A DNA stretch of 64,000 nt, taken from positions 248,001 to 312,000 of the forward strand of contig NZ_FWFV01000003.1 in the NCBI RefSeq assembly GCF_900172315.1, in the 5' to 3' direction. Positions 1 to 64,000 of this stretch are shown here, in pieces. Position 1 is the stretch's first letter. Each line of letters starts with the position of its first letter. The position numbers and the translations under genes are program-made. This DNA comes from Palleronia marisminoris (GTDB lineage Bacteria > Pseudomonadota > Alphaproteobacteria > Rhodobacterales > Rhodobacteraceae). The notes beneath the pieces are model-generated. The model searched no databases. It worked only from the letters and a program-made list of their open reading frames with translations, and had not been told where the DNA came from.

Positions 1-289
1 TGGGCCGTCGATCAGCCAGGCGGCCTACGAGGTCGGGCCGGAGATGCTCGACGACTTCATCGTCGAGAACCCCGAGGCCTCGCGACACTTCGCGCAGGGC
101 AAGGGCGACCGGCTGATGTTCGACCTGCCGGGCTTTGGCTTGAGCCGCCTGCGCGCCGCCGGAGTCGAGGCCGAGTGGATCGGCCGCTGCACCTATCGCG
201 AGCCCGAGGCGTTCTTCTCCTATCGCCGCGCGACGCACCGGCTCGAGAGTGACTACGGGCGGCTGATCTCGGTCATCCGGCTGGACTGA
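1..289 (+). CDS. pgeF: Peptidoglycan editing factor PgeF (YfiH/laccase-domain family), 3' end only
   Basis: The reading frame is open from base 2 to a TGA at 287-289, giving the last 95 residues of a protein that begins outside the window. The C-terminus with FFSYRRATHR followed by a short SxYGRLISVI tail is typical of the YfiH/PgeF family (multicopper-oxidase-like fold; purine nucleoside phosphorylase or muropeptide-editing activity in characterised members). The catalytic His/Cys metal-site residues of the family lie upstream of this fragment, apart from the region around C48 (GRCTYREPEAFF). Nothing suggests truncation other than the window edge. The family assignment is based on recalled motif similarity. 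Confidence 0.72.
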   Translation, partial: GPSISQAAYEVGPEMLDDFIVENPEASRHFAQGKGDRLMFDLPGFGLSRLRAAGVEAEWIGRCTYREPEAFFSYRRATHRLESDYGRLISVIRLD

Positions 290-392
290 GCGAACTCGCT
301 AGAGGCGCCGCCGAAACTCCTGCCCCACGCCACCGAAGCGCCCCATTCGAAGCCGAGCCTGCGACATGTAGCGCATCCGAAGGAACGTGAGG

Positions 393-482
393 ATGACCCA
401 TCGCCGCTGGCTCGCCGCCGCCATTGCCCAATCCGTCAAACCCGTGCCGGCGCTGCCCTTCCAACGCGACCGCAAAGGCTGA
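393..482 (+). CDS. Very short hypothetical ORF (29 aa)
   Basis: ATG at 393, TGA at 480-482; begins MTHRRWLAAA and ends with PALPFQRDRKG. It is preceded by AGGAACGTGAGG, a weak but plausible ribosome-binding stretch. The pattern (basic RRW start, Ala-rich helix, proline-rich PALPF near a basic C-terminus) resembles short conserved peptides I recall from Rhodobacteraceae genomes, but I cannot name a family or function. It could equally be chance in high-GC sequence. Confidence 0.33.
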   Translation: MTHRRWLAAAIAQSVKPVPALPFQRDRKG

Positions 483-559
483 GCCCGCCCCGCGCATGAC
501 GGAGCAACCCTGCGGCGGCGCCGCCAGCCTCGTGCCCTTGGGCGGTCTGCAGCCCTGCA

Positions 560-853
560 CCGGGAAACGATACGCGCACGTCCCAAAGCTTCGCTTTTAA
601 TGATCTGGACAGCGCGATCGGCGAGCGCATTCGCATGTGCCCGAGCCTCGCGATCTGCACCGCCTTGTGCCGCAGCACGCTGGTGCAGACGCCGGACGTC
701 GAGTTGGGCAGCGTGCATCCGGGCGCACTGGCGCCCTAGGAGGCGGCGCTCGACCTGCCGATGTTCCCCCATCTCCGGCGGATAAAGGAGTTCGGCGACC
801 TGGTCCTGCCGCGGCTGGAGGGAGAGACGCCCGACCGCGCGACGGCCGCCTGA
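560..853 (+). pseudogene. Possible decayed ORF between pgeF and lrp
   Basis: In frame 2 an open stretch of about 59 codons (NDLDSAIGERIRMCPSLAIC...) is interrupted by an in-frame TAG at 737-739, then continues for 37 codons (LPMFPHLRRIKEFGDLVLPR) to a TGA at 851-853. There is no convincing start. The residue composition looks more protein-like than neighbouring frames, which suggests the C-terminal remnant of a gene broken by a nonsense mutation. I cannot assign a family. The rest of 290-857 shows no other clear gene. Confidence 0.22.
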
Positions 854-857
854 CGGC

Positions 858-1358
858 TCAGGGAGTCGAGGTCACGCGCGCTTCGAGCACGTCGAACGGC
901 ACGCCCGGCGCCTCCTTGGCTGCGCGGATCACCAGCGACGTCTTGACGCTGCCGACATTCGGGGCGGTCAGAAGCTCGGACGTGAGGAAGGTCTGGAAGC
1001 TGGACAGGTCGGGGGCCACGCATTTCAGGATGAAATCGACCTCGCCGTTCAGCATGTGGCACTCGCGGACGAGGGGCCAGTCGCGGCAGCGCGCCTCGAA
1101 GGTCGAAAGATCGGCTTCGGCCTGGCTCTGCAAGCCGACCATGGCGAAGACCTGCACCTCGAATCCCAGCTGACGCGGTTCGACGCGGGCGTGGTAGCCG
1201 CGGATGAAGCCCTGCTCTTCCAGCGTGCGGACGCGGCGCAGGCAGGGCGGCGCCGATATGCCGACGCGCTTCGCCAGGTCGACGTTGGTCATGCGCCCGT
1301 TCCGCTGCAGTTCGGCGAGTATCTTGCGGTCGATGGCGTCGAGTTTCTGTCCGGGCAT
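858..1358 (-). CDS. Lrp/AsnC family transcriptional regulator
   Basis: This 166-residue protein has the normal Lrp/AsnC length and layout. An N-terminal winged helix-turn-helix lies at about residues 7-60 ([20 protein letters not shown], then [20 protein letters not shown]), followed by the alpha/beta RAM ligand-binding domain (about 68-155). The start at 1358 was chosen because [14 protein letters not shown] is the family's usual N-terminus; the frame stays open upstream to 1502 but that part is unlike Lrp. It is divergent from trxB, with 142 bp between the starts, an arrangement common in Rhodobacteraceae. It probably regulates itself and an amino-acid-related target; the ligand is unknown. 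Confidence 0.9.
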
Positions 1359-1417
1359 GTCATCCTCGGGATGTGGTGCGCGATACCTATGCGCGAACGG
1401 AAACAGCCGCAATAATG

Positions 1418-1433
1418 TTTCGCATCTGCGCAA
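1418..1433. promoter_or_regulatory. Candidate Lrp-type operator (inverted repeat)
   Basis: TTTCGCA-TC-TGCGCAA is a 7+2+7 imperfect palindrome (one mismatch) in the lrp-trxB intergenic space, set in locally AT-rich sequence. Lrp-family proteins usually bind short degenerate palindromes near their own promoter, so autoregulation is a reasonable inference. No binding data can be read from the sequence. Confidence 0.3.
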
Positions 1434-1500
1434 TTTTGTTACGGGGTTTCGGCCCGCGCCCGCACGGCTTATATGCGGCCCGAAATCGCAGGAGGTCATC

Positions 1501-2505
1501 ATGGCAGACGCCCGTCACGTCAAGCTTCTCATCATCGGCTCGGGGCCTGCGGGGTACACGGCCGCCGTCTATGCCGCCCGGGCCATGCTCGAGCCCGTGC
1601 TGATCCAGGGCATCCAGCCCGGCGGACAGCTGACCATCACCACGGATGTCGAGAACTGGCCCGGCGAGACGTCGATCATGGGCCCGGACCTGATGGTCCG
1701 GATGGAGGCCCACGCCCGCGAGATGGGGGCCGAGATCGTGTCGGACCACGTCTCCGCGCTGGACCTGTCCAAGCGCCCCTTCACGGCGACAGCCGACAGC
1801 GGCACGACCTACACGGCCGACGCGGTGATCCTGGCGACGGGCGCGCAGGCGAAATGGATGGGCCTTCCCTCCGAAGAGGCGTTCAAGGGCTTCGGCGTCT
1901 CGGCCTGCGCGACCTGCGACGGGTTCTTCTATCGCGGGCAGGAAATCGCCGTGGTCGGCGGTGGCAACACGGCGGTCGAAGAAGCGCTGTTCCTGACGAA
2001 CTTCGCGTCGAAGGTCACGCTGATCCATCGCCGCGACGAGCTGCGGGCCGAGAAGATCCTGCAAAAGCGCCTGTTCGAGCACCCGAAGATCGAGGTTCTT
2101 TGGAACCACGCGATCGAGAACATCTACGGCAGCGACAATCCCAAGGGTGTCGAGGGCCTGCGCGCCCGCCATGTCGATACGGGCGAGATCACGGACCTGC
2201 CCGTAACCGGCGTGTTCATCGCGATCGGCCATGCGCCGGCCTCGGACCTGGTGAAGGACCAGCTGGAGACCGAACTCGGCGGCTATGTGGTGACCAAGCC
2301 GGGCACGACCGAGACGAGCGTTCCCGGTGTCTTCGCAGCGGGCGATCTGACTGACCACGTCTACCGGCAGGCCGTCACCAGCGCCGGAATGGGCTGCATG
2401 GCCGCGCTCGAAGCCGAGCGCTGGCTGGCCGAGCAGGGCCAGGACGAGGGCCGCGACGAGCGCGAGCCGCTGGGCTATGGCGCCCCGGTCGAGGCAGCGC
2501 AGTAG
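1501..2505 (+). CDS. trxB: Thioredoxin-disulfide reductase
   Basis: This 334-residue low-molecular-weight thioredoxin reductase passes electrons from NADPH through FAD and a cysteine pair to thioredoxin in the cytoplasm. The FAD-binding GSGPAG is at residues 13-18, the redox-active CATC at C126/C129, the NADPH-binding GGGNTA at 143-148, and the second FAD motif ([10 protein letters not shown]) is near the end. The ATG at 1501 follows a strong AGGAGG about 6 bases upstream; the frame extends further upstream but that segment is not TrxB-like. The C-terminus has a roughly 15-residue extension ([19 protein letters not shown]) beyond the usual end, of unknown importance. A perfect hairpin follows the gene. 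Confidence 0.97.
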
Positions 2506-2516
2506 CTACTACGAAT

Positions 2517-2546
2517 AACCTCCCGATCCGGCTGGATCGGGAGGTT
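2517..2546. terminator. Bidirectional hairpin terminator between trxB and the M3 peptidase gene
   Basis: A perfect 13-bp stem (AACCTCCCGATCC paired with GGATCGGGAGGTT) closes a GGCT loop. It begins 11 bases after the trxB stop and lies 15 bases before the stop of the convergent peptidase gene. The short A/T ends on both sides fit a terminator usable in both directions. Confidence 0.8.
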
Positions 2547-2561
2547 TCGAATCCCGGCCGG

Positions 2562-4580
2562 TCAAGCCGCGCCATCGAGCCCCCTGCCCTTCAGAAGCGC
2601 CTCGGGCCCCGGCATCCGGCCGCGGAAGGCGATGTAGGCATCCGCCGCCTCCTGGCTGCCGCCGGCGCTGAGGATGTGGCGTTCCAGCTTTTCGGCCATC
2701 TCGGGATCGAAGGGGCCGCCGGCCTCCTGGAAGGCGGCGAAGGCGTCGGCGTCCATCACCTCGGACCACATGTAGCTGTAGTAGCCACTGGAGTAACCGT
2801 CGCCCGAGAAGATGTGGGCGAAATGCGGCGTGGCGTGGCGCATGCCGACCGCCTTGGGCATCTCGATCCCGTCGAGGATCTCCTGCTGGCGGGCGATGGG
2901 ATCTTCGGGGGCCTCGCCCGTATGGAACTCGAGGTCGACGATAGCGCTGCCCAGGTATTCAACCGTCTGGAAGCCCATGTCGTAGGTCGAGGCGGCAAGC
3001 AGGCGGTCGCGCATCTCGTCCGGCATGGGTGCGCCGGTTTCGGCGTGGGTGGCGTATTTGGTCAGCACTTCGGGCACTTCGAGCCAATGTTCGAAAAGCT
3101 GCGAGGGCAGCTCCACGAAGTCGCGGGCGACGCTGGTTCCCGAAATCGACTCGTAGGTCACGTTCGAAAGCATCTGGTGCAGCGCGTGGCCGAACTCGTG
3201 AAACAGCGTGCGCGCGTCGTCATAGGACAGGAGCGCCGGCTTGCCCTTCGAGGGTTTCGCGAAGTTGCAGACGTTGACCGCGACAGGCCGCACGCCGTCC
3301 TTCTGCGAACGGATGGTCGAGCACCACGCACCCGACCGCTTGGCGCCGCGGGCGAAGTAGTCGCCGAGGAAGACGGCGAGATGTTCGCCGTTGCGGGTGA
3401 CCTCCCACGCGCGCACGTCCGGGTGGTAGAGCGGCACGTCCACGGGCTTGAACTCCAGCCCGAAGAGGCGGTTGGCGCAGTCGAAGGCGGCCTCGATCAT
3501 GCGGTCGAGCTGGAGGTATGGCTTGATCTCGGACTCGTTCAGGTCGTGCTCGGCCATGCGGCGCTTTTCGGAGTAGTAGCGCCAGTCCCAGGGTTCGAGG
3601 TCGCCGTTGACGCCGTCATTGTGCATCATGGCAGACAGGCGCAGGCCGTCCTCGATGGCGCGGTCGCGGGCGGGCTCCCACACCTTCATCAGAAGCTCGC
3701 GCACGGCCTCGGGGGTCTTGGCCATCTCGGTTTCGAGCTTGAACTCGGCGAAGTCGTCATAGCCCAGAAGCCCGGCGCGTTCCTCGCGCAGTTCCAGGAT
3801 CTCGGCGGCGATGGCGCGGTTGTCGGTCTCGCCCCCGTTGGCGCCGCGAGCGGTCCAGGCGGCATGGGCACGCTCGCGCAGGTCGCGGCGCGGGCTGAAC
3901 TGCAGGAACGGCACGATGATCGAGCGGGACAGCGTGATGACGGGGCCTTTCACGCCACGCTCGGCCCCGGCGGCGCGGGCGGCGTCGATGACGAAATCGG
4001 GCAGGCCCTCAAGCTCGTCCTCGGTCAGCTCCATCATCCAGTCGCGCTCGTCGGCGAGCAGGTTCTGGGTGAAATCGACGCCGAGCGACGACAGCCGTTC
4101 GGTCACGCTGCGCAGGCGGTCCTTGGCAATCCCTTCCAGCTCGGCCCCGGCACGAACGAAACGGCGGCGGGTGAGGTACAGCAGGCGCTGCTGCTCGTCA
4201 GTAAGGTCGAGCGTGTCGCGCGACTGCCAGAGCGCCTCGATCCGGGCGAAGAGCTCGGCGTTCATCGCGACATCCGAGGAATAGGCGGACAGCATCGGCG
4301 AGAAGTCGCGGCTGAGCGCCTGGCGTTCGTCGTTCGTATCGGCGCCTGCGACGTTGTAGAAGACGCCCAGCACCCGGCCCAGCGTTTCATCCGCGGTTTC
4401 CAGCGCCTCGATCGTGTTCGTGAAGGTCGGCGTGTCGGGATTGTCGGCGATGGCCGCGACCGCCTCGCGCGCCTGGACCAGCGCCGTCTCGACCGCCTTC
4501 ATGAAATGTCCGTCCTCGATGCGGTCGAAGGGCGGCATGTCGAACGGGGTATCCCAGGGCTCGAGCAGCGGGTTGGTCAC
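2562..4580 (-). CDS. M3 family metallopeptidase (oligopeptidase A / peptidyl-dipeptidase type)
   Basis: This 672-residue cytoplasmic zinc peptidase is full length for the OpdA/Dcp group of family M3. The zinc site HEFGHALHQ starts at residue 461 (H461, E462, H465), and the third ligand is expected in the following helix. There is no signal peptide. The protein would trim short peptides released by proteases and signal-peptide breakdown. The start MTNPLLEPWDTPF is typical and follows CAGGAGACC. It converges on trxB across a shared terminator. OpdA and Dcp cannot be separated from sequence inspection alone. Confidence 0.93.
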   Translation of the reverse strand: MTNPLLEPWDTPFDMPPFDRIEDGHFMKAVETALVQAREAVAAIADNPDTPTFTNTIEALETADETLGRVLGVFYNVAGADTNDERQALSRDFSPMLSAYSSDVAMNAELFARIEALWQSRDTLDLTDEQQRLLYLTRRRFVRAGAELEGIAKDRLRSVTERLSSLGVDFTQNLLADERDWMMELTEDELEGLPDFVIDAARAAGAERGVKGPVITLSRSIIVPFLQFSPRRDLRERAHAAWTARGANGGETDNRAIAAEILELREERAGLLGYDDFAEFKLETEMAKTPEAVRELLMKVWEPARDRAIEDGLRLSAMMHNDGVNGDLEPWDWRYYSEKRRMAEHDLNESEIKPYLQLDRMIEAAFDCANRLFGLEFKPVDVPLYHPDVRAWEVTRNGEHLAVFLGDYFARGAKRSGAWCSTIRSQKDGVRPVAVNVCNFAKPSKGKPALLSYDDARTLFHEFGHALHQMLSNVTYESISGTSVARDFVELPSQLFEHWLEVPEVLTKYATHAETGAPMPDEMRDRLLAASTYDMGFQTVEYLGSAIVDLEFHTGEAPEDPIARQQEILDGIEMPKAVGMRHATPHFAHIFSGDGYSSGYYSYMWSEVMDADAFAAFQEAGGPFDPEMAEKLERHILSAGGSQEAADAYIAFRGRMPGPEALLKGRGLDGAA

Positions 4581-4644
4581 GGTGGTCTCCTGTTTTGGCC
4601 CCTGTTACCCTAGCCCCCTTCTCGCCCGAGGCGAACCCCACGCG

Positions 4645-5673
4645 TCACGCGCCGCCGCAGACGGGGCAGTCGGGGCGCCGGGCCAGGGTGATCGTGCGGT
4701 TCTCGCCCCAGAGCGCATCGTGGATCGCCATACGTCCGCGATGCCCCTGCCCCGCGCCGGTCAGCTCCTTCACCGCCTCGGCCGCCATCATGGTGCCGAG
4801 GATGCCGGGGAGCGGGCCCAGAACGCCGGCCTCGGCGCAGGTCGACGCGAGGCCCGGGGCGGGCTTTTCGGGAAAGATGCAGGCGTAGCAGGGCGTTCCC
4901 GCCCAAGGCGCGTAGGTGGTCAACTGCCCCTCCCACTGGCTGAGCGCGCCCGAGACCAGCGGAACCTGCGCCTTTGTGCAAGCCGCGTTCAGCACGTAGC
5001 GGGTGTCCAGGTCGTCGCAGCCGTCGAGGACGAGGTCGTATTCGGCGACCAGCTCGCCCGCGATCTCGGCGGTGAGGCGGCGGTGATAGGGTCGGACGTT
5101 GACGAAGGGGTTGAGGGCCTTCATCGCAGCCTCGGCGGAAAAGACCTTTGCCATCCCGATGCGGGCATCCGAGTGGATGACCTGACGCTGAAGATTCGTC
5201 GCCTCGACGGTGTCGTCGTCGATCACGCCGATGGTGCCGACCCCGGCGGCGGCGAGATACAGCATCGCGGGCGAGCCGAGCCCCCCTGCCCCGACCACCA
5301 GAACGCGGGCGGTCTTCAGACGCTTCTGCCCCGGCCCGCCAAGCTCGCGCAGGACGATGTGGCGGGCGTAGCGCTCGACCTCGCCGGGGGCGAAGGTGTC
5401 GGCGCGCGGCTCGGGCGGGCGGTTCTCGGGGCGCACGCGACGGCGCAGCAGCTTCAGCCCCTCGGCATAGGCCCAGACCAGCACGCCGAGGCCGCCGAGG
5501 ACCAGCCATTCGCCCACGTCCCCCCCGAGGGGCGAACCGGCCGGCAGCAGGATCGAGAGCGCGAGCACGACCACGTAGAAAAGCCCCAGCGCCAGCACAC
5601 GCGCCTGGCGCGGCCAACCGATCCGCCCGCCGATGATCCAGATCGCAACCGCCAGTGCGAGAGCCCAAATCAT
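4645..5673 (-). CDS. Membrane-anchored HesA/MoeB/ThiF-family adenylyltransferase
   Basis: A 342-residue protein with two parts. Residues 1-75 hold about three hydrophobic segments (about 2-17, 25-43, 55-72). Residues 95-342 form a ThiF/MoeB E1-like domain with the nucleotide loop GAGGLGS (128-134), the DDDTVEATNLQRQ segment, and zinc-ligand pairs CYAC and CPVC. Such enzymes adenylate the C-terminus of MoaD/ThiS-like sulfur carriers for molybdopterin or thiamine synthesis. No C-terminal rhodanese domain is present. The start at 5673 follows AGGGAGA; the upstream extension of the frame is not protein-like. The partner carrier is not in the window. The anchor is unusual compared with E. coli MoeB. 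Confidence 0.88.
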   Translation of the reverse strand: MIWALALAVAIWIIGGRIGWPRQARVLALGLFYVVVLALSILLPAGSPLGGDVGEWLVLGGLGVLVWAYAEGLKLLRRRVRPENRPPEPRADTFAPGEVERYARHIVLRELGGPGQKRLKTARVLVVGAGGLGSPAMLYLAAAGVGTIGVIDDDTVEATNLQRQVIHSDARIGMAKVFSAEAAMKALNPFVNVRPYHRRLTAEIAGELVAEYDLVLDGCDDLDTRYVLNAACTKAQVPLVSGALSQWEGQLTTYAPWAGTPCYACIFPEKPAPGLASTCAEAGVLGPLPGILGTMMAAEAVKELTGAGQGHRGRMAIHDALWGENRTITLARRPDCPVCGGA

Positions 5674-5917
5674 GCGCGATCTCCCTGAAAGGTTGCGTCC
5701 TTGGCCTTGCTTAGAGGCAACGCCTGCCGAGCGGAAGGCACGCGGTCGCCACGGCGATGCCGCAAACGAATGTCGGGAAGCGGGGCGAGTTGTCGCGCAG
5801 GGCAATTTGCGGAGTATACAGCACCCCCCGAACACGGTATGGGCGACCCTTCTCAACTACCCCACCGACCGACCGCGCGCGCGGCGTCGCATGCTATCCG
5901 CAGATCGGCCCCCCTTG

Positions 5918-7939
5918 ATGATCCAGACCCTCCTCGATGCGCTCACCGAGCGCGGCTACGATACTCTGACCCCCGTGCAGGAGGCGGTCACCGATCCTGC
6001 GCTCGACGAGGCGGACCTTCTCGTTTCGGCCCAGACCGGATCCGGCAAGACCGTCGGCTTCGGCCTTGCGATCGGTCCGACCCTGCTGGACGAGAACGGC
6101 ATGTTCGAACGGGCCGCCGCGCCGCTGGCGCTGATCGTGGCACCGACGCGCGAACTGGCGTTCCAGGTGACGCGCGAGCTGGACTGGCTTTACGCCAAGG
6201 CCGGAGCGCGGGTCGTATCTTGCGTCGGCGGGATGGACATGCGCGACGAGCGCCGGGCGCTGGATCGCGGCGCGCATATCGTCGTCGGCACGCCAGGGCG
6301 GCTGAAGGACCACATCCAGCGCAATTCGCTCGAGATGGGCAGCCTCCGCGCCGTGGTTCTGGACGAAGCGGACGAGATGCTCGATCTCGGCTTTCGCGAA
6401 GATCTGGAGTTCATGTTGGGCGAGGCACCGGCCTCGCGCCGCACGCTGATGTTCTCGGCCACCGTGCCGAAGGCGATCGCGACGCTGGCGCAACGATACC
6501 AGCGTGACGCCGTGCGCGTCACGACCGTGTCCGAGCGGTCCCAGCACGCCGACATCACCTATCAGGCGCTGCGCGTCGCGCAGCAGGATGCGGAAAACGC
6601 CATCATCAACGTGCTGCGCTTCCACGACGCGCAGAACGCCATCGTCTTCGCCAATACCCGTGCCACGGTCAGCCGGCTGACCGCCCGCTTCGCCAATCGC
6701 GGCTTCGCGGTCGTCTCCCTGTCCGGCGAGCTGAGCCAGACCGAGCGGAGCCACGCCCTTCAGGCCATGCGCGACGGCCGGGCGCGGGTCTGCGTGGCCA
6801 CCGATGTCGCCGCGCGCGGGATCGACCTGCCGAACCTGGAGCTGGTGATCCATGCCGAGCTGCCCTCGAACGCCGAGGGGCTGCTGCACCGATCCGGGCG
6901 GACCGGGCGAGCGGGACGCAAGGGGACGTCGGCGCTGGTCGTGCCGCCAAAGGCGATCAAGCGCGCCGAGCGCCTGTTGCAAAGCGCCCGCATCACCGCC
7001 GAATGGACCACCGCGCCCGGCGCCGAGGAAATCCTGCGTCGCGACGAGGACCGGCTTCTGAACGCGCCCTCGTGGTCCGAAGCGATCACGGAGAACGAGG
7101 CGGATTTCGCCGAGCGCCTGCTGGCGATGCACGATCCGCGCAAGGTCGCGGCGGCCTACCTGCGGCTTTACCGCACGCAACATTCCGCGCCCGAGGATCT
7201 GAGCGAGCCGGACGCGCGTTCGGCCCCGAAAGAGCGCGTGCCGTTCGGCGACAGCGCGTGGATCGCCCTTTCGGTAGGTCGCGACGACCGGGCCGAGGCG
7301 CGCTGGATCCTGCCGCTGCTGTGCCGCTCGGGGAACCTCGACAAGGACGCGATCGGCGCGATCCGGGTGCAACAGACCGAGACCTTCGTGGAACTGTCCG
7401 CCCCCCTGATCGACAGCTTCATGGCTGCATTGGGACCGGATGCCACGTTGGAGAAAGGCGTGGCCGTCCGGCGGATCGACGGCCCGCAGGAGTCGGCCCC
7501 GGCCCCGCGGCCTGCGCCGAGAGCGGCGCCCGCCCCGAAGCCTGCCGAACGGCCTGCGCCGAAGCCCCCCGCCAAGTCTGCACCGGCCGCACCCGCACCC
7601 CAAGCGAAACCGCGTGAAGCCTCGTACGCCAAGAAGGCCGACCGGGCACCCGCTGCCAAGCCCGCGCCGTCGAAGCCTTCCGCCGGGCGTGCCAAGCCGG
7701 CGTGGAAGAAGGACGACAAGCCGACCGGACCGGCCAAGCGGTGGGAGAAGCCGGGCGACGGCCCCAGGAAGGGCGCCGGGGGCAAGCACAAGACCGGCCC
7801 CGGCTCGACCAGCCGGCCGGCGGCTTCGGCCTCGGACACATCGAAGCGGTTTACGCCGCCGGGCGGTGCGAAGCGTGCGAAACCGGCCGGCGGCTCGGGT
7901 TCCAAACCGGGCGGTGCACCGAAGCGACGCAAGGACTGA
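5918..7939 (+). CDS. DEAD/DEAH-box ATP-dependent RNA helicase
   Basis: About 673 residues if translation starts at ATG 5918 (MIQTLLDALTERGY). The helicase core has the Q motif TPVQ, motif I AQTGSGKT (38-45), PTREL (76-80), DEAD (149-152), SAT (180-182) and [13 protein letters not shown] DbpA/CsdA-like RNA-binding domain follows (roughly 440-530), then a tail of about 140 residues rich in Ala, Pro, Lys and Arg that is probably disordered and binds RNA. It would remodel RNA during ribosome assembly or cold growth. An in-frame ATG at 5891 is an alternative start; neither has a strong ribosome-binding site. Confidence 0.93.
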   Translation: MIQTLLDALTERGYDTLTPVQEAVTDPALDEADLLVSAQTGSGKTVGFGLAIGPTLLDENGMFERAAAPLALIVAPTRELAFQVTRELDWLYAKAGARVVSCVGGMDMRDERRALDRGAHIVVGTPGRLKDHIQRNSLEMGSLRAVVLDEADEMLDLGFREDLEFMLGEAPASRRTLMFSATVPKAIATLAQRYQRDAVRVTTVSERSQHADITYQALRVAQQDAENAIINVLRFHDAQNAIVFANTRATVSRLTARFANRGFAVVSLSGELSQTERSHALQAMRDGRARVCVATDVAARGIDLPNLELVIHAELPSNAEGLLHRSGRTGRAGRKGTSALVVPPKAIKRAERLLQSARITAEWTTAPGAEEILRRDEDRLLNAPSWSEAITENEADFAERLLAMHDPRKVAAAYLRLYRTQHSAPEDLSEPDARSAPKERVPFGDSAWIALSVGRDDRAEARWILPLLCRSGNLDKDAIGAIRVQQTETFVELSAPLIDSFMAALGPDATLEKGVAVRRIDGPQESAPAPRPAPRAAPAPKPAERPAPKPPAKSAPAAPAPQAKPREASYAKKADRAPAAKPAPSKPSAGRAKPAWKKDDKPTGPAKRWEKPGDGPRKGAGGKHKTGPGSTSRPAASASDTSKRFTPPGGAKRAKPAGGSGSKPGGAPKRRKD

Positions 7940-7946
7940 CGCCCGC

Positions 7947-7972
7947 CGGCGGCCCGTCAAGGCGGGCCGCCG
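7947..7972. terminator. GC-rich hairpin between the helicase and dctM
   Basis: A perfect 10-bp stem (CGGCGGCCCG with CGGGCCGCCG) and a 6-base loop TCAAGG lie in the 51-bp convergent gap. No U-tract follows on either strand, so it may act as a weak or Rho-assisted terminator, or protect mRNA 3' ends. Confidence 0.55.
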
Positions 7973-7990
7973 CACCGCCCCTGCGAATGC

Positions 7991-9238
7991 TCAGAGAAGC
8001 AGGGGAAGGTACGCTACTGCGATGAGGACGCCGATCAGGACCGCGAGGTAGGGCAGGACCGCCGCAGCGATCCGCTCGAGGCTGATGCCGGTCACCGAGG
8101 CCGCGACATAGAGGTTGATCGCCACGGGCGGCGTGATCATCCCGATCGACAGCCCGACCACCATGATGATCCCGAAATGCACCGTGTCGATGCCGAGTTG
8201 GCTGACCAGCGGCAACAGGATCGGTGTGAGGATGATGAGCGCCGAGGCCGTCTCGATGAAGATGCCGGTCACGAGGACCACGACCAGGATCATCGCGATC
8301 ACCACCATCGGCTCTTGCGACAGCGACAAAACGGCCGAGGCGATGGCGGACGGCACCTGCCAGTTCGATAGCGCCCAGCTGAGCGCGGCCGACGCCGCGA
8401 TCACGAACATCACGACCGCCGTGGTGACGCCCGAGCGGACGACGATGCGGTAGATGTCGCGCAAGGTCAGGTCGCGATAGATGAAGAGCGAGACGAAGAT
8501 CGCGTAGTCGACCGCGACCACGGCGGCCTCGCTGGGCGTGAAGATGCCCGAGAAGATGCCGCCGAGGATGATGACCGGGGTCATCAGCCCCCAGAAGGCC
8601 GACAGGAAGCTGCGTCCGATCGTGCGCAGCGACAGGGCGCTGCCGCGCGGATAGGCCCGGCGATAGCCTTGCAGCAGCGCGATCCCCATGAGCCCGAGAC
8701 CCATGGCGACGCCCGGCAGGAAGCCGTTCAGGAACAGCTTGGCCACGGATTCCTGCGCGATAACCGCGTAGAGGATCATCGGCACCGAGGGCGGGATCAC
8801 CACTCCGATGGTTCCGCCCGCCGCAATCAGGGCAGCGGCCGAGGCGGGATCATAGCCCTTCGCCTTCAGCTCGGGGACCAGCGTCGCGCTGACCGCGGCC
8901 GTCGTGGCCGCACCCGAACCCGAGATGGCGGCGAAGAACATCGCGGCGAGGATCGACACGATGGACAGCCCGCCCTTCACGAACCCGATCAGCGCGTCGG
9001 CGAGCTGGACCAGCCTTGTGCTGATCTTGCCGGCAGCCATGATGTCCCCCGCCAGGATGAACATCGGCACCGCCACCAGCGCGAAACTGTTCACGCCCGA
9101 GAACATCTGCTGCGGCACGACGAGGACCGGCACGCCGCTGGCCCAGACTGCAACCAATGTGCCCGCGCCGATGGCGATGGCCACCGGAACGCCGATCACC
9201 ATCAGGCCGGCGAATATTCCGAAGAGAAGAAGGCTCAT
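7991..9238 (-). CDS. dctM: TRAP transporter large permease subunit (DctM)
   Basis: A 415-residue inner-membrane protein with about 12 hydrophobic segments. The PPSVPMILYAVI segment and repeated small-residue loops (SGSGAATTAAVSAT) are typical of the DctM/SiaM large subunit of TRAP transporters, which carries the substrate driven by the sodium or proton gradient. It overlaps dctQ by 4 bp (ATGA) and ends the dctPQM operon. Substrate is likely a carboxylate or sugar acid; the sequence does not settle which. Confidence 0.95.
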   Translation of the reverse strand: MSLLLFGIFAGLMVIGVPVAIAIGAGTLVAVWASGVPVLVVPQQMFSGVNSFALVAVPMFILAGDIMAAGKISTRLVQLADALIGFVKGGLSIVSILAAMFFAAISGSGAATTAAVSATLVPELKAKGYDPASAAALIAAGGTIGVVIPPSVPMILYAVIAQESVAKLFLNGFLPGVAMGLGLMGIALLQGYRRAYPRGSALSLRTIGRSFLSAFWGLMTPVIILGGIFSGIFTPSEAAVVAVDYAIFVSLFIYRDLTLRDIYRIVVRSGVTTAVVMFVIAASAALSWALSNWQVPSAIASAVLSLSQEPMVVIAMILVVVLVTGIFIETASALIILTPILLPLVSQLGIDTVHFGIIMVVGLSIGMITPPVAINLYVAASVTGISLERIAAAVLPYLAVLIGVLIAVAYLPLLL

Positions 9239-9726
9239 GGCTCGGCCCGGCTGCTACGCCCCGCGACGGTCGCCGCGAGGTCCGCAAGGCACAGCACGGA
9301 CATCAGCGCGCCGCTGACGGGGATGACCGCATAGACATACATCATCGGCATCTGCAGCGAGGCGGACCGCTGAAAGCTCTGCATCGACATGTAGCTCCAA
9401 CCGATCCAGGTCAGGGCGATCAGGAAGGCGGTCATGGTGACGAGCCCGGCGATCGCCGCTGCCCGGCCCAGCGCGGGGGGCATTCGGTCGGTCAGAAGCG
9501 TCACGGCGATATGGCGCTTCTCGGCCAGCGCGAGTGTCGCGCCCAGGAAGGTCAGCCAGACGAGGAGGAAGCGCGCCATTTCCTCCGTCCAGCTGACCGC
9601 GGTGAAGAGCACCCGCGAGACGATCTGAAGCGTGATGACCACGGCGAGCGCGGCCATGCCGGCAAAGACGACCGGTCGCAGCACCGCCGCGAGCGCACGC
9701 TCCAGATTGTTCGCGAGGCGTATCAC
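9235..9726 (-). CDS. dctQ: TRAP transporter small permease subunit (DctQ)
   Basis: 163 residues with four hydrophobic helices and the family motif WTEEMARFLLVWLTFLGA in the middle. It forms the membrane complex with DctM. Translation appears to start with GTG immediately after the dctP stop (TGA GTG), so the two genes are probably translationally coupled. Confidence 0.94.
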   Translation of the reverse strand: MIRLANNLERALAAVLRPVVFAGMAALAVVITLQIVSRVLFTAVSWTEEMARFLLVWLTFLGATLALAEKRHIAVTLLTDRMPPALGRAAAIAGLVTMTAFLIALTWIGWSYMSMQSFQRSASLQMPMMYVYAVIPVSGALMSVLCLADLAATVAGRSSRAEP

Positions 9727-10722
9727 TCAGTTCGTCTGCGCCTGGATCCGCTCGAGCAGGTCGCCGAACTGGTCGCCGTATTGCTCGTAGACCGGGGCGA
9801 TCTGCTCCTTGAACGAGGTCAGGTCGGGATCGGTGTCGATCTCCATCCCGCGCTCACGCAGTTCGTCGAGCAGCTGGGTCTCCATGTCGGCGTTGAACTG
9901 ACGCTCGTAGGCGGCGGCGTCCTGCGCGGACTGGATCAGCACGTCCTGCGCCTCTTCGGGCACCTTGTTCCAGGCGGCCATGCCCATCACGAAGATTGCG
10001 GGAGCATAGCTGTGCCGCGTCATGGTCATGTAGTCCTGCGTCTCGTCCAGCTTGAAGCTGTGGACGACGCCGACCGGGTTTTCCTGCCCGTCGATCGTGT
10101 CCTGCTGCATGGCCGTCAGGGCCTCGGTCCATGCCATCGGGATGGCGTTGGCACCAAGCTCGCGGAACGTGTCGATATAGACCGGGTTCTCCATCACGCG
10201 GATGCGCAGGCCGTCCATGTCGGCGGGGCTGGCAACGGGACGGACCGAGTTGGTCAGATTGCGGAAGCCGCGCTCGGCATAGGCGAGACCCTTGAGGTTC
10301 ACGTTCTCGAGCCGGTCCAGCAGCTCTTGCCCGACCTCGCCGTCAAGGACTTCGTAGGCCACCTCGTTCGAGGGAAAGAGGAAGGGCAGTTCGAACACCG
10401 CCATCTCGGGCAGGAAGTTCGAGACGGGGCCGTTGGTGATCACGCCCATGTCGATGCTGCCGATCTGCATCCCTTCGAGCAGCGTGCGCTCGTCGCCGAG
10501 CGTGGCATTCGGGAAGATCTCGACGGTGACCTTGCCGCCGGTGCGTTCGGCCACGAGGTCGCGGAACTGCTCGGCGGCGACGTGGAAGCCGTCCTGCTCG
10601 TTGACCACGTGAGCCAGGCGCAGGGTGACGGGATCCATGTCGGCGAAATCCTCGGGCGCGGCGCCGACGGCCGTGGCGAAGGTGGCCGCCGCGGCGGTCG
10701 CGAAGAATGAGCGTCTCAGCAT
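9727..10722 (-). CDS. dctP: TRAP transporter substrate-binding protein (DctP)
   Basis: 331 residues. A signal peptide (MLRRSFFATAAAATFATA, cleavage likely near A21) is followed by a DctP/SBP domain with the ATLGDERTLLEGMQIGSIDM segment and the conserved ligand-carboxylate arginine region GLRIRVMENPVY. It binds an organic-acid ligand in the periplasm and hands it to DctQM. The start at 10722 follows GGGAGGAGATAATCCG; the frame continues upstream but lacks a signal peptide there. The gene begins only 4 bases after the stop of the WYL regulator gene. Confidence 0.95.
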   Translation of the reverse strand: MLRRSFFATAAAATFATAVGAAPEDFADMDPVTLRLAHVVNEQDGFHVAAEQFRDLVAERTGGKVTVEIFPNATLGDERTLLEGMQIGSIDMGVITNGPVSNFLPEMAVFELPFLFPSNEVAYEVLDGEVGQELLDRLENVNLKGLAYAERGFRNLTNSVRPVASPADMDGLRIRVMENPVYIDTFRELGANAIPMAWTEALTAMQQDTIDGQENPVGVVHSFKLDETQDYMTMTRHSYAPAIFVMGMAAWNKVPEEAQDVLIQSAQDAAAYERQFNADMETQLLDELRERGMEIDTDPDLTSFKEQIAPVYEQYGDQFGDLLERIQAQTN

Positions 10723-10726
10723 CGGA

Positions 10727-11488
10727 TTATCTCCTCCCGGTTTTGCCAGCGGAGCAATGTCCATTCTGCAAGGGTCCGTCAAGCACGGGCGGCGACTCCC
10801 CGGCTTCCGCGGCGCGATGCGCGACATAGGTGCGAAGGAGCTGGGTCCGGCGCGGGCGGAAGCTGGTGCCCGCCAGGCGCAGGTCCTCGATCCGCGCGAC
10901 GTGGAACAGGCGGTAGTCCTGCCGGACCTGGCAGAACGCCAGCAGCATCAGCGCCTCGGGACTGTACGAAAGGCCCAGCGGCCAGACTTCGCGCTCGGTC
11001 CGCCTGTCCTTCAGGTCGCGGTAGCGGATCCACACGCTGGTTTCCTCCCAGCAGGCCTGCCGCAGCAGGTCCATGTCGACGGCCACCTCGGGGCGGGTGT
11101 CGGTCGGCCGCCAGGTGCGCAGGACCGTGTGCATCGCCTGACGCGCCTGGCGGTCCGGCAGCGTGGCGATGATCCGCGCCACCGCGTCGCGCCCCGCCCG
11201 CGACAGCGTGGGGTCGTCCAGATGGTCGAGGCTGCCGATCCCCAGCATCAGCGCCTCGATCTCGATCCGGGAAAAGCTCTGCGGCGGCAGCACGGGATCC
11301 TCGGTCAGCGCATAGCCGACCCCGGCCGCTCCGTCGATCAGCGCGCCCCCGGCGCGGAGCGTGGCGATATCGCGGTAGAGCTGGCGCAGCGAGATCTCGG
11401 TCTCGGCTGCTAGCCGCGCGGCCGTCACCGGCGCCGGCAGCCGCCTCAGAGCATCCATCAGACGCATCAACCGGTCCTGCCGCGCCAT
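10727..11488 (-). CDS. YafY-like transcriptional regulator (HTH + WYL domain)
   Basis: 253 residues. An N-terminal DeoR-type helix-turn-helix (about 3-55: AARLAAETEISLRQLYRDI) precedes a WYL ligand-sensing domain (about 140-220, WIRYRDLKDRRTEREVWPLG). The protein ends with a basic tail. It is divergent from the GST-like gene, with 69 bp between starts. In related genomes YafY-type regulators commonly control an adjacent GST, glyoxalase or similar detoxification gene, so the GST is the best candidate target. It is also co-directional with dctP, stopping 4 bases before the dctP start, so read-through into the TRAP operon is possible. Confidence 0.9.
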   Translation of the reverse strand: MARQDRLMRLMDALRRLPAPVTAARLAAETEISLRQLYRDIATLRAGGALIDGAAGVGYALTEDPVLPPQSFSRIEIEALMLGIGSLDHLDDPTLSRAGRDAVARIIATLPDRQARQAMHTVLRTWRPTDTRPEVAVDMDLLRQACWEETSVWIRYRDLKDRRTEREVWPLGLSYSPEALMLLAFCQVRQDYRLFHVARIEDLRLAGTSFRPRRTQLLRTYVAHRAAEAGESPPVLDGPLQNGHCSAGKTGRR

Positions 11489-11503
11489 TCTCTGCTGCCC
11501 CGA

Positions 11504-11529
11504 ACTGTCAGTAAGGCCAGTCTACTGCT
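11504..11529. promoter_or_regulatory. Candidate operator between the WYL regulator and the GST gene
   Basis: The 69-bp divergent gap holds CTGTCAGTA and the partly symmetric CAGTCTACTG. YafY-type regulators are often linked to CTGTCAG-like half-sites. The repeat is imperfect and this is only a candidate. Confidence 0.25.
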
Positions 11530-11557
11530 GGATCATCAGAACCGAAAGGAGGCCGTC

Positions 11558-12205
11558 ATGCCCGTTCTCTACCACTCCCCCCAATCCCGCTCCGACACCA
11601 TCGCGGTGCTGGTCCGCATGCTGAACGCGGATGTCGAGATCCGCGAGGTCACGATCCCCCGGGAGGACGGCTCTGGCGGGCCGGACCCCGAGAACCCGCA
11701 CCCCGAGAAGAAGGTGCCGTACCTCGTCGATGGCGACGAGGCGGTGCGCGAACGCGGCGCCATCATCGTCTATCTTACCGACGCCTATCCGCAGGCAAAG
11801 CTCGGCCCCCTGCCCGGCGAGCCGGGTCGCGGTGCCTACCTGTCGTGGCTGTTCTACTACCAGGGCATCATGGAGCCGCTGATCATCCTGCACTGGACCG
11901 GGCTGAACCACCCTGCCCTGACCGCCTCGCTGCGCGACTTCGACACCATGGTCGACCGACTGGCCGAGGCGCTGGAGGCGGGCCCCTACCTTCTGGGCGA
12001 CCGGTTCAGCGCCGCCGACATGTTGTGCAGTTCACCGTTCCACTGGTTCCCGGACCTGACACCGGACGTTCCCGCCATTCGCGACTGGGTCACGCGCTGC
12101 GCCGAGCGGATGGCAGCGTCATCGTCATCAGCCGCCAAAGCTGCGGCTGCCGAAGCCCCCGCCGGTGCGCGAAGCGCCGAAGCCGCCGCGGCTGTTGACG
12201 GTTGA
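11558..12205 (+). CDS. Glutathione S-transferase family protein with an extended C-terminus
   Basis: 215 residues. The N-terminal thioredoxin-like half includes MPVLYHSPQSRSDTI and KKVPYLVDGDEAVRERGAII (the EKVPYL cis-Pro and the E/S glutathione-binding positions). The C-terminal helical half has the N-capping/hydrophobic-staple region YLLGDRFSAADM. A GST would normally finish near residue 187 (WVTRCAERMA); here about 28 extra residues of Ala/Ser-rich sequence follow, read from DNA that codes on the other strand for the C-terminus of the YgiB-like lipoprotein. This suggests loss of the original stop. The start follows AAGGAGG. Substrate unknown. Confidence 0.88.
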   Translation: MPVLYHSPQSRSDTIAVLVRMLNADVEIREVTIPREDGSGGPDPENPHPEKKVPYLVDGDEAVRERGAIIVYLTDAYPQAKLGPLPGEPGRGAYLSWLFYYQGIMEPLIILHWTGLNHPALTASLRDFDTMVDRLAEALEAGPYLLGDRFSAADMLCSSPFHWFPDLTPDVPAIRDWVTRCAERMAASSSSAAKAAAAEAPAGARSAEAAAAVDG

Positions 12206-12721
12206 CCGCGTGAGCGGCGCGGCGGTCCGGGTGCTGGGGCTGGCCGCGAAGGAGGCGGGACGCACCTGCGTCGTGCCCCGCAGGCCCGAGACCGAGGTCC
12301 CTCCGCTCGGCGTGGCATAGCGGCCGCCGCCCGTGCGGTAGAGCGGTTGGGCGGCCATTCCCCGGCCGCCCAGCATGTTGCCGATCATGTAGCCCGCCAG
12401 CAGCGGCAGGAAGATCGAGCCTCCGCCCGCGCTCTGTTCGGCCACGCACTCGCCGCCATGCTGTTCCTCGCAAAGCGCCTGGTCCTCGTAGCGGGGGGCG
12501 CTTTCGGCGTGGATGGCCTGCGCCTCGTCGAAGCCTTGCGCGCACTCTTCCGCGGTGAAGTCGTTCTCGGGCAGGTCGGCAAGCGCCCGGCATTCCTCGA
12601 CCGAGGGGAAGACGGTCGCTTCGACCTGCTCTTCCTGGCAGGCGGCAAGCCCGAAGGCGGCCGAGCCAAGAAGGACGAGGCGGGTGGCGCGGGCGCGTTT
12701 GCGGGGGCGAATCTGGGTCAT
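12128..12721 (-). CDS. DUF1190 (YgiB-like) lipoprotein
   Basis: 197 residues. A signal sequence ends in the lipobox LAAC (C28), so the mature protein is probably a lipoprotein. The middle contains the conserved four-cysteine pattern of DUF1190 (ECRAL, EECAQGFDEA, LCEEQHGGEC), then IFLPLLAGYMIGNMLGGRG, and a Gly/Ser/Arg-rich end (GGGFGSRSFGG). The gene lies one base downstream of the ygiC-like gene, the conserved ygiB-ygiC pairing. Function is unknown; an envelope role is assumed. Its last 78 bp overlap the GST gene in antisense. Confidence 0.88.
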   Translation of the reverse strand: MTQIRPRKRARATRLVLLGSAAFGLAACQEEQVEATVFPSVEECRALADLPENDFTAEECAQGFDEAQAIHAESAPRYEDQALCEEQHGGECVAEQSAGGGSIFLPLLAGYMIGNMLGGRGMAAQPLYRTGGGRYATPSGGTSVSGLRGTTQVRPASFAASPSTRTAAPLTRSTVNSRGGFGASRTGGGFGSRSFGG

Positions 12722-12722
12722 G

Positions 12723-13883
12723 TCACGGCTCTATATAGTGCGGACGAAAGCGGGATGTATCCTGCGTGATGCGCGACACATCTTCGCGCAGGCCAAGACC
12801 GTGTGCCTCGGCACCGATCATCCAGATGCCGCACATGACGTAGTCGTCGCCGAAGCGGGGCAGGGGCGCGTAGCTCTGCAGGATGCGGGGATGCGCGTCG
12901 TAGGCGGTGTCCGAGGACGCCTCGCTGTCGGCGCCGGCGCGGATGCGGACGCCGGCACCTTCGCGCGAGAAGATGGGCTTCTCGACCACATCGGGGCCGA
13001 CCGTCTCGGCATCCTCGTCCGCGAAGACGGCCGGCAGAAGGTTCGGGTGGCCAGGGAACATGCGCCACAGGACCGGCAGGATGCCCTTGTTCGACAGGAT
13101 CGCCTTCCACGCGGGTTCGATGATGCGGACATTCGCGCCGGCAATCGCATCGGCGAAATCGTCGCGCAGCATGTCCTCCCACGGGTAGAGCTTGAAGAGC
13201 GTGCCGATCGCCTGATCCTCGGCATCGGCGAACTGGCCCGTGTCGGTCACGCCGATCTTGCGGATGTCGGTGAAATGCGCGCCCATCCCGGCCTCGCGCG
13301 CGGCCCAGGCGATCGCCTCGACCGTGGCGTAATCCTCGACCGCGTCGGCGAAGGCGGCGAAGTGGATCTCGGTGTTCGGGTCGCAGATCTCGGCGAAGCG
13401 GGCGACGAGCGCCTCGTGGATGCCGTTGAACTGGTCGGCGCCCTCGGGCAGGCGCCCGGCGGCGATCATGTCCTCGAGCCAGTGCCACTGGAAGCCCGAG
13501 GTCTCGTACAGCGTCGTCGGCGTGTCGGCGTTGTATTCCAGCAGCTTCGCCGGCCCCTCGCCGCCCCACGAGAAATCCATCCGCCCGTAGAGCTCGGGCT
13601 CGCCCGCGCGCCAGCTGTCCGCCACCAGGTCGCGATGCGCCTCGGGGATCTGCAGGCGCTCCAACAGTTCTTCCGAGTCGACGACCTCGGCCACCGCGTC
13701 GCGGCACATCTGGTGGAGCTCTTCGGCGGGACGCTCCAGCCCCTCCTCGATCTCTTCGAGCGTGAAGGCGTAGGCCTTTGCCTCGTCCCAGTAGAGCGCG
13801 CCGTCCACGAAGGTGTAGCCGAAGCCGGCCTCGTCGGCCTTCTCTTTCCAGTCGGGCCGCGCGCCCAGATCGTCGCGTCGCAT
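12723..13883 (-). CDS. Glutathionylspermidine synthase family protein (YgiC/YjfC-like, ATP-grasp)
   Basis: 386 residues, matching the C-terminal synthetase-like family found as YgiC and YjfC. It begins MRRDDLGARPDW and contains DFSWGGEGPAKLLEYNADTP in the first half plus ATP-grasp segments later (LWRMFPGHPNLLPAVF, KPIFSREGAGVRI). It should form an ATP-dependent amide bond, but the real substrate of the YgiC group is not known. A strong CAGGAGGCGACCC precedes the ATG. Co-transcribed with the YgiB-like lipoprotein gene. Confidence 0.92.
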   Translation of the reverse strand: MRRDDLGARPDWKEKADEAGFGYTFVDGALYWDEAKAYAFTLEEIEEGLERPAEELHQMCRDAVAEVVDSEELLERLQIPEAHRDLVADSWRAGEPELYGRMDFSWGGEGPAKLLEYNADTPTTLYETSGFQWHWLEDMIAAGRLPEGADQFNGIHEALVARFAEICDPNTEIHFAAFADAVEDYATVEAIAWAAREAGMGAHFTDIRKIGVTDTGQFADAEDQAIGTLFKLYPWEDMLRDDFADAIAGANVRIIEPAWKAILSNKGILPVLWRMFPGHPNLLPAVFADEDAETVGPDVVEKPIFSREGAGVRIRAGADSEASSDTAYDAHPRILQSYAPLPRFGDDYVMCGIWMIGAEAHGLGLREDVSRITQDTSRFRPHYIEP

Positions 13884-14026
13884 GGGTCGCCTCCTGCGGT
13901 CGTCCGCCCGCCTTATGCGCCGGATCGCCGGCGATATCGAGCGTCGAGGCGCGCGGGAGTGAATTCTTTCGGGCCGAAGCGTATACGGCCCGGGTCACCG
14001 GACAACCGAGGCAGCCGGACCGCCGC

Positions 14027-15007
14027 CTAGCGCGACAGGAACGACAGGACGGCCCGCTCGCCGATGCGCAATCCCCTGCATTCCGGGGCCTTCTCGGCGA
14101 TGCGCTTGCGGTCGGGCAAGGGCGTGTCGACCAGGTCGATCACGTCGGGGTGGATGTAGCTGTTGCGCGCGATGGTGGGCGTGTTCCCGAGCGTTTCGGC
14201 GGCGGCCTCGGCCATGGCCTTGATGGTCAGGCTCTCTTCCCGCAACGCCGTTTCCATCGCCGAGACGGTGCCGTTCCAGGTGCGAAAGGTCTTGGCGGTG
14301 TAGCCATCCTCGCCCGTGATCTCGTGCAGCAGCTCGTTCACCTGGGTCGAGGTGACCTCGTGCATCTGCCCGCAGGCGTCGACCCACTTCACGAAGGTCG
14401 CGCCCGGCAGATCGTCGAGCCGGTGGAGCACCTGGGCCAGCCGTTTGTCCCGCAAGGTCCGCCTGATCCGCGTGCCGCCCTTGCCGTGAAAGTCGAGGCG
14501 CAGGCTGTCCTGCCGCAGTTCGACATGGCGTTGACGCAGGGTGGTGGCGCCGAAGGCCCCGTTCTCGGCGTATTCGGGGTGGCCCACGCGCAGCGACAGC
14601 CGGTCAATCATCGCCAGCACGGCGGCAATGGCGAAGGCGCGGTCTCCGGCGTCGTTGTGCAGGTCGCGGCGGATGCGGCGGCGGATCGCGGGAAGGTGGG
14701 TGCCGAACGAGGGCAGGTCCGCGTATTTGCGCTTGGCGCGGTAGGCTGTCCAGTTCTCGTGATAGCGGTACTGCTTGCGACCCTTCACGTCGCGCCCCGT
14801 GGCCTGAAGGTGGCCATCGGGCCGGGGACAGATCCATACGTCGGTGTAGGCGGGCGGGACCGCCAGCGAGTCGAGCCGCTTGCGCTCGACCGCGTCACCG
14901 ATCCGCGTGCCGTCGGGCGAGGTATAGGACCAGCCCCGGCCGGCGCGCTTGCGCGAGATGCCGGGATAGCTGTCGGGGTAATAGACGAGGTCGCGGATGT
15001 GCTTCAT
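14027..15007 (-). CDS. DNA topoisomerase IB (poxvirus-like family)
   Basis: 326 residues, normal for the bacterial poxvirus-type topoisomerase IB group. Catalytic residues can be placed: R140 (LSLRVG), K176 (FHGKGG), R242 (TFRTWNG) and the nucleophile Y284 in ARNSYIHPDVI. The N-terminal domain carries GRKQYRYHENW. It would relax positive and negative supercoils through a 3'-phosphotyrosine intermediate without ATP. The ATG at 15007 (MKHIRDLVYYPDSYPGI) was chosen; a longer in-frame start at 15145 would run into the adjacent methyltransferase gene. Confidence 0.95.
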   Translation of the reverse strand: MKHIRDLVYYPDSYPGISRKRAGRGWSYTSPDGTRIGDAVERKRLDSLAVPPAYTDVWICPRPDGHLQATGRDVKGRKQYRYHENWTAYRAKRKYADLPSFGTHLPAIRRRIRRDLHNDAGDRAFAIAAVLAMIDRLSLRVGHPEYAENGAFGATTLRQRHVELRQDSLRLDFHGKGGTRIRRTLRDKRLAQVLHRLDDLPGATFVKWVDACGQMHEVTSTQVNELLHEITGEDGYTAKTFRTWNGTVSAMETALREESLTIKAMAEAAAETLGNTPTIARNSYIHPDVIDLVDTPLPDRKRIAEKAPECRGLRIGERAVLSFLSR

Positions 15008-15089
15008 GGCAAGCGTGCAACCGGCAGGCGCGGTGCGGGGTTCCGCGACAAGCCATTCAAGACTCTGGGAAGTCGGCGGCGATCCTGCG

Positions 15090-15851
15090 TCAGTCGTTGG
15101 GAACGATCCGCGGCGGAGGTGCGACCATCTCGCCCCGATCGCCACGGCGGCAGAGATAGACCTCGCGTTCCATCTGCTCCTCTATGGTGAAGCCCGAGGA
15201 CCGCAGCATTGCCTCCATCCCCGGCTGGTTCGGGATGAACCAGTTGGTGGGGTCGGCCGAGAAGCGCTTTTCGATGAACCACAGCTGCGGCCAGTCTTCG
15301 CGGGTGAAGGGCTCGGGGTCGTTGAAGTCGTAATCGGGGGCGACGGGTGCGGCCTGCATCTCGGGGCCGCGCTGCATGCACTGGAACAGCATCATGTCGC
15401 CGACGACATGCTCCCACAGCAGGTCCAGCGCCAGCAGCGGGTGGCGCAGGTGGTAGAGCACGCCCATGAAGATCACGAGGTCGAACTTCTCGCCCAGCGC
15501 GCCGACGTCGTAGACATCCATCTGCCGCAGGTCGAGGTCGACCCCCTCGCGCTCGGCCGCGAATCGGGCCTGCGCGAGGTAATGCGGATCGCTGTCGATG
15601 CCGACGACGCGCCCGGCGCCGCGGCGCGCCATCTCGAGGCTGTAGAACCCCGCGTTGCAGCCGATGTCGAGCACGCTTGCGCCCTGCAGATCCTCGGGCA
15701 GCGCGTGGCGGAAGCCCTCGAACTTGAAGCGCGGGTAGTCGCCCAGGAAGTGGTCGGGCGCCGTCTCGATCCCGTCGATGGTCAGGTTGTGGAACCAGGG
15801 TCCCAGTTCGGCGATGCGGCGGGCGGTGGCGTCGCGGGAGTCCGCTGTCAT
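15090..15851 (-). CDS. SAM-dependent methyltransferase, TIGR04290-like
   Basis: 253 residues. A class I methyltransferase fold with the SAM loop VLDIGCNAGFYS (60-71), GIDSDPHYL (acidic end of strand 2) and IFMGVLYHLRHP. The N-terminus (ELGPWFHNLTIDGIETAPDH) and the end (EREVYLCRRG) match a family I recall as TIGR04290, found next to glycosyltransferase clusters. It would methylate a sugar or small acceptor made by the neighbouring enzymes. It overlaps the upstream decarboxylase gene by 4 bp and is the last gene of the eight-gene minus-strand operon. Confidence 0.88.
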   Translation of the reverse strand: MTADSRDATARRIAELGPWFHNLTIDGIETAPDHFLGDYPRFKFEGFRHALPEDLQGASVLDIGCNAGFYSLEMARRGAGRVVGIDSDPHYLAQARFAAEREGVDLDLRQMDVYDVGALGEKFDLVIFMGVLYHLRHPLLALDLLWEHVVGDMMLFQCMQRGPEMQAAPVAPDYDFNDPEPFTREDWPQLWFIEKRFSADPTNWFIPNQPGMEAMLRSSGFTIEEQMEREVYLCRRGDRGEMVAPPPRIVPND

Positions 15852-16849
15852 CGCTGCGCCTCCACGACACGGTTCGAGGCCGGCTCGGTCCGGCCCAGCG
15901 CCTCGGCGAACCAGGGGACGGTCTTCTTCAGGCCCTCCTCCAGCGGCACCCGAGGCGCCCATCCCAGCAGCGCCTTGGCGCGGGTGATGTCGGGGCGCCG
16001 GCGCTTTGGGTCGTCCTTGGGCAAGGGGTGGAATTCGGGGCGCGCATCGGTGGGCGCCACCTTCCGGATCAACTCGGCCAGCTTCAGGATGGTGAATTCG
16101 CCGGGGTTGCCGATATTCACCGGCGCATCGGGCGTCTCGCCCAGTTCCATCAGCGCCATCAGGCCATCGACCATGTCGGTGACATAGCAGAAGGATCGCG
16201 TCTGCTCGCCGGTGCCGTAGATCGTCATCGGCTGGTCCGACAATGCCTGGCAGATGAAGTTCGAGACGATGCGCCCGTCGTCGCACTGCATGTGGGGGCC
16301 GTAGGTGTTGAAGATCCGCGCCACGCGCACATCGACGCGGTCGGCCCGCAGATAGTCGTAGCACAGCGCCTCGGCGGCGCGTTTGCCCTCGTCGTAGCAC
16401 GCCCGCGGGCCGTTGCAGTTGACGTGGCCGGTATAGCCTTCGGGCTGGGGATGGACCTCGGGGTCGCCATAGACCTCGCTGGTCGAGGCCTGAAGCAGCC
16501 GCGCGCCCTTGGCTTCGGCCAGTGCCAGCAGGTTGTTGGTGCCGACCACGTTGGTCATCATCGTGCGCACGGGATCGGCCTGATAGGCAGGCGGGGACGC
16601 CGGTGAGGCGAGGTTGTAGACCCTGTCCAGCCGCTCGCGAACTTCTGGCAACTGCTCGACATCGGCCTCGATCAGCTGGAAATTCGGGTGCTCCGTCAAG
16701 GCGGCCACGTTCTCGTGCCGTCCGGTCTGGAAGCTGTCCAGGCAAATCACCTTGTGGCCCTGGGCCAGCAAGGCAGTGCAAAGATGGGATCCGATGAAGC
16801 CGGCTCCGCCGGCGACTAGGATCGTCCTCGACACGGGTCTCATGTCCAT
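15848..16849 (-). CDS. UDP-glucuronic acid decarboxylase-like SDR
   Basis: 333 residues, extended SDR. NAD loop GGAGFIG (14-20), catalytic S124/Y152/K156 (ASTSEVYG, YDEGKR), and the family signatures NLASPASPPAY and GEQTRSFCYVTDMVDGL mark it as a UDP-xylose-synthase type enzyme converting UDP-glucuronate to UDP-xylose. The start at 16849 sits 7 bases after GAGGAGA; the next ATG at 16843 overlaps the upstream stop and is less likely. It supplies a pentose donor for the nearby glycosyltransferases. Confidence 0.92.
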   Translation of the reverse strand: MDMRPVSRTILVAGGAGFIGSHLCTALLAQGHKVICLDSFQTGRHENVAALTEHPNFQLIEADVEQLPEVRERLDRVYNLASPASPPAYQADPVRTMMTNVVGTNNLLALAEAKGARLLQASTSEVYGDPEVHPQPEGYTGHVNCNGPRACYDEGKRAAEALCYDYLRADRVDVRVARIFNTYGPHMQCDDGRIVSNFICQALSDQPMTIYGTGEQTRSFCYVTDMVDGLMALMELGETPDAPVNIGNPGEFTILKLAELIRKVAPTDARPEFHPLPKDDPKRRRPDITRAKALLGWAPRVPLEEGLKKTVPWFAEALGRTEPASNRVVEAQR

Positions 16850-17958
16850 TCGGTCGTCTCCTCTCTCTCGCGTCGGCGCTCACGGCCGGGACATTCCTGC
16901 AGCATGTGCGCAAGTTCGGCGGCGCGGGCGCGACCGGTGTGGTCGGCCAGCACGATCTCGTGGGCGCGCGCCGCCAGTGCCTCGGGCCTGGTGCCGTCTT
17001 CTCCCGTCAACGCAGCAACAGCAGCATCGGTGCCATCGGCGATCACGATGGCCTCCCCCTCCGGCAGCAGTTCGCCCAGCCCCTCCCACCGATCCGAGAG
17101 GATCGGGGTGCCCACGGCGGCCGCTTCGAACAGCCGCACACTGGGCGACCAGCCTAGGCGGCGCATCGCCACGCGGGTGATGTTGAGGGTGAACCGCTGG
17201 GCGCTGTAGAAGGCCGCGTGCTCGCGCGGGGGCAGGTGCTCGATCCGCTCGACATTGTCGGGCCAGTCGATGCCGTCGGGATATTGCGCCCCCGCGACAA
17301 CGAACTTCATGTGCGGCAGGCGGCGTGCGGGCTCCAGCATCAGCGCCTCCAGCCCCGGCTGGCGGTCATCGCTATAGGTGCCAAGGTAGCCCATGTCCCA
17401 CCTCATGGGCACATCGGCACGGGTGTAGCGGCTTTCGTCGACCGAGCAGTACAGCGCCCTCGGCGCCCGCGCGCCGTAGACCTCGGACAGCCGGTCGAGC
17501 ACCTTGCCGCCCGAGAAGCTGAAATAGAGGTCGAAGACCGGCACCTGCCGCCGCGCCAGATGCGCCTCTTCGCCCTTGTCGAGCAGATCCATCGTCACTG
17601 GCGTATCGATGTCGTAGAAGCAGAGGCGCTTGAGGTCCATCGCTGCCAGCCGGTCGATCAGCGCGGCCCCTTCGGGGACGTAGCTGCCGACGATCACCGC
17701 ATCCGCCGTGCGCAGCCGGTCCCCGTGCCGCTCCTGAACCTCGTCGAGGGAGTGGTAGAAGACCAGTTCGCAGAAATCCGGGTCCGGCAGGTCGCGGTTC
17801 GACCCTGCGTACCACGGCACTTCGCGTTCGAGGAACAGCACCCGGTGGCCTTCGGCGGCGAGGCCCTTGATCAGCGCGCGGAAGGTCGTGGCGTGGCCGT
17901 TGCCCCAGGAGGAGGCGAGCGACAGGCCCAGGATGACAATATCCATCGGCCGGCTCAT
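16840..17958 (-). CDS. CgeB-like glycosyltransferase
   Basis: 372 residues. The N-terminal half starts MSRPMDIVILGLSLASSWGNGHATT (Rossmann-like). The C-terminal half carries the nucleotide-sugar-binding helix SPSVRLFEAAAVGTPILSD of CgeB/GT-B type enzymes. The tail after about residue 350 is rich in Arg/Glu (GRERRREREE). It overlaps the upstream paralogue by 4 bp and is one of three related glycosyltransferases in a row. A much longer open frame runs upstream but only duplicates the neighbour's DNA in another frame. Donor and acceptor unknown. Confidence 0.85.
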   Translation of the reverse strand: MSRPMDIVILGLSLASSWGNGHATTFRALIKGLAAEGHRVLFLEREVPWYAGSNRDLPDPDFCELVFYHSLDEVQERHGDRLRTADAVIVGSYVPEGAALIDRLAAMDLKRLCFYDIDTPVTMDLLDKGEEAHLARRQVPVFDLYFSFSGGKVLDRLSEVYGARAPRALYCSVDESRYTRADVPMRWDMGYLGTYSDDRQPGLEALMLEPARRLPHMKFVVAGAQYPDGIDWPDNVERIEHLPPREHAAFYSAQRFTLNITRVAMRRLGWSPSVRLFEAAAVGTPILSDRWEGLGELLPEGEAIVIADGTDAAVAALTGEDGTRPEALAARAHEIVLADHTGRARAAELAHMLQECPGRERRREREETTEWT

Positions 17959-19049
17959 GCGGGCGCCTCCGCACCCCGAACCCTTTCGCCCAGCAGCGCG
18001 TCGAGCTGGCGGGCCCGGTGGGCATAGGTGTGCTCGGACAGGATGCGGGCGCGGGCGCGCTCGCCGATGGCCTCGTCCCGGCCGGGGGGCAGCGCGCGCA
18101 GGCAGTCGGTGACGTCCTGCCCGTCGCGGGCCACGAGCACCTCTTCGCCGGGCTTCAGGAACAGCTCGATCCCCTCCCAATAGTCGGTCATCAGGCAGGC
18201 GCCGGCGCCGGCGGCCTCGAAGACGCGGGTGGCGGGCGAGAACCCGATCGCGGCCATGGACTCGCGGGCGATGTTCAGCACGACCCGCGGCGTGACGTTG
18301 AAGGCGTTGTGGTCGGCGGTGCGGACATGGCCAAGGCAGCGCACGTTCTCGGGCACGGCCCCCGCATCCCAGCCCGAGCCGCCCAGCAGGAAGCTGAGCG
18401 ACGGGAGCTCTCGCGCGGGCGCGAAGAAGAACTGGTCCACCCGCGCCTCGCGGTCGGGCAGGCGGTTGCCGAGGAACGCGAGGTCGCAGTCGAAGCGCGG
18501 ATCTGGCGGCACCGGGTGGTGGGTCGAGGCATCCAGCGCATTGTAGATCGGCACACATTCCCGCGCGCCCAATCCGCGATAGGCGTCGATCACCGGGTCG
18601 CCGCCGCCATAGGTCAGCACCAGGTCGATCTGGTCCGGCAGCATCCGCCGCAGCACGTCGTCGGGGTTGGCCTGCATCGCCGCCAGCGTGGCCGGCGCAT
18701 CGACATCCCAGAAGATCTTGAGCGCACCCGGCGCGGCATTCGCCATCACCTCGCGCAGCAGCACGTCGTCCTCGAAGCCGACTCCGCTGGCCTTGACCAC
18801 CACGTCGGCCTTCGCCGCCTCGGCCGCGACGCGCTTCAGCGCCTCGGGGGTGCCCTCGTAGACCACGACGTCGCACCAGTCGGGCGGGTCGATGTCGCGG
18901 TTGGCCTGACGGTCGTATACGTCGGGCTCGTAGAAGGTGATGTGGTGCCCGTGCGCGGCGAGGGCCTGGATGATGCCCCGATAATAGGTCGCGGCCCCGT
19001 TCCAGTAGCTCGACAACAGGCTCGATCCGTAGAAGGCGATGCGGGTCAT
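17955..19049 (-). CDS. CgeB-like glycosyltransferase
   Basis: 364 residues, paralogous in layout to both neighbours. N-terminal MTRIAFYGSSLLSSYWNGAA with the small-residue loop near SYWNGA; C-terminal ATRVFEAAGAGACLMTD with the conserved glutamate of CgeB-type GT-B enzymes. FDCDLAFLGNRLPDREARV is the family's mid-protein linker. Overlaps the genes on both sides by 4 bp. Likely cytoplasmic; substrates not deducible. Confidence 0.86.
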   Translation of the reverse strand: MTRIAFYGSSLLSSYWNGAATYYRGIIQALAAHGHHITFYEPDVYDRQANRDIDPPDWCDVVVYEGTPEALKRVAAEAAKADVVVKASGVGFEDDVLLREVMANAAPGALKIFWDVDAPATLAAMQANPDDVLRRMLPDQIDLVLTYGGGDPVIDAYRGLGARECVPIYNALDASTHHPVPPDPRFDCDLAFLGNRLPDREARVDQFFFAPARELPSLSFLLGGSGWDAGAVPENVRCLGHVRTADHNAFNVTPRVVLNIARESMAAIGFSPATRVFEAAGAGACLMTDYWEGIELFLKPGEEVLVARDGQDVTDCLRALPPGRDEAIGERARARILSEHTYAHRARQLDALLGERVRGAEAPA

Positions 19050-20158
19050 TGGCCGGGCTCCATCTCGTGTGTGGTCACGCCGAGGCGCGTCAGCACCTCG
19101 AGCAGTTCGTCGCCCCGGTGGCCGCAGGTGTGGCGGGCGTGAATCGTCTCGAGGCCCCGCTCGGCCTGTTCGCGTGCCGCGTCGGGGTCCGAGAGCAGCT
19201 CGCGCAGGTGGGCGGTCATCTCGTCGCCGTTGGCGGCGAAGCGGAAGTCGCCGGGGCGGAACAGTCCTTCGGCGTCGTTCCAGGGGGCGCTGACCAGCGG
19301 GATGCCGCAGGCGAGCGCCTCGAAGGGGCGGATGGTGGGGATGCCGGGCAGGCTTTCGACATAGGGCCGGCGGGGGACATGCACCGTCACCCGGTGCCGG
19401 GCGAAGGCCTTCGGCACATCGGCGTTGGCGATGCTGCCGCCATAGGTGATGCCCGCCTCGGACAGCCGCTTCAGCGCGTGATTCGGATAGCGAACGCCGT
19501 GGATCAGGGTCCTTAGGCCCAGCTTCTCGGCAGGGCCGACGAGGAACGTCTCGAGCTCTTCGCTGCGCTCGTCGTCGCCCCAGTTGCCGACCCAGATCAG
19601 GTCGCCCTCGGGCGCGGTCTCGGGGTGCGGGTGGAAGATGCTGGTATCGGCGGCCTCGTGCCAGGTGAAGACCTGCCGCCCCCAGCCCGCCGCGAGGTAG
19701 GTTTCGCGCAGCGTCTCGCCGAAGGCCAGCACGCCGTCATAGCCCGACAGGTCCATTCCGCCGATCTCGCCCTCGGCACTGACGGCGCGGTGGTGCGTGT
19801 CATGGAACAGCAGCGTGAAGCGCGCGCCTTGTGCCCGTGCTTGCCCCAGCCGCGCGACCAGCGCCGGGTCCGTCCATTCGTGCACGACCACCACGTCGGC
19901 AGTCGTAAGCGCCGCCTCGTGGTCGAAGCAGTCGGCGTAGATCTCGTAGCTCAGGTCGGGGAAGGCGCGCTCGAAATCGGCTATGGCGCCGGGGCCGCGA
20001 TCGGCGATCAGGTTCTCGCGGCTCCACGAGCCCTCGGGTTCCATCGCGTGGGTCTGGTGGCCGCGCGCCTGCAGCGCGCGCATGACGCCGCGCAGGAAGT
20101 GGGCGTTCCCGTGGTTCCAGTCCGAAGCCAATGAGTGGGTGTAGAAAACGAACCTCAT
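19046..20158 (-). CDS. CgeB-like glycosyltransferase
   Basis: 370 residues. MRFVFYTHSLASDWNHGNAH at the N-terminus and TIRPFEALACGIPLVSAPW in the C-terminal domain match the two preceding CgeB-like proteins. The segment GDLIWVGNWGDDERSEELE corresponds to the family's linker before the second Rossmann domain. It overlaps the neighbours by 4 bp. The start at 20158 follows GGGAACTGC, a weak site, consistent with translational coupling to the upstream gene. Confidence 0.86.
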   Translation of the reverse strand: MRFVFYTHSLASDWNHGNAHFLRGVMRALQARGHQTHAMEPEGSWSRENLIADRGPGAIADFERAFPDLSYEIYADCFDHEAALTTADVVVVHEWTDPALVARLGQARAQGARFTLLFHDTHHRAVSAEGEIGGMDLSGYDGVLAFGETLRETYLAAGWGRQVFTWHEAADTSIFHPHPETAPEGDLIWVGNWGDDERSEELETFLVGPAEKLGLRTLIHGVRYPNHALKRLSEAGITYGGSIANADVPKAFARHRVTVHVPRRPYVESLPGIPTIRPFEALACGIPLVSAPWNDAEGLFRPGDFRFAANGDEMTAHLRELLSDPDAAREQAERGLETIHARHTCGHRGDELLEVLTRLGVTTHEMEPGQ

Positions 20159-21243
20159 GCAGTTCCCTCTGTCGTCAAGTTCCGTGCGCGGACCCGGTCG
20201 TGGATCACCGCCATCGCCTGCGCCTGCGCTGCGGCGGAATATCGCCCTGCCCGCTCCTCTGCCGCCTGGCCGAGCGCATCGCGGCGAGCGTCGGCGGCGG
20301 CGAGATCGTTCAGCACGCCTGCCAGCGCATCGGCGTCGCGCGGGGGGAAGAAGACCGCGGCCCCGTCCCAAAGCTCGCGGAAGGTGGGGATGTCGGCCAG
20401 CACCAGCGGCACGCCGGCGCGCGCCGCCTCAAGCACCGCCAGTCCGAACGGTTCGTAGATCGAGGGCGAGACGAAGATGCCCGCCCCCGCGATGAGCTTC
20501 GCCGCCACGTCGTGGTCCAGTTGCCCGCGATGGTCGGCCGAACGGATGTCGATCTGCGCCCCGTTCGGCCCCCGATCCGCGCCCAGCATCAGCACCGGCC
20601 AGTCGCAATTCCGCGCCGCCTGGTCGAGCGTCGCGCCGCCCTTGCTCTCGTCCCACCAGCGCCCGGCGGCAACGATGGTGCGCGACCGTTCCACCCGTGT
20701 GACAGCGCCGCTGCTGGCGTTGTGCACGACGTCCACCTCCAGCCCGCCGTACAGCCGCTCTATCGCCGCCGCGTGGCTGGCCGAGGGCGCGGTCACCACG
20801 TCCGCCCGCGCCAGCCCGGCGGCGGTCAGGTCGTGGATCCAGCGCATGTCCTGCGGGACGGGCTCGCCTCGCACGGCCTCGAACCAGCTGGCGAGGCAGG
20901 AGTGCGAGACGGCCACCACCGGCACCCCCTCGGGGATCTCGGCGGCGAGGCTGGGCAGGTTGCACTGGATCACGCCAGCGCCGCGACGGGCGGCGACCTC
21001 TGCCAGCCAGCGCCCGGCGCCCGCAACCTCGTCCGGCCCCTGCGCCATCCAGTCGAGCGCCTGCGTGCCCCAGTCGAGAGGCCCGAGCGCCTCGGCCTCG
21101 ACGCGCTGCGCCTCCGTGGGCTTGGGGCCGAAGCCGGCGAAGCAGACCGGGCGGCCGAGCTGCCTCAGGCCCGCCGCAAGGTCGATGGCATAACGCCAAA
21201 CCCCACCCACCGCGTCCAGCGTGATGAGGACGGGTGCCGTCAT
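20155..21243 (-). CDS. GT4-family glycosyltransferase
   Basis: 362 residues, GT-B fold. N-terminal ITLDAVGGVWRYAIDLAAGL binds the acceptor side; VSHSCLASWFEAVRG and VTAPSASHAAAIERLYGG are typical of GT4. The donor-binding E-x7-E motif lies in SPSIYEPFGLAVLEAARAG, a classical GT4 signature. It overlaps the GH-SDR fusion gene and the next glycosyltransferase gene by 4 bp each. Sugar specificity cannot be read from the sequence. Confidence 0.92.
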   Translation of the reverse strand: MTAPVLITLDAVGGVWRYAIDLAAGLRQLGRPVCFAGFGPKPTEAQRVEAEALGPLDWGTQALDWMAQGPDEVAGAGRWLAEVAARRGAGVIQCNLPSLAAEIPEGVPVVAVSHSCLASWFEAVRGEPVPQDMRWIHDLTAAGLARADVVTAPSASHAAAIERLYGGLEVDVVHNASSGAVTRVERSRTIVAAGRWWDESKGGATLDQAARNCDWPVLMLGADRGPNGAQIDIRSADHRGQLDHDVAAKLIAGAGIFVSPSIYEPFGLAVLEAARAGVPLVLADIPTFRELWDGAAVFFPPRDADALAGVLNDLAAADARRDALGQAAEERAGRYSAAAQAQAMAVIHDRVRARNLTTEGTA

Positions 21244-23234
21244 GCCGGGATCCGCTGACGCTCGGGCAGGCGAGAGCTGTTCTGCGACAGCCAATCGGCG
21301 AGGTTGCGCAGCCCGTCGCGCCAGCCGACCTGCGCGTGCCACCCGCTCGCGGCCTCCAGCGCGCGGGTATCGGCGACGAACCACGGCTGGTCGCCCTGGC
21401 GCCAATCCTCGAAGGTGACGTCGATGCTGCGGCCGGTGATCGACTCGATCTCGCGTAGCACCTGGATCAGGCTGACCGTGTTGGACGGCCCGCCGCCCAG
21501 GTTGAAGGCCCGGCCCGACAGCACGTCGATCTTGCCGAGCACCTCGCGGTAGGCTCGCACCGCGTCCGACACGTCGAGCACGTCGCGCACCTGCCGCCCC
21601 GTCCCGAAGACCGTGATCGGCCGTCCGGCAAGCGCCTGGATCAGGAAATGCGCCACCCAGCCCTGATCCTCGGTGCCGAACTGGCGCGGACCGTAGATGC
21701 AGCTCATCCGCAGGACCGCGGCGGGCAGGCCGTAGCTTTTCGCGTAGTCGAGGACGTACTGGTCCGCGACCCCCTTTGAGCACCCGTAAGGCGTGCAGAA
21801 ATCCAGCGGCCGCCCCTCGCCCACGCCATGCGCGCGCATCTCTTCATCCATGGGGGCGCAGGCGTCGTTGGTGTCGGCGACCTCCAGATCGGCCAGCGCG
21901 CCGTAGACCTTGTTGGTCGAGGCGAAGACCACCGGCACCTTGCGGCCCGTCGCGCGGATCGCCTCGAGCACGTTGAGCGTGCCGCGCGCGTTCACGTCGA
22001 AATCGGCCACGGGCGACACCAGCGAGGTCGTCACCGCCGTCTGCGCCGCCATGTGCAGCACCGCGTCGGCGTCGCGCACCGCCTCGCGCAGCGCCAGTTC
22101 GTCGCGCAGGTCGGCGGGGACGGCGTGAAGGCGCGGGCCGTGACGCTCGGCCAACCAGTGCAGGTTCCGTTCAACGCCCGGCCGGCTGAGGTTGTCGATG
22201 ACCACGACGTCGCGCCCCTCGGCAAGGAAGCTCTCGGCCAGGTTACAGCCGATGAAGCCCGCACCGCCGGTGATGGCGATCGGACGGGCCTGCTTTGCCA
22301 CCGCGGGCGCCGCCAGCCGCGCCACCTCGCGCACCTGGCCCGGGCCGCCGGCCTCGAGCAGCCGCGCCAGCAGCTTGGGCGTGCCGTCCGCCTCGACCGC
22401 GCCGAGGTGATAGTGGCGGGGGTCGAACCAATGCCCCTCCTGCACCGCGACCTCCTCGGGCAGGTCGCGCCAGGCGTACCAGTACAAACGGTCGGCACCT
22501 GCATCGAGTGCGCCGAGGAACCGCCGCGCCTGCTCCATGTCGTCGCGGCGCCAGGTGGAATAACCGGTCTCGGTGATCCAGATCTTGCAGTCCGGGTTCC
22601 AGCGGTCGAGGATCTCGCGCATCTCGGCCAGGTGCGTGTCCCAGCCGTTCCACGAGCCTTCCTCGCTGTCCCACGTGCCGGGAAAGCCGTGAATACCGGC
22701 GGCGTCGACCTCGTTCAACACGCCGCGCTCGCCCATCAGGTTCAGCCAATAGGCGTCGAACGGGGCCGGGCCGCCTAGAACCGGCTTCCAGCCGCGCTTC
22801 TTCACCCAGTGGGCCGCGTTCCCGACCATCTCGCAGAAGAGGTCGCATTCCGGGTCTTCGCGCCAGTCCCAGTCCAGGAGGTTGTTGGGCTCGTTCCACA
22901 GCTCGACATGTTCGAAATGCTCGCCATGCCGGGTCAGCACCATGTCGAGGAAATCCGCGAAGTCCTTCAGCACCTTCGGCGCCCCCGAGCTGCGCCCCGT
23001 GCGCGACAGCGAAGGCGGCGTGTAGTGCACGCAGGGCAGCAGCTCGATGTCGCGGGCCAGCCGCGGAAGCAGCCAGTCGTACCACTCCTGCCCACCGGGC
23101 GCGTGGTACTCGGCCCAACTCAGATGCGTGCGGAGGTAAGTCGCGCCCGAGGCCAGCAGCTTCGGCAGCACCTCTTCGACCCTGTCGTACTCGCCGGGGC
23201 GAAACCACTCGACGAAACCGAATTCATCGCTCAC
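21240..23234 (-). CDS. Fusion protein: clan GH-A glycosidase-like domain + NAD-dependent sugar epimerase (SDR)
   Basis: 664 residues in two domains. Residues 1-300 form a (beta/alpha)8 glycosidase-like domain with the clan GH-A acid/base in WNEPNN (E115) and a likely nucleophile in WITETGYST (E222), best compared with beta-xylosidase-type families. Residues 316-660 form an extended SDR with GGAGFIG (323-329), FASTNKVYG and Y483/K487 (TPYGCSK), resembling CDP-paratose 2-epimerase and UDP-sugar 4-epimerases. Both active sites look intact. Overlaps SDR and GT4 genes by 4 bp. A hydrolase fused to a sugar-nucleotide epimerase inside a biosynthetic operon is unusual. Confidence 0.88.
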   Translation of the reverse strand: MSDEFGFVEWFRPGEYDRVEEVLPKLLASGATYLRTHLSWAEYHAPGGQEWYDWLLPRLARDIELLPCVHYTPPSLSRTGRSSGAPKVLKDFADFLDMVLTRHGEHFEHVELWNEPNNLLDWDWREDPECDLFCEMVGNAAHWVKKRGWKPVLGGPAPFDAYWLNLMGERGVLNEVDAAGIHGFPGTWDSEEGSWNGWDTHLAEMREILDRWNPDCKIWITETGYSTWRRDDMEQARRFLGALDAGADRLYWYAWRDLPEEVAVQEGHWFDPRHYHLGAVEADGTPKLLARLLEAGGPGQVREVARLAAPAVAKQARPIAITGGAGFIGCNLAESFLAEGRDVVVIDNLSRPGVERNLHWLAERHGPRLHAVPADLRDELALREAVRDADAVLHMAAQTAVTTSLVSPVADFDVNARGTLNVLEAIRATGRKVPVVFASTNKVYGALADLEVADTNDACAPMDEEMRAHGVGEGRPLDFCTPYGCSKGVADQYVLDYAKSYGLPAAVLRMSCIYGPRQFGTEDQGWVAHFLIQALAGRPITVFGTGRQVRDVLDVSDAVRAYREVLGKIDVLSGRAFNLGGGPSNTVSLIQVLREIESITGRSIDVTFEDWRQGDQPWFVADTRALEAASGWHAQVGWRDGLRNLADWLSQNSSRLPERQRIPA

Positions 23235-24346
23235 GACACCAGACCCCGCGCCTCGAGCTGGCGCCGCATCTCGTCACCGCGATCCTTCTTGCCGGTGTCG
23301 GGCGCGTTGCGCACCCACTCGACGAAGGGTCCCAGGCTGTCCTCGAGCCGCTGCTCGGGCGCAAAGCCCAGCAGGTCCTGCGCCTTGCTGATATCCGCGA
23401 AGCAGTTGCGGATGTCGCCCGAGCGGAACTTGCCCAGCACTTCCGGCCCAAGCTCGGGGCAGCCCATCGCCTCGGCCAGCAACTCGGCCACTTGGACGAC
23501 GGTATAAGAGTTGCCCGAGCCGACATTGATGACGTGCCCCGCGGCTTCGTCATGCTCGAGCGCCAGCGCGAAGGCGCGGGCGACGTCGTTGACGTGCACG
23601 AAATCGCGCTTCTGCTGGCCGTCTTCGAAGATGGTGGGGCGCTGTCCGGCCGCGAGGCGCGAGGCGAAATTGGCCAGAACGCCCGTGTAGGGATTCGACA
23701 GCGCCTGCCCCGCACCGAACACGTTGAAGAGGCGCAGCGCCGTGGTCGGGACGTTGTAGGCCTCGCCGAAGATCAGGCAGGCCTGTTCCTGCTGGTACTT
23801 GGTCAGGGCGTAGATCGAGGCGAGATCGACCCGCTTGTCCTCGGTGGTCGGGCGCGGCGTCAGCGCGGCGCCATCGGGGCCCTGCGGCTCCCACTTCCCT
23901 TCCTTCAGGTCCGCGGTGCGTCGGCGCACCCTCTCGTGCAGCTGGCCGTCTGCATCGGCATAATAGCCCTCGCCGTAGACGCTCATCGACGAGGCGACGA
24001 CGAGGCGGCGAACCGGATCGGCGGCGATCGCCTCGAGCAGGACGGCGGTTCCCAGGTCGTTGGCGCTGACGTAGCGGGCGATCTCGTACATCGACTGGCC
24101 GACGCCGACTTCGGCCGCGAGGTGCACGACCTCGTCCACGCCCTTCAGCGCGGCGCGCAGCGTGTCGATGTCGCGCATGTCACCCTTGACCACCTCCGCC
24201 TCGGCTGGCGGTTCGGCAGCGGCATCGCCGTGCACTTGTTCGATCATCGCATCGTACAGGATCACCTTGCGGCCACGCGAAAGCAGCTCGGCAGCGACCT
24301 GCCGCCCGATGAAACCGCACCCGCCCGTCACCAGCGTTTTGACCAT
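23231..24346 (-). CDS. NAD-dependent sugar-nucleotide epimerase/dehydratase (SDR)
   Basis: 371 residues. NAD loop GGCGFIG (8-14), ASSMSVYGEG and catalytic Y179/K183 (YALTKYQ). RPTTEDKRVDLASIYALTKY and the length match the dTDP-L-rhamnose 4-epimerase-like branch of extended SDRs, but the substrate is inferred only. It is the first gene of the eight-gene minus-strand operon (24346 to 15090) and is separated by 225 bp from the divergent dehydrogenase gene, where promoters for both arms must lie. An upstream in-frame ATG at 24403 is less family-like. Confidence 0.9.
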   Translation of the reverse strand: MVKTLVTGGCGFIGRQVAAELLSRGRKVILYDAMIEQVHGDAAAEPPAEAEVVKGDMRDIDTLRAALKGVDEVVHLAAEVGVGQSMYEIARYVSANDLGTAVLLEAIAADPVRRLVVASSMSVYGEGYYADADGQLHERVRRRTADLKEGKWEPQGPDGAALTPRPTTEDKRVDLASIYALTKYQQEQACLIFGEAYNVPTTALRLFNVFGAGQALSNPYTGVLANFASRLAAGQRPTIFEDGQQKRDFVHVNDVARAFALALEHDEAAGHVINVGSGNSYTVVQVAELLAEAMGCPELGPEVLGKFRSGDIRNCFADISKAQDLLGFAPEQRLEDSLGPFVEWVRNAPDTGKKDRGDEMRRQLEARGLVS

Positions 24347-24571
24347 GGTTCCCGTCCCTCGACTCTTATCCATCTTTCGAGCCAAAGTAGCCGGAATAAG
24401 CAAAGGTTCCCGATAATCCCTTGCATTTCAGTCTTCCCCGGGCGGCAGCAGCATCATCAGAGACATCCGCAGCTTCTTCCGGAACGGATCAAATGCTCGT
24501 GAGTTGGCCGTGTCCACCACGCGCGACGAGCGGTGACGGGCGCCCGCGCCCGCCGCCACCAAGGAGAAACG
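24347..24571. promoter_or_regulatory. Divergent promoter region of the polysaccharide-type locus
   Basis: A 225-bp gap between the first minus-strand SDR gene and the plus-strand dehydrogenase gene. It is AT-richer than its surroundings near 24360-24440 and has no protein-like frame. It must carry promoters for both arms; I could not pick convincing -35/-10 pairs. Confidence 0.5.
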
Positions 24572-25594
24572 ATGTCAGAAATCAGCAGTACCGCCACCGC
24601 CCTCCGGCCCGATCCCGCCGCCGCACCTGTCAAGGCGGCACAGGTGGTGGCGCCCGGGCAGATCGAGATGGTCGAGGCGACCCTCCCCCGCCCCGGCGCC
24701 GGCCAGATCCGCGTACGGATCGAGGGCTGCGGCGTCTGCGCCTCGAACCTCGAACCGTGGGCGGGCCCGGAGTGGCAGGAGTTTCCGATGGAGCCAGGCG
24801 TGATGGGCCACGAGGCCTGGGGCGTGGTCGAGGCGCTTGGGGACGGGGTCAGCGGTCTGCGTGAAGGCCAGCGGATCGCATGGTCCGGCAACCACGGATA
24901 TGCCAGCCACGAGATCGTCGCCGCCGAAACCACGTTGCCCCTGCCCGACGCACTGGCGGGCCGGCCCGTGCCGGCCGAGCCCCTGGGCTGCGCGATGAAC
25001 ATCTTCCGCCGTGCACAGATCACCTCGGGCCAGACCGTCGCGATCATCGGCATCGGGTTCATCGGTGCCGCGCTGACCGCCCTTGCCGCGCAAGCCGGCG
25101 CGCGGGTCATCGCGATCTCGCGGCGGCAGGAGTCGCTGGATCTCGCCCGCCGGATGGGCGCCGCCGACACGATCCCGATGGAGGACCATTGGGAGATCAT
25201 GCGCGAACTCGGACGGCTGACCGAGGACCGGCTGGCCGACGTGGTGATCGAGGCGGTCGGCCTGCAATGGCCGCTCGACCTGGCGGGGGAACTGGTGCGC
25301 GAGGGTGGCCGGCTGGTCATCGCCGGCTACCACCAGAACGGCCCGCGCCAGGTGAACATGCAGATGTGGAACTGGAAGGGCATCGACATCGTCAGCGCGC
25401 ATGAGCGCAACCCCGAGGTGCAGCTGCGCGGCATGCGTGACGGAATCGCGGCGGCGGCCGACGGGCGGCTCGACCTCGATGCGCTGATCACCCATCGCTA
25501 CCCGCTGTCGCAGCTGGACCAGGCGCTCGACGCCACCCGCGATAAGCCGGGGGGCTTCGTGAAGGCCTGGGTCGCGCCGGAGGACGCGGCATGA
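24572..25594 (+). CDS. Zinc-binding medium-chain dehydrogenase (alcohol/sorbitol-type)
   Basis: 340 residues. Catalytic-zinc region EGCGVCASN (C53/C56) and GHEAWG (H80/E81), NAD-binding GIGFIG (160-165). The four-cysteine structural-zinc lobe is missing, as in many sugar-alcohol or threonine-type MDR enzymes. A clear AAGGAG precedes the ATG. It overlaps the Gfo/Idh/MocA gene by 4 bp, and the pair could oxidise and rearrange a cyclitol or sugar used by the divergent glycosyltransferase operon. The exact alcohol is unknown. Confidence 0.9.
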   Translation: MSEISSTATALRPDPAAAPVKAAQVVAPGQIEMVEATLPRPGAGQIRVRIEGCGVCASNLEPWAGPEWQEFPMEPGVMGHEAWGVVEALGDGVSGLREGQRIAWSGNHGYASHEIVAAETTLPLPDALAGRPVPAEPLGCAMNIFRRAQITSGQTVAIIGIGFIGAALTALAAQAGARVIAISRRQESLDLARRMGAADTIPMEDHWEIMRELGRLTEDRLADVVIEAVGLQWPLDLAGELVREGGRLVIAGYHQNGPRQVNMQMWNWKGIDIVSAHERNPEVQLRGMRDGIAAAADGRLDLDALITHRYPLSQLDQALDATRDKPGGFVKAWVAPEDAA

Positions 25595-26625
25595 GCGACA
25601 CCTTGACCCTGAACACCGCCACGACCCGCCGCCCCCGCCTCGCCTTCCTCGGCCTCGGCTGGATCGGCCGGAACCGAATGGAAGCCATCGCGGCCGAGGA
25701 AATCGCCGAGATCGTCGCCGTCTCGGACCCTTCGGCCGAGGCCATGAACGAGGCGGCGAGCGTCGCCTCCGACGCGGAACGCTGCGACGGGCTTGAGGAA
25801 CTGCTGGCGACGAAGCCCGATGGGGTGGTGATCGCATCGCCCTCGGCCCTTCACGCCGAACAGACCATCGCCGCGCTGAACGCCGGCGCGGCCGTGTTCT
25901 GCCAGAAGCCGCTGGGCCGGACCGAGGCCGAGGCCCGCGCCTGTATCGACGCCGCCCGCGCCGCCGACCTGCTGCTGGCCGCCGATCTCAGCTACCGCCA
26001 CGCCGCCGCCTTCCTCGCCCTGCGCGAGGCCGTCGAGGCAGGCGAGCTGGGGCCGGTCCACGCGCTCGACCTGACGTTCCACAACGCCTACGGCCCCGAC
26101 AAACCGTGGTTCCGCGACCGGGCGCTGTCGGGCGGGGGCTGCCTGATCGACCTCGGCGCGCATCTTCTGGACATGGCGGCCTGGGCCCTGGGGTCGCACG
26201 ATCTTCGCTGCACCTCGGCGCATCTCTATGCCGGCGGACAGCGCCTAACGGGTGATGCCGTCGCCGACGCGGTCGAGGACTATGCCGCCGCCACGCTGGA
26301 AACGCCCGAGGGTGGCGTGATCCGCATCGCCTGCTCGTGGAACCTGCCCGCCGGCCGCGACGCGGTGATCGGCGTCGATGCCTTCGGCACGCAAGGCGGC
26401 TTCTCTGTCCGTAACGAGAACGGCAGCTTCTACGACTTCTCGGCCCATCGGCACCACGGCACCCAAAGCGAGCAGCGCGTCGCCCCGCCCGACGCCTGGG
26501 GCGGCCGGGCCGCCGCGCACTGGGCGCGCCGGCTGGCCGAGGGCGAGCGCTTCGACCCGGATTGCGAAAGCCTTGCAGAGCTCGCCGCTGCCATCGACGC
26601 TGTCTACGCTCGGGCCGCCACCTGA
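25591..26625 (+). CDS. Gfo/Idh/MocA family oxidoreductase
   Basis: 344 residues. Rossmann loop FLGLGWIGRNR (19-29) and the family's second domain (DLTFHNAYGPDKPWF, GGGCLIDLGAHLLDM with the active-site Asp-Leu-Gly-x-His). The usual EKP motif reads CQKP (Q105-K106-P107), so the conserved glutamate is replaced by glutamine. Family members oxidise or epimerise sugars and inositols with NAD(P). Translationally coupled to the upstream dehydrogenase. Confidence 0.92.
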   Translation: MSDTLTLNTATTRRPRLAFLGLGWIGRNRMEAIAAEEIAEIVAVSDPSAEAMNEAASVASDAERCDGLEELLATKPDGVVIASPSALHAEQTIAALNAGAAVFCQKPLGRTEAEARACIDAARAADLLLAADLSYRHAAAFLALREAVEAGELGPVHALDLTFHNAYGPDKPWFRDRALSGGGCLIDLGAHLLDMAAWALGSHDLRCTSAHLYAGGQRLTGDAVADAVEDYAAATLETPEGGVIRIACSWNLPAGRDAVIGVDAFGTQGGFSVRNENGSFYDFSAHRHHGTQSEQRVAPPDAWGGRAAAHWARRLAEGERFDPDCESLAELAAAIDAVYARAAT

Positions 26626-26698
26626 AGGAGCAGGAGCATCGGTTGACCCTTCGGGCCTCGTTGCACACCTTGCGCGGCATCGAACAAGGGGGCTTGCG

Positions 26699-27502
26699 AT
26701 GAACGAGCGAGAGATTCAGGTTCTGGGCATGTCCCGAAGCGGCAACCATGCCGTCTGCAACTGGATTTTCGCCCAGGCGGACGAGCCGAAGCTCCTGCTC
26801 AACTGCGCGGAGGGCAAGACCGACCCCTTCGCGACCTGTCGCCCGTTTTCGACCGGCGAGCCGGGCTGGCGCGGGGTGCCGGACCCCGGTACGGCCCCGG
26901 AACCGGGGGCACGCAGGGCGCTCGTGATGCACAGCTACGAAGACAGCTGGTTCGCGCACGCCTTCAGCCGCGAACTCGAGACGCACCACGACGCATGGCT
27001 GGGGGCGTCACGGCGCAGGGTGCGGCTTCTGATCCTGCGCGACCCTTACAACCTGTTCGCCAGCCGGCTGAAGATGGGCGCAGCACTGTCCACGCATGTC
27101 TCGCGGACGATGTGGAAGCAGCACGCACGCGAGGCCCTGGGCGACACGCGCAGGGTCGAGGACAAGGTCGTCGTCCTGTACAACCGCTGGGCCACTCAGA
27201 AGGACTACCGGCGCGACCTTGCTGCGCGGCTGGGCCTGACCTTCACGGACGCAGGCGCCAGCGATGTTCCGCAGACCATGGGCGGAAGCTCGTTCGATGG
27301 GACGGCCTTCGACGGTCGCGCGGCCGAGATGGCGACCCGGGATCGATGGAGGGCCTACGCCCATGACCCGATCTACCGGGCGATCTTCGACCCCGAGATG
27401 GTGTCTCTTGCGACGCGGCTCTTCGGGCCGCCACCGGCCGGCCTCGACTTGCCGCGCACGGACGTCGGGACGGAAGCCGTGGCAAGCGGTGCAGGCTGGT
27501 AG
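26699..27502 (+). CDS. Sulfotransferase-like P-loop protein
   Basis: 267 residues. The N-terminal loop LGMSRSGNHAVCNWI (9-23) resembles the 5'-phosphosulfate-binding loop of sulfotransferases (PAPS users), and RVRLLILRDPYNLFASRLK resembles the 3'-phosphate-binding RDP segment. These two motifs support a transfer of sulfate to a carbohydrate or similar acceptor, though overall similarity to known families is low. The ATG at 26699 follows CAAGGGGGCT. It lies 73 bp after the Gfo/Idh gene in the same direction, so it may decorate the product of this locus with sulfate. Confidence 0.7.
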   Translation: MNEREIQVLGMSRSGNHAVCNWIFAQADEPKLLLNCAEGKTDPFATCRPFSTGEPGWRGVPDPGTAPEPGARRALVMHSYEDSWFAHAFSRELETHHDAWLGASRRRVRLLILRDPYNLFASRLKMGAALSTHVSRTMWKQHAREALGDTRRVEDKVVVLYNRWATQKDYRRDLAARLGLTFTDAGASDVPQTMGGSSFDGTAFDGRAAEMATRDRWRAYAHDPIYRAIFDPEMVSLATRLFGPPPAGLDLPRTDVGTEAVASGAGW

Positions 27503-27548
27503 CACCACTCATCGGGATCAGCGGAACACCTGATGCACGGCCGGACGA

Positions 27549-28310
27549 TCAGCCCAGCCAAAACATTCGGATCGGCATCCAGAGACCCATCGCGATCATC
27601 ATCAGGTTCTCCGTCAAGGAAACGAAACCCAGGGGCACGTTGCTCGACCCGCCGACGCATGCGCATTTGAGCTCGCGCTTGTCGATGTAGACCGCCTTGA
27701 AGACCGACACCGCGCCGACCGTCCCGATGAAAAGCGCGACGGGGGCCGCGATCCAGATCAGGGCGCCCGCGATCATCAGGATGCCGGCAAAAGCCTCGCC
27801 GAACGGGTAGACGTAGCCGTAGCGCACCCAGCGGCGGGCCAGCAGGTCATAGTTCAGGAACATGGTCGAGAAGCTCTCGACGTCCTGCAGCTTCTGGATC
27901 GCGAGGATGCACATGCTGATCGCGATGAACCATTCGAAGGCACGGAGCGTGAACGGATTGCCGAAGACGTACCAGCTGACGGCCAGCGCCATGAGGAAGG
28001 CCACCGAGAAGATCGCGATGACGGGCTGATAGCTCGTCTCGTCCTCGGATTTGACCTCTTTTCCGAAATGCGCGCGCAGGTCGTCGTAGCCGCCGATCCG
28101 GTCGCCGTCGATGAAGGTCTGCGGGGTCGTGTCGACGCCGTGCTCGGTCTTGAAGGCGTCGGTCTCTTCGCGCGTGGTCAGGTGGTGATCGTCGACCCTG
28201 AATCCGTTGCGCTCGAGCAGATCCTTGGACTTGAGCCCGTAGGGACAAATGTGACTGGGCATCACCATCCGGTAGAGACTTGCAGTCTTTGCGTTCTGAT
28301 CCAGGGCCAT
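27549..28310 (-). CDS. Glutaredoxin-like domain fused to a MauE/DoxX-type membrane domain
   Basis: 253 residues. Residues 11-85 form a glutaredoxin fold with CPYG at 22-25 (only one of the two usual cysteines) and the cis-Pro loop TTPQTFIDG. Residues 95-250 hold about four membrane helices and the segment CACVGGSSNVPLGF, placing them in the MauE/DoxX-like redox-associated family. The protein probably brings thiol chemistry to the membrane. AAAGGAGG precedes the start. It lies 28 bp downstream of the DUF305 gene in the same direction. Confidence 0.86.
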   Translation of the reverse strand: MALDQNAKTASLYRMVMPSHICPYGLKSKDLLERNGFRVDDHHLTTREETDAFKTEHGVDTTPQTFIDGDRIGGYDDLRAHFGKEVKSEDETSYQPVIAIFSVAFLMALAVSWYVFGNPFTLRAFEWFIAISMCILAIQKLQDVESFSTMFLNYDLLARRWVRYGYVYPFGEAFAGILMIAGALIWIAAPVALFIGTVGAVSVFKAVYIDKRELKCACVGGSSNVPLGFVSLTENLMMIAMGLWMPIRMFWLG

Positions 28311-28338
28311 CTGTCCTCCTTTCGGAATCGCGTGATCC

Positions 28339-29202
28339 TCAGGCAGCCTCGCAGCCGTAGAAGCCGCGGTAGCCGACGGTCAGCCCTTGCTCGAGCTCGA
28401 AGATCAGCTCGGCTTCCTGCCGCCAGTCCTCCTCGTCTTCGCCAAGCGCATCGACGCGGATCGTGGTGCCGGGGGCCGTGAACCGAATGGCGCCGTCCTG
28501 TTCGCCAGCCGCCTCGAGGTCGACGAGCACTCCGTTCAGCTTCATCGCGGCCGCCTCGCCATCCTCTGCGATCCAGAGGATCGGGTCGTCCTCGGGGCTG
28601 CGGTTGAAGGCGCATCGCAGATTGTCCCCGAGCACCTGGTCGGCCTCGGATGCCGGCAGCGGCGCCAGGTCGAGTTCGCTGATGAGCGTGTTGGACAGCG
28701 CGTCCTCGATCGTCCCGGGCTCGGCGGGGGGATCCTGGTAGATGCTCTCGACGGTATCGCCGGCCGTGACCTCGGCGATCAGGTAGCGCATCTCGGCGAT
28801 CTCGCGCCGTTGCGCCGCGATGATCTCGTGGGCGAGCTTCTCGACGCGGGGGTCGCGGATCTGCGCGCGCTCGGACGTCATGATGGCGATCGAGTGGTGG
28901 GGGATCATCGCCCGCATGTAGCTCGGCCCCGAGACGGTAGCCTGGCTGCGGACCAGCCAAAGGAAAAGGCCGAACACCACGACCGCCCCCGCGAAGATCG
29001 CGATGTTGAGGCCCTTGTTCGAGTACATGCCAAGCATGAAGGCCAGCATGATGACTGCCATCGTGGCCCCCATGACGATCGCCATGTAGGTGCGCGTCTC
29101 GGAATAGAAGACATGCTCCCACGCGTAGGTATTCAGATACATGAGAATGAACATCACCACCGTCGAGGTGAGGATCATGAGACCGAAGCGGATGTAGGAC
29201 AT
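28339..29202 (-). CDS. Membrane protein with DUF305 domain
   Basis: 287 residues. Three hydrophobic helices occupy residues 1-85, then a DUF305 four-helix bundle with the signature MIPHHSIAIMTS (H102/H103) and AAQRREIAEMRYLI. The C-terminal 110 residues form a separate acidic domain of unknown function (NNLRC-like cysteine in GDNLRCAFNRSP, GFYGCEAA at the end). DUF305 proteins are often linked to metal stress. Precedes the Grx-MauE fusion gene and is probably cotranscribed with it. Confidence 0.85.
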   Translation of the reverse strand: MSYIRFGLMILTSTVVMFILMYLNTYAWEHVFYSETRTYMAIVMGATMAVIMLAFMLGMYSNKGLNIAIFAGAVVVFGLFLWLVRSQATVSGPSYMRAMIPHHSIAIMTSERAQIRDPRVEKLAHEIIAAQRREIAEMRYLIAEVTAGDTVESIYQDPPAEPGTIEDALSNTLISELDLAPLPASEADQVLGDNLRCAFNRSPEDDPILWIAEDGEAAAMKLNGVLVDLEAAGEQDGAIRFTAPGTTIRVDALGEDEEDWRQEAELIFELEQGLTVGYRGFYGCEAA

Positions 29203-29359
29203 GTTTCCTTCCTGCTGGTTCAGGCGCGCCGCGGGGTCGCTCCCCCGCCGTTACGTGTTTCCAACAGGATGCCGCTGTCGTTGTTCCGGGAAGAAATCTC
29301 AAACCCGCCGTTGCACCGGGCCGTCTCCCTTCCCGGATGACGGTTGCTTCAGTCGCCCC

Positions 29360-31597
29360 TCAGTCGGCTCCCCTCACGTCGAAAGTCATCGAGGGATCGG
29401 GCCGCAAGAACCGTTGGACGAGGTAGACGGCGGCCGCCAGCGCCACGCCGATGAGGTCGGTGGACCACCCGCCCTCGATCATGAAGAGCGCGGCGAGGAT
29501 CAGCAGCACCCGGTTGAACCACACCGTGCGGCCCCCCAGAAACCAACCCTGCACGCCCGCGGACAGAAGGAACACGCCGATCGTTGCGGTGATGCCGGCG
29601 CGGATCACCTGTGCCCAGGTGCCGTCCATCAGAAGGGCGCCATTGTAGAAGAACATGAACGGCACGATGAAGGCGGCGATGCCGATCTTGAACGACGTGA
29701 CCGACGTCGCCATCGGGTTGGCGCCCGAGATGCCCGCCGCGGCGTAGCTCGCCAGCGCCACGGGTGGCGTGATGGCCGAGAGAACCGCGAAGTAGAAGAC
29801 GAAGAAGTGCGCGGTCAGCAGCGGAATCCCCAGCTGCACCAACCCCGGCGCCACGACCGAGGCCGCGACCGCGTAGGCGGCCGTCGTCGGCATCCCCATC
29901 CCCAGCAGGATCGCGATGCACATGGCGAAGAACAGCGCCAGAAGCTGCGACGTGTCGGCGATCCCCAGCAGCAGCGATGAAAACCGCGCGCCGACGCCGG
30001 TCAGGCTGATGACGCCCACGATGATGCCCGCGCAGGCACAGACCGCGATGATCTGGATCGACATGATGCCCGCGATCTCGAACGCCTGCCCCGTCTTGCG
30101 CAGACCCATGGGATAGGGCGTGACCCAGCTGACCACCGCCGCCGCGATCGTGGCAAGAGTGCCGGCGCGGATCACCGAATAGCCCATGAACAGCGCCACG
30201 ATCAGCATGACGATTGGCAGGAACAGGTAGACCCGCTTGGCCATCTTCACGATGTTGGGGATCTCGTCCTTCGACATGCCGCGCATGCCGAGCTTTGCCG
30301 CCTCGAAATCCACCATGAAGTAGACCGAGACGAAGTAGAGCAGTGCCGGGATGACGGCGGCCAGGGCGATGTCGGTATAGGGGATGCCCGTGATCTCGGC
30401 CATGATGAAGGCGCCGGCGCCCATGATCGGCGGCATGATCTGCCCGCCGGTGGAGGCCGCGGCCTCGACCGCTCCGGCCGTCTGCTTCTTGTAGCCGACC
30501 TTCTTCATCAGCGGGATCGTCAGCGACCCGGTGGCGACGACGTTGCCGGCGGATGTCCCGTTGATCATCCCCATCAGGCCGGACGCGAAGATCGCGACCT
30601 TGGCGGGGCCCCCGCGCGAGCGGCCGGCGACGGCGAAGGCGAAGTTCACGAAGTAGTCGCCCACCTTCGAGGCCTGCAGGAACGCCGCGAAGATGATGAA
30701 GAGAATGATGTAGGTCGAGGACACGGCGGTGGTCGGGCCGAGGATGCCGGCATCCGTGTAGACCTGGCTGAAGAAGCGTTCCCACGTGACGGCCGGCGCG
30801 TTCAGGAAGCCCGGCAGGGTCGGGCCGATGAAGACGTAGGCAAGGAACACGACCGAGATGACGACGAGGGCCAGACCAGCCACCCGCCGCGTCATCTCCA
30901 TGATCAGCACAGTACCGGCGACGGCGGCCATCGAGATGCCGATGGGCGCGAAGGGCGTCCCGGTCGAGTTGCGCATCAGCGTGCCGTAGATGGTGATGAG
31001 GTAGGCTGCGACGGTCACGGCGCAGACGGACAGCACGATGTCCGGCATCGCGAAGCCCGCGCGGTGGCGGCTGCTGAACCAGCCGACCACGATGCCCCCC
31101 ACAGTGGCGAACCACAGTGGCGCGCCGAACAGCCAGATTTCGCGGAAGCGGATCGTCTCGTCGATGCCGTTCCACATCGTCCCGCCCGCGATCTGCATGG
31201 CGAACCAAATGGCGACGCCAAGAGAAAACAGCGCCGGGATCAGCAGGACCATCGCCACCCGTTCGAGCGCCGGCGTCTCGCGCCGCTCGCGCACGAAGCT
31301 CGAGGCCGCGAAAAGAAGGAAGCCGATGATCAGCGCGCCCGCGACGTGGACGATGCGGAAGTTCCACGTCTCCATCGGAAAGCTGGGCAGCAGCGGGAGT
31401 TCGATCCCGGTCCAGCGCTCGATCGACAGCCCGTTCAGGGCCGCCATGTGGAAGAAGGCGTAGAGGCCCGCGAAGACCGAGATCGTCGTCAGCCGCCAGC
31501 CTTCGAACAGCCGGCGATTGGCCTCGATCGGTTCCTCGTCGACGTCCTGGGCTACGACGACATCCTCGTCGGCCACTTGATCAGCGCGGTCACTCAT
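29360..31597 (-). CDS. TRAP transporter fused permease (DctQ-DctM fusion, TAXI type)
   Basis: 745 residues with about 16-18 hydrophobic segments: an N-terminal DctQ-like four-helix part, then a DctM-like part (VEAAASTGGQIMPPIMGAGA, GINGTSAGNVVATGS region around mid-protein). This fused architecture is the TAXI/TRAP 4TM-12TM family. It is paired with the TAXI solute-binding protein encoded just upstream (73-bp gap). Substrate likely a carboxylate or amino acid; unknown. The N-terminus is acidic (DQVADEDVVVAQDVDEEP). Confidence 0.94.
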   Translation of the reverse strand: MSDRADQVADEDVVVAQDVDEEPIEANRRLFEGWRLTTISVFAGLYAFFHMAALNGLSIERWTGIELPLLPSFPMETWNFRIVHVAGALIIGFLLFAASSFVRERRETPALERVAMVLLIPALFSLGVAIWFAMQIAGGTMWNGIDETIRFREIWLFGAPLWFATVGGIVVGWFSSRHRAGFAMPDIVLSVCAVTVAAYLITIYGTLMRNSTGTPFAPIGISMAAVAGTVLIMEMTRRVAGLALVVISVVFLAYVFIGPTLPGFLNAPAVTWERFFSQVYTDAGILGPTTAVSSTYIILFIIFAAFLQASKVGDYFVNFAFAVAGRSRGGPAKVAIFASGLMGMINGTSAGNVVATGSLTIPLMKKVGYKKQTAGAVEAAASTGGQIMPPIMGAGAFIMAEITGIPYTDIALAAVIPALLYFVSVYFMVDFEAAKLGMRGMSKDEIPNIVKMAKRVYLFLPIVMLIVALFMGYSVIRAGTLATIAAAVVSWVTPYPMGLRKTGQAFEIAGIMSIQIIAVCACAGIIVGVISLTGVGARFSSLLLGIADTSQLLALFFAMCIAILLGMGMPTTAAYAVAASVVAPGLVQLGIPLLTAHFFVFYFAVLSAITPPVALASYAAAGISGANPMATSVTSFKIGIAAFIVPFMFFYNGALLMDGTWAQVIRAGITATIGVFLLSAGVQGWFLGGRTVWFNRVLLILAALFMIEGGWSTDLIGVALAAAVYLVQRFLRPDPSMTFDVRGAD

Positions 31598-31635
31598 TCC
31601 GGTTGCTCCACCCTCGGTCGCATGCGGTCAGGATG

Positions 31636-31661
31636 CCGGAGCCGCCCGAAAGCGGCCCCGG
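31636..31661 (-). terminator. Intergenic hairpin between TAXI binding protein and permease genes
   Basis: A 10-bp stem with one mismatch (CCGGAGCCGC / GCGGCCCCGG) and a 6-base loop lies between the binding-protein stop and the permease start. No U-tract. Such hairpins often protect the binding-protein mRNA and lower expression of the downstream permease. Confidence 0.5.
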
Positions 31662-31670
31662 TCTATTGCT

Positions 31671-32672
31671 TCAGTTGCCGAAGACCATGTCTTCCGGGAT
31701 GTCGGCGTCGGCGTTCTCGCGGAACCACTCGGCCGCGCCGGGATGCCACTTGAGGACCTTGTTCTTGTCCCAGTTCTCGGGCAGCGTTTCCTCGGCGGCC
31801 TGGTGGATGCCCACCATGCGCTCGTTGTCGGACATGACGATGTCGACCACCTCGTTCACGAAGCTGGCGGGCAAACCGCAATCGGCGATCGCGAAGTTCC
31901 ACATCGCGACCGAGCGCGCGGGCTCTTCCAGCGTCTGGTAGGTGTCGGCCGGAATCTCGAAATCCGAAACCGGAAATTCTTCGGCGATCGTGGCCTGCTG
32001 CTCTTCGGTGAAGTCGATGATGTTGATGTCGGTCTGCACCTCGAGCTGGCTGACCGTCGGGATCGGCACGCCGGCGGCGAAGGCGATCACGTCGATCAGG
32101 CCGTCCTGAAGCTGACCGCCGAGGTCTTCCCAGCCGCCGTTGCGACGCTCGTAGTTCACCCCGAGCGTGTCCATCATCCGCGGGAAGTACGTGTCCGAGG
32201 TCGAACCTGCGGGCCCGAACCCGATGCGGCTGCCGTCGGGGATGTCCTCGATGCTCTCGATCCCGGACGAGGACAGCGTGGTGACGCTGAACGGCGTCTG
32301 GTACATCGGGAAGATGGCGCAGGCGTTGGTCATCTCGAGACCCGGCGCGATGGGGTTCTGGCCGGCGATGCTTTCGGCGGCCGGACCCATGGTCGTCAGG
32401 CCGAAGGCAGCGTCGCCGTTATGCACCAGCGCCATGTTCTGCATCGGCCCGCCGGTGACTTCGCCGCCGCCGGAAAGGCCAAGTTCCTCGCCCACGAGGT
32501 TCGCCCAGCCCGAGCCATAGGCGAAATAGGTGCCGCCCTGGCTGGCGGTGCCCACGGTGAAGCTGCTGGGCCAGTCCGAGCGGTCCGGTTCGTCCTGGGC
32601 CGAGGCCGGCAGGGCAAGGATCGCAAGCGCGGTGGCCCCGATGGTCGTGGCCGTGGCTACGCGGTTCTTCAT
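31671..32672 (-). CDS. TAXI family TRAP transporter solute-binding protein
   Basis: 333 residues. A signal peptide (cleavage near ALPASAQ) precedes a TAXI-type binding fold with FTVGTASQGGTYFAYGSGWA, characteristic of the family. It binds a ligand in the periplasm for the fused TRAP permease. The start at 32672 follows GAGGAGGATAGATCC. The two-component genes upstream (dctD/dctB-like) are in the same direction, so regulation of this transporter by them is likely. Confidence 0.94.
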   Translation of the reverse strand: MKNRVATATTIGATALAILALPASAQDEPDRSDWPSSFTVGTASQGGTYFAYGSGWANLVGEELGLSGGGEVTGGPMQNMALVHNGDAAFGLTTMGPAAESIAGQNPIAPGLEMTNACAIFPMYQTPFSVTTLSSSGIESIEDIPDGSRIGFGPAGSTSDTYFPRMMDTLGVNYERRNGGWEDLGGQLQDGLIDVIAFAAGVPIPTVSQLEVQTDINIIDFTEEQQATIAEEFPVSDFEIPADTYQTLEEPARSVAMWNFAIADCGLPASFVNEVVDIVMSDNERMVGIHQAAEETLPENWDKNKVLKWHPGAAEWFRENADADIPEDMVFGN

Positions 32673-32894
32673 GGATCTATCCTCCTCAATAAATCGGGTC
32701 GGCACGACGCGGGCATTTCGCCCGCGATCGGACCGATCCAGACACGAAGCACACACGACAGTCACGAGATATGCAACCGGCGCAAAGCGGACCTGCGCGT
32801 GGCGCCGGAAGAAAACGCGGCCGATGTCACCCGATCCTCCCCCGCGGGGCGGGACAGCGTGTGGATCTCCACCCACGTCGCCGCCCGGTCCCGA

Positions 32895-34226
32895 TCAGCC
32901 GTCGGCCTCGAAATCCTCACGGTTGAGTCCGTGCTTCTGCATCTTCTCATAGAGTGTCTTTCGCCCCAGCCCGAGCGACTCGTAGGTCGCCTTCAGGCTT
33001 CCACCGTTGGCGGCAAGCGACGCGGCGATGGCCTCACGCTCGAATCTCTCGACCCGCTCGGCCAGTGTCAGGGGGGCGGCGTCGGGGGCCGGCGCGTCGT
33101 CGAGGCCCAGCAGGAACAGCTCGGCCGCGTTCCTGAGTTCGCGCATGTTGCCCGGCCAGTCCCGCGCGACGATCTGCATCAGCGTATCGGGATCTACGTC
33201 GGGGGCTTTGCGCTCGGACCGGCGCGCGGCCATGTCGAGAAAGGTCAGGAACAGGCGGGGCACATCCTCGGCCCGCTCGCGCAGCAGGGGCAAGCGCAAC
33301 GTGACGGTGTTGATGCGATAGAGAAGATCGTCGCGAAAGCTTCCCTCGGCCACACGGTCCTCCAGGGGCACGCGGCTCGACGCAACGAAGCGCGCCTCGA
33401 GCGGGACGAGATCGCTCGCCCCGATCGGCTGGATCGCCCGATCCTCGATCACCCGCAGCAGCTTGGCCTGAACGGCCAGCGGCGCCGAGCTGATTTCATC
33501 GAGGAAGATCGTCCCGCCCCGCCCGTGCTCCAGCCGCCCGGTGCGCCCGCGCGGGGTGCCGGGAAGTGCGCCGGCGACATGGCCGAAGAGTTCCGCCTCG
33601 ATCTGGTCGGGAGGCAGGGCGGCCAGGTTGATCGTCACGAAAGGCCGGTCGGCGCGGTCCGAGGTGAGGTGGATCGCGCGCGCGACGTGCTCCTTGCCGG
33701 TGCCGGTTTCGCCGACCACCAGCACGTCCAGGGCGCTCGCCGCGATGGTGCGAATTTTGCGCCGGATGTCGGTCATGGCGGCGCCCTGCCCCAGGATCAG
33801 CGCCTCGAGGGGATCGTCCGTCGCCTTCGTCTCGCGCAGGTCGCGCAACTCCAGGCACAACGCGCGCTTTTCCAGCGCACGCGCGATTGCGGAAGTCAGG
33901 CGTTCGGCGGCGAAGGGCTTCTCGATGAAGTCGTAGGCGCCCTTCCCCAGCGCCTCGACCGCAAGCGGCACGTCGCCGTGCCCGGTGATGAGGATCACCG
34001 GCAGGTCCGGGTCACGCGCCAGCGCCGCCTCGAGGAACGCTACCCCGTCCATGCGCGGCATCCGGATGTCGGACACGACGACGCCCCGGAACCCGGGCCC
34101 GATCCGTTCAAGCGCGCGGTCCGCCCGTGCCAGCGCCGTGACATCGAAGCCCTTCAGCTCCAGCGTCTGGGTCAGGGACTCGCGGATATCCTCGTCATCG
34201 TCGACGAGAAGGACCTCGCCGCTCAT
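32895..34226 (-). CDS. Sigma54-type response regulator (DctD/NtrC-like) with altered GAFTGA loop
   Basis: 443 residues: receiver domain with phosphorylation site D53 and K103 (EKPF); AAA+ domain with Walker A GETGTGKE (172-179) and Walker B GGTIFLDEIS; C-terminal Fis-type helix-turn-helix (about 410-440, LKATYESLGLGRKTLYEKMQ). The sigma54-contact loop GAFTGA is replaced by GALPGT (219-224), so it may contact sigma54 poorly or act independently of it. It overlaps the kinase gene by 4 bp. It probably controls the adjacent TAXI-TRAP transporter. Confidence 0.92.
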   Translation of the reverse strand: MSGEVLLVDDDEDIRESLTQTLELKGFDVTALARADRALERIGPGFRGVVVSDIRMPRMDGVAFLEAALARDPDLPVILITGHGDVPLAVEALGKGAYDFIEKPFAAERLTSAIARALEKRALCLELRDLRETKATDDPLEALILGQGAAMTDIRRKIRTIAASALDVLVVGETGTGKEHVARAIHLTSDRADRPFVTINLAALPPDQIEAELFGHVAGALPGTPRGRTGRLEHGRGGTIFLDEISSAPLAVQAKLLRVIEDRAIQPIGASDLVPLEARFVASSRVPLEDRVAEGSFRDDLLYRINTVTLRLPLLRERAEDVPRLFLTFLDMAARRSERKAPDVDPDTLMQIVARDWPGNMRELRNAAELFLLGLDDAPAPDAAPLTLAERVERFEREAIAASLAANGGSLKATYESLGLGRKTLYEKMQKHGLNREDFEADG

Positions 34227-36082
34227 TCCGCCGCCACCGGCAGCCGTTCCGCGGCCTCGAGCGTGACGGTGAAGGCCGCCCCGCCTTCCGGGCGGTTGCG
34301 CGCCTCCATCGTGCCGCCAAAGTCCCGCACGATATTGTAGCAGATCGACAGGCCCAGCCCGAGGCCCTTCCCGACCTCCTTCGTCGTGAAGAATGGGTCG
34401 AAGATGTGCGGCAGGGCGTCTTCCGGAACGCCGGTGCCATTATCCGTCACCTCCATCGACACCTTTCCGCCTCGCGCGGCGATATGAATGGCGATGCGCG
34501 GCGGGCGACCCGGAGGCACCGCGTCGAGCGCGTTTCCGATCAGGTTCATCGCCACGTGCATGAGGCGCGTCGCGCCGCCCTGGACCAGAAGGCCCCTGTC
34601 GCCCGTGATCTCGATCCGCGCCTCGGACCGATCGACCCTCGCGGCGACGAGGGCGAGCGCCTCGGACAGCACCTGGTCCAGATCGACGGGGCCCACATCG
34701 TCCCCGGACCGACGCGCGAACCGGGTGAGTCGCTTGGACAGTTGCGCCATCTTCTCGGTCAGGCGCAGGACCCGACCGATATTCTCGGCCGCGCGGTCCC
34801 CCCGCCCGGCCTCGTAGAAGGCGGCGGCGTTCTCGGAATAGGTGCGGATCGCGGTCAGGGGCTGGTTGAACTCGTGGCTGAGCGCCGCCGACATCTGGCC
34901 GAGCGCGGCGAGTTTGCCTGCCTGGACCAGCTCGTTCTGGGTCTGGCGCAGCGTCTGTTCCGCCGCGCGCCGCTCGTCCACCTCGATCTCGAGCCGGGCG
35001 TTGGCTTCCGAAAGCGCGACCGTGCGCAGGGCCACGCGGCGTTCCAGCCGCAGCCGATCCCGCTCGCGATCGGCCAACCGCTGGATCAGCCGCTCGCGCC
35101 GCTGGAGCCCCAGCGCTGCAAGGGCCGCGATGGCGATCCCCGCCGCCACGATCGCGACGCCCATGGTCCAGAGCTGCTGGCGCACCGCTCCGACATCGTA
35201 AAGCAGGTGCAGGCGCCACGTCTCTCCGGTCAGGGCGCGGTCGGTTTGAAGGTAGGTACGCCGCGCCTCCGCCGGCCCTCGCACCGGCGCCGAGACCAGC
35301 GGCCAGTCGCCACCCGCGCCACGCATGTCCGATAGGGGCGCAGGGTCGAGCCGCGCCAGATCGTAGCGCCGGGTGCGGTCGATCAGGGCCTGGCGGTCCT
35401 CGGGGATCGGACGCAGGGTGGTCAGGCGGAACTCGGGCAGCGTCGAGAGGATGACCACCCCCGCATCGTCGCTGATGAAGATCGGGTGCGAGCTTTCGGC
35501 CAGAACACTCTCGAGCGCGGGGATCGACACCTTCACGACGATGACGCCGAGGATCGCCCCGTTCTGCCGGATCGGTGCCGAGAGGTAATAGCCCCGGAGG
35601 CCAGACGTGGTCCCGAGGCCGAAGAACCGGCCGTTTTCGCCCTGCATCGCGTCGCTGAAATAGGGGCGGAAGCCGAAATTCCGGCCGACGAAGCTGATGT
35701 CCGAGTCCCAGTTCGAAGCGGCCACCGTCGTTCCGTCCGCAGCCATCACGTAGGTGTCCGAGGTGCCGGCGATGCCATTCCACTCGGCCAGCTCGCGGCT
35801 CAGATCGTCCAGCGCGCCGGGGCGCGGATCGCCGGCCATGGCCGAGACGATGCGCGGGTCGCGGGCGTAAAGGCGCGGCAAGGCGCGGTAGCGGTCCAGC
35901 CAGTCGTCGATGGTCGCCTCGGCCTGGGACAGGAACGCCCCGGCATCCTCGCGGGCCTGGTCCACGACCAGGCCGGACAGGACGTGGAACGCCGCGCCCC
36001 CGGCAACGAGCAGCACCGCAAGCGCAAGCCCCATGGGCCGCGCCATCCCGCGCCGCCGACGCGTCAATGCTCCAGTGGCCAC
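34223..36082 (-). CDS. Sensor histidine kinase (DctB-like)
   Basis: 619 residues. Membrane helix at about 16-38, a periplasmic double-Cache-type sensor (about 45-300, with [15 protein letters not shown] as in DctB), a second membrane helix at about 306-326, a coiled-coil linker (330-390), dimerisation box with H403 ([12 protein letters not shown]) and an ATPase domain ([32 protein letters not shown]). Senses a periplasmic carboxylate and phosphorylates the downstream regulator. A GTG start at 36082 is preferred because AGGGGAGGG lies just upstream; an ATG 12 codons in (MARPMG) is possible. Confidence 0.93.
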
Positions 36083-36254
36083 GGCAAGCCCTCCCCTCAG
36101 AAAATCATACCGCGCAAGCGGCGGCTCGGGAATGGCTTTCCCATCTGGCCGCGCAGCTTCCGCGCCGTCGTTCGCGCCTTGATCTGTCGGTGCCGAACGG
36201 GCACCACTCCCGGCACTGCCCGCACGCCGTCAACCGACACCAGAGGCCTGATCG

Positions 36255-37067
36255 ATGGACCTGTTCATCCTGTTCACCATCCTCTCGGCCGCCGGCGCGG
36301 TCGCCGGCATCATCTCGGGCCTTCTGGGCGTCGGCGGCGGCATCATCCTGGTTCCGGCCTTCTACCACGTGTTCTCGGGCCTCGGCTACGAGCCCCCGCA
36401 GCTGATGCAGATCTGCGTGGCGACCTCGACCGGGACGATCATCGTCACGTCGCTGCGGTCCGTCACCAGTCACCACAAGCGCGGCGCGGTCAGCCTGGAG
36501 CTGATGCGCAAGTGGGGTCCCTTCATCGCCGTCGGTTCGGTCCTGGGCGTCCTTGCCGCGGCCAGCCTCAAGAGCCGCGAACTGCAGTTCATCTTCGGCG
36601 GCATCGGGGTCACGCTTGGTCTCTACATGCTGCTCGGCCGGCCGACCTGGCGGATCTCGGACACGCTGCCGGGGCGGCCGCTGGGGGCCGTCTATGGCGG
36701 CGGCATCGGGTTCTTCTCGGCGCTGATGGGGATCGGCGGCGGCAGCTTCACCGTGCCGCTTCTGACCGCCTACGGCGTGCCCTCGCACCGCGCGGTCGGC
36801 ACCTCACCGGGCTTCGGCCTGTTCATCGCCGTGCCGGGGTTCCTGGCGTTCCTCGCCACGGGCTGGTCGGTCACCGGCAAGCCGCCCCTGACCGTCGGCT
36901 ACGTCAACCTGCCGGCCGTGGCGCTGATCATGGTGACCTCTCTTCTGACAGTCCCGCTGGGCGTCGCGCTGGCCCACAGGCTGAGCGCGGCGCGCCTGCG
37001 GCTGGTCTTCGCGCTGACAGTCCTGCTTCTGGCGGGAAACATGCTGGTGAACGCCGTGGCGGGGTGA
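36255..37067 (+). CDS. TauE/SafE family sulfite/anion exporter
   Basis: 270 residues with eight hydrophobic helices and the twin glycine-rich repeats GIISGLLGVGGGIILVP and ALMGIGGGSFTVPLL typical of TauE/SafE (DUF81) permeases. Members export sulfite, sulfoacetate or other organosulfur anions. It is divergent from the dctB-like gene (172-bp gap). No sulfur-metabolism partner gene is adjacent, so the substrate remains open. Confidence 0.92.
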   Translation: MDLFILFTILSAAGAVAGIISGLLGVGGGIILVPAFYHVFSGLGYEPPQLMQICVATSTGTIIVTSLRSVTSHHKRGAVSLELMRKWGPFIAVGSVLGVLAAASLKSRELQFIFGGIGVTLGLYMLLGRPTWRISDTLPGRPLGAVYGGGIGFFSALMGIGGGSFTVPLLTAYGVPSHRAVGTSPGFGLFIAVPGFLAFLATGWSVTGKPPLTVGYVNLPAVALIMVTSLLTVPLGVALAHRLSAARLRLVFALTVLLLAGNMLVNAVAG

Positions 37068-37165
37068 GCCACGAGGCGCTGGATCAGGCGACCGGTCGGA
37101 CGTAGGATCCGCGAATGACAGCCACGCGCAACATGTAGTCGGACACCGTCTCGGAAGGATCGGAC

Positions 37166-37720
37166 ATGAGAAAGCTGATCGCCTGGAACGTCATGACGCT
37201 GGACGGCTATTTCGAAGGTTCCGCCCCTTGGCAGCTCGATATGCACGGAACGGTCTGGGGCGAGGAGCTGGAGGAGTTCTCTCTGGATCAGGGTCGAGAG
37301 ATCGGCACGCTTCTGTTCGGGCGGCGCACCTATGAAGGCATGCGCGACTACTGGACGAAGGAAGAGGGTCCGATCGCCAGCATGATGAACGGCCTAGACA
37401 AGGCGGTCGCGTCCCGCTCGTCCATGACCGCCGACTGGGCGAACAGCCGCCTCCTGCAAGGCGAGGCCGCCGAAACGGCAAGGGCGCTCAAGCACGAGGA
37501 CGGTCGGGACGTTTACGTGTTCGGCAGTGCCGATCTGCTGGCGACGCTGATGGCCGAGGATCTGGTGGACGAGTACCGTCTCTGCCTTGCGCCCGTAGTT
37601 TGGGGCGAAGGGACGCCGCTGTTCAAGCCCGCCGGCGGCCGCACCCATTTCACCCTGCGGGAGAGCCGCCCCCTCAGGACCGGCGGACTCATCCTGTTCT
37701 ACGAGCGAAAGCGCCCATGA
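37166..37720 (+). CDS. Dihydrofolate reductase family protein (RibD C-terminal-like)
   Basis: 184 residues. Starts MRKLIAWNVMTLDGYFEG and contains LLFGRRTYEGMRDYW and VYVFGSADLLATLMAEDLVDEY, typical of the RibD C-terminal/DHFR-like reductase family that uses NADPH. GGAAGGA precedes the ATG. It stands alone between the exporter gene and the convergent Spo0M-like gene; physiological substrate unknown. Confidence 0.92.
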   Translation: MRKLIAWNVMTLDGYFEGSAPWQLDMHGTVWGEELEEFSLDQGREIGTLLFGRRTYEGMRDYWTKEEGPIASMMNGLDKAVASRSSMTADWANSRLLQGEAAETARALKHEDGRDVYVFGSADLLATLMAEDLVDEYRLCLAPVVWGEGTPLFKPAGGRTHFTLRESRPLRTGGLILFYERKRP

Positions 37721-37783
37721 CTCGGACCGAGGCAGGACAAGCCTGCCGCGGCTGAAGTCCGAGAGAGATATCGAGGGTCGCGC

Positions 37784-38521
37784 CTATCCCGTCTCGCCGA
37801 TGGCCGCGCGAAGTTTCGCGGCGAAGTCGAGCCCCGCGATGTCGGTCTCCATCACCTCGAGGCGGATCGGTTCGGCGTGCTGCCCCCCCCGGATGCCGGC
37901 GCGGCTGTCGGCCATGACCAGAACCTCCACGCCCCCCTCGATGGGAAAGAAAGAGAGCTCCACGTCGTCGACCCCGAAATCGACCGCAGGAACGGGACGG
38001 AAGTCGAATTCCTGCACGACCGGATGCGACGGGTCGTCCGGGCGGTGCTCCACTTCCGTGTCGACCAGCAGGAAGCCGGCCTTCTTCATGCCCTGCAGGA
38101 TCGCCGCGACGACCGGCGTCGGCAGGATCTTGACCTGGTCGGAATCCCGCGGGTCGATGCCGCCGAGAATTTCCAGGCGGGTGCGCAGCTCGGACTTCGT
38201 CGAGCCGTCGGTGACCGGGGCTCCGGCCGGCACATCTAGCCGGAGCGGGATCGTCCGTTCTTCGTTCGCACCGATCCGGCCGACCTCGATGCGGGAAGAG
38301 GCCACGACGACTTCGCCGCGCCGGCTTGCATTCTCGGTCATCTCGACCCGGCACTCCGTGACGAGCTCGAGAATGACGGCCTGGATGTCCTGCTCGGTAT
38401 CGCCGCCACGGACCTGCAGCTCGGCATGAAGCGGCTGGCCCGCCACGACCTCCTGTTCGCCGATGACGGTATCGATGGTGGCGCAGCCGAAACCGAGACT
38501 GCTGAGGACCTTCTTGAACAT
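37784..38521 (-). CDS. Spo0M-like sporulation-control/arrestin-fold protein
   Basis: 245 residues. MFKKVLSSLGFGCATIDTVI followed by an arrestin-like beta-sandwich pattern (LQVRGGDTEQDIQAVILELV, ERTIPLRLDVPAGAP) and a C-terminal segment VELSFFPIEGGVEVLVMADS. This is the Spo0M family, widespread beyond spore formers; its role in Gram-negatives is unclear. It is convergent with the reductase gene and lies 102 bp downstream... in the same direction, of no obvious partner: the MscS gene start is far upstream on the same strand (40399). Confidence 0.88.
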   Translation of the reverse strand: MFKKVLSSLGFGCATIDTVIGEQEVVAGQPLHAELQVRGGDTEQDIQAVILELVTECRVEMTENASRRGEVVVASSRIEVGRIGANEERTIPLRLDVPAGAPVTDGSTKSELRTRLEILGGIDPRDSDQVKILPTPVVAAILQGMKKAGFLLVDTEVEHRPDDPSHPVVQEFDFRPVPAVDFGVDDVELSFFPIEGGVEVLVMADSRAGIRGGQHAEPIRLEVMETDIAGLDFAAKLRAAIGETG

Positions 38522-38623
38522 GATGACTTCCTTGCCTGTACTTGTGCCTGGCGCGTGCGCTCGTTCGACCGCTACATAGGATGGCGCACGTTCAGGATCG
38601 ACCCGGCTCCGCCGCCATCCGGC

Positions 38624-40399
38624 TCAGCCCTGCTCGGATGGCGGGACGGGTCCCGGCGCGGGAGGGTCGTCCTGCACGAGGATATAGCGGCGGCGCGGAA
38701 GGAAGGCGCCATCGTCGTGATCCTTCAGAAACGCCATGAGCTTCTCGCGGACGTCGTTGTGCAGGTACCACGAGGTGAAGGCAGTGGTGCCGGTGAGCCA
38801 GATCCATATGACCGCCGTTTCCGCGTTGACCTCGACCAGTTCCACGAGGGGGGCCTCGACAGAGCGCGGATCGCCCTCGACGATCTCCCGGACCTTCCGC
38901 CGGACGACGTCCACGTCGATGCGGAAATCGACCGGGATCTTCACGATCCGGCGCACCGCGTCGCCCTCTTTCGACCAGTTCTCGAAGGGGCGCGACAGGA
39001 AGTCCGCATGCGGCACGATCAGGCGCGTTTCGGTCCAGGTCCGAAGGACCGTATGGGCGAACGAGATATCCTCGACCGTTGCCCAATGCCCGTCATAGAC
39101 CACCACATCCCCGATCCGGAGGGGATCGGTCAGCGCGATCTGCAAGCCGGCCACCATGTTGCCCAGCAAGGGCCGTGCCGCGATGGCGACGAGGACGCCC
39201 AGGGCACCCGCCGACGCCAGCACGGATACGCCGAAACTCTCGAAGAGCCCGACCCTCACGAGGATGTAGCCGACGCTCAGAAGGGCGGCGGCGACCAGCG
39301 CCATCCGCCTTGCCACGTAGACGGTCGTCTTGATCCGCCGGTTCTCGGGGTCGTCGGCGGCAAGCGGGACGACATACCGCTCGCTGAGGCTCAGCGTCCC
39401 GGCCGACACACCCTGGATCAGAAGCCACGCGCCCGCGGCGAGTGCGATCGCTTCCGAGCCCAGAACCATTTTCGATGCGATCGGCCCCGTGAGAAGGATC
39501 AGGCTGTTGATCCCGACGCGAAGCGCGAGGGCGGCCGTCAACGTGGCAAGCGGCAGGGACAGCTTCCGCGCGGCCCTCGCCCGGGTCGGGCGCAGATGCC
39601 GGGCCGCGACGCGGATCGCGTAATAGACCGCCAGCCAGACCAGGATCGTCGCGGCCAGCAGGATCGCGGCGGCAACCCATTCCGCCAATGACGGCTGCCC
39701 CAGCGTATCCAGCCGCTGTTGAAGGGGAACCCAGCGGCTGAGCAGGCCCGGCCGGGTCTCGGCGAAGATCTCGGTGACCCGCTCGACGGCATAGGGCGAG
39801 AACAGCCAGACCGCCTCGTCATCCTCGGTCCGGAAACGCTGGAGGCTGATCGGAACCGGTCGTCCGCCGACCTCGACCTCGCCCAGTTCCACCGACCGGC
39901 GGGTGTAGGGGGCGGTCGACTGCTGCAAACCGGGAAGCACGCGTGCGTCGGGCTGGTCCGGAATCTCGGACCAGTCGATCAGGTCGTATCGACGCAGCAC
40001 GAAGGCCAGCATCAGGGCAAGCTCGGGCGCACGCTCCGCCTGCTGTTCTGCCGGGACGGCGCTCAGGTTGAGCGCATAGGCTGCACGTCCGAACTCGTCC
40101 TGGCGTATGGCATCGAGGAAGGATTCCAGCGCAGCCCGCGGTGTGTCGAGGCGAAGGGGCGCGTCGATCGGCGGCAGACCTTCGTTGATCTGTTCGACCT
40201 CGAAGGCGAAGGTTTCCGCGCCTTCCCCCTCGTCCTGCGCGTTCGCGCCCGACCACAGGACCGTCGCGCCAAGCGCGATGGCCAGGATGGATCGGGTCCG
40301 GCCGACGCCTGCGCGGACCTGCCACGAGCAGGTCGCGATACCGAACAGGATGGCGACGACCAGAAGGCTGCCACCAGCGAAGAACAACACGTCGATCAT
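38624..40399 (-). CDS. MscS-family mechanosensitive ion channel with periplasmic N-terminal domain
   Basis: 591 residues. An N-terminal hydrophobic segment (1-55) and a soluble region (about 60-230) precede several membrane helices and the MscS core: the pore helix region VLASAGALGVLVAIAARPLL, then beta domain TDPLRIGDVVVYDGHWATVE. Longer than E. coli MscS (286 aa), in the range of the YnaI/YbdG-type large members. It would open under membrane tension to release solutes. Divergent from the antiporter gene with 78 bp between starts, suggesting joint osmotic/ionic roles. Confidence 0.92.
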   Translation of the reverse strand: MIDVLFFAGGSLLVVAILFGIATCSWQVRAGVGRTRSILAIALGATVLWSGANAQDEGEGAETFAFEVEQINEGLPPIDAPLRLDTPRAALESFLDAIRQDEFGRAAYALNLSAVPAEQQAERAPELALMLAFVLRRYDLIDWSEIPDQPDARVLPGLQQSTAPYTRRSVELGEVEVGGRPVPISLQRFRTEDDEAVWLFSPYAVERVTEIFAETRPGLLSRWVPLQQRLDTLGQPSLAEWVAAAILLAATILVWLAVYYAIRVAARHLRPTRARAARKLSLPLATLTAALALRVGINSLILLTGPIASKMVLGSEAIALAAGAWLLIQGVSAGTLSLSERYVVPLAADDPENRRIKTTVYVARRMALVAAALLSVGYILVRVGLFESFGVSVLASAGALGVLVAIAARPLLGNMVAGLQIALTDPLRIGDVVVYDGHWATVEDISFAHTVLRTWTETRLIVPHADFLSRPFENWSKEGDAVRRIVKIPVDFRIDVDVVRRKVREIVEGDPRSVEAPLVELVEVNAETAVIWIWLTGTTAFTSWYLHNDVREKLMAFLKDHDDGAFLPRRRYILVQDDPPAPGPVPPSEQG

Positions 40400-40477
40400 G
40401 CGTTCCGTGATCCCTCACGCCGTTCCAAACGTCCATCACCGATTGCAGCCGACCTTTGGCGAGATAGATGCAGGGCC

Positions 40478-41758
40478 ATGGAAGACGCCCGCTTCGGCTT
40501 TGATGCCTATCACATCCTGCTCGTGGCCCTGGGCGGAAGCCTGCTCGTCTCGTATTGGCTGCCGCACCTCTTCTTCCGGCGGGCACCCGCGGCGACTGCT
40601 CTGCTCATGGTCTGCGGGATGACCGGCTCGCTGCTGTTCCCCGACGTCGTCGCCGGGATCGACCCGACCGAGCACCCGGAGATCTGGGAACTCGCCGCCG
40701 AGATCGTCGTGATCGTGGTGCTCTTCGCGACCGGCTTGCGGATCGACGACCTGGGCGGCTTGCGGCTCTGGCGGCCGACGGTCAGGCTGCTGGCCATCAC
40801 CATGCCGCTGACCATCGCGGCCGTCGCGCTTCTGGGGTGGAGCGTCGCGGGAATGACGGTCGGTGGGGCGATCCTGCTGGGGGCGGTGCTTGCACCGACC
40901 GACCCGGTGCTTGCCGGGGACCTCCAGATCGGCCCGCCGCTCGAGGGCAAGGAGCATCCGGTGCGCTTCGCGCTGACGACCGAGGCCGGGTTGAACGACG
41001 GCCTGGCCTTCCCCTTCGTCTACCTGGCGCTCCATGTTGCCTCGGCGGGGACCGACCCCTCCGTGTGGCTGGTCGAGTGGATCACCTGGGACGTCCTCTA
41101 CCGTATCACGGTCGGCACCGTGCTCGGCGCCGCGATCGGGTGGGTGCTGGGGCGCATCCTGATCGCGGTTCCCGCCTGGAACCAGGTCGCTGCCGCCGGG
41201 CCCGGGATCCTCGTCCTGGCGGGCGTGTTCCTCGCCTACGGGATTGTGGAGCTTGCAGAGGGCTATGGCTTCATCGCGGCCTTCGTCGCCGGTCTGGTAT
41301 GCCGGCGGGCTGAGGCGAAACACAAGTTCCACCAGCGGCTCCACAGTTTCGCGAGCTCGGTCGAAAACGCCATCACAGCAATCCTGCTGGTGCTTCTCGG
41401 CAGCGTGATGCCCTCGCTCTGGACGCATCTCGACTGGGGCCACACGATCATCGGCTTCGGCCTCATCCTGGTGATCAGGCCACTGGCGGGGATGATCGGA
41501 CTGGTCGGGACCGAACTCGGTCTGCGGGCGCGGTCCGTGGTCGCCTTGTACGGCGTGCGCGGCATCGGATCCCTCTACTACCTGGGCTACGCCTCTACCC
41601 ATGTCGAGTTCATCGACGAGGGGCCGCTCTGGGCACTGGTCGCGTTCACCATCTTCGCGTCCACGGTCATACACGGCTTGACCGCGACCGCGACCGTCGA
41701 GGTCCTTGATCGTGAATATGCCGAGGCCGGCCCCACCGAAGGCGAAAGCCGATCCTGA
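40478..41758 (+). CDS. Cation/proton antiporter (CPA1 family, NhaP/SynNhaP-like)
   Basis: 426 residues with about 12-13 hydrophobic helices. Ion-site motifs visible: GAVLAPTDPVLAGDLQIG and TTEAGLNDGLAFPFVYL (conserved ND). Members exchange Na+ or K+ for protons. The start at 40478 (MEDARFGFDAYHILL) follows CAGGGCC weakly; the frame continues open upstream across the mscS gene, but that part is an antisense shadow. After its stop at 41758 comes the decayed pqq region. Confidence 0.93.
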   Translation: MEDARFGFDAYHILLVALGGSLLVSYWLPHLFFRRAPAATALLMVCGMTGSLLFPDVVAGIDPTEHPEIWELAAEIVVIVVLFATGLRIDDLGGLRLWRPTVRLLAITMPLTIAAVALLGWSVAGMTVGGAILLGAVLAPTDPVLAGDLQIGPPLEGKEHPVRFALTTEAGLNDGLAFPFVYLALHVASAGTDPSVWLVEWITWDVLYRITVGTVLGAAIGWVLGRILIAVPAWNQVAAAGPGILVLAGVFLAYGIVELAEGYGFIAAFVAGLVCRRAEAKHKFHQRLHSFASSVENAITAILLVLLGSVMPSLWTHLDWGHTIIGFGLILVIRPLAGMIGLVGTELGLRARSVVALYGVRGIGSLYYLGYASTHVEFIDEGPLWALVAFTIFASTVIHGLTATATVEVLDREYAEAGPTEGESRS

Positions 41759-41969
41759 GGCCCAGCGGCGACGGCGCCGTAGCATCAGGGCCGTCTGCCA
41801 TGACGGCGGATGGAAAGCCGTTCGATCTGATGGCGGAAGCTCGCTCTCAGCACTTCCGGCCCGTTGCAGGCCACTCCTCACTCCTATCGTCGGCTGCACT
41901 TGCGAGGTCGGCAGCGCGGCCGGACCGCCCTTGATTTTCCTCTGAAACAATTTGATGCCAGGCAACACC
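41759..41969. other. Non-coding spacer between the antiporter and the pqq relic
   Basis: No frame looks protein-like. pqqA, a tiny peptide gene with an E-x3-Y motif normally just upstream of pqqB, was searched for by eye and not found. The segment around 41930-41960 (TTGATTTTCCTCTGAAACAA) is the most AT-rich part and may mark an old deletion edge. Confidence 0.45.
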
Positions 41970-42360
41970 CGAGGCTTCAATCGCCGAGTACACCGAGCGA
42001 TCTCGATGCATCTCCGGGAAAGGTCCCTCTCTACATGTGGGCGAGACGGTCGACACCGGATTGCTGGGCGAACAGACGGTCGGGGTGGAACTGACAGCCG
42101 GGTCCACCCGGGCCTAATACATCCCCGGCTGCGCCCGGCTGACGGACGCGCTGCGGGGTCGGCTCGAGGGCGCGGCGGCGGTGTTCTTCGACGGCACGCT
42201 GTGGCGCGACGACGCGATGATCCGCGAAGGCCTCGGGCAGACGACCGGCGCGCGGATGGGGCATATGTCGATGTGCGGGCGAGAGGGGTCCATCGCCGCC
42301 CACCAGTTCGTCCTGGGACGCAAGGTCTACATCCACATGAACAACACCAACCCCGTCCTG
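41970..42360 (+). pseudogene. pqqB: pqqB remnant (PQQ biosynthesis protein B)
   Basis: Only the C-terminal third is left. Frame 2 gives LDASPGKVPLYMW (42002-42040). A shift to frame 1 at about 42040 continues GETVDTGLLGEQTVGVELTA, hits a TAA at 42115-42117, then runs on as YIPGCARLTDALRGRLEG, VFFDGTLWRDDAMIREGLGQ, ARMGHMSMCGREGSIA and KVYIHMNNTNPVLR. These are hallmark PqqB segments (PGKV.LY, FFDGTLW, GHM/GSIAA, INNTNP). The N-terminal metallo-beta-lactamase-like half with its metal-binding histidines is missing. One frameshift, one nonsense codon and truncations at both ends make it non-functional. Confidence 0.88.
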
Positions 42361-42989
42361 CGCGGCTGTATGCCGGACCAGGTGGGCGCGTGGGTGATCA
42401 ACCGGCACTACTACCAGCACTCGATCCCCATGACGGACGCCGCCTACATGTCTCGGGTCGGGGACCCGGCGCTTCGCCGCACGTGACGAAGCCGCATCGA
42501 GGACCACAACGTCACCGATATGAACGAGGGGAGCATCCGACACTGGCCGAGGCTGGCCGAGGCGGTGGGGCTCGATCCAGACTTCGTCGCCTCGACCCGA
42601 GGCGTGCTTTCCGCCAAACGCTTCACCGTCCACGCCAATGTGCGCTTCGTACGGCAAAAGACACTGCTCGAAGCCGTCGCGGCAAGTCTCACCGAGCTGT
42701 TCGCGCCGAAGATCCACGAGGAGCGGATCGCGGGATTTACGAAGAACTACCCATTCGCGGACGAGCTTCGCTGTCCTATTTCGTGAACCGGCTGAAGGAA
42801 GCCCCGAAGGACGCCGCCTTCGGCCTCGGCTGGGTTCTCGACCACGCCGACACGGTCGAGAAGCAGGATGCGCTGGTCTTCAAGACAGACGTGCTCTGGT
42901 CGCAACTCGGCGGGCTTCACGCAGCCCGGCCACATCCCCCCGGCGCCTGGCAGCCTGGCACCCGCCTCGCCGACGCGAAGGCCGCCTGA
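42361..42989 (+). pseudogene. pqqC: pqqC remnant (PQQ synthase)
   Basis: Frame 1 passes straight from pqqB into the middle of PqqC: MPDQVGAWVINRHYYQHSIP, MTDAAYMSRVGDPALRRT. A TGA at 42484-42486 replaces the expected Trp codon, after which RSRIEDHN, HWPRLAEAVGLDPDFVASTR and SLTELFAPKIHEERIAGF continue. A one-base loss near 42766 moves the rest into frame 3: SLSYFVNRLKEAPKDAAFGL, GWVLDHADTVEKQDALVFKT and DVLWSQLGGLH. About 40 N-terminal residues are gone and a few residues around EKQDALVF look deleted. PqqC normally performs the final oxidative ring closure of PQQ. Dead gene. Confidence 0.9.
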
Positions 42990-43264
42990 TGGAGCGCGAT
43001 GCCCTCCTCAACGTGCCCCCGGGCGTGCGCATCCACCGCGACGACGAGCGAGATCGAAGGGTGCTGCCGGCGCCCGAGCGTGCTGGGTGACCCTCGACCC
43101 GGTGGCCCACGCCGTCCTGTCCGCAATCGGCGACGACCGCAGGTTCGGACAGATCGTCGACGATCTTGCCGCGCGGCCTTCCGCCCCACTCCGAAGAGAT
43201 CGCAGCAAATCGGGCGGGCTTCCTGAAGGCCCTGCAAGACCGGCGCTTCCTGGAGTTGGGATGA
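42989..43264 (+). pseudogene. pqqD: pqqD remnant
   Basis: The ATG at 42989 still overlaps the pqqC stop (TGATG). MERDALLNVPPGVRIHRDDE matches the start of PqqD, the peptide chaperone that presents PqqA to PqqE. Reading then needs two frame changes: frame 2 to frame 1 for TLDPVAHAVLSAIGDDRRFG and QIVDDLAA, and frame 1 to frame 3 for HSEEIAANRAGFLKALQDRR and FLELG, ending at TGA 43262-43264. All segments are in PqqD order, so the gene is nearly full length but broken by two indels. Confidence 0.86.
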
Positions 43265-43723
43265 TGACCCACGCCACCGACAAGGTGTCCCCGACGATCG
43301 CGATGCCCGCGAAGATGACCCACCGTTGCCCGCTGGCGTGTCCGTACTGCTCCACCCCGATCGACCTGGCACTTCAGGCGAGCGAGCTGCCCACGGACGA
43401 GTGGGAGAGGGTGTTCGCGCAGGCGGCGAAGCTGGGTGCCCTGCAACTGCACCATTCGGGCGGCGAGCCGGCCTTGCGCAGGGACCTTGTCCAGCTGACG
43501 GCCGCCGCGCGCGGAGGGGTCGAACTATCCCAAAGCGCTGCATGGGTGGCTGGGGCTCGACCGGCTGGTGATCGCCCCCGACGGACAAATCATGCCCTCC
43601 CACGCGGCCGCATCGCGCCCGGCTGACGGACGCGACCGACGCATTCGCGACGGCCGAGGCCTCGTTGATCCACCCGGGCGCGCCGGGCAAGCCGGTTCCG
43701 AAGAGGTGTGAGGATCCGAGCTT
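43264..43723 (+). pseudogene. pqqE: pqqE remnant (radical SAM PqqA peptide cyclase)
   Basis: Starts at ATG 43264 (43261 possible), overlapping the pqqD end. The radical-SAM cluster motif RCPLACPYC (C22, C26, C29) and LGALQLHHSGGEPALRRDLV are intact. At about 43520 a large internal deletion jumps to the C-terminal part: NYPKALHGWLGLDRLVIAPD and GQIMPSHAAA, with small indels scrambling the PKACMGGWG region and Ser in place of the usual Cys of the auxiliary-cluster motif MPCHAA. A weak echo of the C-terminus may extend to about 43723. More than half of the roughly 370-residue protein is missing. Confidence 0.87.
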
Positions 43724-43993
43724 CGCGACACCGCCCTCCGACCGCATCCGCGTGAGGAAGCCACTCTGGGCTGTCCCCGACGGAGGGCGTCGAGATCATC
43801 ACGGGCCGGGCTCGCACTAGCGAAGAACGTCTTTCAGCGGATGCGGCAATGGTTCGCGCACCACGTCGGGGGGTCAGGCATGGCTTCGTCGAGAGCGACT
43901 CGATCCTCGGCGCCGGGCGTCGACGGTGCCCGATCTCGACACCGCCGTCGCCATGCCCCGCTGGCCAGGCGCGTGGTTCGGGACCAAGCCAGG
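43724..43993. other. Unassigned segment after the pqq relic
   Basis: No clear gene. The plus-strand frame ending at TAG 43994-43996 gives VPDLDTAVAMPRWPGAWFGT, which looks like a genuine protein C-terminus, but the sequence before it is not continuous in any frame. Probably the eroded tail of another gene of the former pqq neighbourhood. Confidence 0.35.
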
Positions 43994-44614
43994 CTAGATT
44001 AGGCCCTTCTGCTTCGCCACATGCGTCGAAATCACGTCCATCAGCGCCGGCGAGAGCGCGTCGTATGGCGGCAGGCCGAGTTCGTCCAGCCTCGCGCGGA
44101 TCGCCGGCATCTGGTCGGGCGGCGTGCCGGACTCGATGATCGATGACACGAACGCGGCGAATTCGGGGGGCGACCAGCCATCCTGATTGCTTAGCTCGGT
44201 ATGGACGAAATCGAGACCGTGGAACGGATGGCCTTCGTTCTCGATGCGCCCGAACATATGCGTGCCGCAGGCCTTGCAGGCGTGGCGCTGGATCGTCGCG
44301 CTGGGATCGACGACCTCCAGCTTTTCGCCGTGCTCGACAATGGCGACATGGTCGCGCCCGACCACCGCGATCTGCGCAAAGACCGCACCCGCGGGTTTCC
44401 AGCACTTGGTGCAGCCGCAGACGTGATTGTGTGCCGTCTGCGCCGACACGCGTACCTTCACCGGGTCGGTCTTGCACTTGCAGGTCAGCGTGCCGCCGCT
44501 GAACCCTTTTTTGCCGCCAGGTACCCCGTCATCCACAGCCGGATGGATCTTTACGCCGGATGTCGGCGGGGTGCTGACGGTCTTGCCGCCGAAAAGTCCA
44601 GAAAGAATGCTCAT
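43994..44614 (-). CDS. gfa: S-(hydroxymethyl)glutathione synthase (Gfa)
   Basis: 206 residues. Two zinc sites are visible: C45/C47 (TCKCKTD) with HACKACGTH (C113/C116), and C66/C68/C71 ([12 protein letters not shown]), the Gfa layout. In Paracoccus this protein speeds condensation of formaldehyde with glutathione; other work questions a true enzymatic role. The start at 44614 was chosen over an upstream ATG at 44680 because [10 protein letters not shown] is the family N-terminus and AGGAGACGGGC precedes it. It feeds the glutathione-dependent dehydrogenase encoded nearby. Confidence 0.93.
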
Positions 44615-44753
44615 GCCCGTCTCCTCCGCAGGGCCCACGTAAGCCGAGCATGCTGCCGAACCGCGCACAGCACAAGACATTCGTGCAGGAGCGAATCATC
44701 AACCAAGAGGGGCAGGAACGCGCCCCCGAAGTTGAGGCGCCATAAATGCAAAA

Positions 44754-44778
44754 GGAGTGCCCGGGACCCGGACACTCC
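44754..44778 (-). terminator. Rho-independent terminator of the cytochrome c gene
   Basis: On the minus strand GGAGTG-T-CCGG pairs with CCGG-G-CACTCC (one mismatch), followed by TTTT. It starts 34 bases after the cytochrome c stop codon. Confidence 0.75.
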
Positions 44779-44811
44779 TCCATCAAGGGCGGACGGTCCG
44801 CCGCGCGCCGA

Positions 44812-45216
44812 TCATTCGACGGTCAAGCCCTCGTCGTCATACTGGGCCAGGTAGGCCAGAAGATCGACCACTTCTTCATCCTTGCGCAGGCCGGGGAACG
44901 CCATCTTCGTCCCGGGGACAACGTCGCGCGGCGCCTGCAGGTAGGCGTGAAGCGTCTCGGTGTCCCAGACGTTGGTCTCGCCGAATTCCTGCATCGCCGT
45001 CGAGTACGAGAAGCCCTCGACGGAGGCGGGCACGCGACCGAAAAGCTGGTTCAGCTCGGGTCCGACACGGCTTTGGGCATCCTCTCCGACGGCGTGACAG
45101 GCGGCGCAGCGGCGAAACACACGCTCGCCGGCCTCGGGGTCTCCGCCGGTGAAGTCCTGCGCCTGCGCGGAGAATGCCGTCACTGCTACTGCGAAAACGG
45201 GTAGTACTTTCATCAT
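44812..45216 (-). CDS. Class I c-type cytochrome (c2/c552-like)
   Basis: 134 residues. Signal peptide (cleavage at AQA, about 19), heme site CAACH (C37, C40, H41) and distal Met in GTKMAFPGL (M105). Small soluble periplasmic cytochrome, likely an electron acceptor between XoxG and the terminal oxidase, or part of the methanol-derived electron path. In Paracoccus a similar small cytochrome gene accompanies the glutathione-dependent formaldehyde genes. Own terminator downstream. Confidence 0.92.
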   Translation of the reverse strand: MMKVLPVFAVAVTAFSAQAQDFTGGDPEAGERVFRRCAACHAVGEDAQSRVGPELNQLFGRVPASVEGFSYSTAMQEFGETNVWDTETLHAYLQAPRDVVPGTKMAFPGLRKDEEVVDLLAYLAQYDDEGLTVE

Positions 45217-45404
45217 TGGTCTCTCTCCCTGGTATCCTCAGCCCGACCGTTCGTCATGCCACGCGACATGCTCGGCCATGCACGTCGAAACGAGATAGTA
45301 CGAATGCTCGTGCCCGCTATGTCGCCTGAGCGTCAGTTCGGCGTCCGACTGGTGACCGCAGACCCGCCGGCCACCACGGGCCGCCCAACCCCGTACGACC
45401 CGCA

Positions 45405-45772
45405 TCATTCCCCTCCCGAGGTTCCGGTCAGCCGCGCGCGATAGCTTTCGGCCACGCGCGGGTGCAGGGGCCAGTCGATGCAACCGCCGTCATAGGGCTC
45501 GACGACCTGAAGGAAGAACACCTTCGCCTCGCCGATCGCGACCGTGACCGTGTCGCCGATGTGATCTCCCGTGAACTCGCGCAGCGCCTCCTGCTGCGTG
45601 TCGCTGAAACAGAGCGTCAGGCCGCCTTCCTCGCCGGCTTCGAGCGACGTGAGCCCTGCCGGCGGGACCACGTGACGATCCTCGCCGGCCGAGAAGGAAA
45701 GCGATTGCGGGTCGGCGCTCGCCGCAGTCGCAACAGCTGTCGCAACCACCAACGACCATGATGCGACCCGCA

Positions 45773-45773
<1 letters not shown>
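45405..45773 (-). CDS. Small secreted protein of unknown function (SecD-P1-like pattern)
   Basis: 122 residues with a signal peptide (MRVASWSLVVATAVATAASA). The mature part has LCFSDTQQEALREFTGDHIG and DTVTVAIGEAKVFFLQVVEP, a pattern vaguely like the P1 head of SecD (E-FT..-VG). The start codon shares one base with the stop of the formaldehyde dehydrogenase gene (TGATG), so the two are translationally coupled. Two cysteines (CF, GCIDW) may form a disulfide. Function unknown; its linkage suggests a C1 role. Confidence 0.72.
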
Positions 45774-46900
<1,127 letters not shown>

Positions 46901-46990
46901 CTTCGGGTCCTCCCCCCTGTGTGCCGCGAATCTTTACAAGCGGCGGGCGACGTTGCAAGCAGCAGGTTCAAGAGGACGTGGGAGGGTAGG

Positions 46991-47341
46991 ATGAGACTGA
47001 CGCTTCTGACGCTTCTTCTGGGCGCGAGTGCCACGGCCGGCGCCGCGCAGGTGCGCGACGGCACCGGCAACGTCTACCCCACCGTCGCGGTCGCGGACTA
47101 CGTGCTCGGCTGCATGGCCGCGAACGGCAACACGCCCGAGGCGCTGCGGAACTGCTCGTGCTCGATCGACGTGATCTCGACGATCCTGCCCTACGAGGCC
47201 TACGAGGAGGCCGAAGCCTTCATGAGCCTCGGCCGGGTGACGGGCGAGCGCGGGGTCCTCTTCCGCGAGAGCGAGCAGTCGAAGGAGGCCACCGACGCCC
47301 TTCGCCGCGCCCAGATCGAAGCCGAGCTTCGCTGTTTCTGA
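46991..47341 (+). CDS. Small secreted four-cysteine protein of the methanol region, unknown function
   Basis: 116 residues. Signal peptide (MRLTLLTLLLGASATAGA), then cysteines in LGCMAANG, NCSCSIDVI and the C-terminal RCF. GGAGGGTAGG precedes the ATG. Homologues, as I recall, sit in methanol-oxidation clusters of roseobacters. The Cys pattern suggests disulfides or metal binding in the periplasm. It lies alone on the plus strand between two minus-strand genes. Confidence 0.75.
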   Translation: MRLTLLTLLLGASATAGAAQVRDGTGNVYPTVAVADYVLGCMAANGNTPEALRNCSCSIDVISTILPYEAYEEAEAFMSLGRVTGERGVLFRESEQSKEATDALRRAQIEAELRCF

Positions 47342-47345
47342 GCCC

Positions 47346-48131
47346 TCAGGTGCCCGAGCGTCCGACCTCGATCGGCCAGTTCTCGCTGAAGACGTTGCCC
47401 TCGGTATCCTGCGCCTCGACCGCGATCGGCTCGCCGTTCGGCTCGAACTCGAACCGGACGCTCGGATCCTCGGATAGCGAGATGCCGCCCTCCATCTTCA
47501 GGATCGGCGCGTCGCCCTGGGCGATCGTCAGGCTGTGGATGAAGTGCGCCGGGATGTAGTGGCGGGTCAGCTGATCCATCTGCAGGCCCGAGTTGTTCGG
47601 GTGCCGGATCATCAACTGCGCCTCGGGATTTGCGCCGTCGAACTGCCGTAGCTTCATCAGGCCAAGATTCGCCATCGCCGCCTCGGGGTCCTTGCCCATC
47701 GGCGCCGAACAGCCGCCCGAAGCCTTGACGAAAGTCTCGGTCATGTGCAGCGAGCCATCCGACAGCTCGGCCACCAGGTGCACGTTCGTGTAGGACTGTA
47801 CCCGCACCCGCGTGTCGATCCGCGAGACGCCGGCATCCGCGCCCAGTTCAAACACGGCGGCAATCGGCGCGGGGTTCTCGTCGATGACCAACGTCACGCG
47901 CTCGACCCGCAGGCCGGCGTCTTCGGGCGGCGCGAAGTGCATCGTCACCGGCACCGTCGCCGCATCCTCGGCCCGATACGGCGTCTCGAGCGTCACGATG
48001 TCGCTCTGCTGCATCGCGCGTCCGTCGAAGACATCGGCAACGATGTCCGACCACGCATCCGACTCTGCCTGCGCCAGCCCGGCCGTCGCAACGAGCAGAC
48101 CGGCCGCTACGGCCATGTGCGTCCTCAGCAT
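47346..48131 (-). CDS. Quinoprotein dehydrogenase-associated SoxYZ-like carrier protein
   Basis: 261 residues with a signal peptide (AGLAQA, about 17-22). The N-terminal half resembles SoxY and ends in the swinging-arm motif SGGCSAPMG (C141); the C-terminal half resembles SoxZ (RHPNNSGLQMDQLTRHYIPA). This SoxY-SoxZ fusion is a known companion of PQQ-dependent dehydrogenases (TIGR04557 as I recall). What it carries is unknown. It is followed upstream by the metallohydrolase gene in the same direction, the usual pairing. Confidence 0.9.
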   Translation of the reverse strand: MLRTHMAVAAGLLVATAGLAQAESDAWSDIVADVFDGRAMQQSDIVTLETPYRAEDAATVPVTMHFAPPEDAGLRVERVTLVIDENPAPIAAVFELGADAGVSRIDTRVRVQSYTNVHLVAELSDGSLHMTETFVKASGGCSAPMGKDPEAAMANLGLMKLRQFDGANPEAQLMIRHPNNSGLQMDQLTRHYIPAHFIHSLTIAQGDAPILKMEGGISLSEDPSVRFEFEPNGEPIAVEAQDTEGNVFSENWPIEVGRSGT

Positions 48132-48186
48132 CGCTCAACCCCTCCCGATCTGCGCCTGCTGGATAGTATATAGCAGATCCGCGGCC

Positions 48187-49107
48187 TCATTCCCACTCCA
48201 ACTCGGTGAAGGCGGCGGTCACGTTTCGCCGATGGAAGGTTTCGACGAGGGCCCAGTTCCCGGCGGGCGGGGGGACCGCCTCGACGGCCTCGGCGAGGCC
48301 CGCGCCCTTTGCGATCTGGGCCCGGACCGAGTCGGCCAGGCTGGCCAGATAGCCGAACTGGGCCGCGGCCGCCGCGGGCCAGTCGACGGTTGCCGGCCCG
48401 TGACCCGGCACCGCTCGGGCGGCTGGCAGGGATGTCAGCTCTGCCTCGAGCGCGAGCCAGCCCGTGATGCTGCCGTCGATGACCGGCAGATGCTCGGTGA
48501 ACAGCAGGTCGCCTGCGAAGAGCGTTCCGGTCCGCTCGTCGAGCACGGTGAGGTCGTTGTCCGTGTGCGCCGTCGGCCATGCCCGAAGCGAAAGCGGCCG
48601 GTCCCCCAGGTCGAGCGTCGCGATGGCCGCGACCTCACGGTCCGGCAGGACCACCTCAAGCCCGTCCGTCGCCTCGTCGCCGAGCGCGTCCCGAGCGCCC
48701 GCCAGGTAGTGCTCGGCCCGGGCGGCGAGCGCGGAAGCGAGCTTGGCGTGGCCCACGACCTCTGCCCCCGAGGCGGCCACGACAGGTGCCGCGCCCAGCA
48801 CGTGGTCCGGGTGCATATGCGTGTAGATGACATAACGGATCGGCTGGTCCGTGATGCTCCGGACCGCCTCGACCAGCGACGCGCCGACGGTTGCGCTGCC
48901 GCCGGGATCGATCGCGGCGACCGCCTTACGGCCGACGACGAAGCCTATGTTCGCGATCGCGCCCTCGTTTTCGGGTGACGCGAGGGCGACCGCGCCCGCG
49001 ATCACGTAGACCCCCGGAGCGACCTCCTTTGGGTCCAACGCCGCAGCGGGCCAGGCGAACAGCCAGAACGCTGCCGCTGCTGCAAATGTGCGGTCCGTCG
49101 CGGGCAT
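48187..49107 (-). CDS. Quinoprotein relay system zinc metallohydrolase (SoxH-like)
   Basis: 306 residues, signal peptide then a metallo-beta-lactamase fold with THMHPDH (H97, H99, D101, H102), further ligand His in GHAKL and HTDNDL, and GHGPATVDWP. Family name recalled as quinoprotein relay system zinc metallohydrolase 2. Probably acts with the SoxYZ-like carrier on a thiol-bound intermediate. The start at 49107 was chosen because it gives a proper signal peptide. Divergent from xoxF, with a 308-bp gap. Confidence 0.9.
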   Translation of the reverse strand: MPATDRTFAAAAAFWLFAWPAAALDPKEVAPGVYVIAGAVALASPENEGAIANIGFVVGRKAVAAIDPGGSATVGASLVEAVRSITDQPIRYVIYTHMHPDHVLGAAPVVAASGAEVVGHAKLASALAARAEHYLAGARDALGDEATDGLEVVLPDREVAAIATLDLGDRPLSLRAWPTAHTDNDLTVLDERTGTLFAGDLLFTEHLPVIDGSITGWLALEAELTSLPAARAVPGHGPATVDWPAAAAAQFGYLASLADSVRAQIAKGAGLAEAVEAVPPPAGNWALVETFHRRNVTAAFTELEWE

Positions 49108-49415
49108 TTCGCTCCCCCTTCCCGAACGCTGTGGACCAACCGGCGAACACAAGAATCCAGAGCGCCACAGCCCGTCCGAAGTCGCGGACAGGCGGCCGTC
49201 GCCGGCACGAATATTTGCTGCTTGCCTCAACGTAAATCCTGTGCCTAGTCTGATTTATTCCACCGCGGCTGCCGTTAAAGCAACGCATTTGACTGCTCGG
49301 GGGGAGGCTATTTCGAGCACATCTGAACACCGCTTTTGCGGCGTTGGCGGGGAAGCGAGGTGCGACGCGGGATCCTTTCGATCCCGCGCGAGACGGCCGT
49401 GGAGGAGGAAATAGA
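49108..49415. promoter_or_regulatory. xoxF / metallohydrolase divergent promoter region
   Basis: 308 bp with no credible gene. A sigma70-like pair for xoxF is TTGCCT (49222-49227) and TAGTCT (49246-49251), 18 bases apart. A second TTGACT (49289-49294) has no good partner. A perfect hairpin sits just before the xoxF ribosome site. No regulator gene for xoxF (MxbDM, FlhSR type) lies in the window. Confidence 0.5.
49366..49388 (+). promoter_or_regulatory. Hairpin in the xoxF 5' leader
   Basis: CGCGGGATC-CTTTC-GATCCCGCG: a perfect 9-bp stem and 5-base loop, ending 12 bases before the ribosome-binding site GGAGGAGG (49401-49408). Could stabilise the mRNA 5' end or affect translation. Confidence 0.6.
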
Positions 49416-51263
49416 ATGAAAAGTGGATTGCTCGGCGCAGTGTCTATCGCTGCGGTGACTGCTGTCGCCTGGTCGGCGTCAGCCAATGAACAGCTTCAAA
49501 CCATGGCTGAGGAACAGCCAGGCGAATGGGTCATGCCGACCGGCAACTATGCCAACTGGCGCTACTCGGAACTCGACCAGATCGACAAGGACAACGTCGA
49601 CCAGCTCCAGGTTGCCTGGAGCATGTCGACCGGCGTCCTGCGGGGCCACGAGGGCAACCCCCTCGTGATCGGCGACACGATGTACTTCTCGACGCCGTTC
49701 CCGAACAACGTCTTTGCCGTCGACCTTGCGAATGACGGCATCATCAAGTGGAAATACGAGCCGCAGCAGGACCCGCAGGTCATCGGCGTGATGTGCTGCG
49801 ACACGGTAAACCGGGGCGTGGCCTACGCGCCCGAAACGGATGCCTATCCGGCGACGATCATCCTGAACCAGGCCGACACGACGGTCGTCGCGTTGTCCGC
49901 CGACACCGGCCAGGTGCTGTGGGAAGTCCAGAACGGCGATCCCGGCAAGGGCGAGACGGCGACGATGGCGCCGCAGGTCGTGAAGGACAAGGTTCTCGTC
50001 GGCAACTCGGGCGGTGAATACGGCGTTCTGGGCCACATGACGGCCTATGACATCGCCACCGGCGAAGTCGCATGGCGGGCCTTCTCGGCCGGTCCGGACG
50101 ACATGACGCTGCTCGACCCCGAGAACACCACCCATCTGGGCGAGCCTGTGGGCGTGGACTCGGGCACGGCGACCTGGGAAGGCGACCAGTGGCAGATCGG
50201 CGGCGGCACCACCTGGGGCTGGATCTCGTACGATCCCGAGCTGGATCTGGTCTATTACGGCACCGGCAACCCCTCGACCTGGAACCCTGCGCAGCGTCCG
50301 GGCGACAACCGCTGGTCGATGACCATCATGGCCCGCGACCCCGACGACGGGATGGCCAAGTGGCTCTACCAGATGACCCCGCATGACGAGTGGGACTACG
50401 ACGGCGTGAACGAGATGATCCTCGCGGATCTCGACTTCGAGGGCGAGGAGCGGAAGGTGGTGGTTCACCCCGACCGGAACGGCTTCGCCTACACGCTCGA
50501 CCGCGAAACGGGCGAGCTTCTGGTGGCCGAGAAGTACGACCCGTTCGTGAACTGGGCCACCCATGTCGAGATGGACCCCGAAAGCGACCAGTACGGGCGT
50601 CCGCAGGTCGTCGCCGAATACTCGACCGAGCAAGGCGGCGAAGACACCAACACGGCCGGCATCTGCCCGGCCGCGCTCGGCACCAAGGACCAGCAGCCTT
50701 CGGCCTACTCGCCCGAGACCAAGCTGTTCTACATCCCGACCAACCACGTCTGCATGGACTACGAGCCGTTCCGCGTGAGCTACACGGCCGGCCAACCCTA
50801 TGTCGGCGCCACCCTGTCGATGTACCCGACGCCGGAAAGCCACGGCGGAATGGGCAACTTCATCGCGTGGGACGCCGTCAACGGCGAAATCGTCTGGTCG
50901 ATCCCCGAGCAGTTCTCGGTCTGGTCGGGCGCGCTGGCGACAGCGGGCGACGTGGTGTTCTACGGCACGCTCGAAGGATACCTGAAGGCGGTCGACATGG
51001 AGACGGGCGAGGAGCTCTATCGCTTCAAGACCGGCTCGGGCGTGATCGGCAACGTCATGACCTACGAGCATGAGGGCGAGCAATATATCGCCGTGCTGTC
51101 GGGTGTCGGCGGATGGGCCGGCATCGGCCTTGCGGCCGGTCTGACCGACCCCGCTGCGGGCCTCGGCGCGGTCGGCGGCTACGCGTCCCTGTCCGACTAC
51201 ACCAACCTCGGCGGCCAGTTGACGGTCTTCAAGCTGCCCGAGGAAGTCGCCTCGTCGGAATAG
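49416..51263 (+). CDS. xoxF: Lanthanide-dependent methanol dehydrogenase XoxF
   Basis: 615 residues. Signal peptide (cleavage after about residue 23), eight-bladed quinoprotein propeller, adjacent-cysteine pair C127-C128 ([10 protein letters not shown]), metal ligand E201 (NSGGEYG), catalytic D327 and the extra lanthanide-binding D329 in [10 protein letters not shown]. That DYD (not DYA) separates XoxF from calcium-type MxaF. It oxidises methanol to formaldehyde (or formate) in the periplasm with PQQ and a light lanthanide, passing electrons to XoxG. Start at 49416 follows GGAGGAGG. No mxaI gene is present. Confidence 0.97.
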
Positions 51264-51292
51264 AACGTGCACATGCCTCGGGAACGGGGCGG

Positions 51293-51317
51293 CGCGGAGG
51301 CAGCCTATGCCTCCGCG
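51293..51317 (+). terminator. Hairpin between xoxF and xoxG
   Basis: A perfect 10-bp stem (CGCGGAGGCA / TGCCTCCGCG) with a GCCTA loop, followed by TTCATTTT. It fits an attenuating terminator or 3' stabiliser that lets xoxF be expressed more than xoxG-xoxJ. Confidence 0.72.
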
Positions 51318-51404
51318 TTCATTTTCCCGGACCGCCCGGCACCGAGGAGACTCGGCGCCCGCGCGCGACCGGATTTACCAGTCTCTGCTGAATAGGAACA
51401 TCCG

Positions 51405-51914
51405 ATGATGCTGAAGCACGCAATCCGTGGTGTCGTCCTGGCGGCCTGCACCGCAGGCTTCGCCTCGGCCCAGGCCGCCGATCCAACCGCCGTCGAGAAC
51501 GATGCCGGCAAGTACTTCGACGCCGAAGGCTATCCCACGTTCAACATCGCCGAGGACGGGACGGTCGATTTCCACACCTACTCGGGCTTTCGCCGCTTCA
51601 ACTCGGAATGCCATGTCTGCCACGGACCGGACGGCGTCGGCTCCACATTCGCGCCGGCCCTCGTCGAGAGCGTGCAGGACATGAGCTACGAGGATTTCGT
51701 CGCCGTGGTCGCCGGCGGCCGCGAGAACGTCGGGTCAGGCAATCAGAACGTGATGCCCGCGTTCGGCACCAATCCCAACATCATGTGCTACCTGGATGAC
51801 ATATACATCTACCTGCGCGCACGTGGCGAGGGCGACCTGCCCCGTGGCCGTCCCGCCAAGAAGGAAGCGAAAAGCGATGTGTTTGCCGAGATGGAAGATT
51901 CCTGCATGGGTTGA
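51405..51914 (+). CDS. xoxG: Cytochrome c XoxG (methanol-oxidation c-type cytochrome, c553i-like)
   Basis: 169 residues. Signal peptide (FASAQA), heme motif CHVCH (C69, C72, H73), SGFRRFNSECHVCHGPDG and FGTNPNIMCYLDDIYIYLRA; extra cysteines and this ending match the cytochrome family beside XoxF (c553i of Paracoccus). It takes electrons from XoxF. Its last 38 bp overlap the xoxJ start. The start uses the first of two Met codons after GGAACATCCG. Confidence 0.94.
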   Translation: MMLKHAIRGVVLAACTAGFASAQAADPTAVENDAGKYFDAEGYPTFNIAEDGTVDFHTYSGFRRFNSECHVCHGPDGVGSTFAPALVESVQDMSYEDFVAVVAGGRENVGSGNQNVMPAFGTNPNIMCYLDDIYIYLRARGEGDLPRGRPAKKEAKSDVFAEMEDSCMG

Positions 51915-52755
51915 GCAGGCGCGGCACGCCCTGCTGGCAATCGCCATCGCGGTCGCCGCACCTCACGCCGCCGTCGGTCAGGAGACCGGCGTCGGCGATG
52001 CATTCGAACTTGTCGACCCGGACACGCTGCGGGTCTGCGCCGACCCGCGCAACCTGCCCTTCTCGGACGAGGCCGGCGAGGGGTTCGAGAACGCGCTGGC
52101 CGAACTCGTGGCCGAAAAGCTCGGGCGGCCCAGCGTCGACTACACGTTCTTTCCCCAAGGCGTCGGCTTCGTTCGCAACACGCTGCAGGCCTTCCGGTGC
52201 GACATCATCATGGGCTACGCGCAGGGCGACGAACTGGTCCAGAACACCAACCCCTACTACCAGTCAGCCTATGCGCTGATCGTGCCGCCCGAGTCCGAGC
52301 TGGCCGACGTCACGCGGCTGGACGATCCACGGCTTCAGGGCAAGCGGATCGGGGTCGTCGCGGGAACTCCACCGGCTACCAGCCTCGCCAAGTACGGGCT
52401 GATGGGGACGGCGCGCCCGTACCACCTGATGGTCGACACGCGCGCCTCGTCCCCCGTGCACGACATGATCACCGATCTGGCCGCGGACGAGATCGACGCT
52501 GCCCTCGCATGGGGGCCCATGGCAGGCTACTACGCCCAGCAGCAGACGCCGCCGCTCAAGGTGATCCCCCTGACCTCCGAGGTGGACGGACCGCGGATGA
52601 CATACCGGATCACGATGGGCGTCCGTCCGTCGGACCAGGAATGGAAGCGCGAGCTGAACGACCTGATCCGCGAGAACCAGGCGGAAATCGACGCGCTTCT
52701 TCTCGACTACGGCGTGCCGCTGCTTGACGAGCAGGGCCAGCCGATTACCCGATGA
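51877..52755 (+). CDS. xoxJ: XoxJ / MoxJ-like periplasmic substrate-binding protein
   Basis: 292 residues. Signal peptide ending near AAVGQ, then a type II binding-protein fold: LRVCADPRNLPFSDEAGEGF, DYTFFPQGVGFVRNTLQAFR, GKRIGVVAGTPPAT. Family of the MxaJ/XoxJ proteins coupled to PQQ dehydrogenases; in Methylobacterium it helps activate XoxF. ATG 51877 follows AAGGAAGCG and starts inside the 3' end of xoxG. It overlaps the CXXCW gene by 4 bp. Confidence 0.93.
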   Translation: MCLPRWKIPAWVEQARHALLAIAIAVAAPHAAVGQETGVGDAFELVDPDTLRVCADPRNLPFSDEAGEGFENALAELVAEKLGRPSVDYTFFPQGVGFVRNTLQAFRCDIIMGYAQGDELVQNTNPYYQSAYALIVPPESELADVTRLDDPRLQGKRIGVVAGTPPATSLAKYGLMGTARPYHLMVDTRASSPVHDMITDLAADEIDAALAWGPMAGYYAQQQTPPLKVIPLTSEVDGPRMTYRITMGVRPSDQEWKRELNDLIRENQAEIDALLLDYGVPLLDEQGQPITR

Positions 52756-53306
52756 TCCTGCGGCCGCTCGGTGCTGCCGCAGGCGTCGTCCTGCTGATCT
52801 GCGGAGGCGGGGCGGCGCAGACGGTGCCGGAGCCGCCCGACTTTCGCATGTCCGACTACCGCGCGGCGGTGCCCGAGACGCTGGCGGGCGCAACGGTGAT
52901 CGACGCCGCGGAGGCCGAGCGGCTCTGGCGTGAGGGCGCGGCGGTCTTCGTCGACGTCCTCCCCCGCCCCGAGCGTCCGGCGGAGTTGCCGCCAGACACC
53001 TACTGGCGCGCAGCCGAACGGCTCGCCATTCCCGGCAGCACCTGGCTTCCGAATACCGGCTACGGAGTGCTTGCGCCCGAAGTGCAAGCCTATTTCGAGG
53101 CAGGCCTGGCATCCATCGGCGAGGCAACGACGCCCGCCGTGTTCTATTGCCTGAAGGATTGCTGGATGTCGTGGAACGCAGCAAAGCGCGCGATCGAGCT
53201 GGGGCTGGAGGACGTCCACTGGTTCCCCGACGGAACCAATGGCTGGGTCGAGCGGGACCTCCCGCTCGAACCGCTGAAGCCCTGGGTGCCCGAGACCAGC
53301 GACTAG
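52752..53306 (+). CDS. PQQ-dependent catabolism-associated CXXCW-motif rhodanese-like protein
   Basis: 184 residues with a signal peptide. A rhodanese-like fold ending in VFYCLKDCWMSWNAAKRAIE; the cysteines are C133 and C137 with three residues between, followed by W138. This is the family named for a CXXCW motif in PQQ-dependent catabolism clusters. Likely periplasmic sulfur or redox chemistry; partner may be the SoxYZ-like carrier. Overlaps xoxJ by 4 bp and ends the xoxF-G-J arm. Confidence 0.9.
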   Translation: MILRPLGAAAGVVLLICGGGAAQTVPEPPDFRMSDYRAAVPETLAGATVIDAAEAERLWREGAAVFVDVLPRPERPAELPPDTYWRAAERLAIPGSTWLPNTGYGVLAPEVQAYFEAGLASIGEATTPAVFYCLKDCWMSWNAAKRAIELGLEDVHWFPDGTNGWVERDLPLEPLKPWVPETSD

Positions 53307-53307
53307 G

Positions 53308-53910
53308 TCACTCTGACACCACGGTGCCGATCGCGCGCCCGAGGGCGAACAGCCGCTGCTCGACCAGCCGCGGCACCTCGCAGATATAGGGCAGCGACTG
53401 CCGCCGCTCCTCGAAGATGCGCAGGTTCCAGAAAAGCTGCTGTTCGGCCTCCGAGCCGGTGCCGACGGGGCTGACCTCGACCGTCTCCTTCTGCTCGCGG
53501 ATCGTCTCGACCAGCGCCTTCTGATGCCTGGCGTAGCGCTCGATTCCCTCGATGATTTCGCTGCGTTCGGCGTTCATCGTGTCGAACAACCCGGCGAACA
53601 ACAGGGTCAGCCGGGCAGAGCGTTCCTCGGCCGGCAGTCCTTCCGCGAAGCTTTCGATGGTGGCCTCGGCCTCGTCCTGCGGCACGCGGCGCTGGCTCAG
53701 GAGGTTGACGAGTTCGCGCACCTCTTCGTCGTCGCGCCAGTCGCCCGCCTCTTCTATCGCGGGGCCGGTCCAGATCGCCGCAGGCGTCAAGGTCGGCACC
53801 TTGCGCTGCACGCAGGGCCAGTCGGGGTCGAGGCGCGCGGCCTCCTGCGCCGCCGCGCCGCCCGCCGCGACGGCAAAAGCCGCCGCCAGAAGGAACCGCG
53901 CGGGCATCAT
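53308..53910 (-). CDS. Secreted protein of the methanol-oxidation cluster, unknown function
   Basis: 200 residues. Signal peptide (MMPARFLLAAAFAVAAGGAAA), then a helix-rich mature part with WPCVQRKVPTLTPAAIWTGP and a late YICEVPRLVEQR; the two cysteines may pair. Conserved in alphaproteobacterial XoxF clusters as I recall, but no function is assigned. The start overlaps the stop of the next upstream gene by 4 bp. Converges on the CXXCW gene with 1 bp between. Confidence 0.78.
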   Translation of the reverse strand: MMPARFLLAAAFAVAAGGAAAQEAARLDPDWPCVQRKVPTLTPAAIWTGPAIEEAGDWRDDEEVRELVNLLSQRRVPQDEAEATIESFAEGLPAEERSARLTLLFAGLFDTMNAERSEIIEGIERYARHQKALVETIREQKETVEVSPVGTGSEAEQQLFWNLRIFEERRQSLPYICEVPRLVEQRLFALGRAIGTVVSE

Positions 53911-54329
53911 CCGCTGACGTTGAAGACGGCGCGCTGCGTCTCGCCCGTCGTTCCGGGGATGCGCAGCTCGAACTGGCCGGGGCGGATCGGGATGAAGGTG
54001 ATCTCGGCCCGACCCGCGGCATCGAACTCCAGCGAGTCGAGGCCGAGCGGACGCACCTCGATATCGTTGATGACCACCTCGTTGATCCACATGTTGCGGA
54101 AGAACGCCGCCCCGCCGATGGCGAGTTCGGCCGAGCCGTCCGCCTCGATCGCCAGCATGTAGTGCTTGCCGGCCTCGAGCTCGTACGGCGCTTCGGCCAG
54201 CGGCTGCCCCGAAGCCAGCGTGATCGGCTCGAGGTCGATCTCGCGCGTCAGCAGGCCAGATTGCGCGACGGCAGCCCCACCGAGTGACGCGGCAACGGCG
54301 GCTGCGGCGGTGATACGTATGATGCTCAT
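53907..54329 (-). CDS. Small secreted beta-rich protein of the methanol-oxidation cluster
   Basis: 140 residues. Signal peptide ending near AAVAQ, then a beta-sandwich-like mature part (YELEAGKHYMLAIEADGSAE, ITFIPIRPGQFELRIPGTTG) that resembles a cupredoxin fold without clear copper ligands. GGGAGGATCAC precedes the ATG at 54329. Lies 23 bp after the beta-propeller gene in one minus-strand operon. Function unknown. Confidence 0.77.
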   Translation of the reverse strand: MSIIRITAAAAVAASLGGAAVAQSGLLTREIDLEPITLASGQPLAEAPYELEAGKHYMLAIEADGSAELAIGGAAFFRNMWINEVVINDIEVRPLGLDSLEFDAAGRAEITFIPIRPGQFELRIPGTTGETQRAVFNVSG

Positions 54330-54352
54330 GTGATCCTCCCTCGTATTTCTGA

Positions 54353-55327
54353 TCAGTCCGGCGTCGTGACGACGCCCCACGGAAACTCGCCGACCTGGAC
54401 GGACTTGGTGACCTCGCGATCCTCGACGTCGATCACCGAGATGTCATTCGAGACGCCGTTGGTCGAAAACAGCAGCGACTCGTCGGGCGAGAAGCCAAGC
54501 TGCCAGACCCGCTGTCCGACGAGCAGGTAGTCCAGCACCTCGTAGGTTTCCGGGTCGACCACGGCGACACGGTTCGCGGGCCCGAGTGCGACGAAGGCCG
54601 TCTCCATGTCTTCGGTGATGCGGACGCCGACCGGCTGGATCGCCTCGGGGCGCAGGCCGGGGATGTCGAACTCGATCTTGTGCTTGATCTCGTGCGTCGC
54701 GGGGTCGATCACGCTGACCGTCCCGCCGATCTCGGACGAGACCCAGACCTCGGAGCCGTCGGACTTGAACTCGGCGAAGCGCGGGCGCTGGTCGACCAGG
54801 ACGTTGGCCACGATCTCGTGGCTTTCGGTGTCGATGAAATGCGCCATGTTCGTCGTCTCGGACGTGTTCACGATCACCGACCCGTCGGGCGAGACGCCCA
54901 TCCCCTCCGGCTCCACGCCGACGGGGATCTCGGCAATCATCGAGCGGTTCTCGAGGTCGACGACGGTGACGAGGTTGTCGTCCTCGTTCGCGATATAAAG
55001 CGGGTTGCCCGAGGGGTGCAGGACGAACAGCTCGGGGTCGGGTCCGGACGGCAGCGTGTGGAGCCGCTCGTAGGTTTCGGTGTCGTAGACCTCGACCGTG
55101 TCGTCGTCGCCGACCGCCACCAGCAGGTGGTTGCCGTCGTTGGCAACCGTGATGCCGCGCGGGCGCTGGCCAACCTCGAACGTGTCGATCACTTCGAGCG
55201 TGTCGCCGTCGAGCACCGTCACGTCGTTGCTCTTCTCGTTCGACACGAAGATCTTGTAGGCGAAGGCCGGCTGGGCAGCGAAGCCAGCCAGAAACAGCAC
55301 GGCGAAGCCGCGTGACGTCACTCCCAT
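54353..55327 (-). CDS. PQQ-dependent catabolism-associated YVTN beta-propeller protein
   Basis: 324 residues. Signal peptide (FAAQPAFA), then seven YVTN-like repeats such as KIFVSNEKSNDVTVLDGDTL, RPRGITVANDGNHLLVA and WQLGFSPDESLLFSTNG. This family regularly stands beside PQQ-associated ABC transporter genes. Periplasmic, possibly a scaffold. GAGGGAGGATACCG precedes the start. Confidence 0.91.
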   Translation of the reverse strand: MGVTSRGFAVLFLAGFAAQPAFAYKIFVSNEKSNDVTVLDGDTLEVIDTFEVGQRPRGITVANDGNHLLVAVGDDDTVEVYDTETYERLHTLPSGPDPELFVLHPSGNPLYIANEDDNLVTVVDLENRSMIAEIPVGVEPEGMGVSPDGSVIVNTSETTNMAHFIDTESHEIVANVLVDQRPRFAEFKSDGSEVWVSSEIGGTVSVIDPATHEIKHKIEFDIPGLRPEAIQPVGVRITEDMETAFVALGPANRVAVVDPETYEVLDYLLVGQRVWQLGFSPDESLLFSTNGVSNDISVIDVEDREVTKSVQVGEFPWGVVTTPD

Positions 55328-55387
55328 CGGTATCCTCCCTCGCGGCGCGTCGGCCGCTTCCTCCTCGTCAGGACGCTTCCACGTCCG

Positions 55388-56569
55388 CTACAACTCGCAC
55401 TCGCTCTCGGCCCGGTCATAGCCGAGCGTATCGAGGAACGAGGTCGGGTGCAGGAACCCCTCCTGCGGCGACACCGAGACCACGGTCTTGTCGTCGGCCA
55501 GCAGGATGGGCTGGCGCAGCTGCAGGTCCCAGTCGCGCAGGCTCAGCGCCTCGCCCTTGAAGGCCGCCAGCGTGAAATCGGGGCCCAGAAGATAGGAACG
55601 GATCGCCTCGGGCTCCGCGCTGTTGGTGCGCGTCGCCGCCTCGCCGATCATCCGTACCGCCATCCAGGCCAGCATGTCTTCGGCCTGCATGCGGCGGCCG
55701 TAGCCGTCGACGAAGCGGTTCTGCACCTGGATGCCGGCCCACTGCTCGTGCGCCGGGCTCCAGACCGTGGGTTCGAGCCCCGCCGTGCCCATGACGGGCC
55801 GCGGGTCCCAGGTATGGTAGGGTACGTAGGTGCCGAAAACCTCGTTCTCGTCTGCGACGAGGACGACGTCGTGGTCGGGTGCGCCTTGCGTGAAGACCGG
55901 CATCCGCTGCTGGACCTGGATGTGGCCGCTGTCGGTCGTCCGGGCGCCGCCCGTATCCTCGTAGATCCGTTCCTCGACGATGCGGCCGCCGAAGCGGTCG
56001 GCCGCGCGCCCGAGCGCTTGGGCGAAGGCCTCGTCCTCGGGATGCGAGCCCTTCAGCAGGAACCAGCGCGGCCACTTCTTCCACGCGAGGTACTGTGCCA
56101 GCGCATCGGCCAGCATCGCCCGGCTCGGCGCCACGTGGATGACGTTGGCGCGGCACATCTCGCCGCGTAGGGCATCGTCGGGCGCGCCGGTGTTCAGGAC
56201 CAGCATGTCGCGCGCCGCCGCGGCATCGGCGACGGCAAGCAGGGCCTCGGCCTCGAGGTCCGCGACGATCCAGCCCGCACCCGCATCGGCCACCTGCTGC
56301 ACCGCGGCCTCGGCATCCGCCGCGCCCGATACCGGCGCCGTCTCGAGCGTGTAGACCTGCCCCGTGAACTGCCCCGTCGTGTTGTTGTCGTCGAGCCCGA
56401 GCCGCGCGCCCGAGATGCCCAGATCCTCGGTCGGGCGGTCGAGCAGCGACAGCGTCTGCAGGCGCTCAGCCGGATGAAGATAACCGATCGTGATGTTGTC
56501 GGCTTCCTGCGCAGACGCAGAAATGCTGGCGGCGAAGGTGGTGATCAAAACACTCAGAATTCGCTTCAT
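55388..56569 (-). CDS. PQQ-associated ABC transporter substrate-binding protein (branched-chain type fold)
   Basis: 393 residues. Signal peptide (SASISASA region), then a Leu/Ile/Val-type binding fold (NITIGYLHPAERLQTLSLLD, MLVLNTGAPDDALR, WFLLKGSHPEDEAFAQALGR). It is the binding component of the ABC system whose ATPase and permease are encoded on the other strand at 57158-58743. First gene of a four-gene minus-strand operon (55388 to 53308). It is divergent from the DUF2380 gene, 92 bp apart. Confidence 0.9.
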   Translation of the reverse strand: MKRILSVLITTFAASISASAQEADNITIGYLHPAERLQTLSLLDRPTEDLGISGARLGLDDNNTTGQFTGQVYTLETAPVSGAADAEAAVQQVADAGAGWIVADLEAEALLAVADAAAARDMLVLNTGAPDDALRGEMCRANVIHVAPSRAMLADALAQYLAWKKWPRWFLLKGSHPEDEAFAQALGRAADRFGGRIVEERIYEDTGGARTTDSGHIQVQQRMPVFTQGAPDHDVVLVADENEVFGTYVPYHTWDPRPVMGTAGLEPTVWSPAHEQWAGIQVQNRFVDGYGRRMQAEDMLAWMAVRMIGEAATRTNSAEPEAIRSYLLGPDFTLAAFKGEALSLRDWDLQLRQPILLADDKTVVSVSPQEGFLHPTSFLDTLGYDRAESECEL

Positions 56570-56661
56570 GACTCATGCTAAGCAGAACCAGATGCGTCCG
56601 GCAAGCGTGCTGAATCGAAGCCGCTTGCGTGATCGCGCGACTGGCCTCTAGTGTCGGAGTC

Positions 56662-57168
56662 ATGAAGAAGATCGCCGTCGTTCTGATCGCAGTCGCTTGC
56701 CTCGCTGCCCTGCCGGCCACGGCCCAGGACGGCGCGCCCGTCGATGTCGCCGTGTTCGACTTCGAGCTGATCGACAGCAGCCTCGAAGGCGAGATGATGG
56801 GTGAGAACCCCGACGAGACGCGGCGCACCGCCGCGCTTGGCGCGCAGCTGAGGCAGGCCTTCGATGAGGCGGACGGCTTCGAGGTGATCGACATCGCTCC
56901 GGTCGCTGACGAGGCATCGCGGCGGAGCCTCCAACGCTGCGGCGGGTGCGACGTGACGCTGGCCGGGCAGGTCGGCGCAGAGTTGGCGGTGACGGGGACC
57001 GTGCAGAAGGTCTCGAACCTGATCCTGAACATCAACATCTACATCCGCGACGTGGAGACCGGCGAGACGCTCCGGGCGATGAGTGCCGACATCCGCGGCA
57101 ACACGGACGAGTCGTGGCAGCGCGGGATGGACTGGCTGATCCGCAACCGGCTGGACCTTGGCGCCTGA
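56662..57168 (+). CDS. Secreted DUF2380 family protein
   Basis: 168 residues. Signal peptide (LAALPATA), then VDVAVFDFELIDSSLEGEMM and GCDVTLAGQVGAELAVTGTV and QKVSNLILNINIYIRDVETG, the DUF2380 pattern (TolB/CsgG-like sheet). Found in PQQ/methanol clusters next to ABC genes; role unknown. Cysteine pair RCGGCD near the middle. Its end overlaps the proposed start of the ABC ATPase gene. Confidence 0.85.
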   Translation: MKKIAVVLIAVACLAALPATAQDGAPVDVAVFDFELIDSSLEGEMMGENPDETRRTAALGAQLRQAFDEADGFEVIDIAPVADEASRRSLQRCGGCDVTLAGQVGAELAVTGTVQKVSNLILNINIYIRDVETGETLRAMSADIRGNTDESWQRGMDWLIRNRLDLGA

Positions 57169-57943
57169 CGCGCCCACTCGCCCGGTGCCCGACCGAGCTG
57201 CGACGCCGGCTCCCCCTGCCCTGTCCGTCCAGTCCGTCAGCCATGCCTACGGCAAGCGCCGCGCGCTCGACGACGTGTCGCTTTCGGTGGCCAAGGGCAG
57301 CTTCACCGCGCTGCTCGGTCCGAACGGGGCGGGCAAGACGACGCTCTTCGCCCTCGTCACCGGGCTGCTCGGGGTGCAGTCGGGGCGCATCGCCATCTGC
57401 GGCGCCGAACCTTCACGCGACGGGGCGGCAGCGCTGGAGCCGCTGGGCCTTGTCTTCCAGCAACCGACGCTGGACCTCGACCTGACCGTCTCGCAGAACC
57501 TCGCCTATTTCGCCGCGCTCCGGGGGCTGAGCCGCCGTGACGGGCGGCAGCGGGCCGAGGACGAGCTGGCCCGCCTCGACATGGCCGAGCGTGCGGGCGA
57601 GCGGGTGCGCGACCTGAATGGCGGGCACCGCCGCCGGGTCGAACTGGCGCGCGCGTTGCTGCACGAGCCGCGCCTCCTCCTGCTGGACGAGCCGACGGTT
57701 GGCTTGGACATCGAATCGCGCCATCGCATCGTCGCCTATGTCCACGACCTTGCGCGGGAACGGCGGGTGGCGGTACTATGGGCCACGCACCTGATCGACG
57801 AGGTGCGGGCCGACGACGATCTGGTGGTGCTTCACCAGGGTGGCATTGCCGCCGCAGGCCGGTCGGAAGAGGTCGTCGCGGCCGCAGGTGCCGACAACCT
57901 GTCTGACGCCTTCACCCGCCTTACCCGGCGGGCCCCCGCATGA
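57158..57943 (+). CDS. PQQ-associated ABC transporter ATP-binding protein
   Basis: 261 residues from a TTG at 57158; a GTG at 57185 is an equally possible start and neither has a clear ribosome site. Walker A GPNGAGKT (54-61), Walker B LLLLDEP (D177/E178), switch His in WATHLIDE. The signature motif is LNGGH (153-157) rather than LSGGQ, as seen in this family. It powers the permease encoded next, overlapping by 4 bp. Direction of transport not known. Confidence 0.92.
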   Translation: MAPDAPTRPVPDRAATPAPPALSVQSVSHAYGKRRALDDVSLSVAKGSFTALLGPNGAGKTTLFALVTGLLGVQSGRIAICGAEPSRDGAAALEPLGLVFQQPTLDLDLTVSQNLAYFAALRGLSRRDGRQRAEDELARLDMAERAGERVRDLNGGHRRRVELARALLHEPRLLLLDEPTVGLDIESRHRIVAYVHDLARERRVAVLWATHLIDEVRADDDLVVLHQGGIAAAGRSEEVVAAAGADNLSDAFTRLTRRAPA

Positions 57944-58743
57944 GGCGCAAGCTGCGCGCCGCGCGCGGCGTGATCGCCCGCGAGATCCTGCGCTTCCTGC
58001 AGCAGCGCGGGCGGCTGCTGGCGGCGCTGGTTCGGCCGCTCGTCTGGCTGATCGTGTTCGCCGCCGGCTTCCGCTCGATCCTCGGCGTCGCGATCCAGCC
58101 GCCTTACGCGACCTACATCACCTACGACGTCTACATCGCGCCGGGGCTGATCGCGATGATCCAGCTGTTCAACGGGATGCAGTCGTCGCTTTCGATGGTC
58201 TACGACCGCGAGATGGGGTCGATGCGGGTCCTGCTGACCTCGCCCCAGCCGCGCTGGTTCCTTCTGTTCGCCAAGCTCGTCGCCGGCACCGTGGTCTCGA
58301 TCCTGCAGGTGCTGGCCTTCCTCGCCATCGCGGCCGCGTTCGGGATCACCTTCCCGCTCGCCGGCTACCTCCTGGTTCTGCCGGTGCTGATGCTGACCGG
58401 ATTGATGCTGGGGTCCGTCGGCATGTTCCTGTCCTCGGCGATCCGGCAGCTCGAGAACTTCGCGGGCGTGATGAACTTCGTGATCTTCCCGGCCTTCTTC
58501 CTGTCCTCGGCGCTCTACCCGCTCTGGCGGATGCGCGAGTCGAGCGAGATCCTCTGGCGCATCTCGGCAGCCAACCCGTTCACGCATGCGGTCGAGGCGA
58601 TCCGCTTTGCGATCCACGGGCAGCTGAACCTGTTCGCCTGCGGCGTTGTCACGGCGGTCTTGATTCTGTTTCTTGTGCTCGCGCTTTGGGGTTACGATAC
58701 GTCGCGCGGCCTGCGGGCACGAGCCGGTCCGGCGGGAGAATGA
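57940..58743 (+). CDS. PQQ-associated ABC transporter permease (ABC-2 type)
   Basis: 267 residues with six hydrophobic helices. PGLIAMIQLFNGMQSSLSMV, YDREMGSMRVLLTSPQPRWF and FVIFPAFFLSSALYPLW are typical of ABC-2 permeases of the exporter type. An ABC-2 permease paired with a Leu-binding-type periplasmic protein is odd in principle, but this combination is the standing arrangement in PQQ-dependent alcohol clusters. Confidence 0.92.
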   Translation: MRRKLRAARGVIAREILRFLQQRGRLLAALVRPLVWLIVFAAGFRSILGVAIQPPYATYITYDVYIAPGLIAMIQLFNGMQSSLSMVYDREMGSMRVLLTSPQPRWFLLFAKLVAGTVVSILQVLAFLAIAAAFGITFPLAGYLLVLPVLMLTGLMLGSVGMFLSSAIRQLENFAGVMNFVIFPAFFLSSALYPLWRMRESSEILWRISAANPFTHAVEAIRFAIHGQLNLFACGVVTAVLILFLVLALWGYDTSRGLRARAGPAGE

Positions 58744-58815
58744 GATCCACGGGACGGCAGGTCAGGGGTCGCCGGGCACGCGGACGCGGATGCGCCGGCA
58801 AGGGAGGAGAACGTC

Positions 58816-59808
58816 ATGATTGCGAGAGTTTTCGGAACGGCGGCCATCGTCGCCAGCCTCTTGGGCGCCGCCGCTGCGGTCGCGCAGGAGCAGGACCTGC
58901 CGATTGTCCGGCTGGGCCTGCTGCAATACGGCACGGTCAACTGGGAAGCGAAGACGATCGTCGACGAGGGGCTGGACGAGAAGTACGGCTTCGAGTTGGA
59001 GATCGTGCCCTTCGCTGGTGGTGACGCCACGAAGGTCGCGCTGATGGCGGGCAATGTCGACGTCACCACGGACGACTGGCTGATGGTCTCGCGCCAGCGC
59101 GCCATGGGCGATCCGCTGGTCTTCATCCCCTACTCCACGTCGATCGGCGCGGTCATGGCGCCCTGCGAGGGGGACATCCAGTCGCTCGAGGACCTCGAGG
59201 GCAAGACGATCGGCGTCGCCGGCGGACCGCTCGACAAGAGCTGGCTGATGCTGCGGGGGATGGCCAGCGAAAGCGGGATGGACCTGGCCGCCGCGACCAC
59301 GCCCGTCTTCGGCGCGCCGCCGCTGCTGACCGAGAAACTGCGCCAGGGCGAACTCGACGCCGTGCTGAACTACTGGCACTACAACGCGCGGCTTGAAACC
59401 GAAGGGTATTGCGAGGTGATCTCGGCGCAGGAAGCGGCACGCAGCTTCGGCGCCGAAGGTGCCGTTTCGGCGGTGGGTTACGTCATGAACGAGGAATGGG
59501 CCGAGGAAAACCCCGATCTTGCCCGCGGTTTCGTCGACGCCAGCCGCGACGCCAAGGAGGTGCTGGCCGAAAGCGACGAGGCGTGGGAGCGGCTGCGCGA
59601 GATGACCGGCGCCGAGAACGAAGAGGTCTTCCAGATGCTCAAGCAGCGGTTCCGCGAGGGTATCCCGACCAGCACGCCCACGCAGGAGCGTGACGACACC
59701 GCGATCGTCTACAATGAACTCGCCAAGATCGGCGGCGAGCAATTGGTCGGCCCCGCAACCGAGATGGCGCCCGGCACCTTCTGGTCCGGCCTCGAGAGTG
59801 GCTCGTAA
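58816..59808 (+). CDS. NitT/TauT-type ABC transporter substrate-binding protein
   Basis: 330 residues. Signal peptide (AAAAVAQ), then an NMT1/SsuA-type fold: PIVRLGLLQYGTVNWEAKTI, FAGGDATKVALMAGNVDVTT, GKTIGVAGGPLDKSWLMLRG. The ligand is unknown; relatives bind nitrate, sulfonates or pyrimidine precursors. GGGAGGAGAACGTC precedes the ATG. First gene of a three-gene ABC unit between the methanol and formate genes. Confidence 0.92.
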   Translation: MIARVFGTAAIVASLLGAAAAVAQEQDLPIVRLGLLQYGTVNWEAKTIVDEGLDEKYGFELEIVPFAGGDATKVALMAGNVDVTTDDWLMVSRQRAMGDPLVFIPYSTSIGAVMAPCEGDIQSLEDLEGKTIGVAGGPLDKSWLMLRGMASESGMDLAAATTPVFGAPPLLTEKLRQGELDAVLNYWHYNARLETEGYCEVISAQEAARSFGAEGAVSAVGYVMNEEWAEENPDLARGFVDASRDAKEVLAESDEAWERLREMTGAENEEVFQMLKQRFREGIPTSTPTQERDDTAIVYNELAKIGGEQLVGPATEMAPGTFWSGLESGS

Positions 59809-59824
59809 AAGCGCCGCGTCGGCC

Positions 59825-60586
59825 ATGTCCCGGAGCCGAAGCGCGACCGCGGCGCGATTGCTGTCGGTCGCGCTCTTCTTCCTGCTGTGGCACGTCGTCT
59901 CGCTTTATGTCTCGCCCCGGCTCTTCCCGTCGCCGTGGCAGGTGGCGACCTTCGTCCTGCGCGAAACCGAGAGCGGCGTGCTGCCCTACCACCTGTCGAT
60001 CACGCTGCTGCGGGTGCTCGCGGCCTTCGTGCTGGCGATGGCGGTGGGGTCGGCGCTGGGGTTCCTGATGGGCCGCTCGCGCGGGGCCGACGTGGTGCTT
60101 CAGCCGTGGCTGATCCTGACGCTGAACATCCCGGCGCTGGTGGTGATCATCCTGTCCTACATCTGGATCGGCATGACCGAGACGGCGGCGATCACCGCCG
60201 TCGCGCTCAACAAGATCCCGAACGTCGCCGTCACCATCCGCGAGGGCGCCCGGGCGATGGACCCCACTTACATGGAGATGGCGCGCGTCTATCGCTTCTC
60301 GCGCGTGAAGATTTACCGCGACGTGATCGCGCCGCAGCTTCAGCCCTATTTCGCTGCGGCTGCGCGGTCGGGTATCGCGCTGGTCTGGAAGATCGTGCTG
60401 GTGGTCGAGCTGCTGGGCCGGTCGAACGGCGTCGGTTTCCAGATCCACCTCTACTTCCAGCTCTTCGACGTGCGCGCGATCATGGGCTATACGCTGGCCT
60501 TCGTCGCGGTGATGCTGGCGGTCGAATTCCTGGCGCTGCAGCCGCTCGACAGGCGGGCGCAGCGCTGGCGCCCGAAGCAGGTCTGA
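59825..60586 (+). CDS. NitT/TauT-type ABC transporter permease
   Basis: 253 residues with six membrane helices and the EAA-loop region AVALNKIPNVAVTIREGARA MD-type sequence. Start taken as ATG 59825; a GTG at 59798, overlapping the previous stop, would add nine residues and fits translational coupling. One base separates its stop from the next ATG. Confidence 0.9.
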   Translation: MSRSRSATAARLLSVALFFLLWHVVSLYVSPRLFPSPWQVATFVLRETESGVLPYHLSITLLRVLAAFVLAMAVGSALGFLMGRSRGADVVLQPWLILTLNIPALVVIILSYIWIGMTETAAITAVALNKIPNVAVTIREGARAMDPTYMEMARVYRFSRVKIYRDVIAPQLQPYFAAAARSGIALVWKIVLVVELLGRSNGVGFQIHLYFQLFDVRAIMGYTLAFVAVMLAVEFLALQPLDRRAQRWRPKQV

Positions 60587-60587
60587 G

Positions 60588-61334
60588 ATGCGGATGGAGC
60601 GGTCCCTGCCCACGCGCGATCTGACAGCACGGATCGACCGGAAGGAGCATATCGGCGCCGACGGCGACCGCCTGGTCGTGCTCGACGGGCTGGAACTGCG
60701 CCTGGCGCCGGGAACCTTCACCTGCCTGATCGGGCCGTCCGGCTGCGGCAAGACCACGACGCTGCGGATCCTGATGGGCCTCGACGACGAGTTCGACGGC
60801 GAGCTCGACCCCGCCCTGCGGGAGGCTCGGATCGCGACCGTATTCCAGGAGCCGCGGCTGCTTCCCTGGCGGACCGTGGCGCAGAACGTCCTTCTCGCCC
60901 TGCCCCGGCCCGACCTGCCACGGGTCGAGGCGGCGCTCGCCTCCGTCGGGCTCGAGGGGATGGCCGACCGCTATCCGGCGCAGCTTTCGCTGGGACAGGC
61001 GCGGCGGGTGGCGCTGGCGCGGGCCTTCGCGACCGAACCCGAAGTGCTGTTCCTGGACGAACCCTTCGTCTCGCTGGACGAGGCCTCGGCCGGACGGTTG
61101 CGCGACCTGCTGATCGCGCTCTGGCAGCGCCGGCCGATGAAGGTCCTCATGGTGACGCACAACCTGCGCGAGGCGGTGCGCCTGGCCGACCGCATCGTGT
61201 TCCTGACCGAGCGCCCCGCCCGCGTCGCCGGCGTGGCCGAGGTCGAGCTGCCGCGCGACGGCCGCGATCCCGAGGCCGTGTCGCGCTTCGCCGCCGAACT
61301 GGCGCGGCGCTTCCCCGGACTGGCCGTCGCTTGA
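60588..61334 (+). CDS. NitT/TauT-type ABC transporter ATP-binding protein
   Basis: 248 residues. Walker A GPSGCGKT (49-56), Q-loop VFQEPRLLPW, signature LSLGQ (133-137), Walker B VLFLDEP and switch VTHNLREAV. Completes the importer with the preceding two genes. The N-terminal 20 residues (MRMERSLPTRDLTARIDRKE) are longer than usual. Followed 97 bp later by the formate dehydrogenase genes. Confidence 0.93.
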   Translation: MRMERSLPTRDLTARIDRKEHIGADGDRLVVLDGLELRLAPGTFTCLIGPSGCGKTTTLRILMGLDDEFDGELDPALREARIATVFQEPRLLPWRTVAQNVLLALPRPDLPRVEAALASVGLEGMADRYPAQLSLGQARRVALARAFATEPEVLFLDEPFVSLDEASAGRLRDLLIALWQRRPMKVLMVTHNLREAVRLADRIVFLTERPARVAGVAEVELPRDGRDPEAVSRFAAELARRFPGLAVA

Positions 61335-61431
61335 CGGGGCGGCAAGATATTGCGTTCCGCCCGCGCGAGTGCCTAAGCTTCCATCGGCAGCGTGGGACGA
61401 AAGTTCGCTTGCTTGGGGAGGATGGCAGACC

Positions 61432-63105
61432 ATGGCAGAGGCCGTAGCAAAGCGTCCGCGCGCGACGCCGAAGGGGCGTCAGACCGACCCCGAGGCGCTG
61501 CTCGAGGTTGAAGCGGTGCTGGGCCCGGAGGTCGCGTCGCGCGACCGCCTGATCGAGGAACTGCACCGCCTGCAGGAGCATTTCGGCCACCTCTCGGCGC
61601 GGCACCTGCGGGCTCTCGCCGAGCGTATGCGCCTCGCCCAGGCCGAGATCTTCGAGGTCGCCACGTTCTACCACCATTTCGACGTCGTGAAGGAGGGGGA
61701 ACCCGCGCCGGCGCCGCTGACGCTCAGGGTCTGCGACTCGATCTCGTGCATGCTGGAAGGGGCCGAGGCGTTGCTGTCCGAGCTCGGGGCGCAGCTCGAC
61801 CCGGCGGAGGTGCGGATCGTGCGCGCGCCCTGCATGGGCCGCTGCGACCAGGCGCCGGTGGCCCGCGTGGGTGACCGGGAAGTCGACAAGGCGACGCCCG
61901 ACGGCATCGCCGATCTGATCGCGCGGCAAGACCTCGGCCCGCTCCAGCACGACTACATCGACCTGCGCGCCTACCGTGAGCGGGGCGGATACGCGCTGCT
62001 CGAACGGATGCGCACGGGCGAGCACGCCATCGACGACTTCCTCGACACGATGGAGGCCGCCGGGCTGCGCGGCCTTGGTGGCGCGGGCTTCCCGCTGGCG
62101 ACAAAGTGGCGCGCCGTCCGGCAACAGCCCCACCCCCGCCTGATGACGGTCAACGCCGACGAGGGCGAGCCGGGCACCTTCAAGGACCGCCTGCTGCTCG
62201 AGACCGATCCGCACCGGATGCTGGAAGGCGCGCTGATCGCCGCCCACGCCGTCGAGGCCGAGCGGCTCTATATCTACATGCGCGACGAATACCCCGCCGC
62301 GCTGGGGATCCTGCGGACCGAGATCGCCGCGCTCGAGGCGTCGGGCATCGCGCCGCACGGCTTCGTCGAGCTCCGCCGCGGCGCCGGCGCCTATATCTGC
62401 GGCGAGGAATCGGCCATGGTCGAAAGCCTCGAAGGCAAGCGCGGCTATCCCCGCAACCGCCCGCCCTACATCGCGCAGAAGGGCCTCTTCGGGCGCCCGA
62501 CGCTGAACCACAACGTGGAAACCCTGTGGTGGCTGCGCGATATCGCCGAGAACGGCGCCGAGTGGTTCGCGAAGCAGGGAAGACGCGGCGCGAAGGGCCT
62601 GCGCTCGTTCTCGGTCTCGGGCCGGGTGCGCAAGCCGGGCGTCCGCACCGCCCCCGCCGGCATCACCGTGCGCGAGTTGATCGACGAGTATTGCGGCGGC
62701 ATGGCCGACGGCCACGAGTTCCGCGCCTACCTTCCCGGCGGTGCCTCGGGCGGCCTGCTGCCGGCGCGGCTGGGGGACGTCCCGCTCGACTTCGGCGGCG
62801 AACTGGCCGAGCAGGGCGCGTTCATCGGCAGCCATGCGGTCGTCATCTTCTCGGACAAGGACGACATGCGCGAGGTCGTGAAGAACCTGATGCGCTTCTT
62901 CCGCCACGAGAGCTGCGGCCAGTGCACGCCCTGTCGCGAGGGCACCGGCAAGATGCTGTCGCTGATCTCGGCGGACCGGATCGACCGCGAGGCGATCGCC
63001 GACCTCGAACAGGTGATGCGCGACGCCTCGATCTGCGGCCTCGGCCAGGCTGCACCCAACCCGGTCCGGCACCTGCTGGATCTCTTCCCGGAGGACACGC
63101 CATGA
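61432..63105 (+). CDS. NAD-dependent formate dehydrogenase, fused gamma-beta subunit (NuoE-NuoF-like)
   Basis: 557 residues. Residues 1-165 are NuoE-like with the [2Fe-2S] cysteines C101, C106, C134, C138. Residues 190-557 are NuoF-like: GLGGAGFP (214-221) for FMN, NADEGEPGTFKDR, GAGAYICGEES for NADH, and [4Fe-4S] C495, C498, C501, C535. This FdsG-FdsB fusion is the layout of Fdh1B in Methylobacterium. It transfers electrons from the alpha subunit to NAD. ATG 61432 follows GGGGAGG. It overlaps the alpha-subunit gene by 4 bp. Confidence 0.94.
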   Translation: MAEAVAKRPRATPKGRQTDPEALLEVEAVLGPEVASRDRLIEELHRLQEHFGHLSARHLRALAERMRLAQAEIFEVATFYHHFDVVKEGEPAPAPLTLRVCDSISCMLEGAEALLSELGAQLDPAEVRIVRAPCMGRCDQAPVARVGDREVDKATPDGIADLIARQDLGPLQHDYIDLRAYRERGGYALLERMRTGEHAIDDFLDTMEAAGLRGLGGAGFPLATKWRAVRQQPHPRLMTVNADEGEPGTFKDRLLLETDPHRMLEGALIAAHAVEAERLYIYMRDEYPAALGILRTEIAALEASGIAPHGFVELRRGAGAYICGEESAMVESLEGKRGYPRNRPPYIAQKGLFGRPTLNHNVETLWWLRDIAENGAEWFAKQGRRGAKGLRSFSVSGRVRKPGVRTAPAGITVRELIDEYCGGMADGHEFRAYLPGGASGGLLPARLGDVPLDFGGELAEQGAFIGSHAVVIFSDKDDMREVVKNLMRFFRHESCGQCTPCREGTGKMLSLISADRIDREAIADLEQVMRDASICGLGQAAPNPVRHLLDLFPEDTP

Positions 63106-64000
63106 GTGGTCCCGTGACATTCACGCTCGACGGTCGCGAGGTCGAGGCGCAAGAGGGCGAGACGATCTGGACGGTCGCCAAGCGCACGGGCACGATGATC
63201 CCGCATCTGTGCCACCTCGACCAGCCCGGCTATCGCCCGGACGGCAACTGCCGCGCCTGCATGGTCGAGATCGAGGGCGAGCGGGTGCTGGCGGCCTCGT
63301 GCATCCGTCGCCCGACCGAAGGCATGGTCGTCGACACCGCCGGTGACCGGTCCCGCAAGGCCCGCGAGATGGTATTCGAGCTGCTGGCCGCCGACATGCC
63401 CGCTCGCGAGGCCTCGCCCGACGACAAGGCCCAGTTCTGGACCTGGATGGACCGGATGGGCGTCAAGCAGAACCGCCGCTACGCAGAGGGGCCGCACGAG
63501 CCCGCGCAGGATCAGGGCGACCAGCACGGGCACAGCCATGCTTCGCAGATTCCGCTGCGCGATGTCACCCACCCGGCAATGGCGGTGAACCTGGACGCCT
63601 GCATTCGCTGCGGTCTCTGCGTGCGCGCCTGCCGTGAGGTGCAGGTCAACGACGTCATCGGCATGGGCGAGCGCGGCGACCACGCCTTGCCGATCTTCGA
63701 CTTCGCCGACCCGATGGGCGACTCGACCTGCGTGGCCTGCGGCGAATGCGTGCAGGCCTGCCCCACCGGCGCCCTCTTCGAGAAGTCGCTGATGGACGAG
63801 GACTGGCGCACGCGCGAGGTCGAGCCCGACCGCTACGTCGACAGCGTCTGCCCTTATTGCGGCGTCGGCTGCCAGACCCGCGTCGCGGTCAAGGACGACC
63901 GGATCGTGCAGGTCGACGGCCGCGACGGCCCCGCGAACGAGAACCGGCTGTGCGTCAAGGGCCGCTTCGGCTACGACTACGTCATGAGCCCCGAGCGGCT
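63102..64000 (+). CDS. fdsA: Formate dehydrogenase alpha subunit, 5' part (runs off the window)
   Basis: The first 299 residues are visible. [2Fe-2S] ligands C37, C50, C53, C67; a His-rich linker at about 137-148 (DQGDQHGHSHAS); two [4Fe-4S] clusters C167/C170/C173/C177 and C210/C213/C216/C220; then C250, C253, C257 (CPYCGVGC) opening the molybdopterin domain. The catalytic Cys/Sec and most of the active site lie beyond 64000. It oxidises formate to CO2, the last step of the methanol path in this window. ATG 63102 overlaps the previous stop. Confidence 0.95.
   Translation, partial: MSGPVTFTLDGREVEAQEGETIWTVAKRTGTMIPHLCHLDQPGYRPDGNCRACMVEIEGERVLAASCIRRPTEGMVVDTAGDRSRKAREMVFELLAADMPAREASPDDKAQFWTWMDRMGVKQNRRYAEGPHEPAQDQGDQHGHSHASQIPLRDVTHPAMAVNLDACIRCGLCVRACREVQVNDVIGMGERGDHALPIFDFADPMGDSTCVACGECVQACPTGALFEKSLMDEDWRTREVEPDRYVDSVCPYCGVGCQTRVAVKDDRIVQVDGRDGPANENRLCVKGRFGYDYVMSPER

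Follow-up and report, generated by a model that had tools for sequence, protein, structure and literature searches.

A pqqBCDE operon decayed in place near an intact XoxF methanol dehydrogenase module and a candidate PQQ capture system in Palleronia marisminoris

The window analysed here, a 64,000-nucleotide stretch of the Palleronia marisminoris genome (GCF_900172315.1, contig NZ_FWFV01000003.1, positions 248,001 to 312,000), carries on its plus strand, at 42013-43703, the remnants of pqqB, pqqC, pqqD and pqqE in their standard order. The pqqB remnant (42013-42363) has lost its 5' part, and its 3' end falls within a 173-bp deletion; the pqqC remnant (42364-42989) likewise lacks its 5' part; the pqqD remnant spans 42989-43264; and pqqE survives as three pieces (43261-43703) with deletions of 449 and 221 bp, the final recognisable piece stopping near 43703. 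An earlier note, made from the letters alone, had described this succession of segments and had held that the pqqC/pqqD and pqqD/pqqE overlaps persist, and both statements stand: the overlaps are TGATG at 42987-42991 and ATGATGA from 43261, and the order was recovered by tblastn and by blastn to three intact operons of the genus. In the tblastn comparison that the note had proposed for PqqB to PqqE, the proteins of the intact Palleronia rufa operon matched the interval 41900-43800 with 150 bits (PqqB), 211 and 109 bits (PqqC), 48.9 bits (PqqD) and 109, 42.7 and 35.4 bits (PqqE). Chance similarity is ruled out as the source of these matches by 500 dinucleotide shuffles of the interval, the top scores of which for the four proteins were 24.3-27.3 bits. 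At the DNA level, the locus is colinear with the three intact operons in blocks at 42013-42363, 42362-43511 and 43524-43609/43621 (71-84% identity), and one of the three also aligns at 43623-43699. NCBIfam profiles matched the PqqB, PqqC and PqqE pieces; the two stop-free pieces of pqqD, searched singly, gave no NCBIfam match, and the identity of this gene is based on tblastn and on the DNA alignment to the intact operons. No PqqA match remains at the remnant (tblastn, 41900-43800). A supposed transposase remnant 3' of pqqE was rejected, as Pfam gives it no support, and the whole window yielded neither a tRNA nor an Rfam match.

Every gene of the remnant is disabled. Two nonsense codons lie in frame, TAA at 42115 in pqqB and TGA at 42484 in pqqC, exactly where the note had placed stops, and six separate small frameshifts interrupt the reading frames: -1 at 42036 in pqqB and -1 at 42765 in pqqC (given previously as about 42040 and 42766), +2 at 43085 and +1 at 43184 in pqqD, and +1 at 43536 and -1 at 43564 in pqqE, the last two pairs having been announced by the note by gene only. 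The deletions that it had seen at the pqqB N-terminus, at the pqqB/pqqC joint and in the pqqE core correspond to a 5' truncation that removed the start of pqqB and to three internal frameshifting deletions of 173, 449 and 221 bp. To these are added net in-frame losses of 3 bp at 42306 and 12 bp at 42868 and an -11/-1 pair at 42922/42935. The stops, frameshifts and deletions listed here are private to the window when compared with the intact operons of the genus; the three intact relatives, aligned and counted by the same rule, have between them no more than three deletions, each of 3 bp. Homology, gene order and disabling lesions in all four genes together make the locus a real decayed operon, as the note had read it. 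The pqqB remnant (42131-42150) and the pqqE remnant (43615-43634) share one identical run of 20 nt, one copy lying about 10 nt from the 221-bp deletion point; it may be a templated patch or a chance repeat.

In a tree of the PqqB, PqqC and PqqE pieces, the remnant groups with the P. rufa operon (support 96/81) inside a five-row Palleronia-Jannaschia clade (100/97), and this placement makes the remnant a native operon with the long branch of a dead gene, its end branch measuring 0.44 against 0.036 for P. rufa, or 12 times as long. Along their branches, changes at codon positions 1, 2 and 3 amount to 39/328, 47/328 and 80/226 for the remnant, 17/322, 11/320 and 62/243 for P. rufa, 5/310, 10/319 and 46/227 for a second intact relative (G011), and 23/328, 19/328 and 45/226 for a third (G013), in which the rate at positions 1 and 2 is raised too. 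The dN/dS comparison that the note had asked for gives a divided answer. Pairwise values from the remnant to G011 (0.208) and G013 (0.291) exceed those of the intact pairs (0.107, 0.174 and 0.179, with dS up to 1.03, near saturation), but the value to P. rufa (0.172) falls within the intact range of 0.107-0.179, and relaxed selection is not shown by this measure. Since an old selected period dominates the substitutions, the case for gene death rests on the lesions and not on dN/dS.

The remnant is also the only pqq locus to be found in the source genome, a 3.75-Mb draft. Genome-wide searches with the pqqB, pqqC and pqqE profiles matched only the remnant at pqq-specific scores; the pqqE and pqqB profiles each gave one other weak match (51.7 and 28.9 bits), of a kind also obtained across the genus and from control genomes unrelated to it. 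Within the limits of the draft, the cell has lost the ability to make PQQ. Two objections may be raised to this statement. One is that the operon works and that its lesions are artefacts of sequencing or assembly, a proposal to which we give practically no credence: a combination of three large internal deletions, a 5' truncation, two stops and six small frameshifts excludes simple sequencing error, as the earlier note had argued from the number of lesions, and the twelvefold branch length and the intact neighbouring genes on the same contig speak to the same effect. The other is that an intact operon resides on a plasmid or contig absent from the assembly and that the remnant is a redundant dead copy. 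The division of the draft into 33 contigs lends this some plausibility, yet with a completeness of 99.79%, and with each of the three profiles returning only the remnant at pqq-specific scores, we consider it very improbable.

About 6 kb from the remnant, within a methanol oxidation module, lies xoxF. The minus-strand genes of the module encode S-(hydroxymethyl)glutathione synthase (gfa, 43994-44680; TIGR02820, 328.5 bits), a small c-type cytochrome resembling cytochrome c-550 (44812-45216; NF043008, 112 bits, below the cut-off of 240), S-(hydroxymethyl)glutathione dehydrogenase (adhI, 45773-46900; TIGR02818, 603 bits), a quinoprotein-associated SoxYZ-like carrier (47346-48131; TIGR04557, full profile) and a SoxH-like quinoprotein relay zinc metallohydrolase 2 (48187-49230; TIGR04559, full profile). 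On the plus strand follow the lanthanide methanol dehydrogenase XoxF itself (49416-51263; TIGR03075, 730 bits), a xoxG-type cytochrome c (51405-51914; TIGR03874), the periplasmic protein XoxJ (51796-52755; TIGR03871; PDB 6onp, E 1.1e-69) and a PQQ-associated CXXCW protein (52752-53306; TIGR03865). With the exception of the small cytochrome, the module genes score above curated cut-offs and match their profiles nearly end to end, and gfa, adhI, the SoxYZ-like and SoxH-like genes and xoxF are all intact. XoxF aligns over almost its full length with the solved XoxF 6oc5 (E 1.6e-293) and keeps 268 of 271 near-invariant columns (those constant in 80 or 81 of 81 relatives), the three departures being two changes of L to V and one of P to G. 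It has the lanthanide-selecting Asp of XoxF enzymes, in the motif DYD (aligned with DFD of 6oc5), and the adjacent Cys pair. The genome encodes a second PQQ-type dehydrogenase on contig 9 (L027, 1045-3330), of the glucose/quinate family, at 545 bits and below the cut-off of 833.

Unlike the remnant, the module does not appear to be native. XoxF is sister to that of Acuticoccus yangtzensis (98/90) within a clade of 18 of 50 rows (100/99), and forcing it together with the three Palleronia XoxFs was rejected (p-AU 4.6e-51). An initial, quick 82-row tree gave a corresponding clade of 19, made up mostly of Aurantimonadaceae and other families of the order Hyphomicrobiales, with the Palleronia XoxFs in another clade. 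Acuticoccus has the identical gene order adhI, short ORF, SoxYZ-like, SoxH-like, xoxF, xoxG, xoxJ, CXXCW and, among the loci compared, supplies the best match for five of the eight (the short ORF, the SoxYZ-like gene, xoxF, xoxG and xoxJ) and the fourth-best for the SoxH-like gene, adhI and the CXXCW gene matching better elsewhere. From the XoxF tree, the gene order and the best matches, it is most likely that the module core was acquired horizontally from an Acuticoccus-like lineage outside Palleronia. Had the module been resident throughout the decay of pqq, its intactness would be telling: the remnant holds 11 internal disabling lesions in 1.69 kb, a density that predicts some 20 for xoxF, xoxG and xoxJ together, where none is seen. 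If it arrived afterwards, a PQQ-dependent enzyme was gained by a cell that made no PQQ. Both histories point to external PQQ without proving it.

Beyond the module lie genes for a PQQ-dehydrogenase-associated beta-propeller protein and an ABC binding protein, ATPase and permease (54353-58743; TIGR03866, 03863, 03864 and 03861), followed on the plus strand by a PqqT-like periplasmic protein (58843-59808) and the adjoining ABC permease (59690-60586) and ABC ATPase (60588-61334). Residues 22-314 of the PqqT-like protein, nearly its full length, align with residues 5-298 of 9b1u (PDB 9b1u/9b1v, E 2.5e-69); at the residue that is Tyr in 9b1u and Trp in 9ooz the window protein has Tyr, and a lysine of the LDKxW type is kept in 38 of 38 sequences, that of the window included. 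Structure 9B1V represents PqqT with bound PQQ and Gd (PMC12828617, in excerpt), and the excerpted text of PMC12124388 reports that the PqqT of Methylobacterium extorquens binds PQQ with a Kd of 50 nM and helps to capture external PQQ. The window protein, a nearly full-length relative of the M. extorquens AM1 PqqT (Ho and Cotruvo 2019, as treated in excerpts of both papers), is by this homology a candidate PQQ binder, and such a binding protein alone could serve as a periplasmic trap for PQQ. The TIGR03863 protein at 55388-56569 was also considered as PqqT and rejected: in the PDB it matched only a binding protein for branched-chain amino acids, and that weakly, whereas 58816-59808 matches PqqT. 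In the set of loci compared, the nearest relatives of the PqqT-like protein, permease and ATPase (55-56%) lie just upstream of xoxF in Pararhizobium haloflavum (L082, 6396-11752). Directly after the PqqT-ABC genes, at 61369-63105, is a NuoE-NuoF fusion-like protein that scores below the NuoF cut-offs and may, we presume, be a formate dehydrogenase beta subunit, a label that would extend C1 oxidation.

The genus offers a first setting for these observations. Within a sample of 14 Palleronia-group genomes, the source included, three have intact pqqB, pqqC and pqqE (P. rufa MOLA 401, which is G007, with G011 and G013), and the other ten show no pqqC match at E<=0.01. A count by which five of eight XoxF holders in the genus would be without pqq had to be rejected: four of the eight carry a different PQQ-dependent alcohol dehydrogenase (PQQ-ADH; 38-39% identity), which leaves just four XoxF holders in the genus, of which three have intact pqq. 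In four Palleronia that have a non-XoxF PQQ-ADH and no pqqC, a PqqT-like gene and an ABC ATPase-like gene adjoin the dehydrogenase gene (L049, L050, L051 and L052). P. rufa and G011, both with pqq, gave no PqqT match; G013 has both pqq and PqqT.

A wider survey covered 394 genomes from 393 genera of the family, which we take to be Rhodobacteraceae. There, pqqC scored above cut-off in 81 genomes and a PQQ-ADH in 119, and 42 of these 119 had no pqqC match at E<=1e-5 (39 of 112 when only genomes at least 90% complete are counted). XoxF proper was found in 50 of the 394; besides the window, these are 47 with 71-78% identity and two partial cases, G021 and G095. Nine of the 50 are without a full pqqC (G000, G238 (weak match only) and seven without a match), a count that leaves out G131 (78% complete), where pqqC comes in two pieces. 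A search of 49 titled XoxF genomes (50 of 80 loci, less Pararhizobium haloflavum) found no pqqC match in Rubellimicrobium aerolatum, Salipiger mucosus and Tabrizicola aquatica, and none of eleven pqqC-less XoxF genomes had a full pqqE, G398 having a truncated one and G123 a weak match only. The cultured strain Salipiger mucosus DSM 16094 is without a pqqE match as well, and has a PqqT-like gene in the vicinity of its xoxF.

The distribution of PqqT was surveyed in 80 chosen genomes: 39 pqqC-less PQQ-ADH holders (those below 90% completeness, G110, G159 and G341, being left out), a sample of 28 pqqC-bearing holders, eight Palleronia, and five genomes with neither. A PqqT relative was present in 39 of 44 pqqC-less as against 18 of 31 pqqC-bearing PQQ-ADH holders (Fisher p 0.005, kinship ignored), and in none of the five genomes with neither pqqC nor PQQ-ADH. 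This contrast is due solely to the holders of non-XoxF dehydrogenases, which in the family sample have PqqT in 31 of 32 pqqC-less genomes, as against one of the sampled eight that bear pqqC, and the four Palleronia come in addition. In the neighbourhood of the gene, PqqT lay within about 10 kb of a non-XoxF ADH in 26 of 31 pqqC-less genomes as against seven of 29 pqqC-bearing ones (Fisher p 5e-6, kinship ignored); the former are drawn from 35 without XoxF (omitting G110, G159, G341 and G228, the last with a fragmented ADH), the latter from 34 (omitting G090, G125, G136, G388 and G402). pqqC itself was a neighbour of the ADH, at the same distance, in 11 of the 29, one of which had PqqT there as well. 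Among XoxF holders, the stratum to which the window belongs, there is no PqqT contrast (4 of 8 pqqC-less, 17 of 23 pqqC-bearing, p 0.38). A kinship-corrected test on a 64-row ADH tree gave six supported independent pairs, with on average 2.5 in the expected direction, 0.0 opposite and 3.4 without difference, and a median p of 0.25 in what is an underpowered comparison. Taken together, the contrast in non-XoxF holders and the six-pair result amount to a pattern and not, as yet, to demonstrated repeated evolution.

PQQ is indispensable to XoxF and, synthesis being dead, the XoxF of P. marisminoris would, if it works, draw on PQQ released by other bacteria. We thus favour, with a probability of about 0.68, the reading that the native pqqABCDE decayed in place, and that the foreign and intact XoxF, if working, uses the PQQ of others, with PqqT-like capture as the likeliest route and synthesis as a dispensable function. 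The steps would be the loss of function and decay in place of the native operon, the acquisition from an Acuticoccus-like lineage of a XoxF module that stays intact, the passage of PQQ from other bacteria across the outer membrane by diffusion or some receptor, and its trapping in the periplasm by the PqqT-like protein (58843-59808) and its ABC partner, as homology and linkage suggest; synthesis, dispensable once external PQQ is at hand, would then decay. We count against capture that 18 of the 31 pqqC-bearing PQQ-ADH genomes also have PqqT and that G013 combines it with pqq. It is also conceivable that PQQ is not obtained at all, and that XoxF is an inactive apo-enzyme or unexpressed, in a recently arrived module that will decay in its turn. 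The acquisition being of undatable age, intactness need not mean use, and in pqqC-less XoxF holders PqqT is no commoner than in pqqC-bearing ones; nevertheless, module genes in which no lesion was seen and whose profiles are matched nearly end to end, the conservation of all but three near-invariant columns, and the frequency of PQQ-ADH without a pqqC match in the family (42 of 119), hard to square with useless genes, lead us to judge an unused XoxF unlikely. Returning to scavenging by means of a PqqT-like protein, a broader form of the idea would be that Rhodobacteraceae can supply quinoprotein dehydrogenases of the same kinds through either of two modules, PQQ synthesis or PqqT-type ABC capture, that lineages repeatedly drop pqqABCDE and use community PQQ via PqqT and without PqqU, and that the window preserves a switch in progress, in which native synthesis has died and the foreign XoxF and the capture module live on. 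We offer this only tentatively, as a proposition somewhat less likely to be true than false.

PQQ scavenging in general is already known (PMC12124388, in excerpt), as is XoxF5 in Roseobacter (PMC5934484, in excerpt), and what is new here is the setting, in which native synthesis is dead, a foreign PQQ-dependent module is alive, a capture protein lies nearby and the family is rich in PQQ enzymes without pqqC. Among the open-licence papers searched, with passages of PMC11996626, PMC5934484, PMC4543880 and PMC5103831, none was found to describe a PQQ-less XoxF holder or pqq decay in such a combination. The window shares the neighbourhood of adhI, soxH, xoxF, xoxG and xoxJ with XoxF5 clusters known from Rhodobacteraceae, that of strain La 6 among them, and it has gfa near the module as in Rhodobacter sphaeroides (PMC5934484, in excerpt); unlike clusters of the La 6 type, its XoxF is Acuticoccus-like and lies near a dead native pqq operon. 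In M. extorquens, PqqT adds to the PQQ that the cell makes (PMC12828617, in excerpt), whereas in P. marisminoris, where synthesis is dead, capture would be the sole supply. A further likeness is to Escherichia coli with Gcd and PqqU, which has PQQ enzymes, makes no PQQ and draws on external PQQ (PMC12124388, in excerpt); unlike E. coli, the present genome has no PqqU relative, and its dead operon is still visible. PqqU, the outer-membrane importer known for PQQ, was rejected as the importer here: no relative was found at E<=1e-15 in the genome, and the family sample has one in 394 genomes, a near-absence that agrees with the excerpted text of PMC12124388. The same source infers that Alphaproteobacteria are likely primarily producers of PQQ; the sampled genomes argue against producer status for many Rhodobacteraceae.

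If our reading is right, these bacteria rely in part on shared cofactor for their lanthanide-dependent oxidation of methanol, and a prediction of methylotrophy that is based only on xoxF would need a check of the PQQ supply. About a third of the PQQ-ADH holders in the sampled family have no pqqC match, and a PqqT-type system offers a definite candidate for their means of supply; the named strains with XoxF and no pqqC match make the scavenging idea testable now. Traces of pqq decay were sought elsewhere as well. By tblastn, 11 XoxF loci of other pqqC-less genomes held no pqq pieces. In G398, which has a XoxF match, a 17-kb locus (L204) encodes PqqE only from about residue 114 (8548-9294), with no PqqB, PqqC or PqqD match, and is another truncated pqq operon. 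In G060 (L205, 3706-6484), a genome without a strong PQQ-alcohol-dehydrogenase match, the pqq operon has lost an internal part of pqqB and carries a frameshift in pqqC. Finally, G122 has a pqqC split by a frameshift (L206, 2186-5262) and a PQQ-ADH match with one TAA (L244), and both genes may be decaying or may contain sequencing errors.
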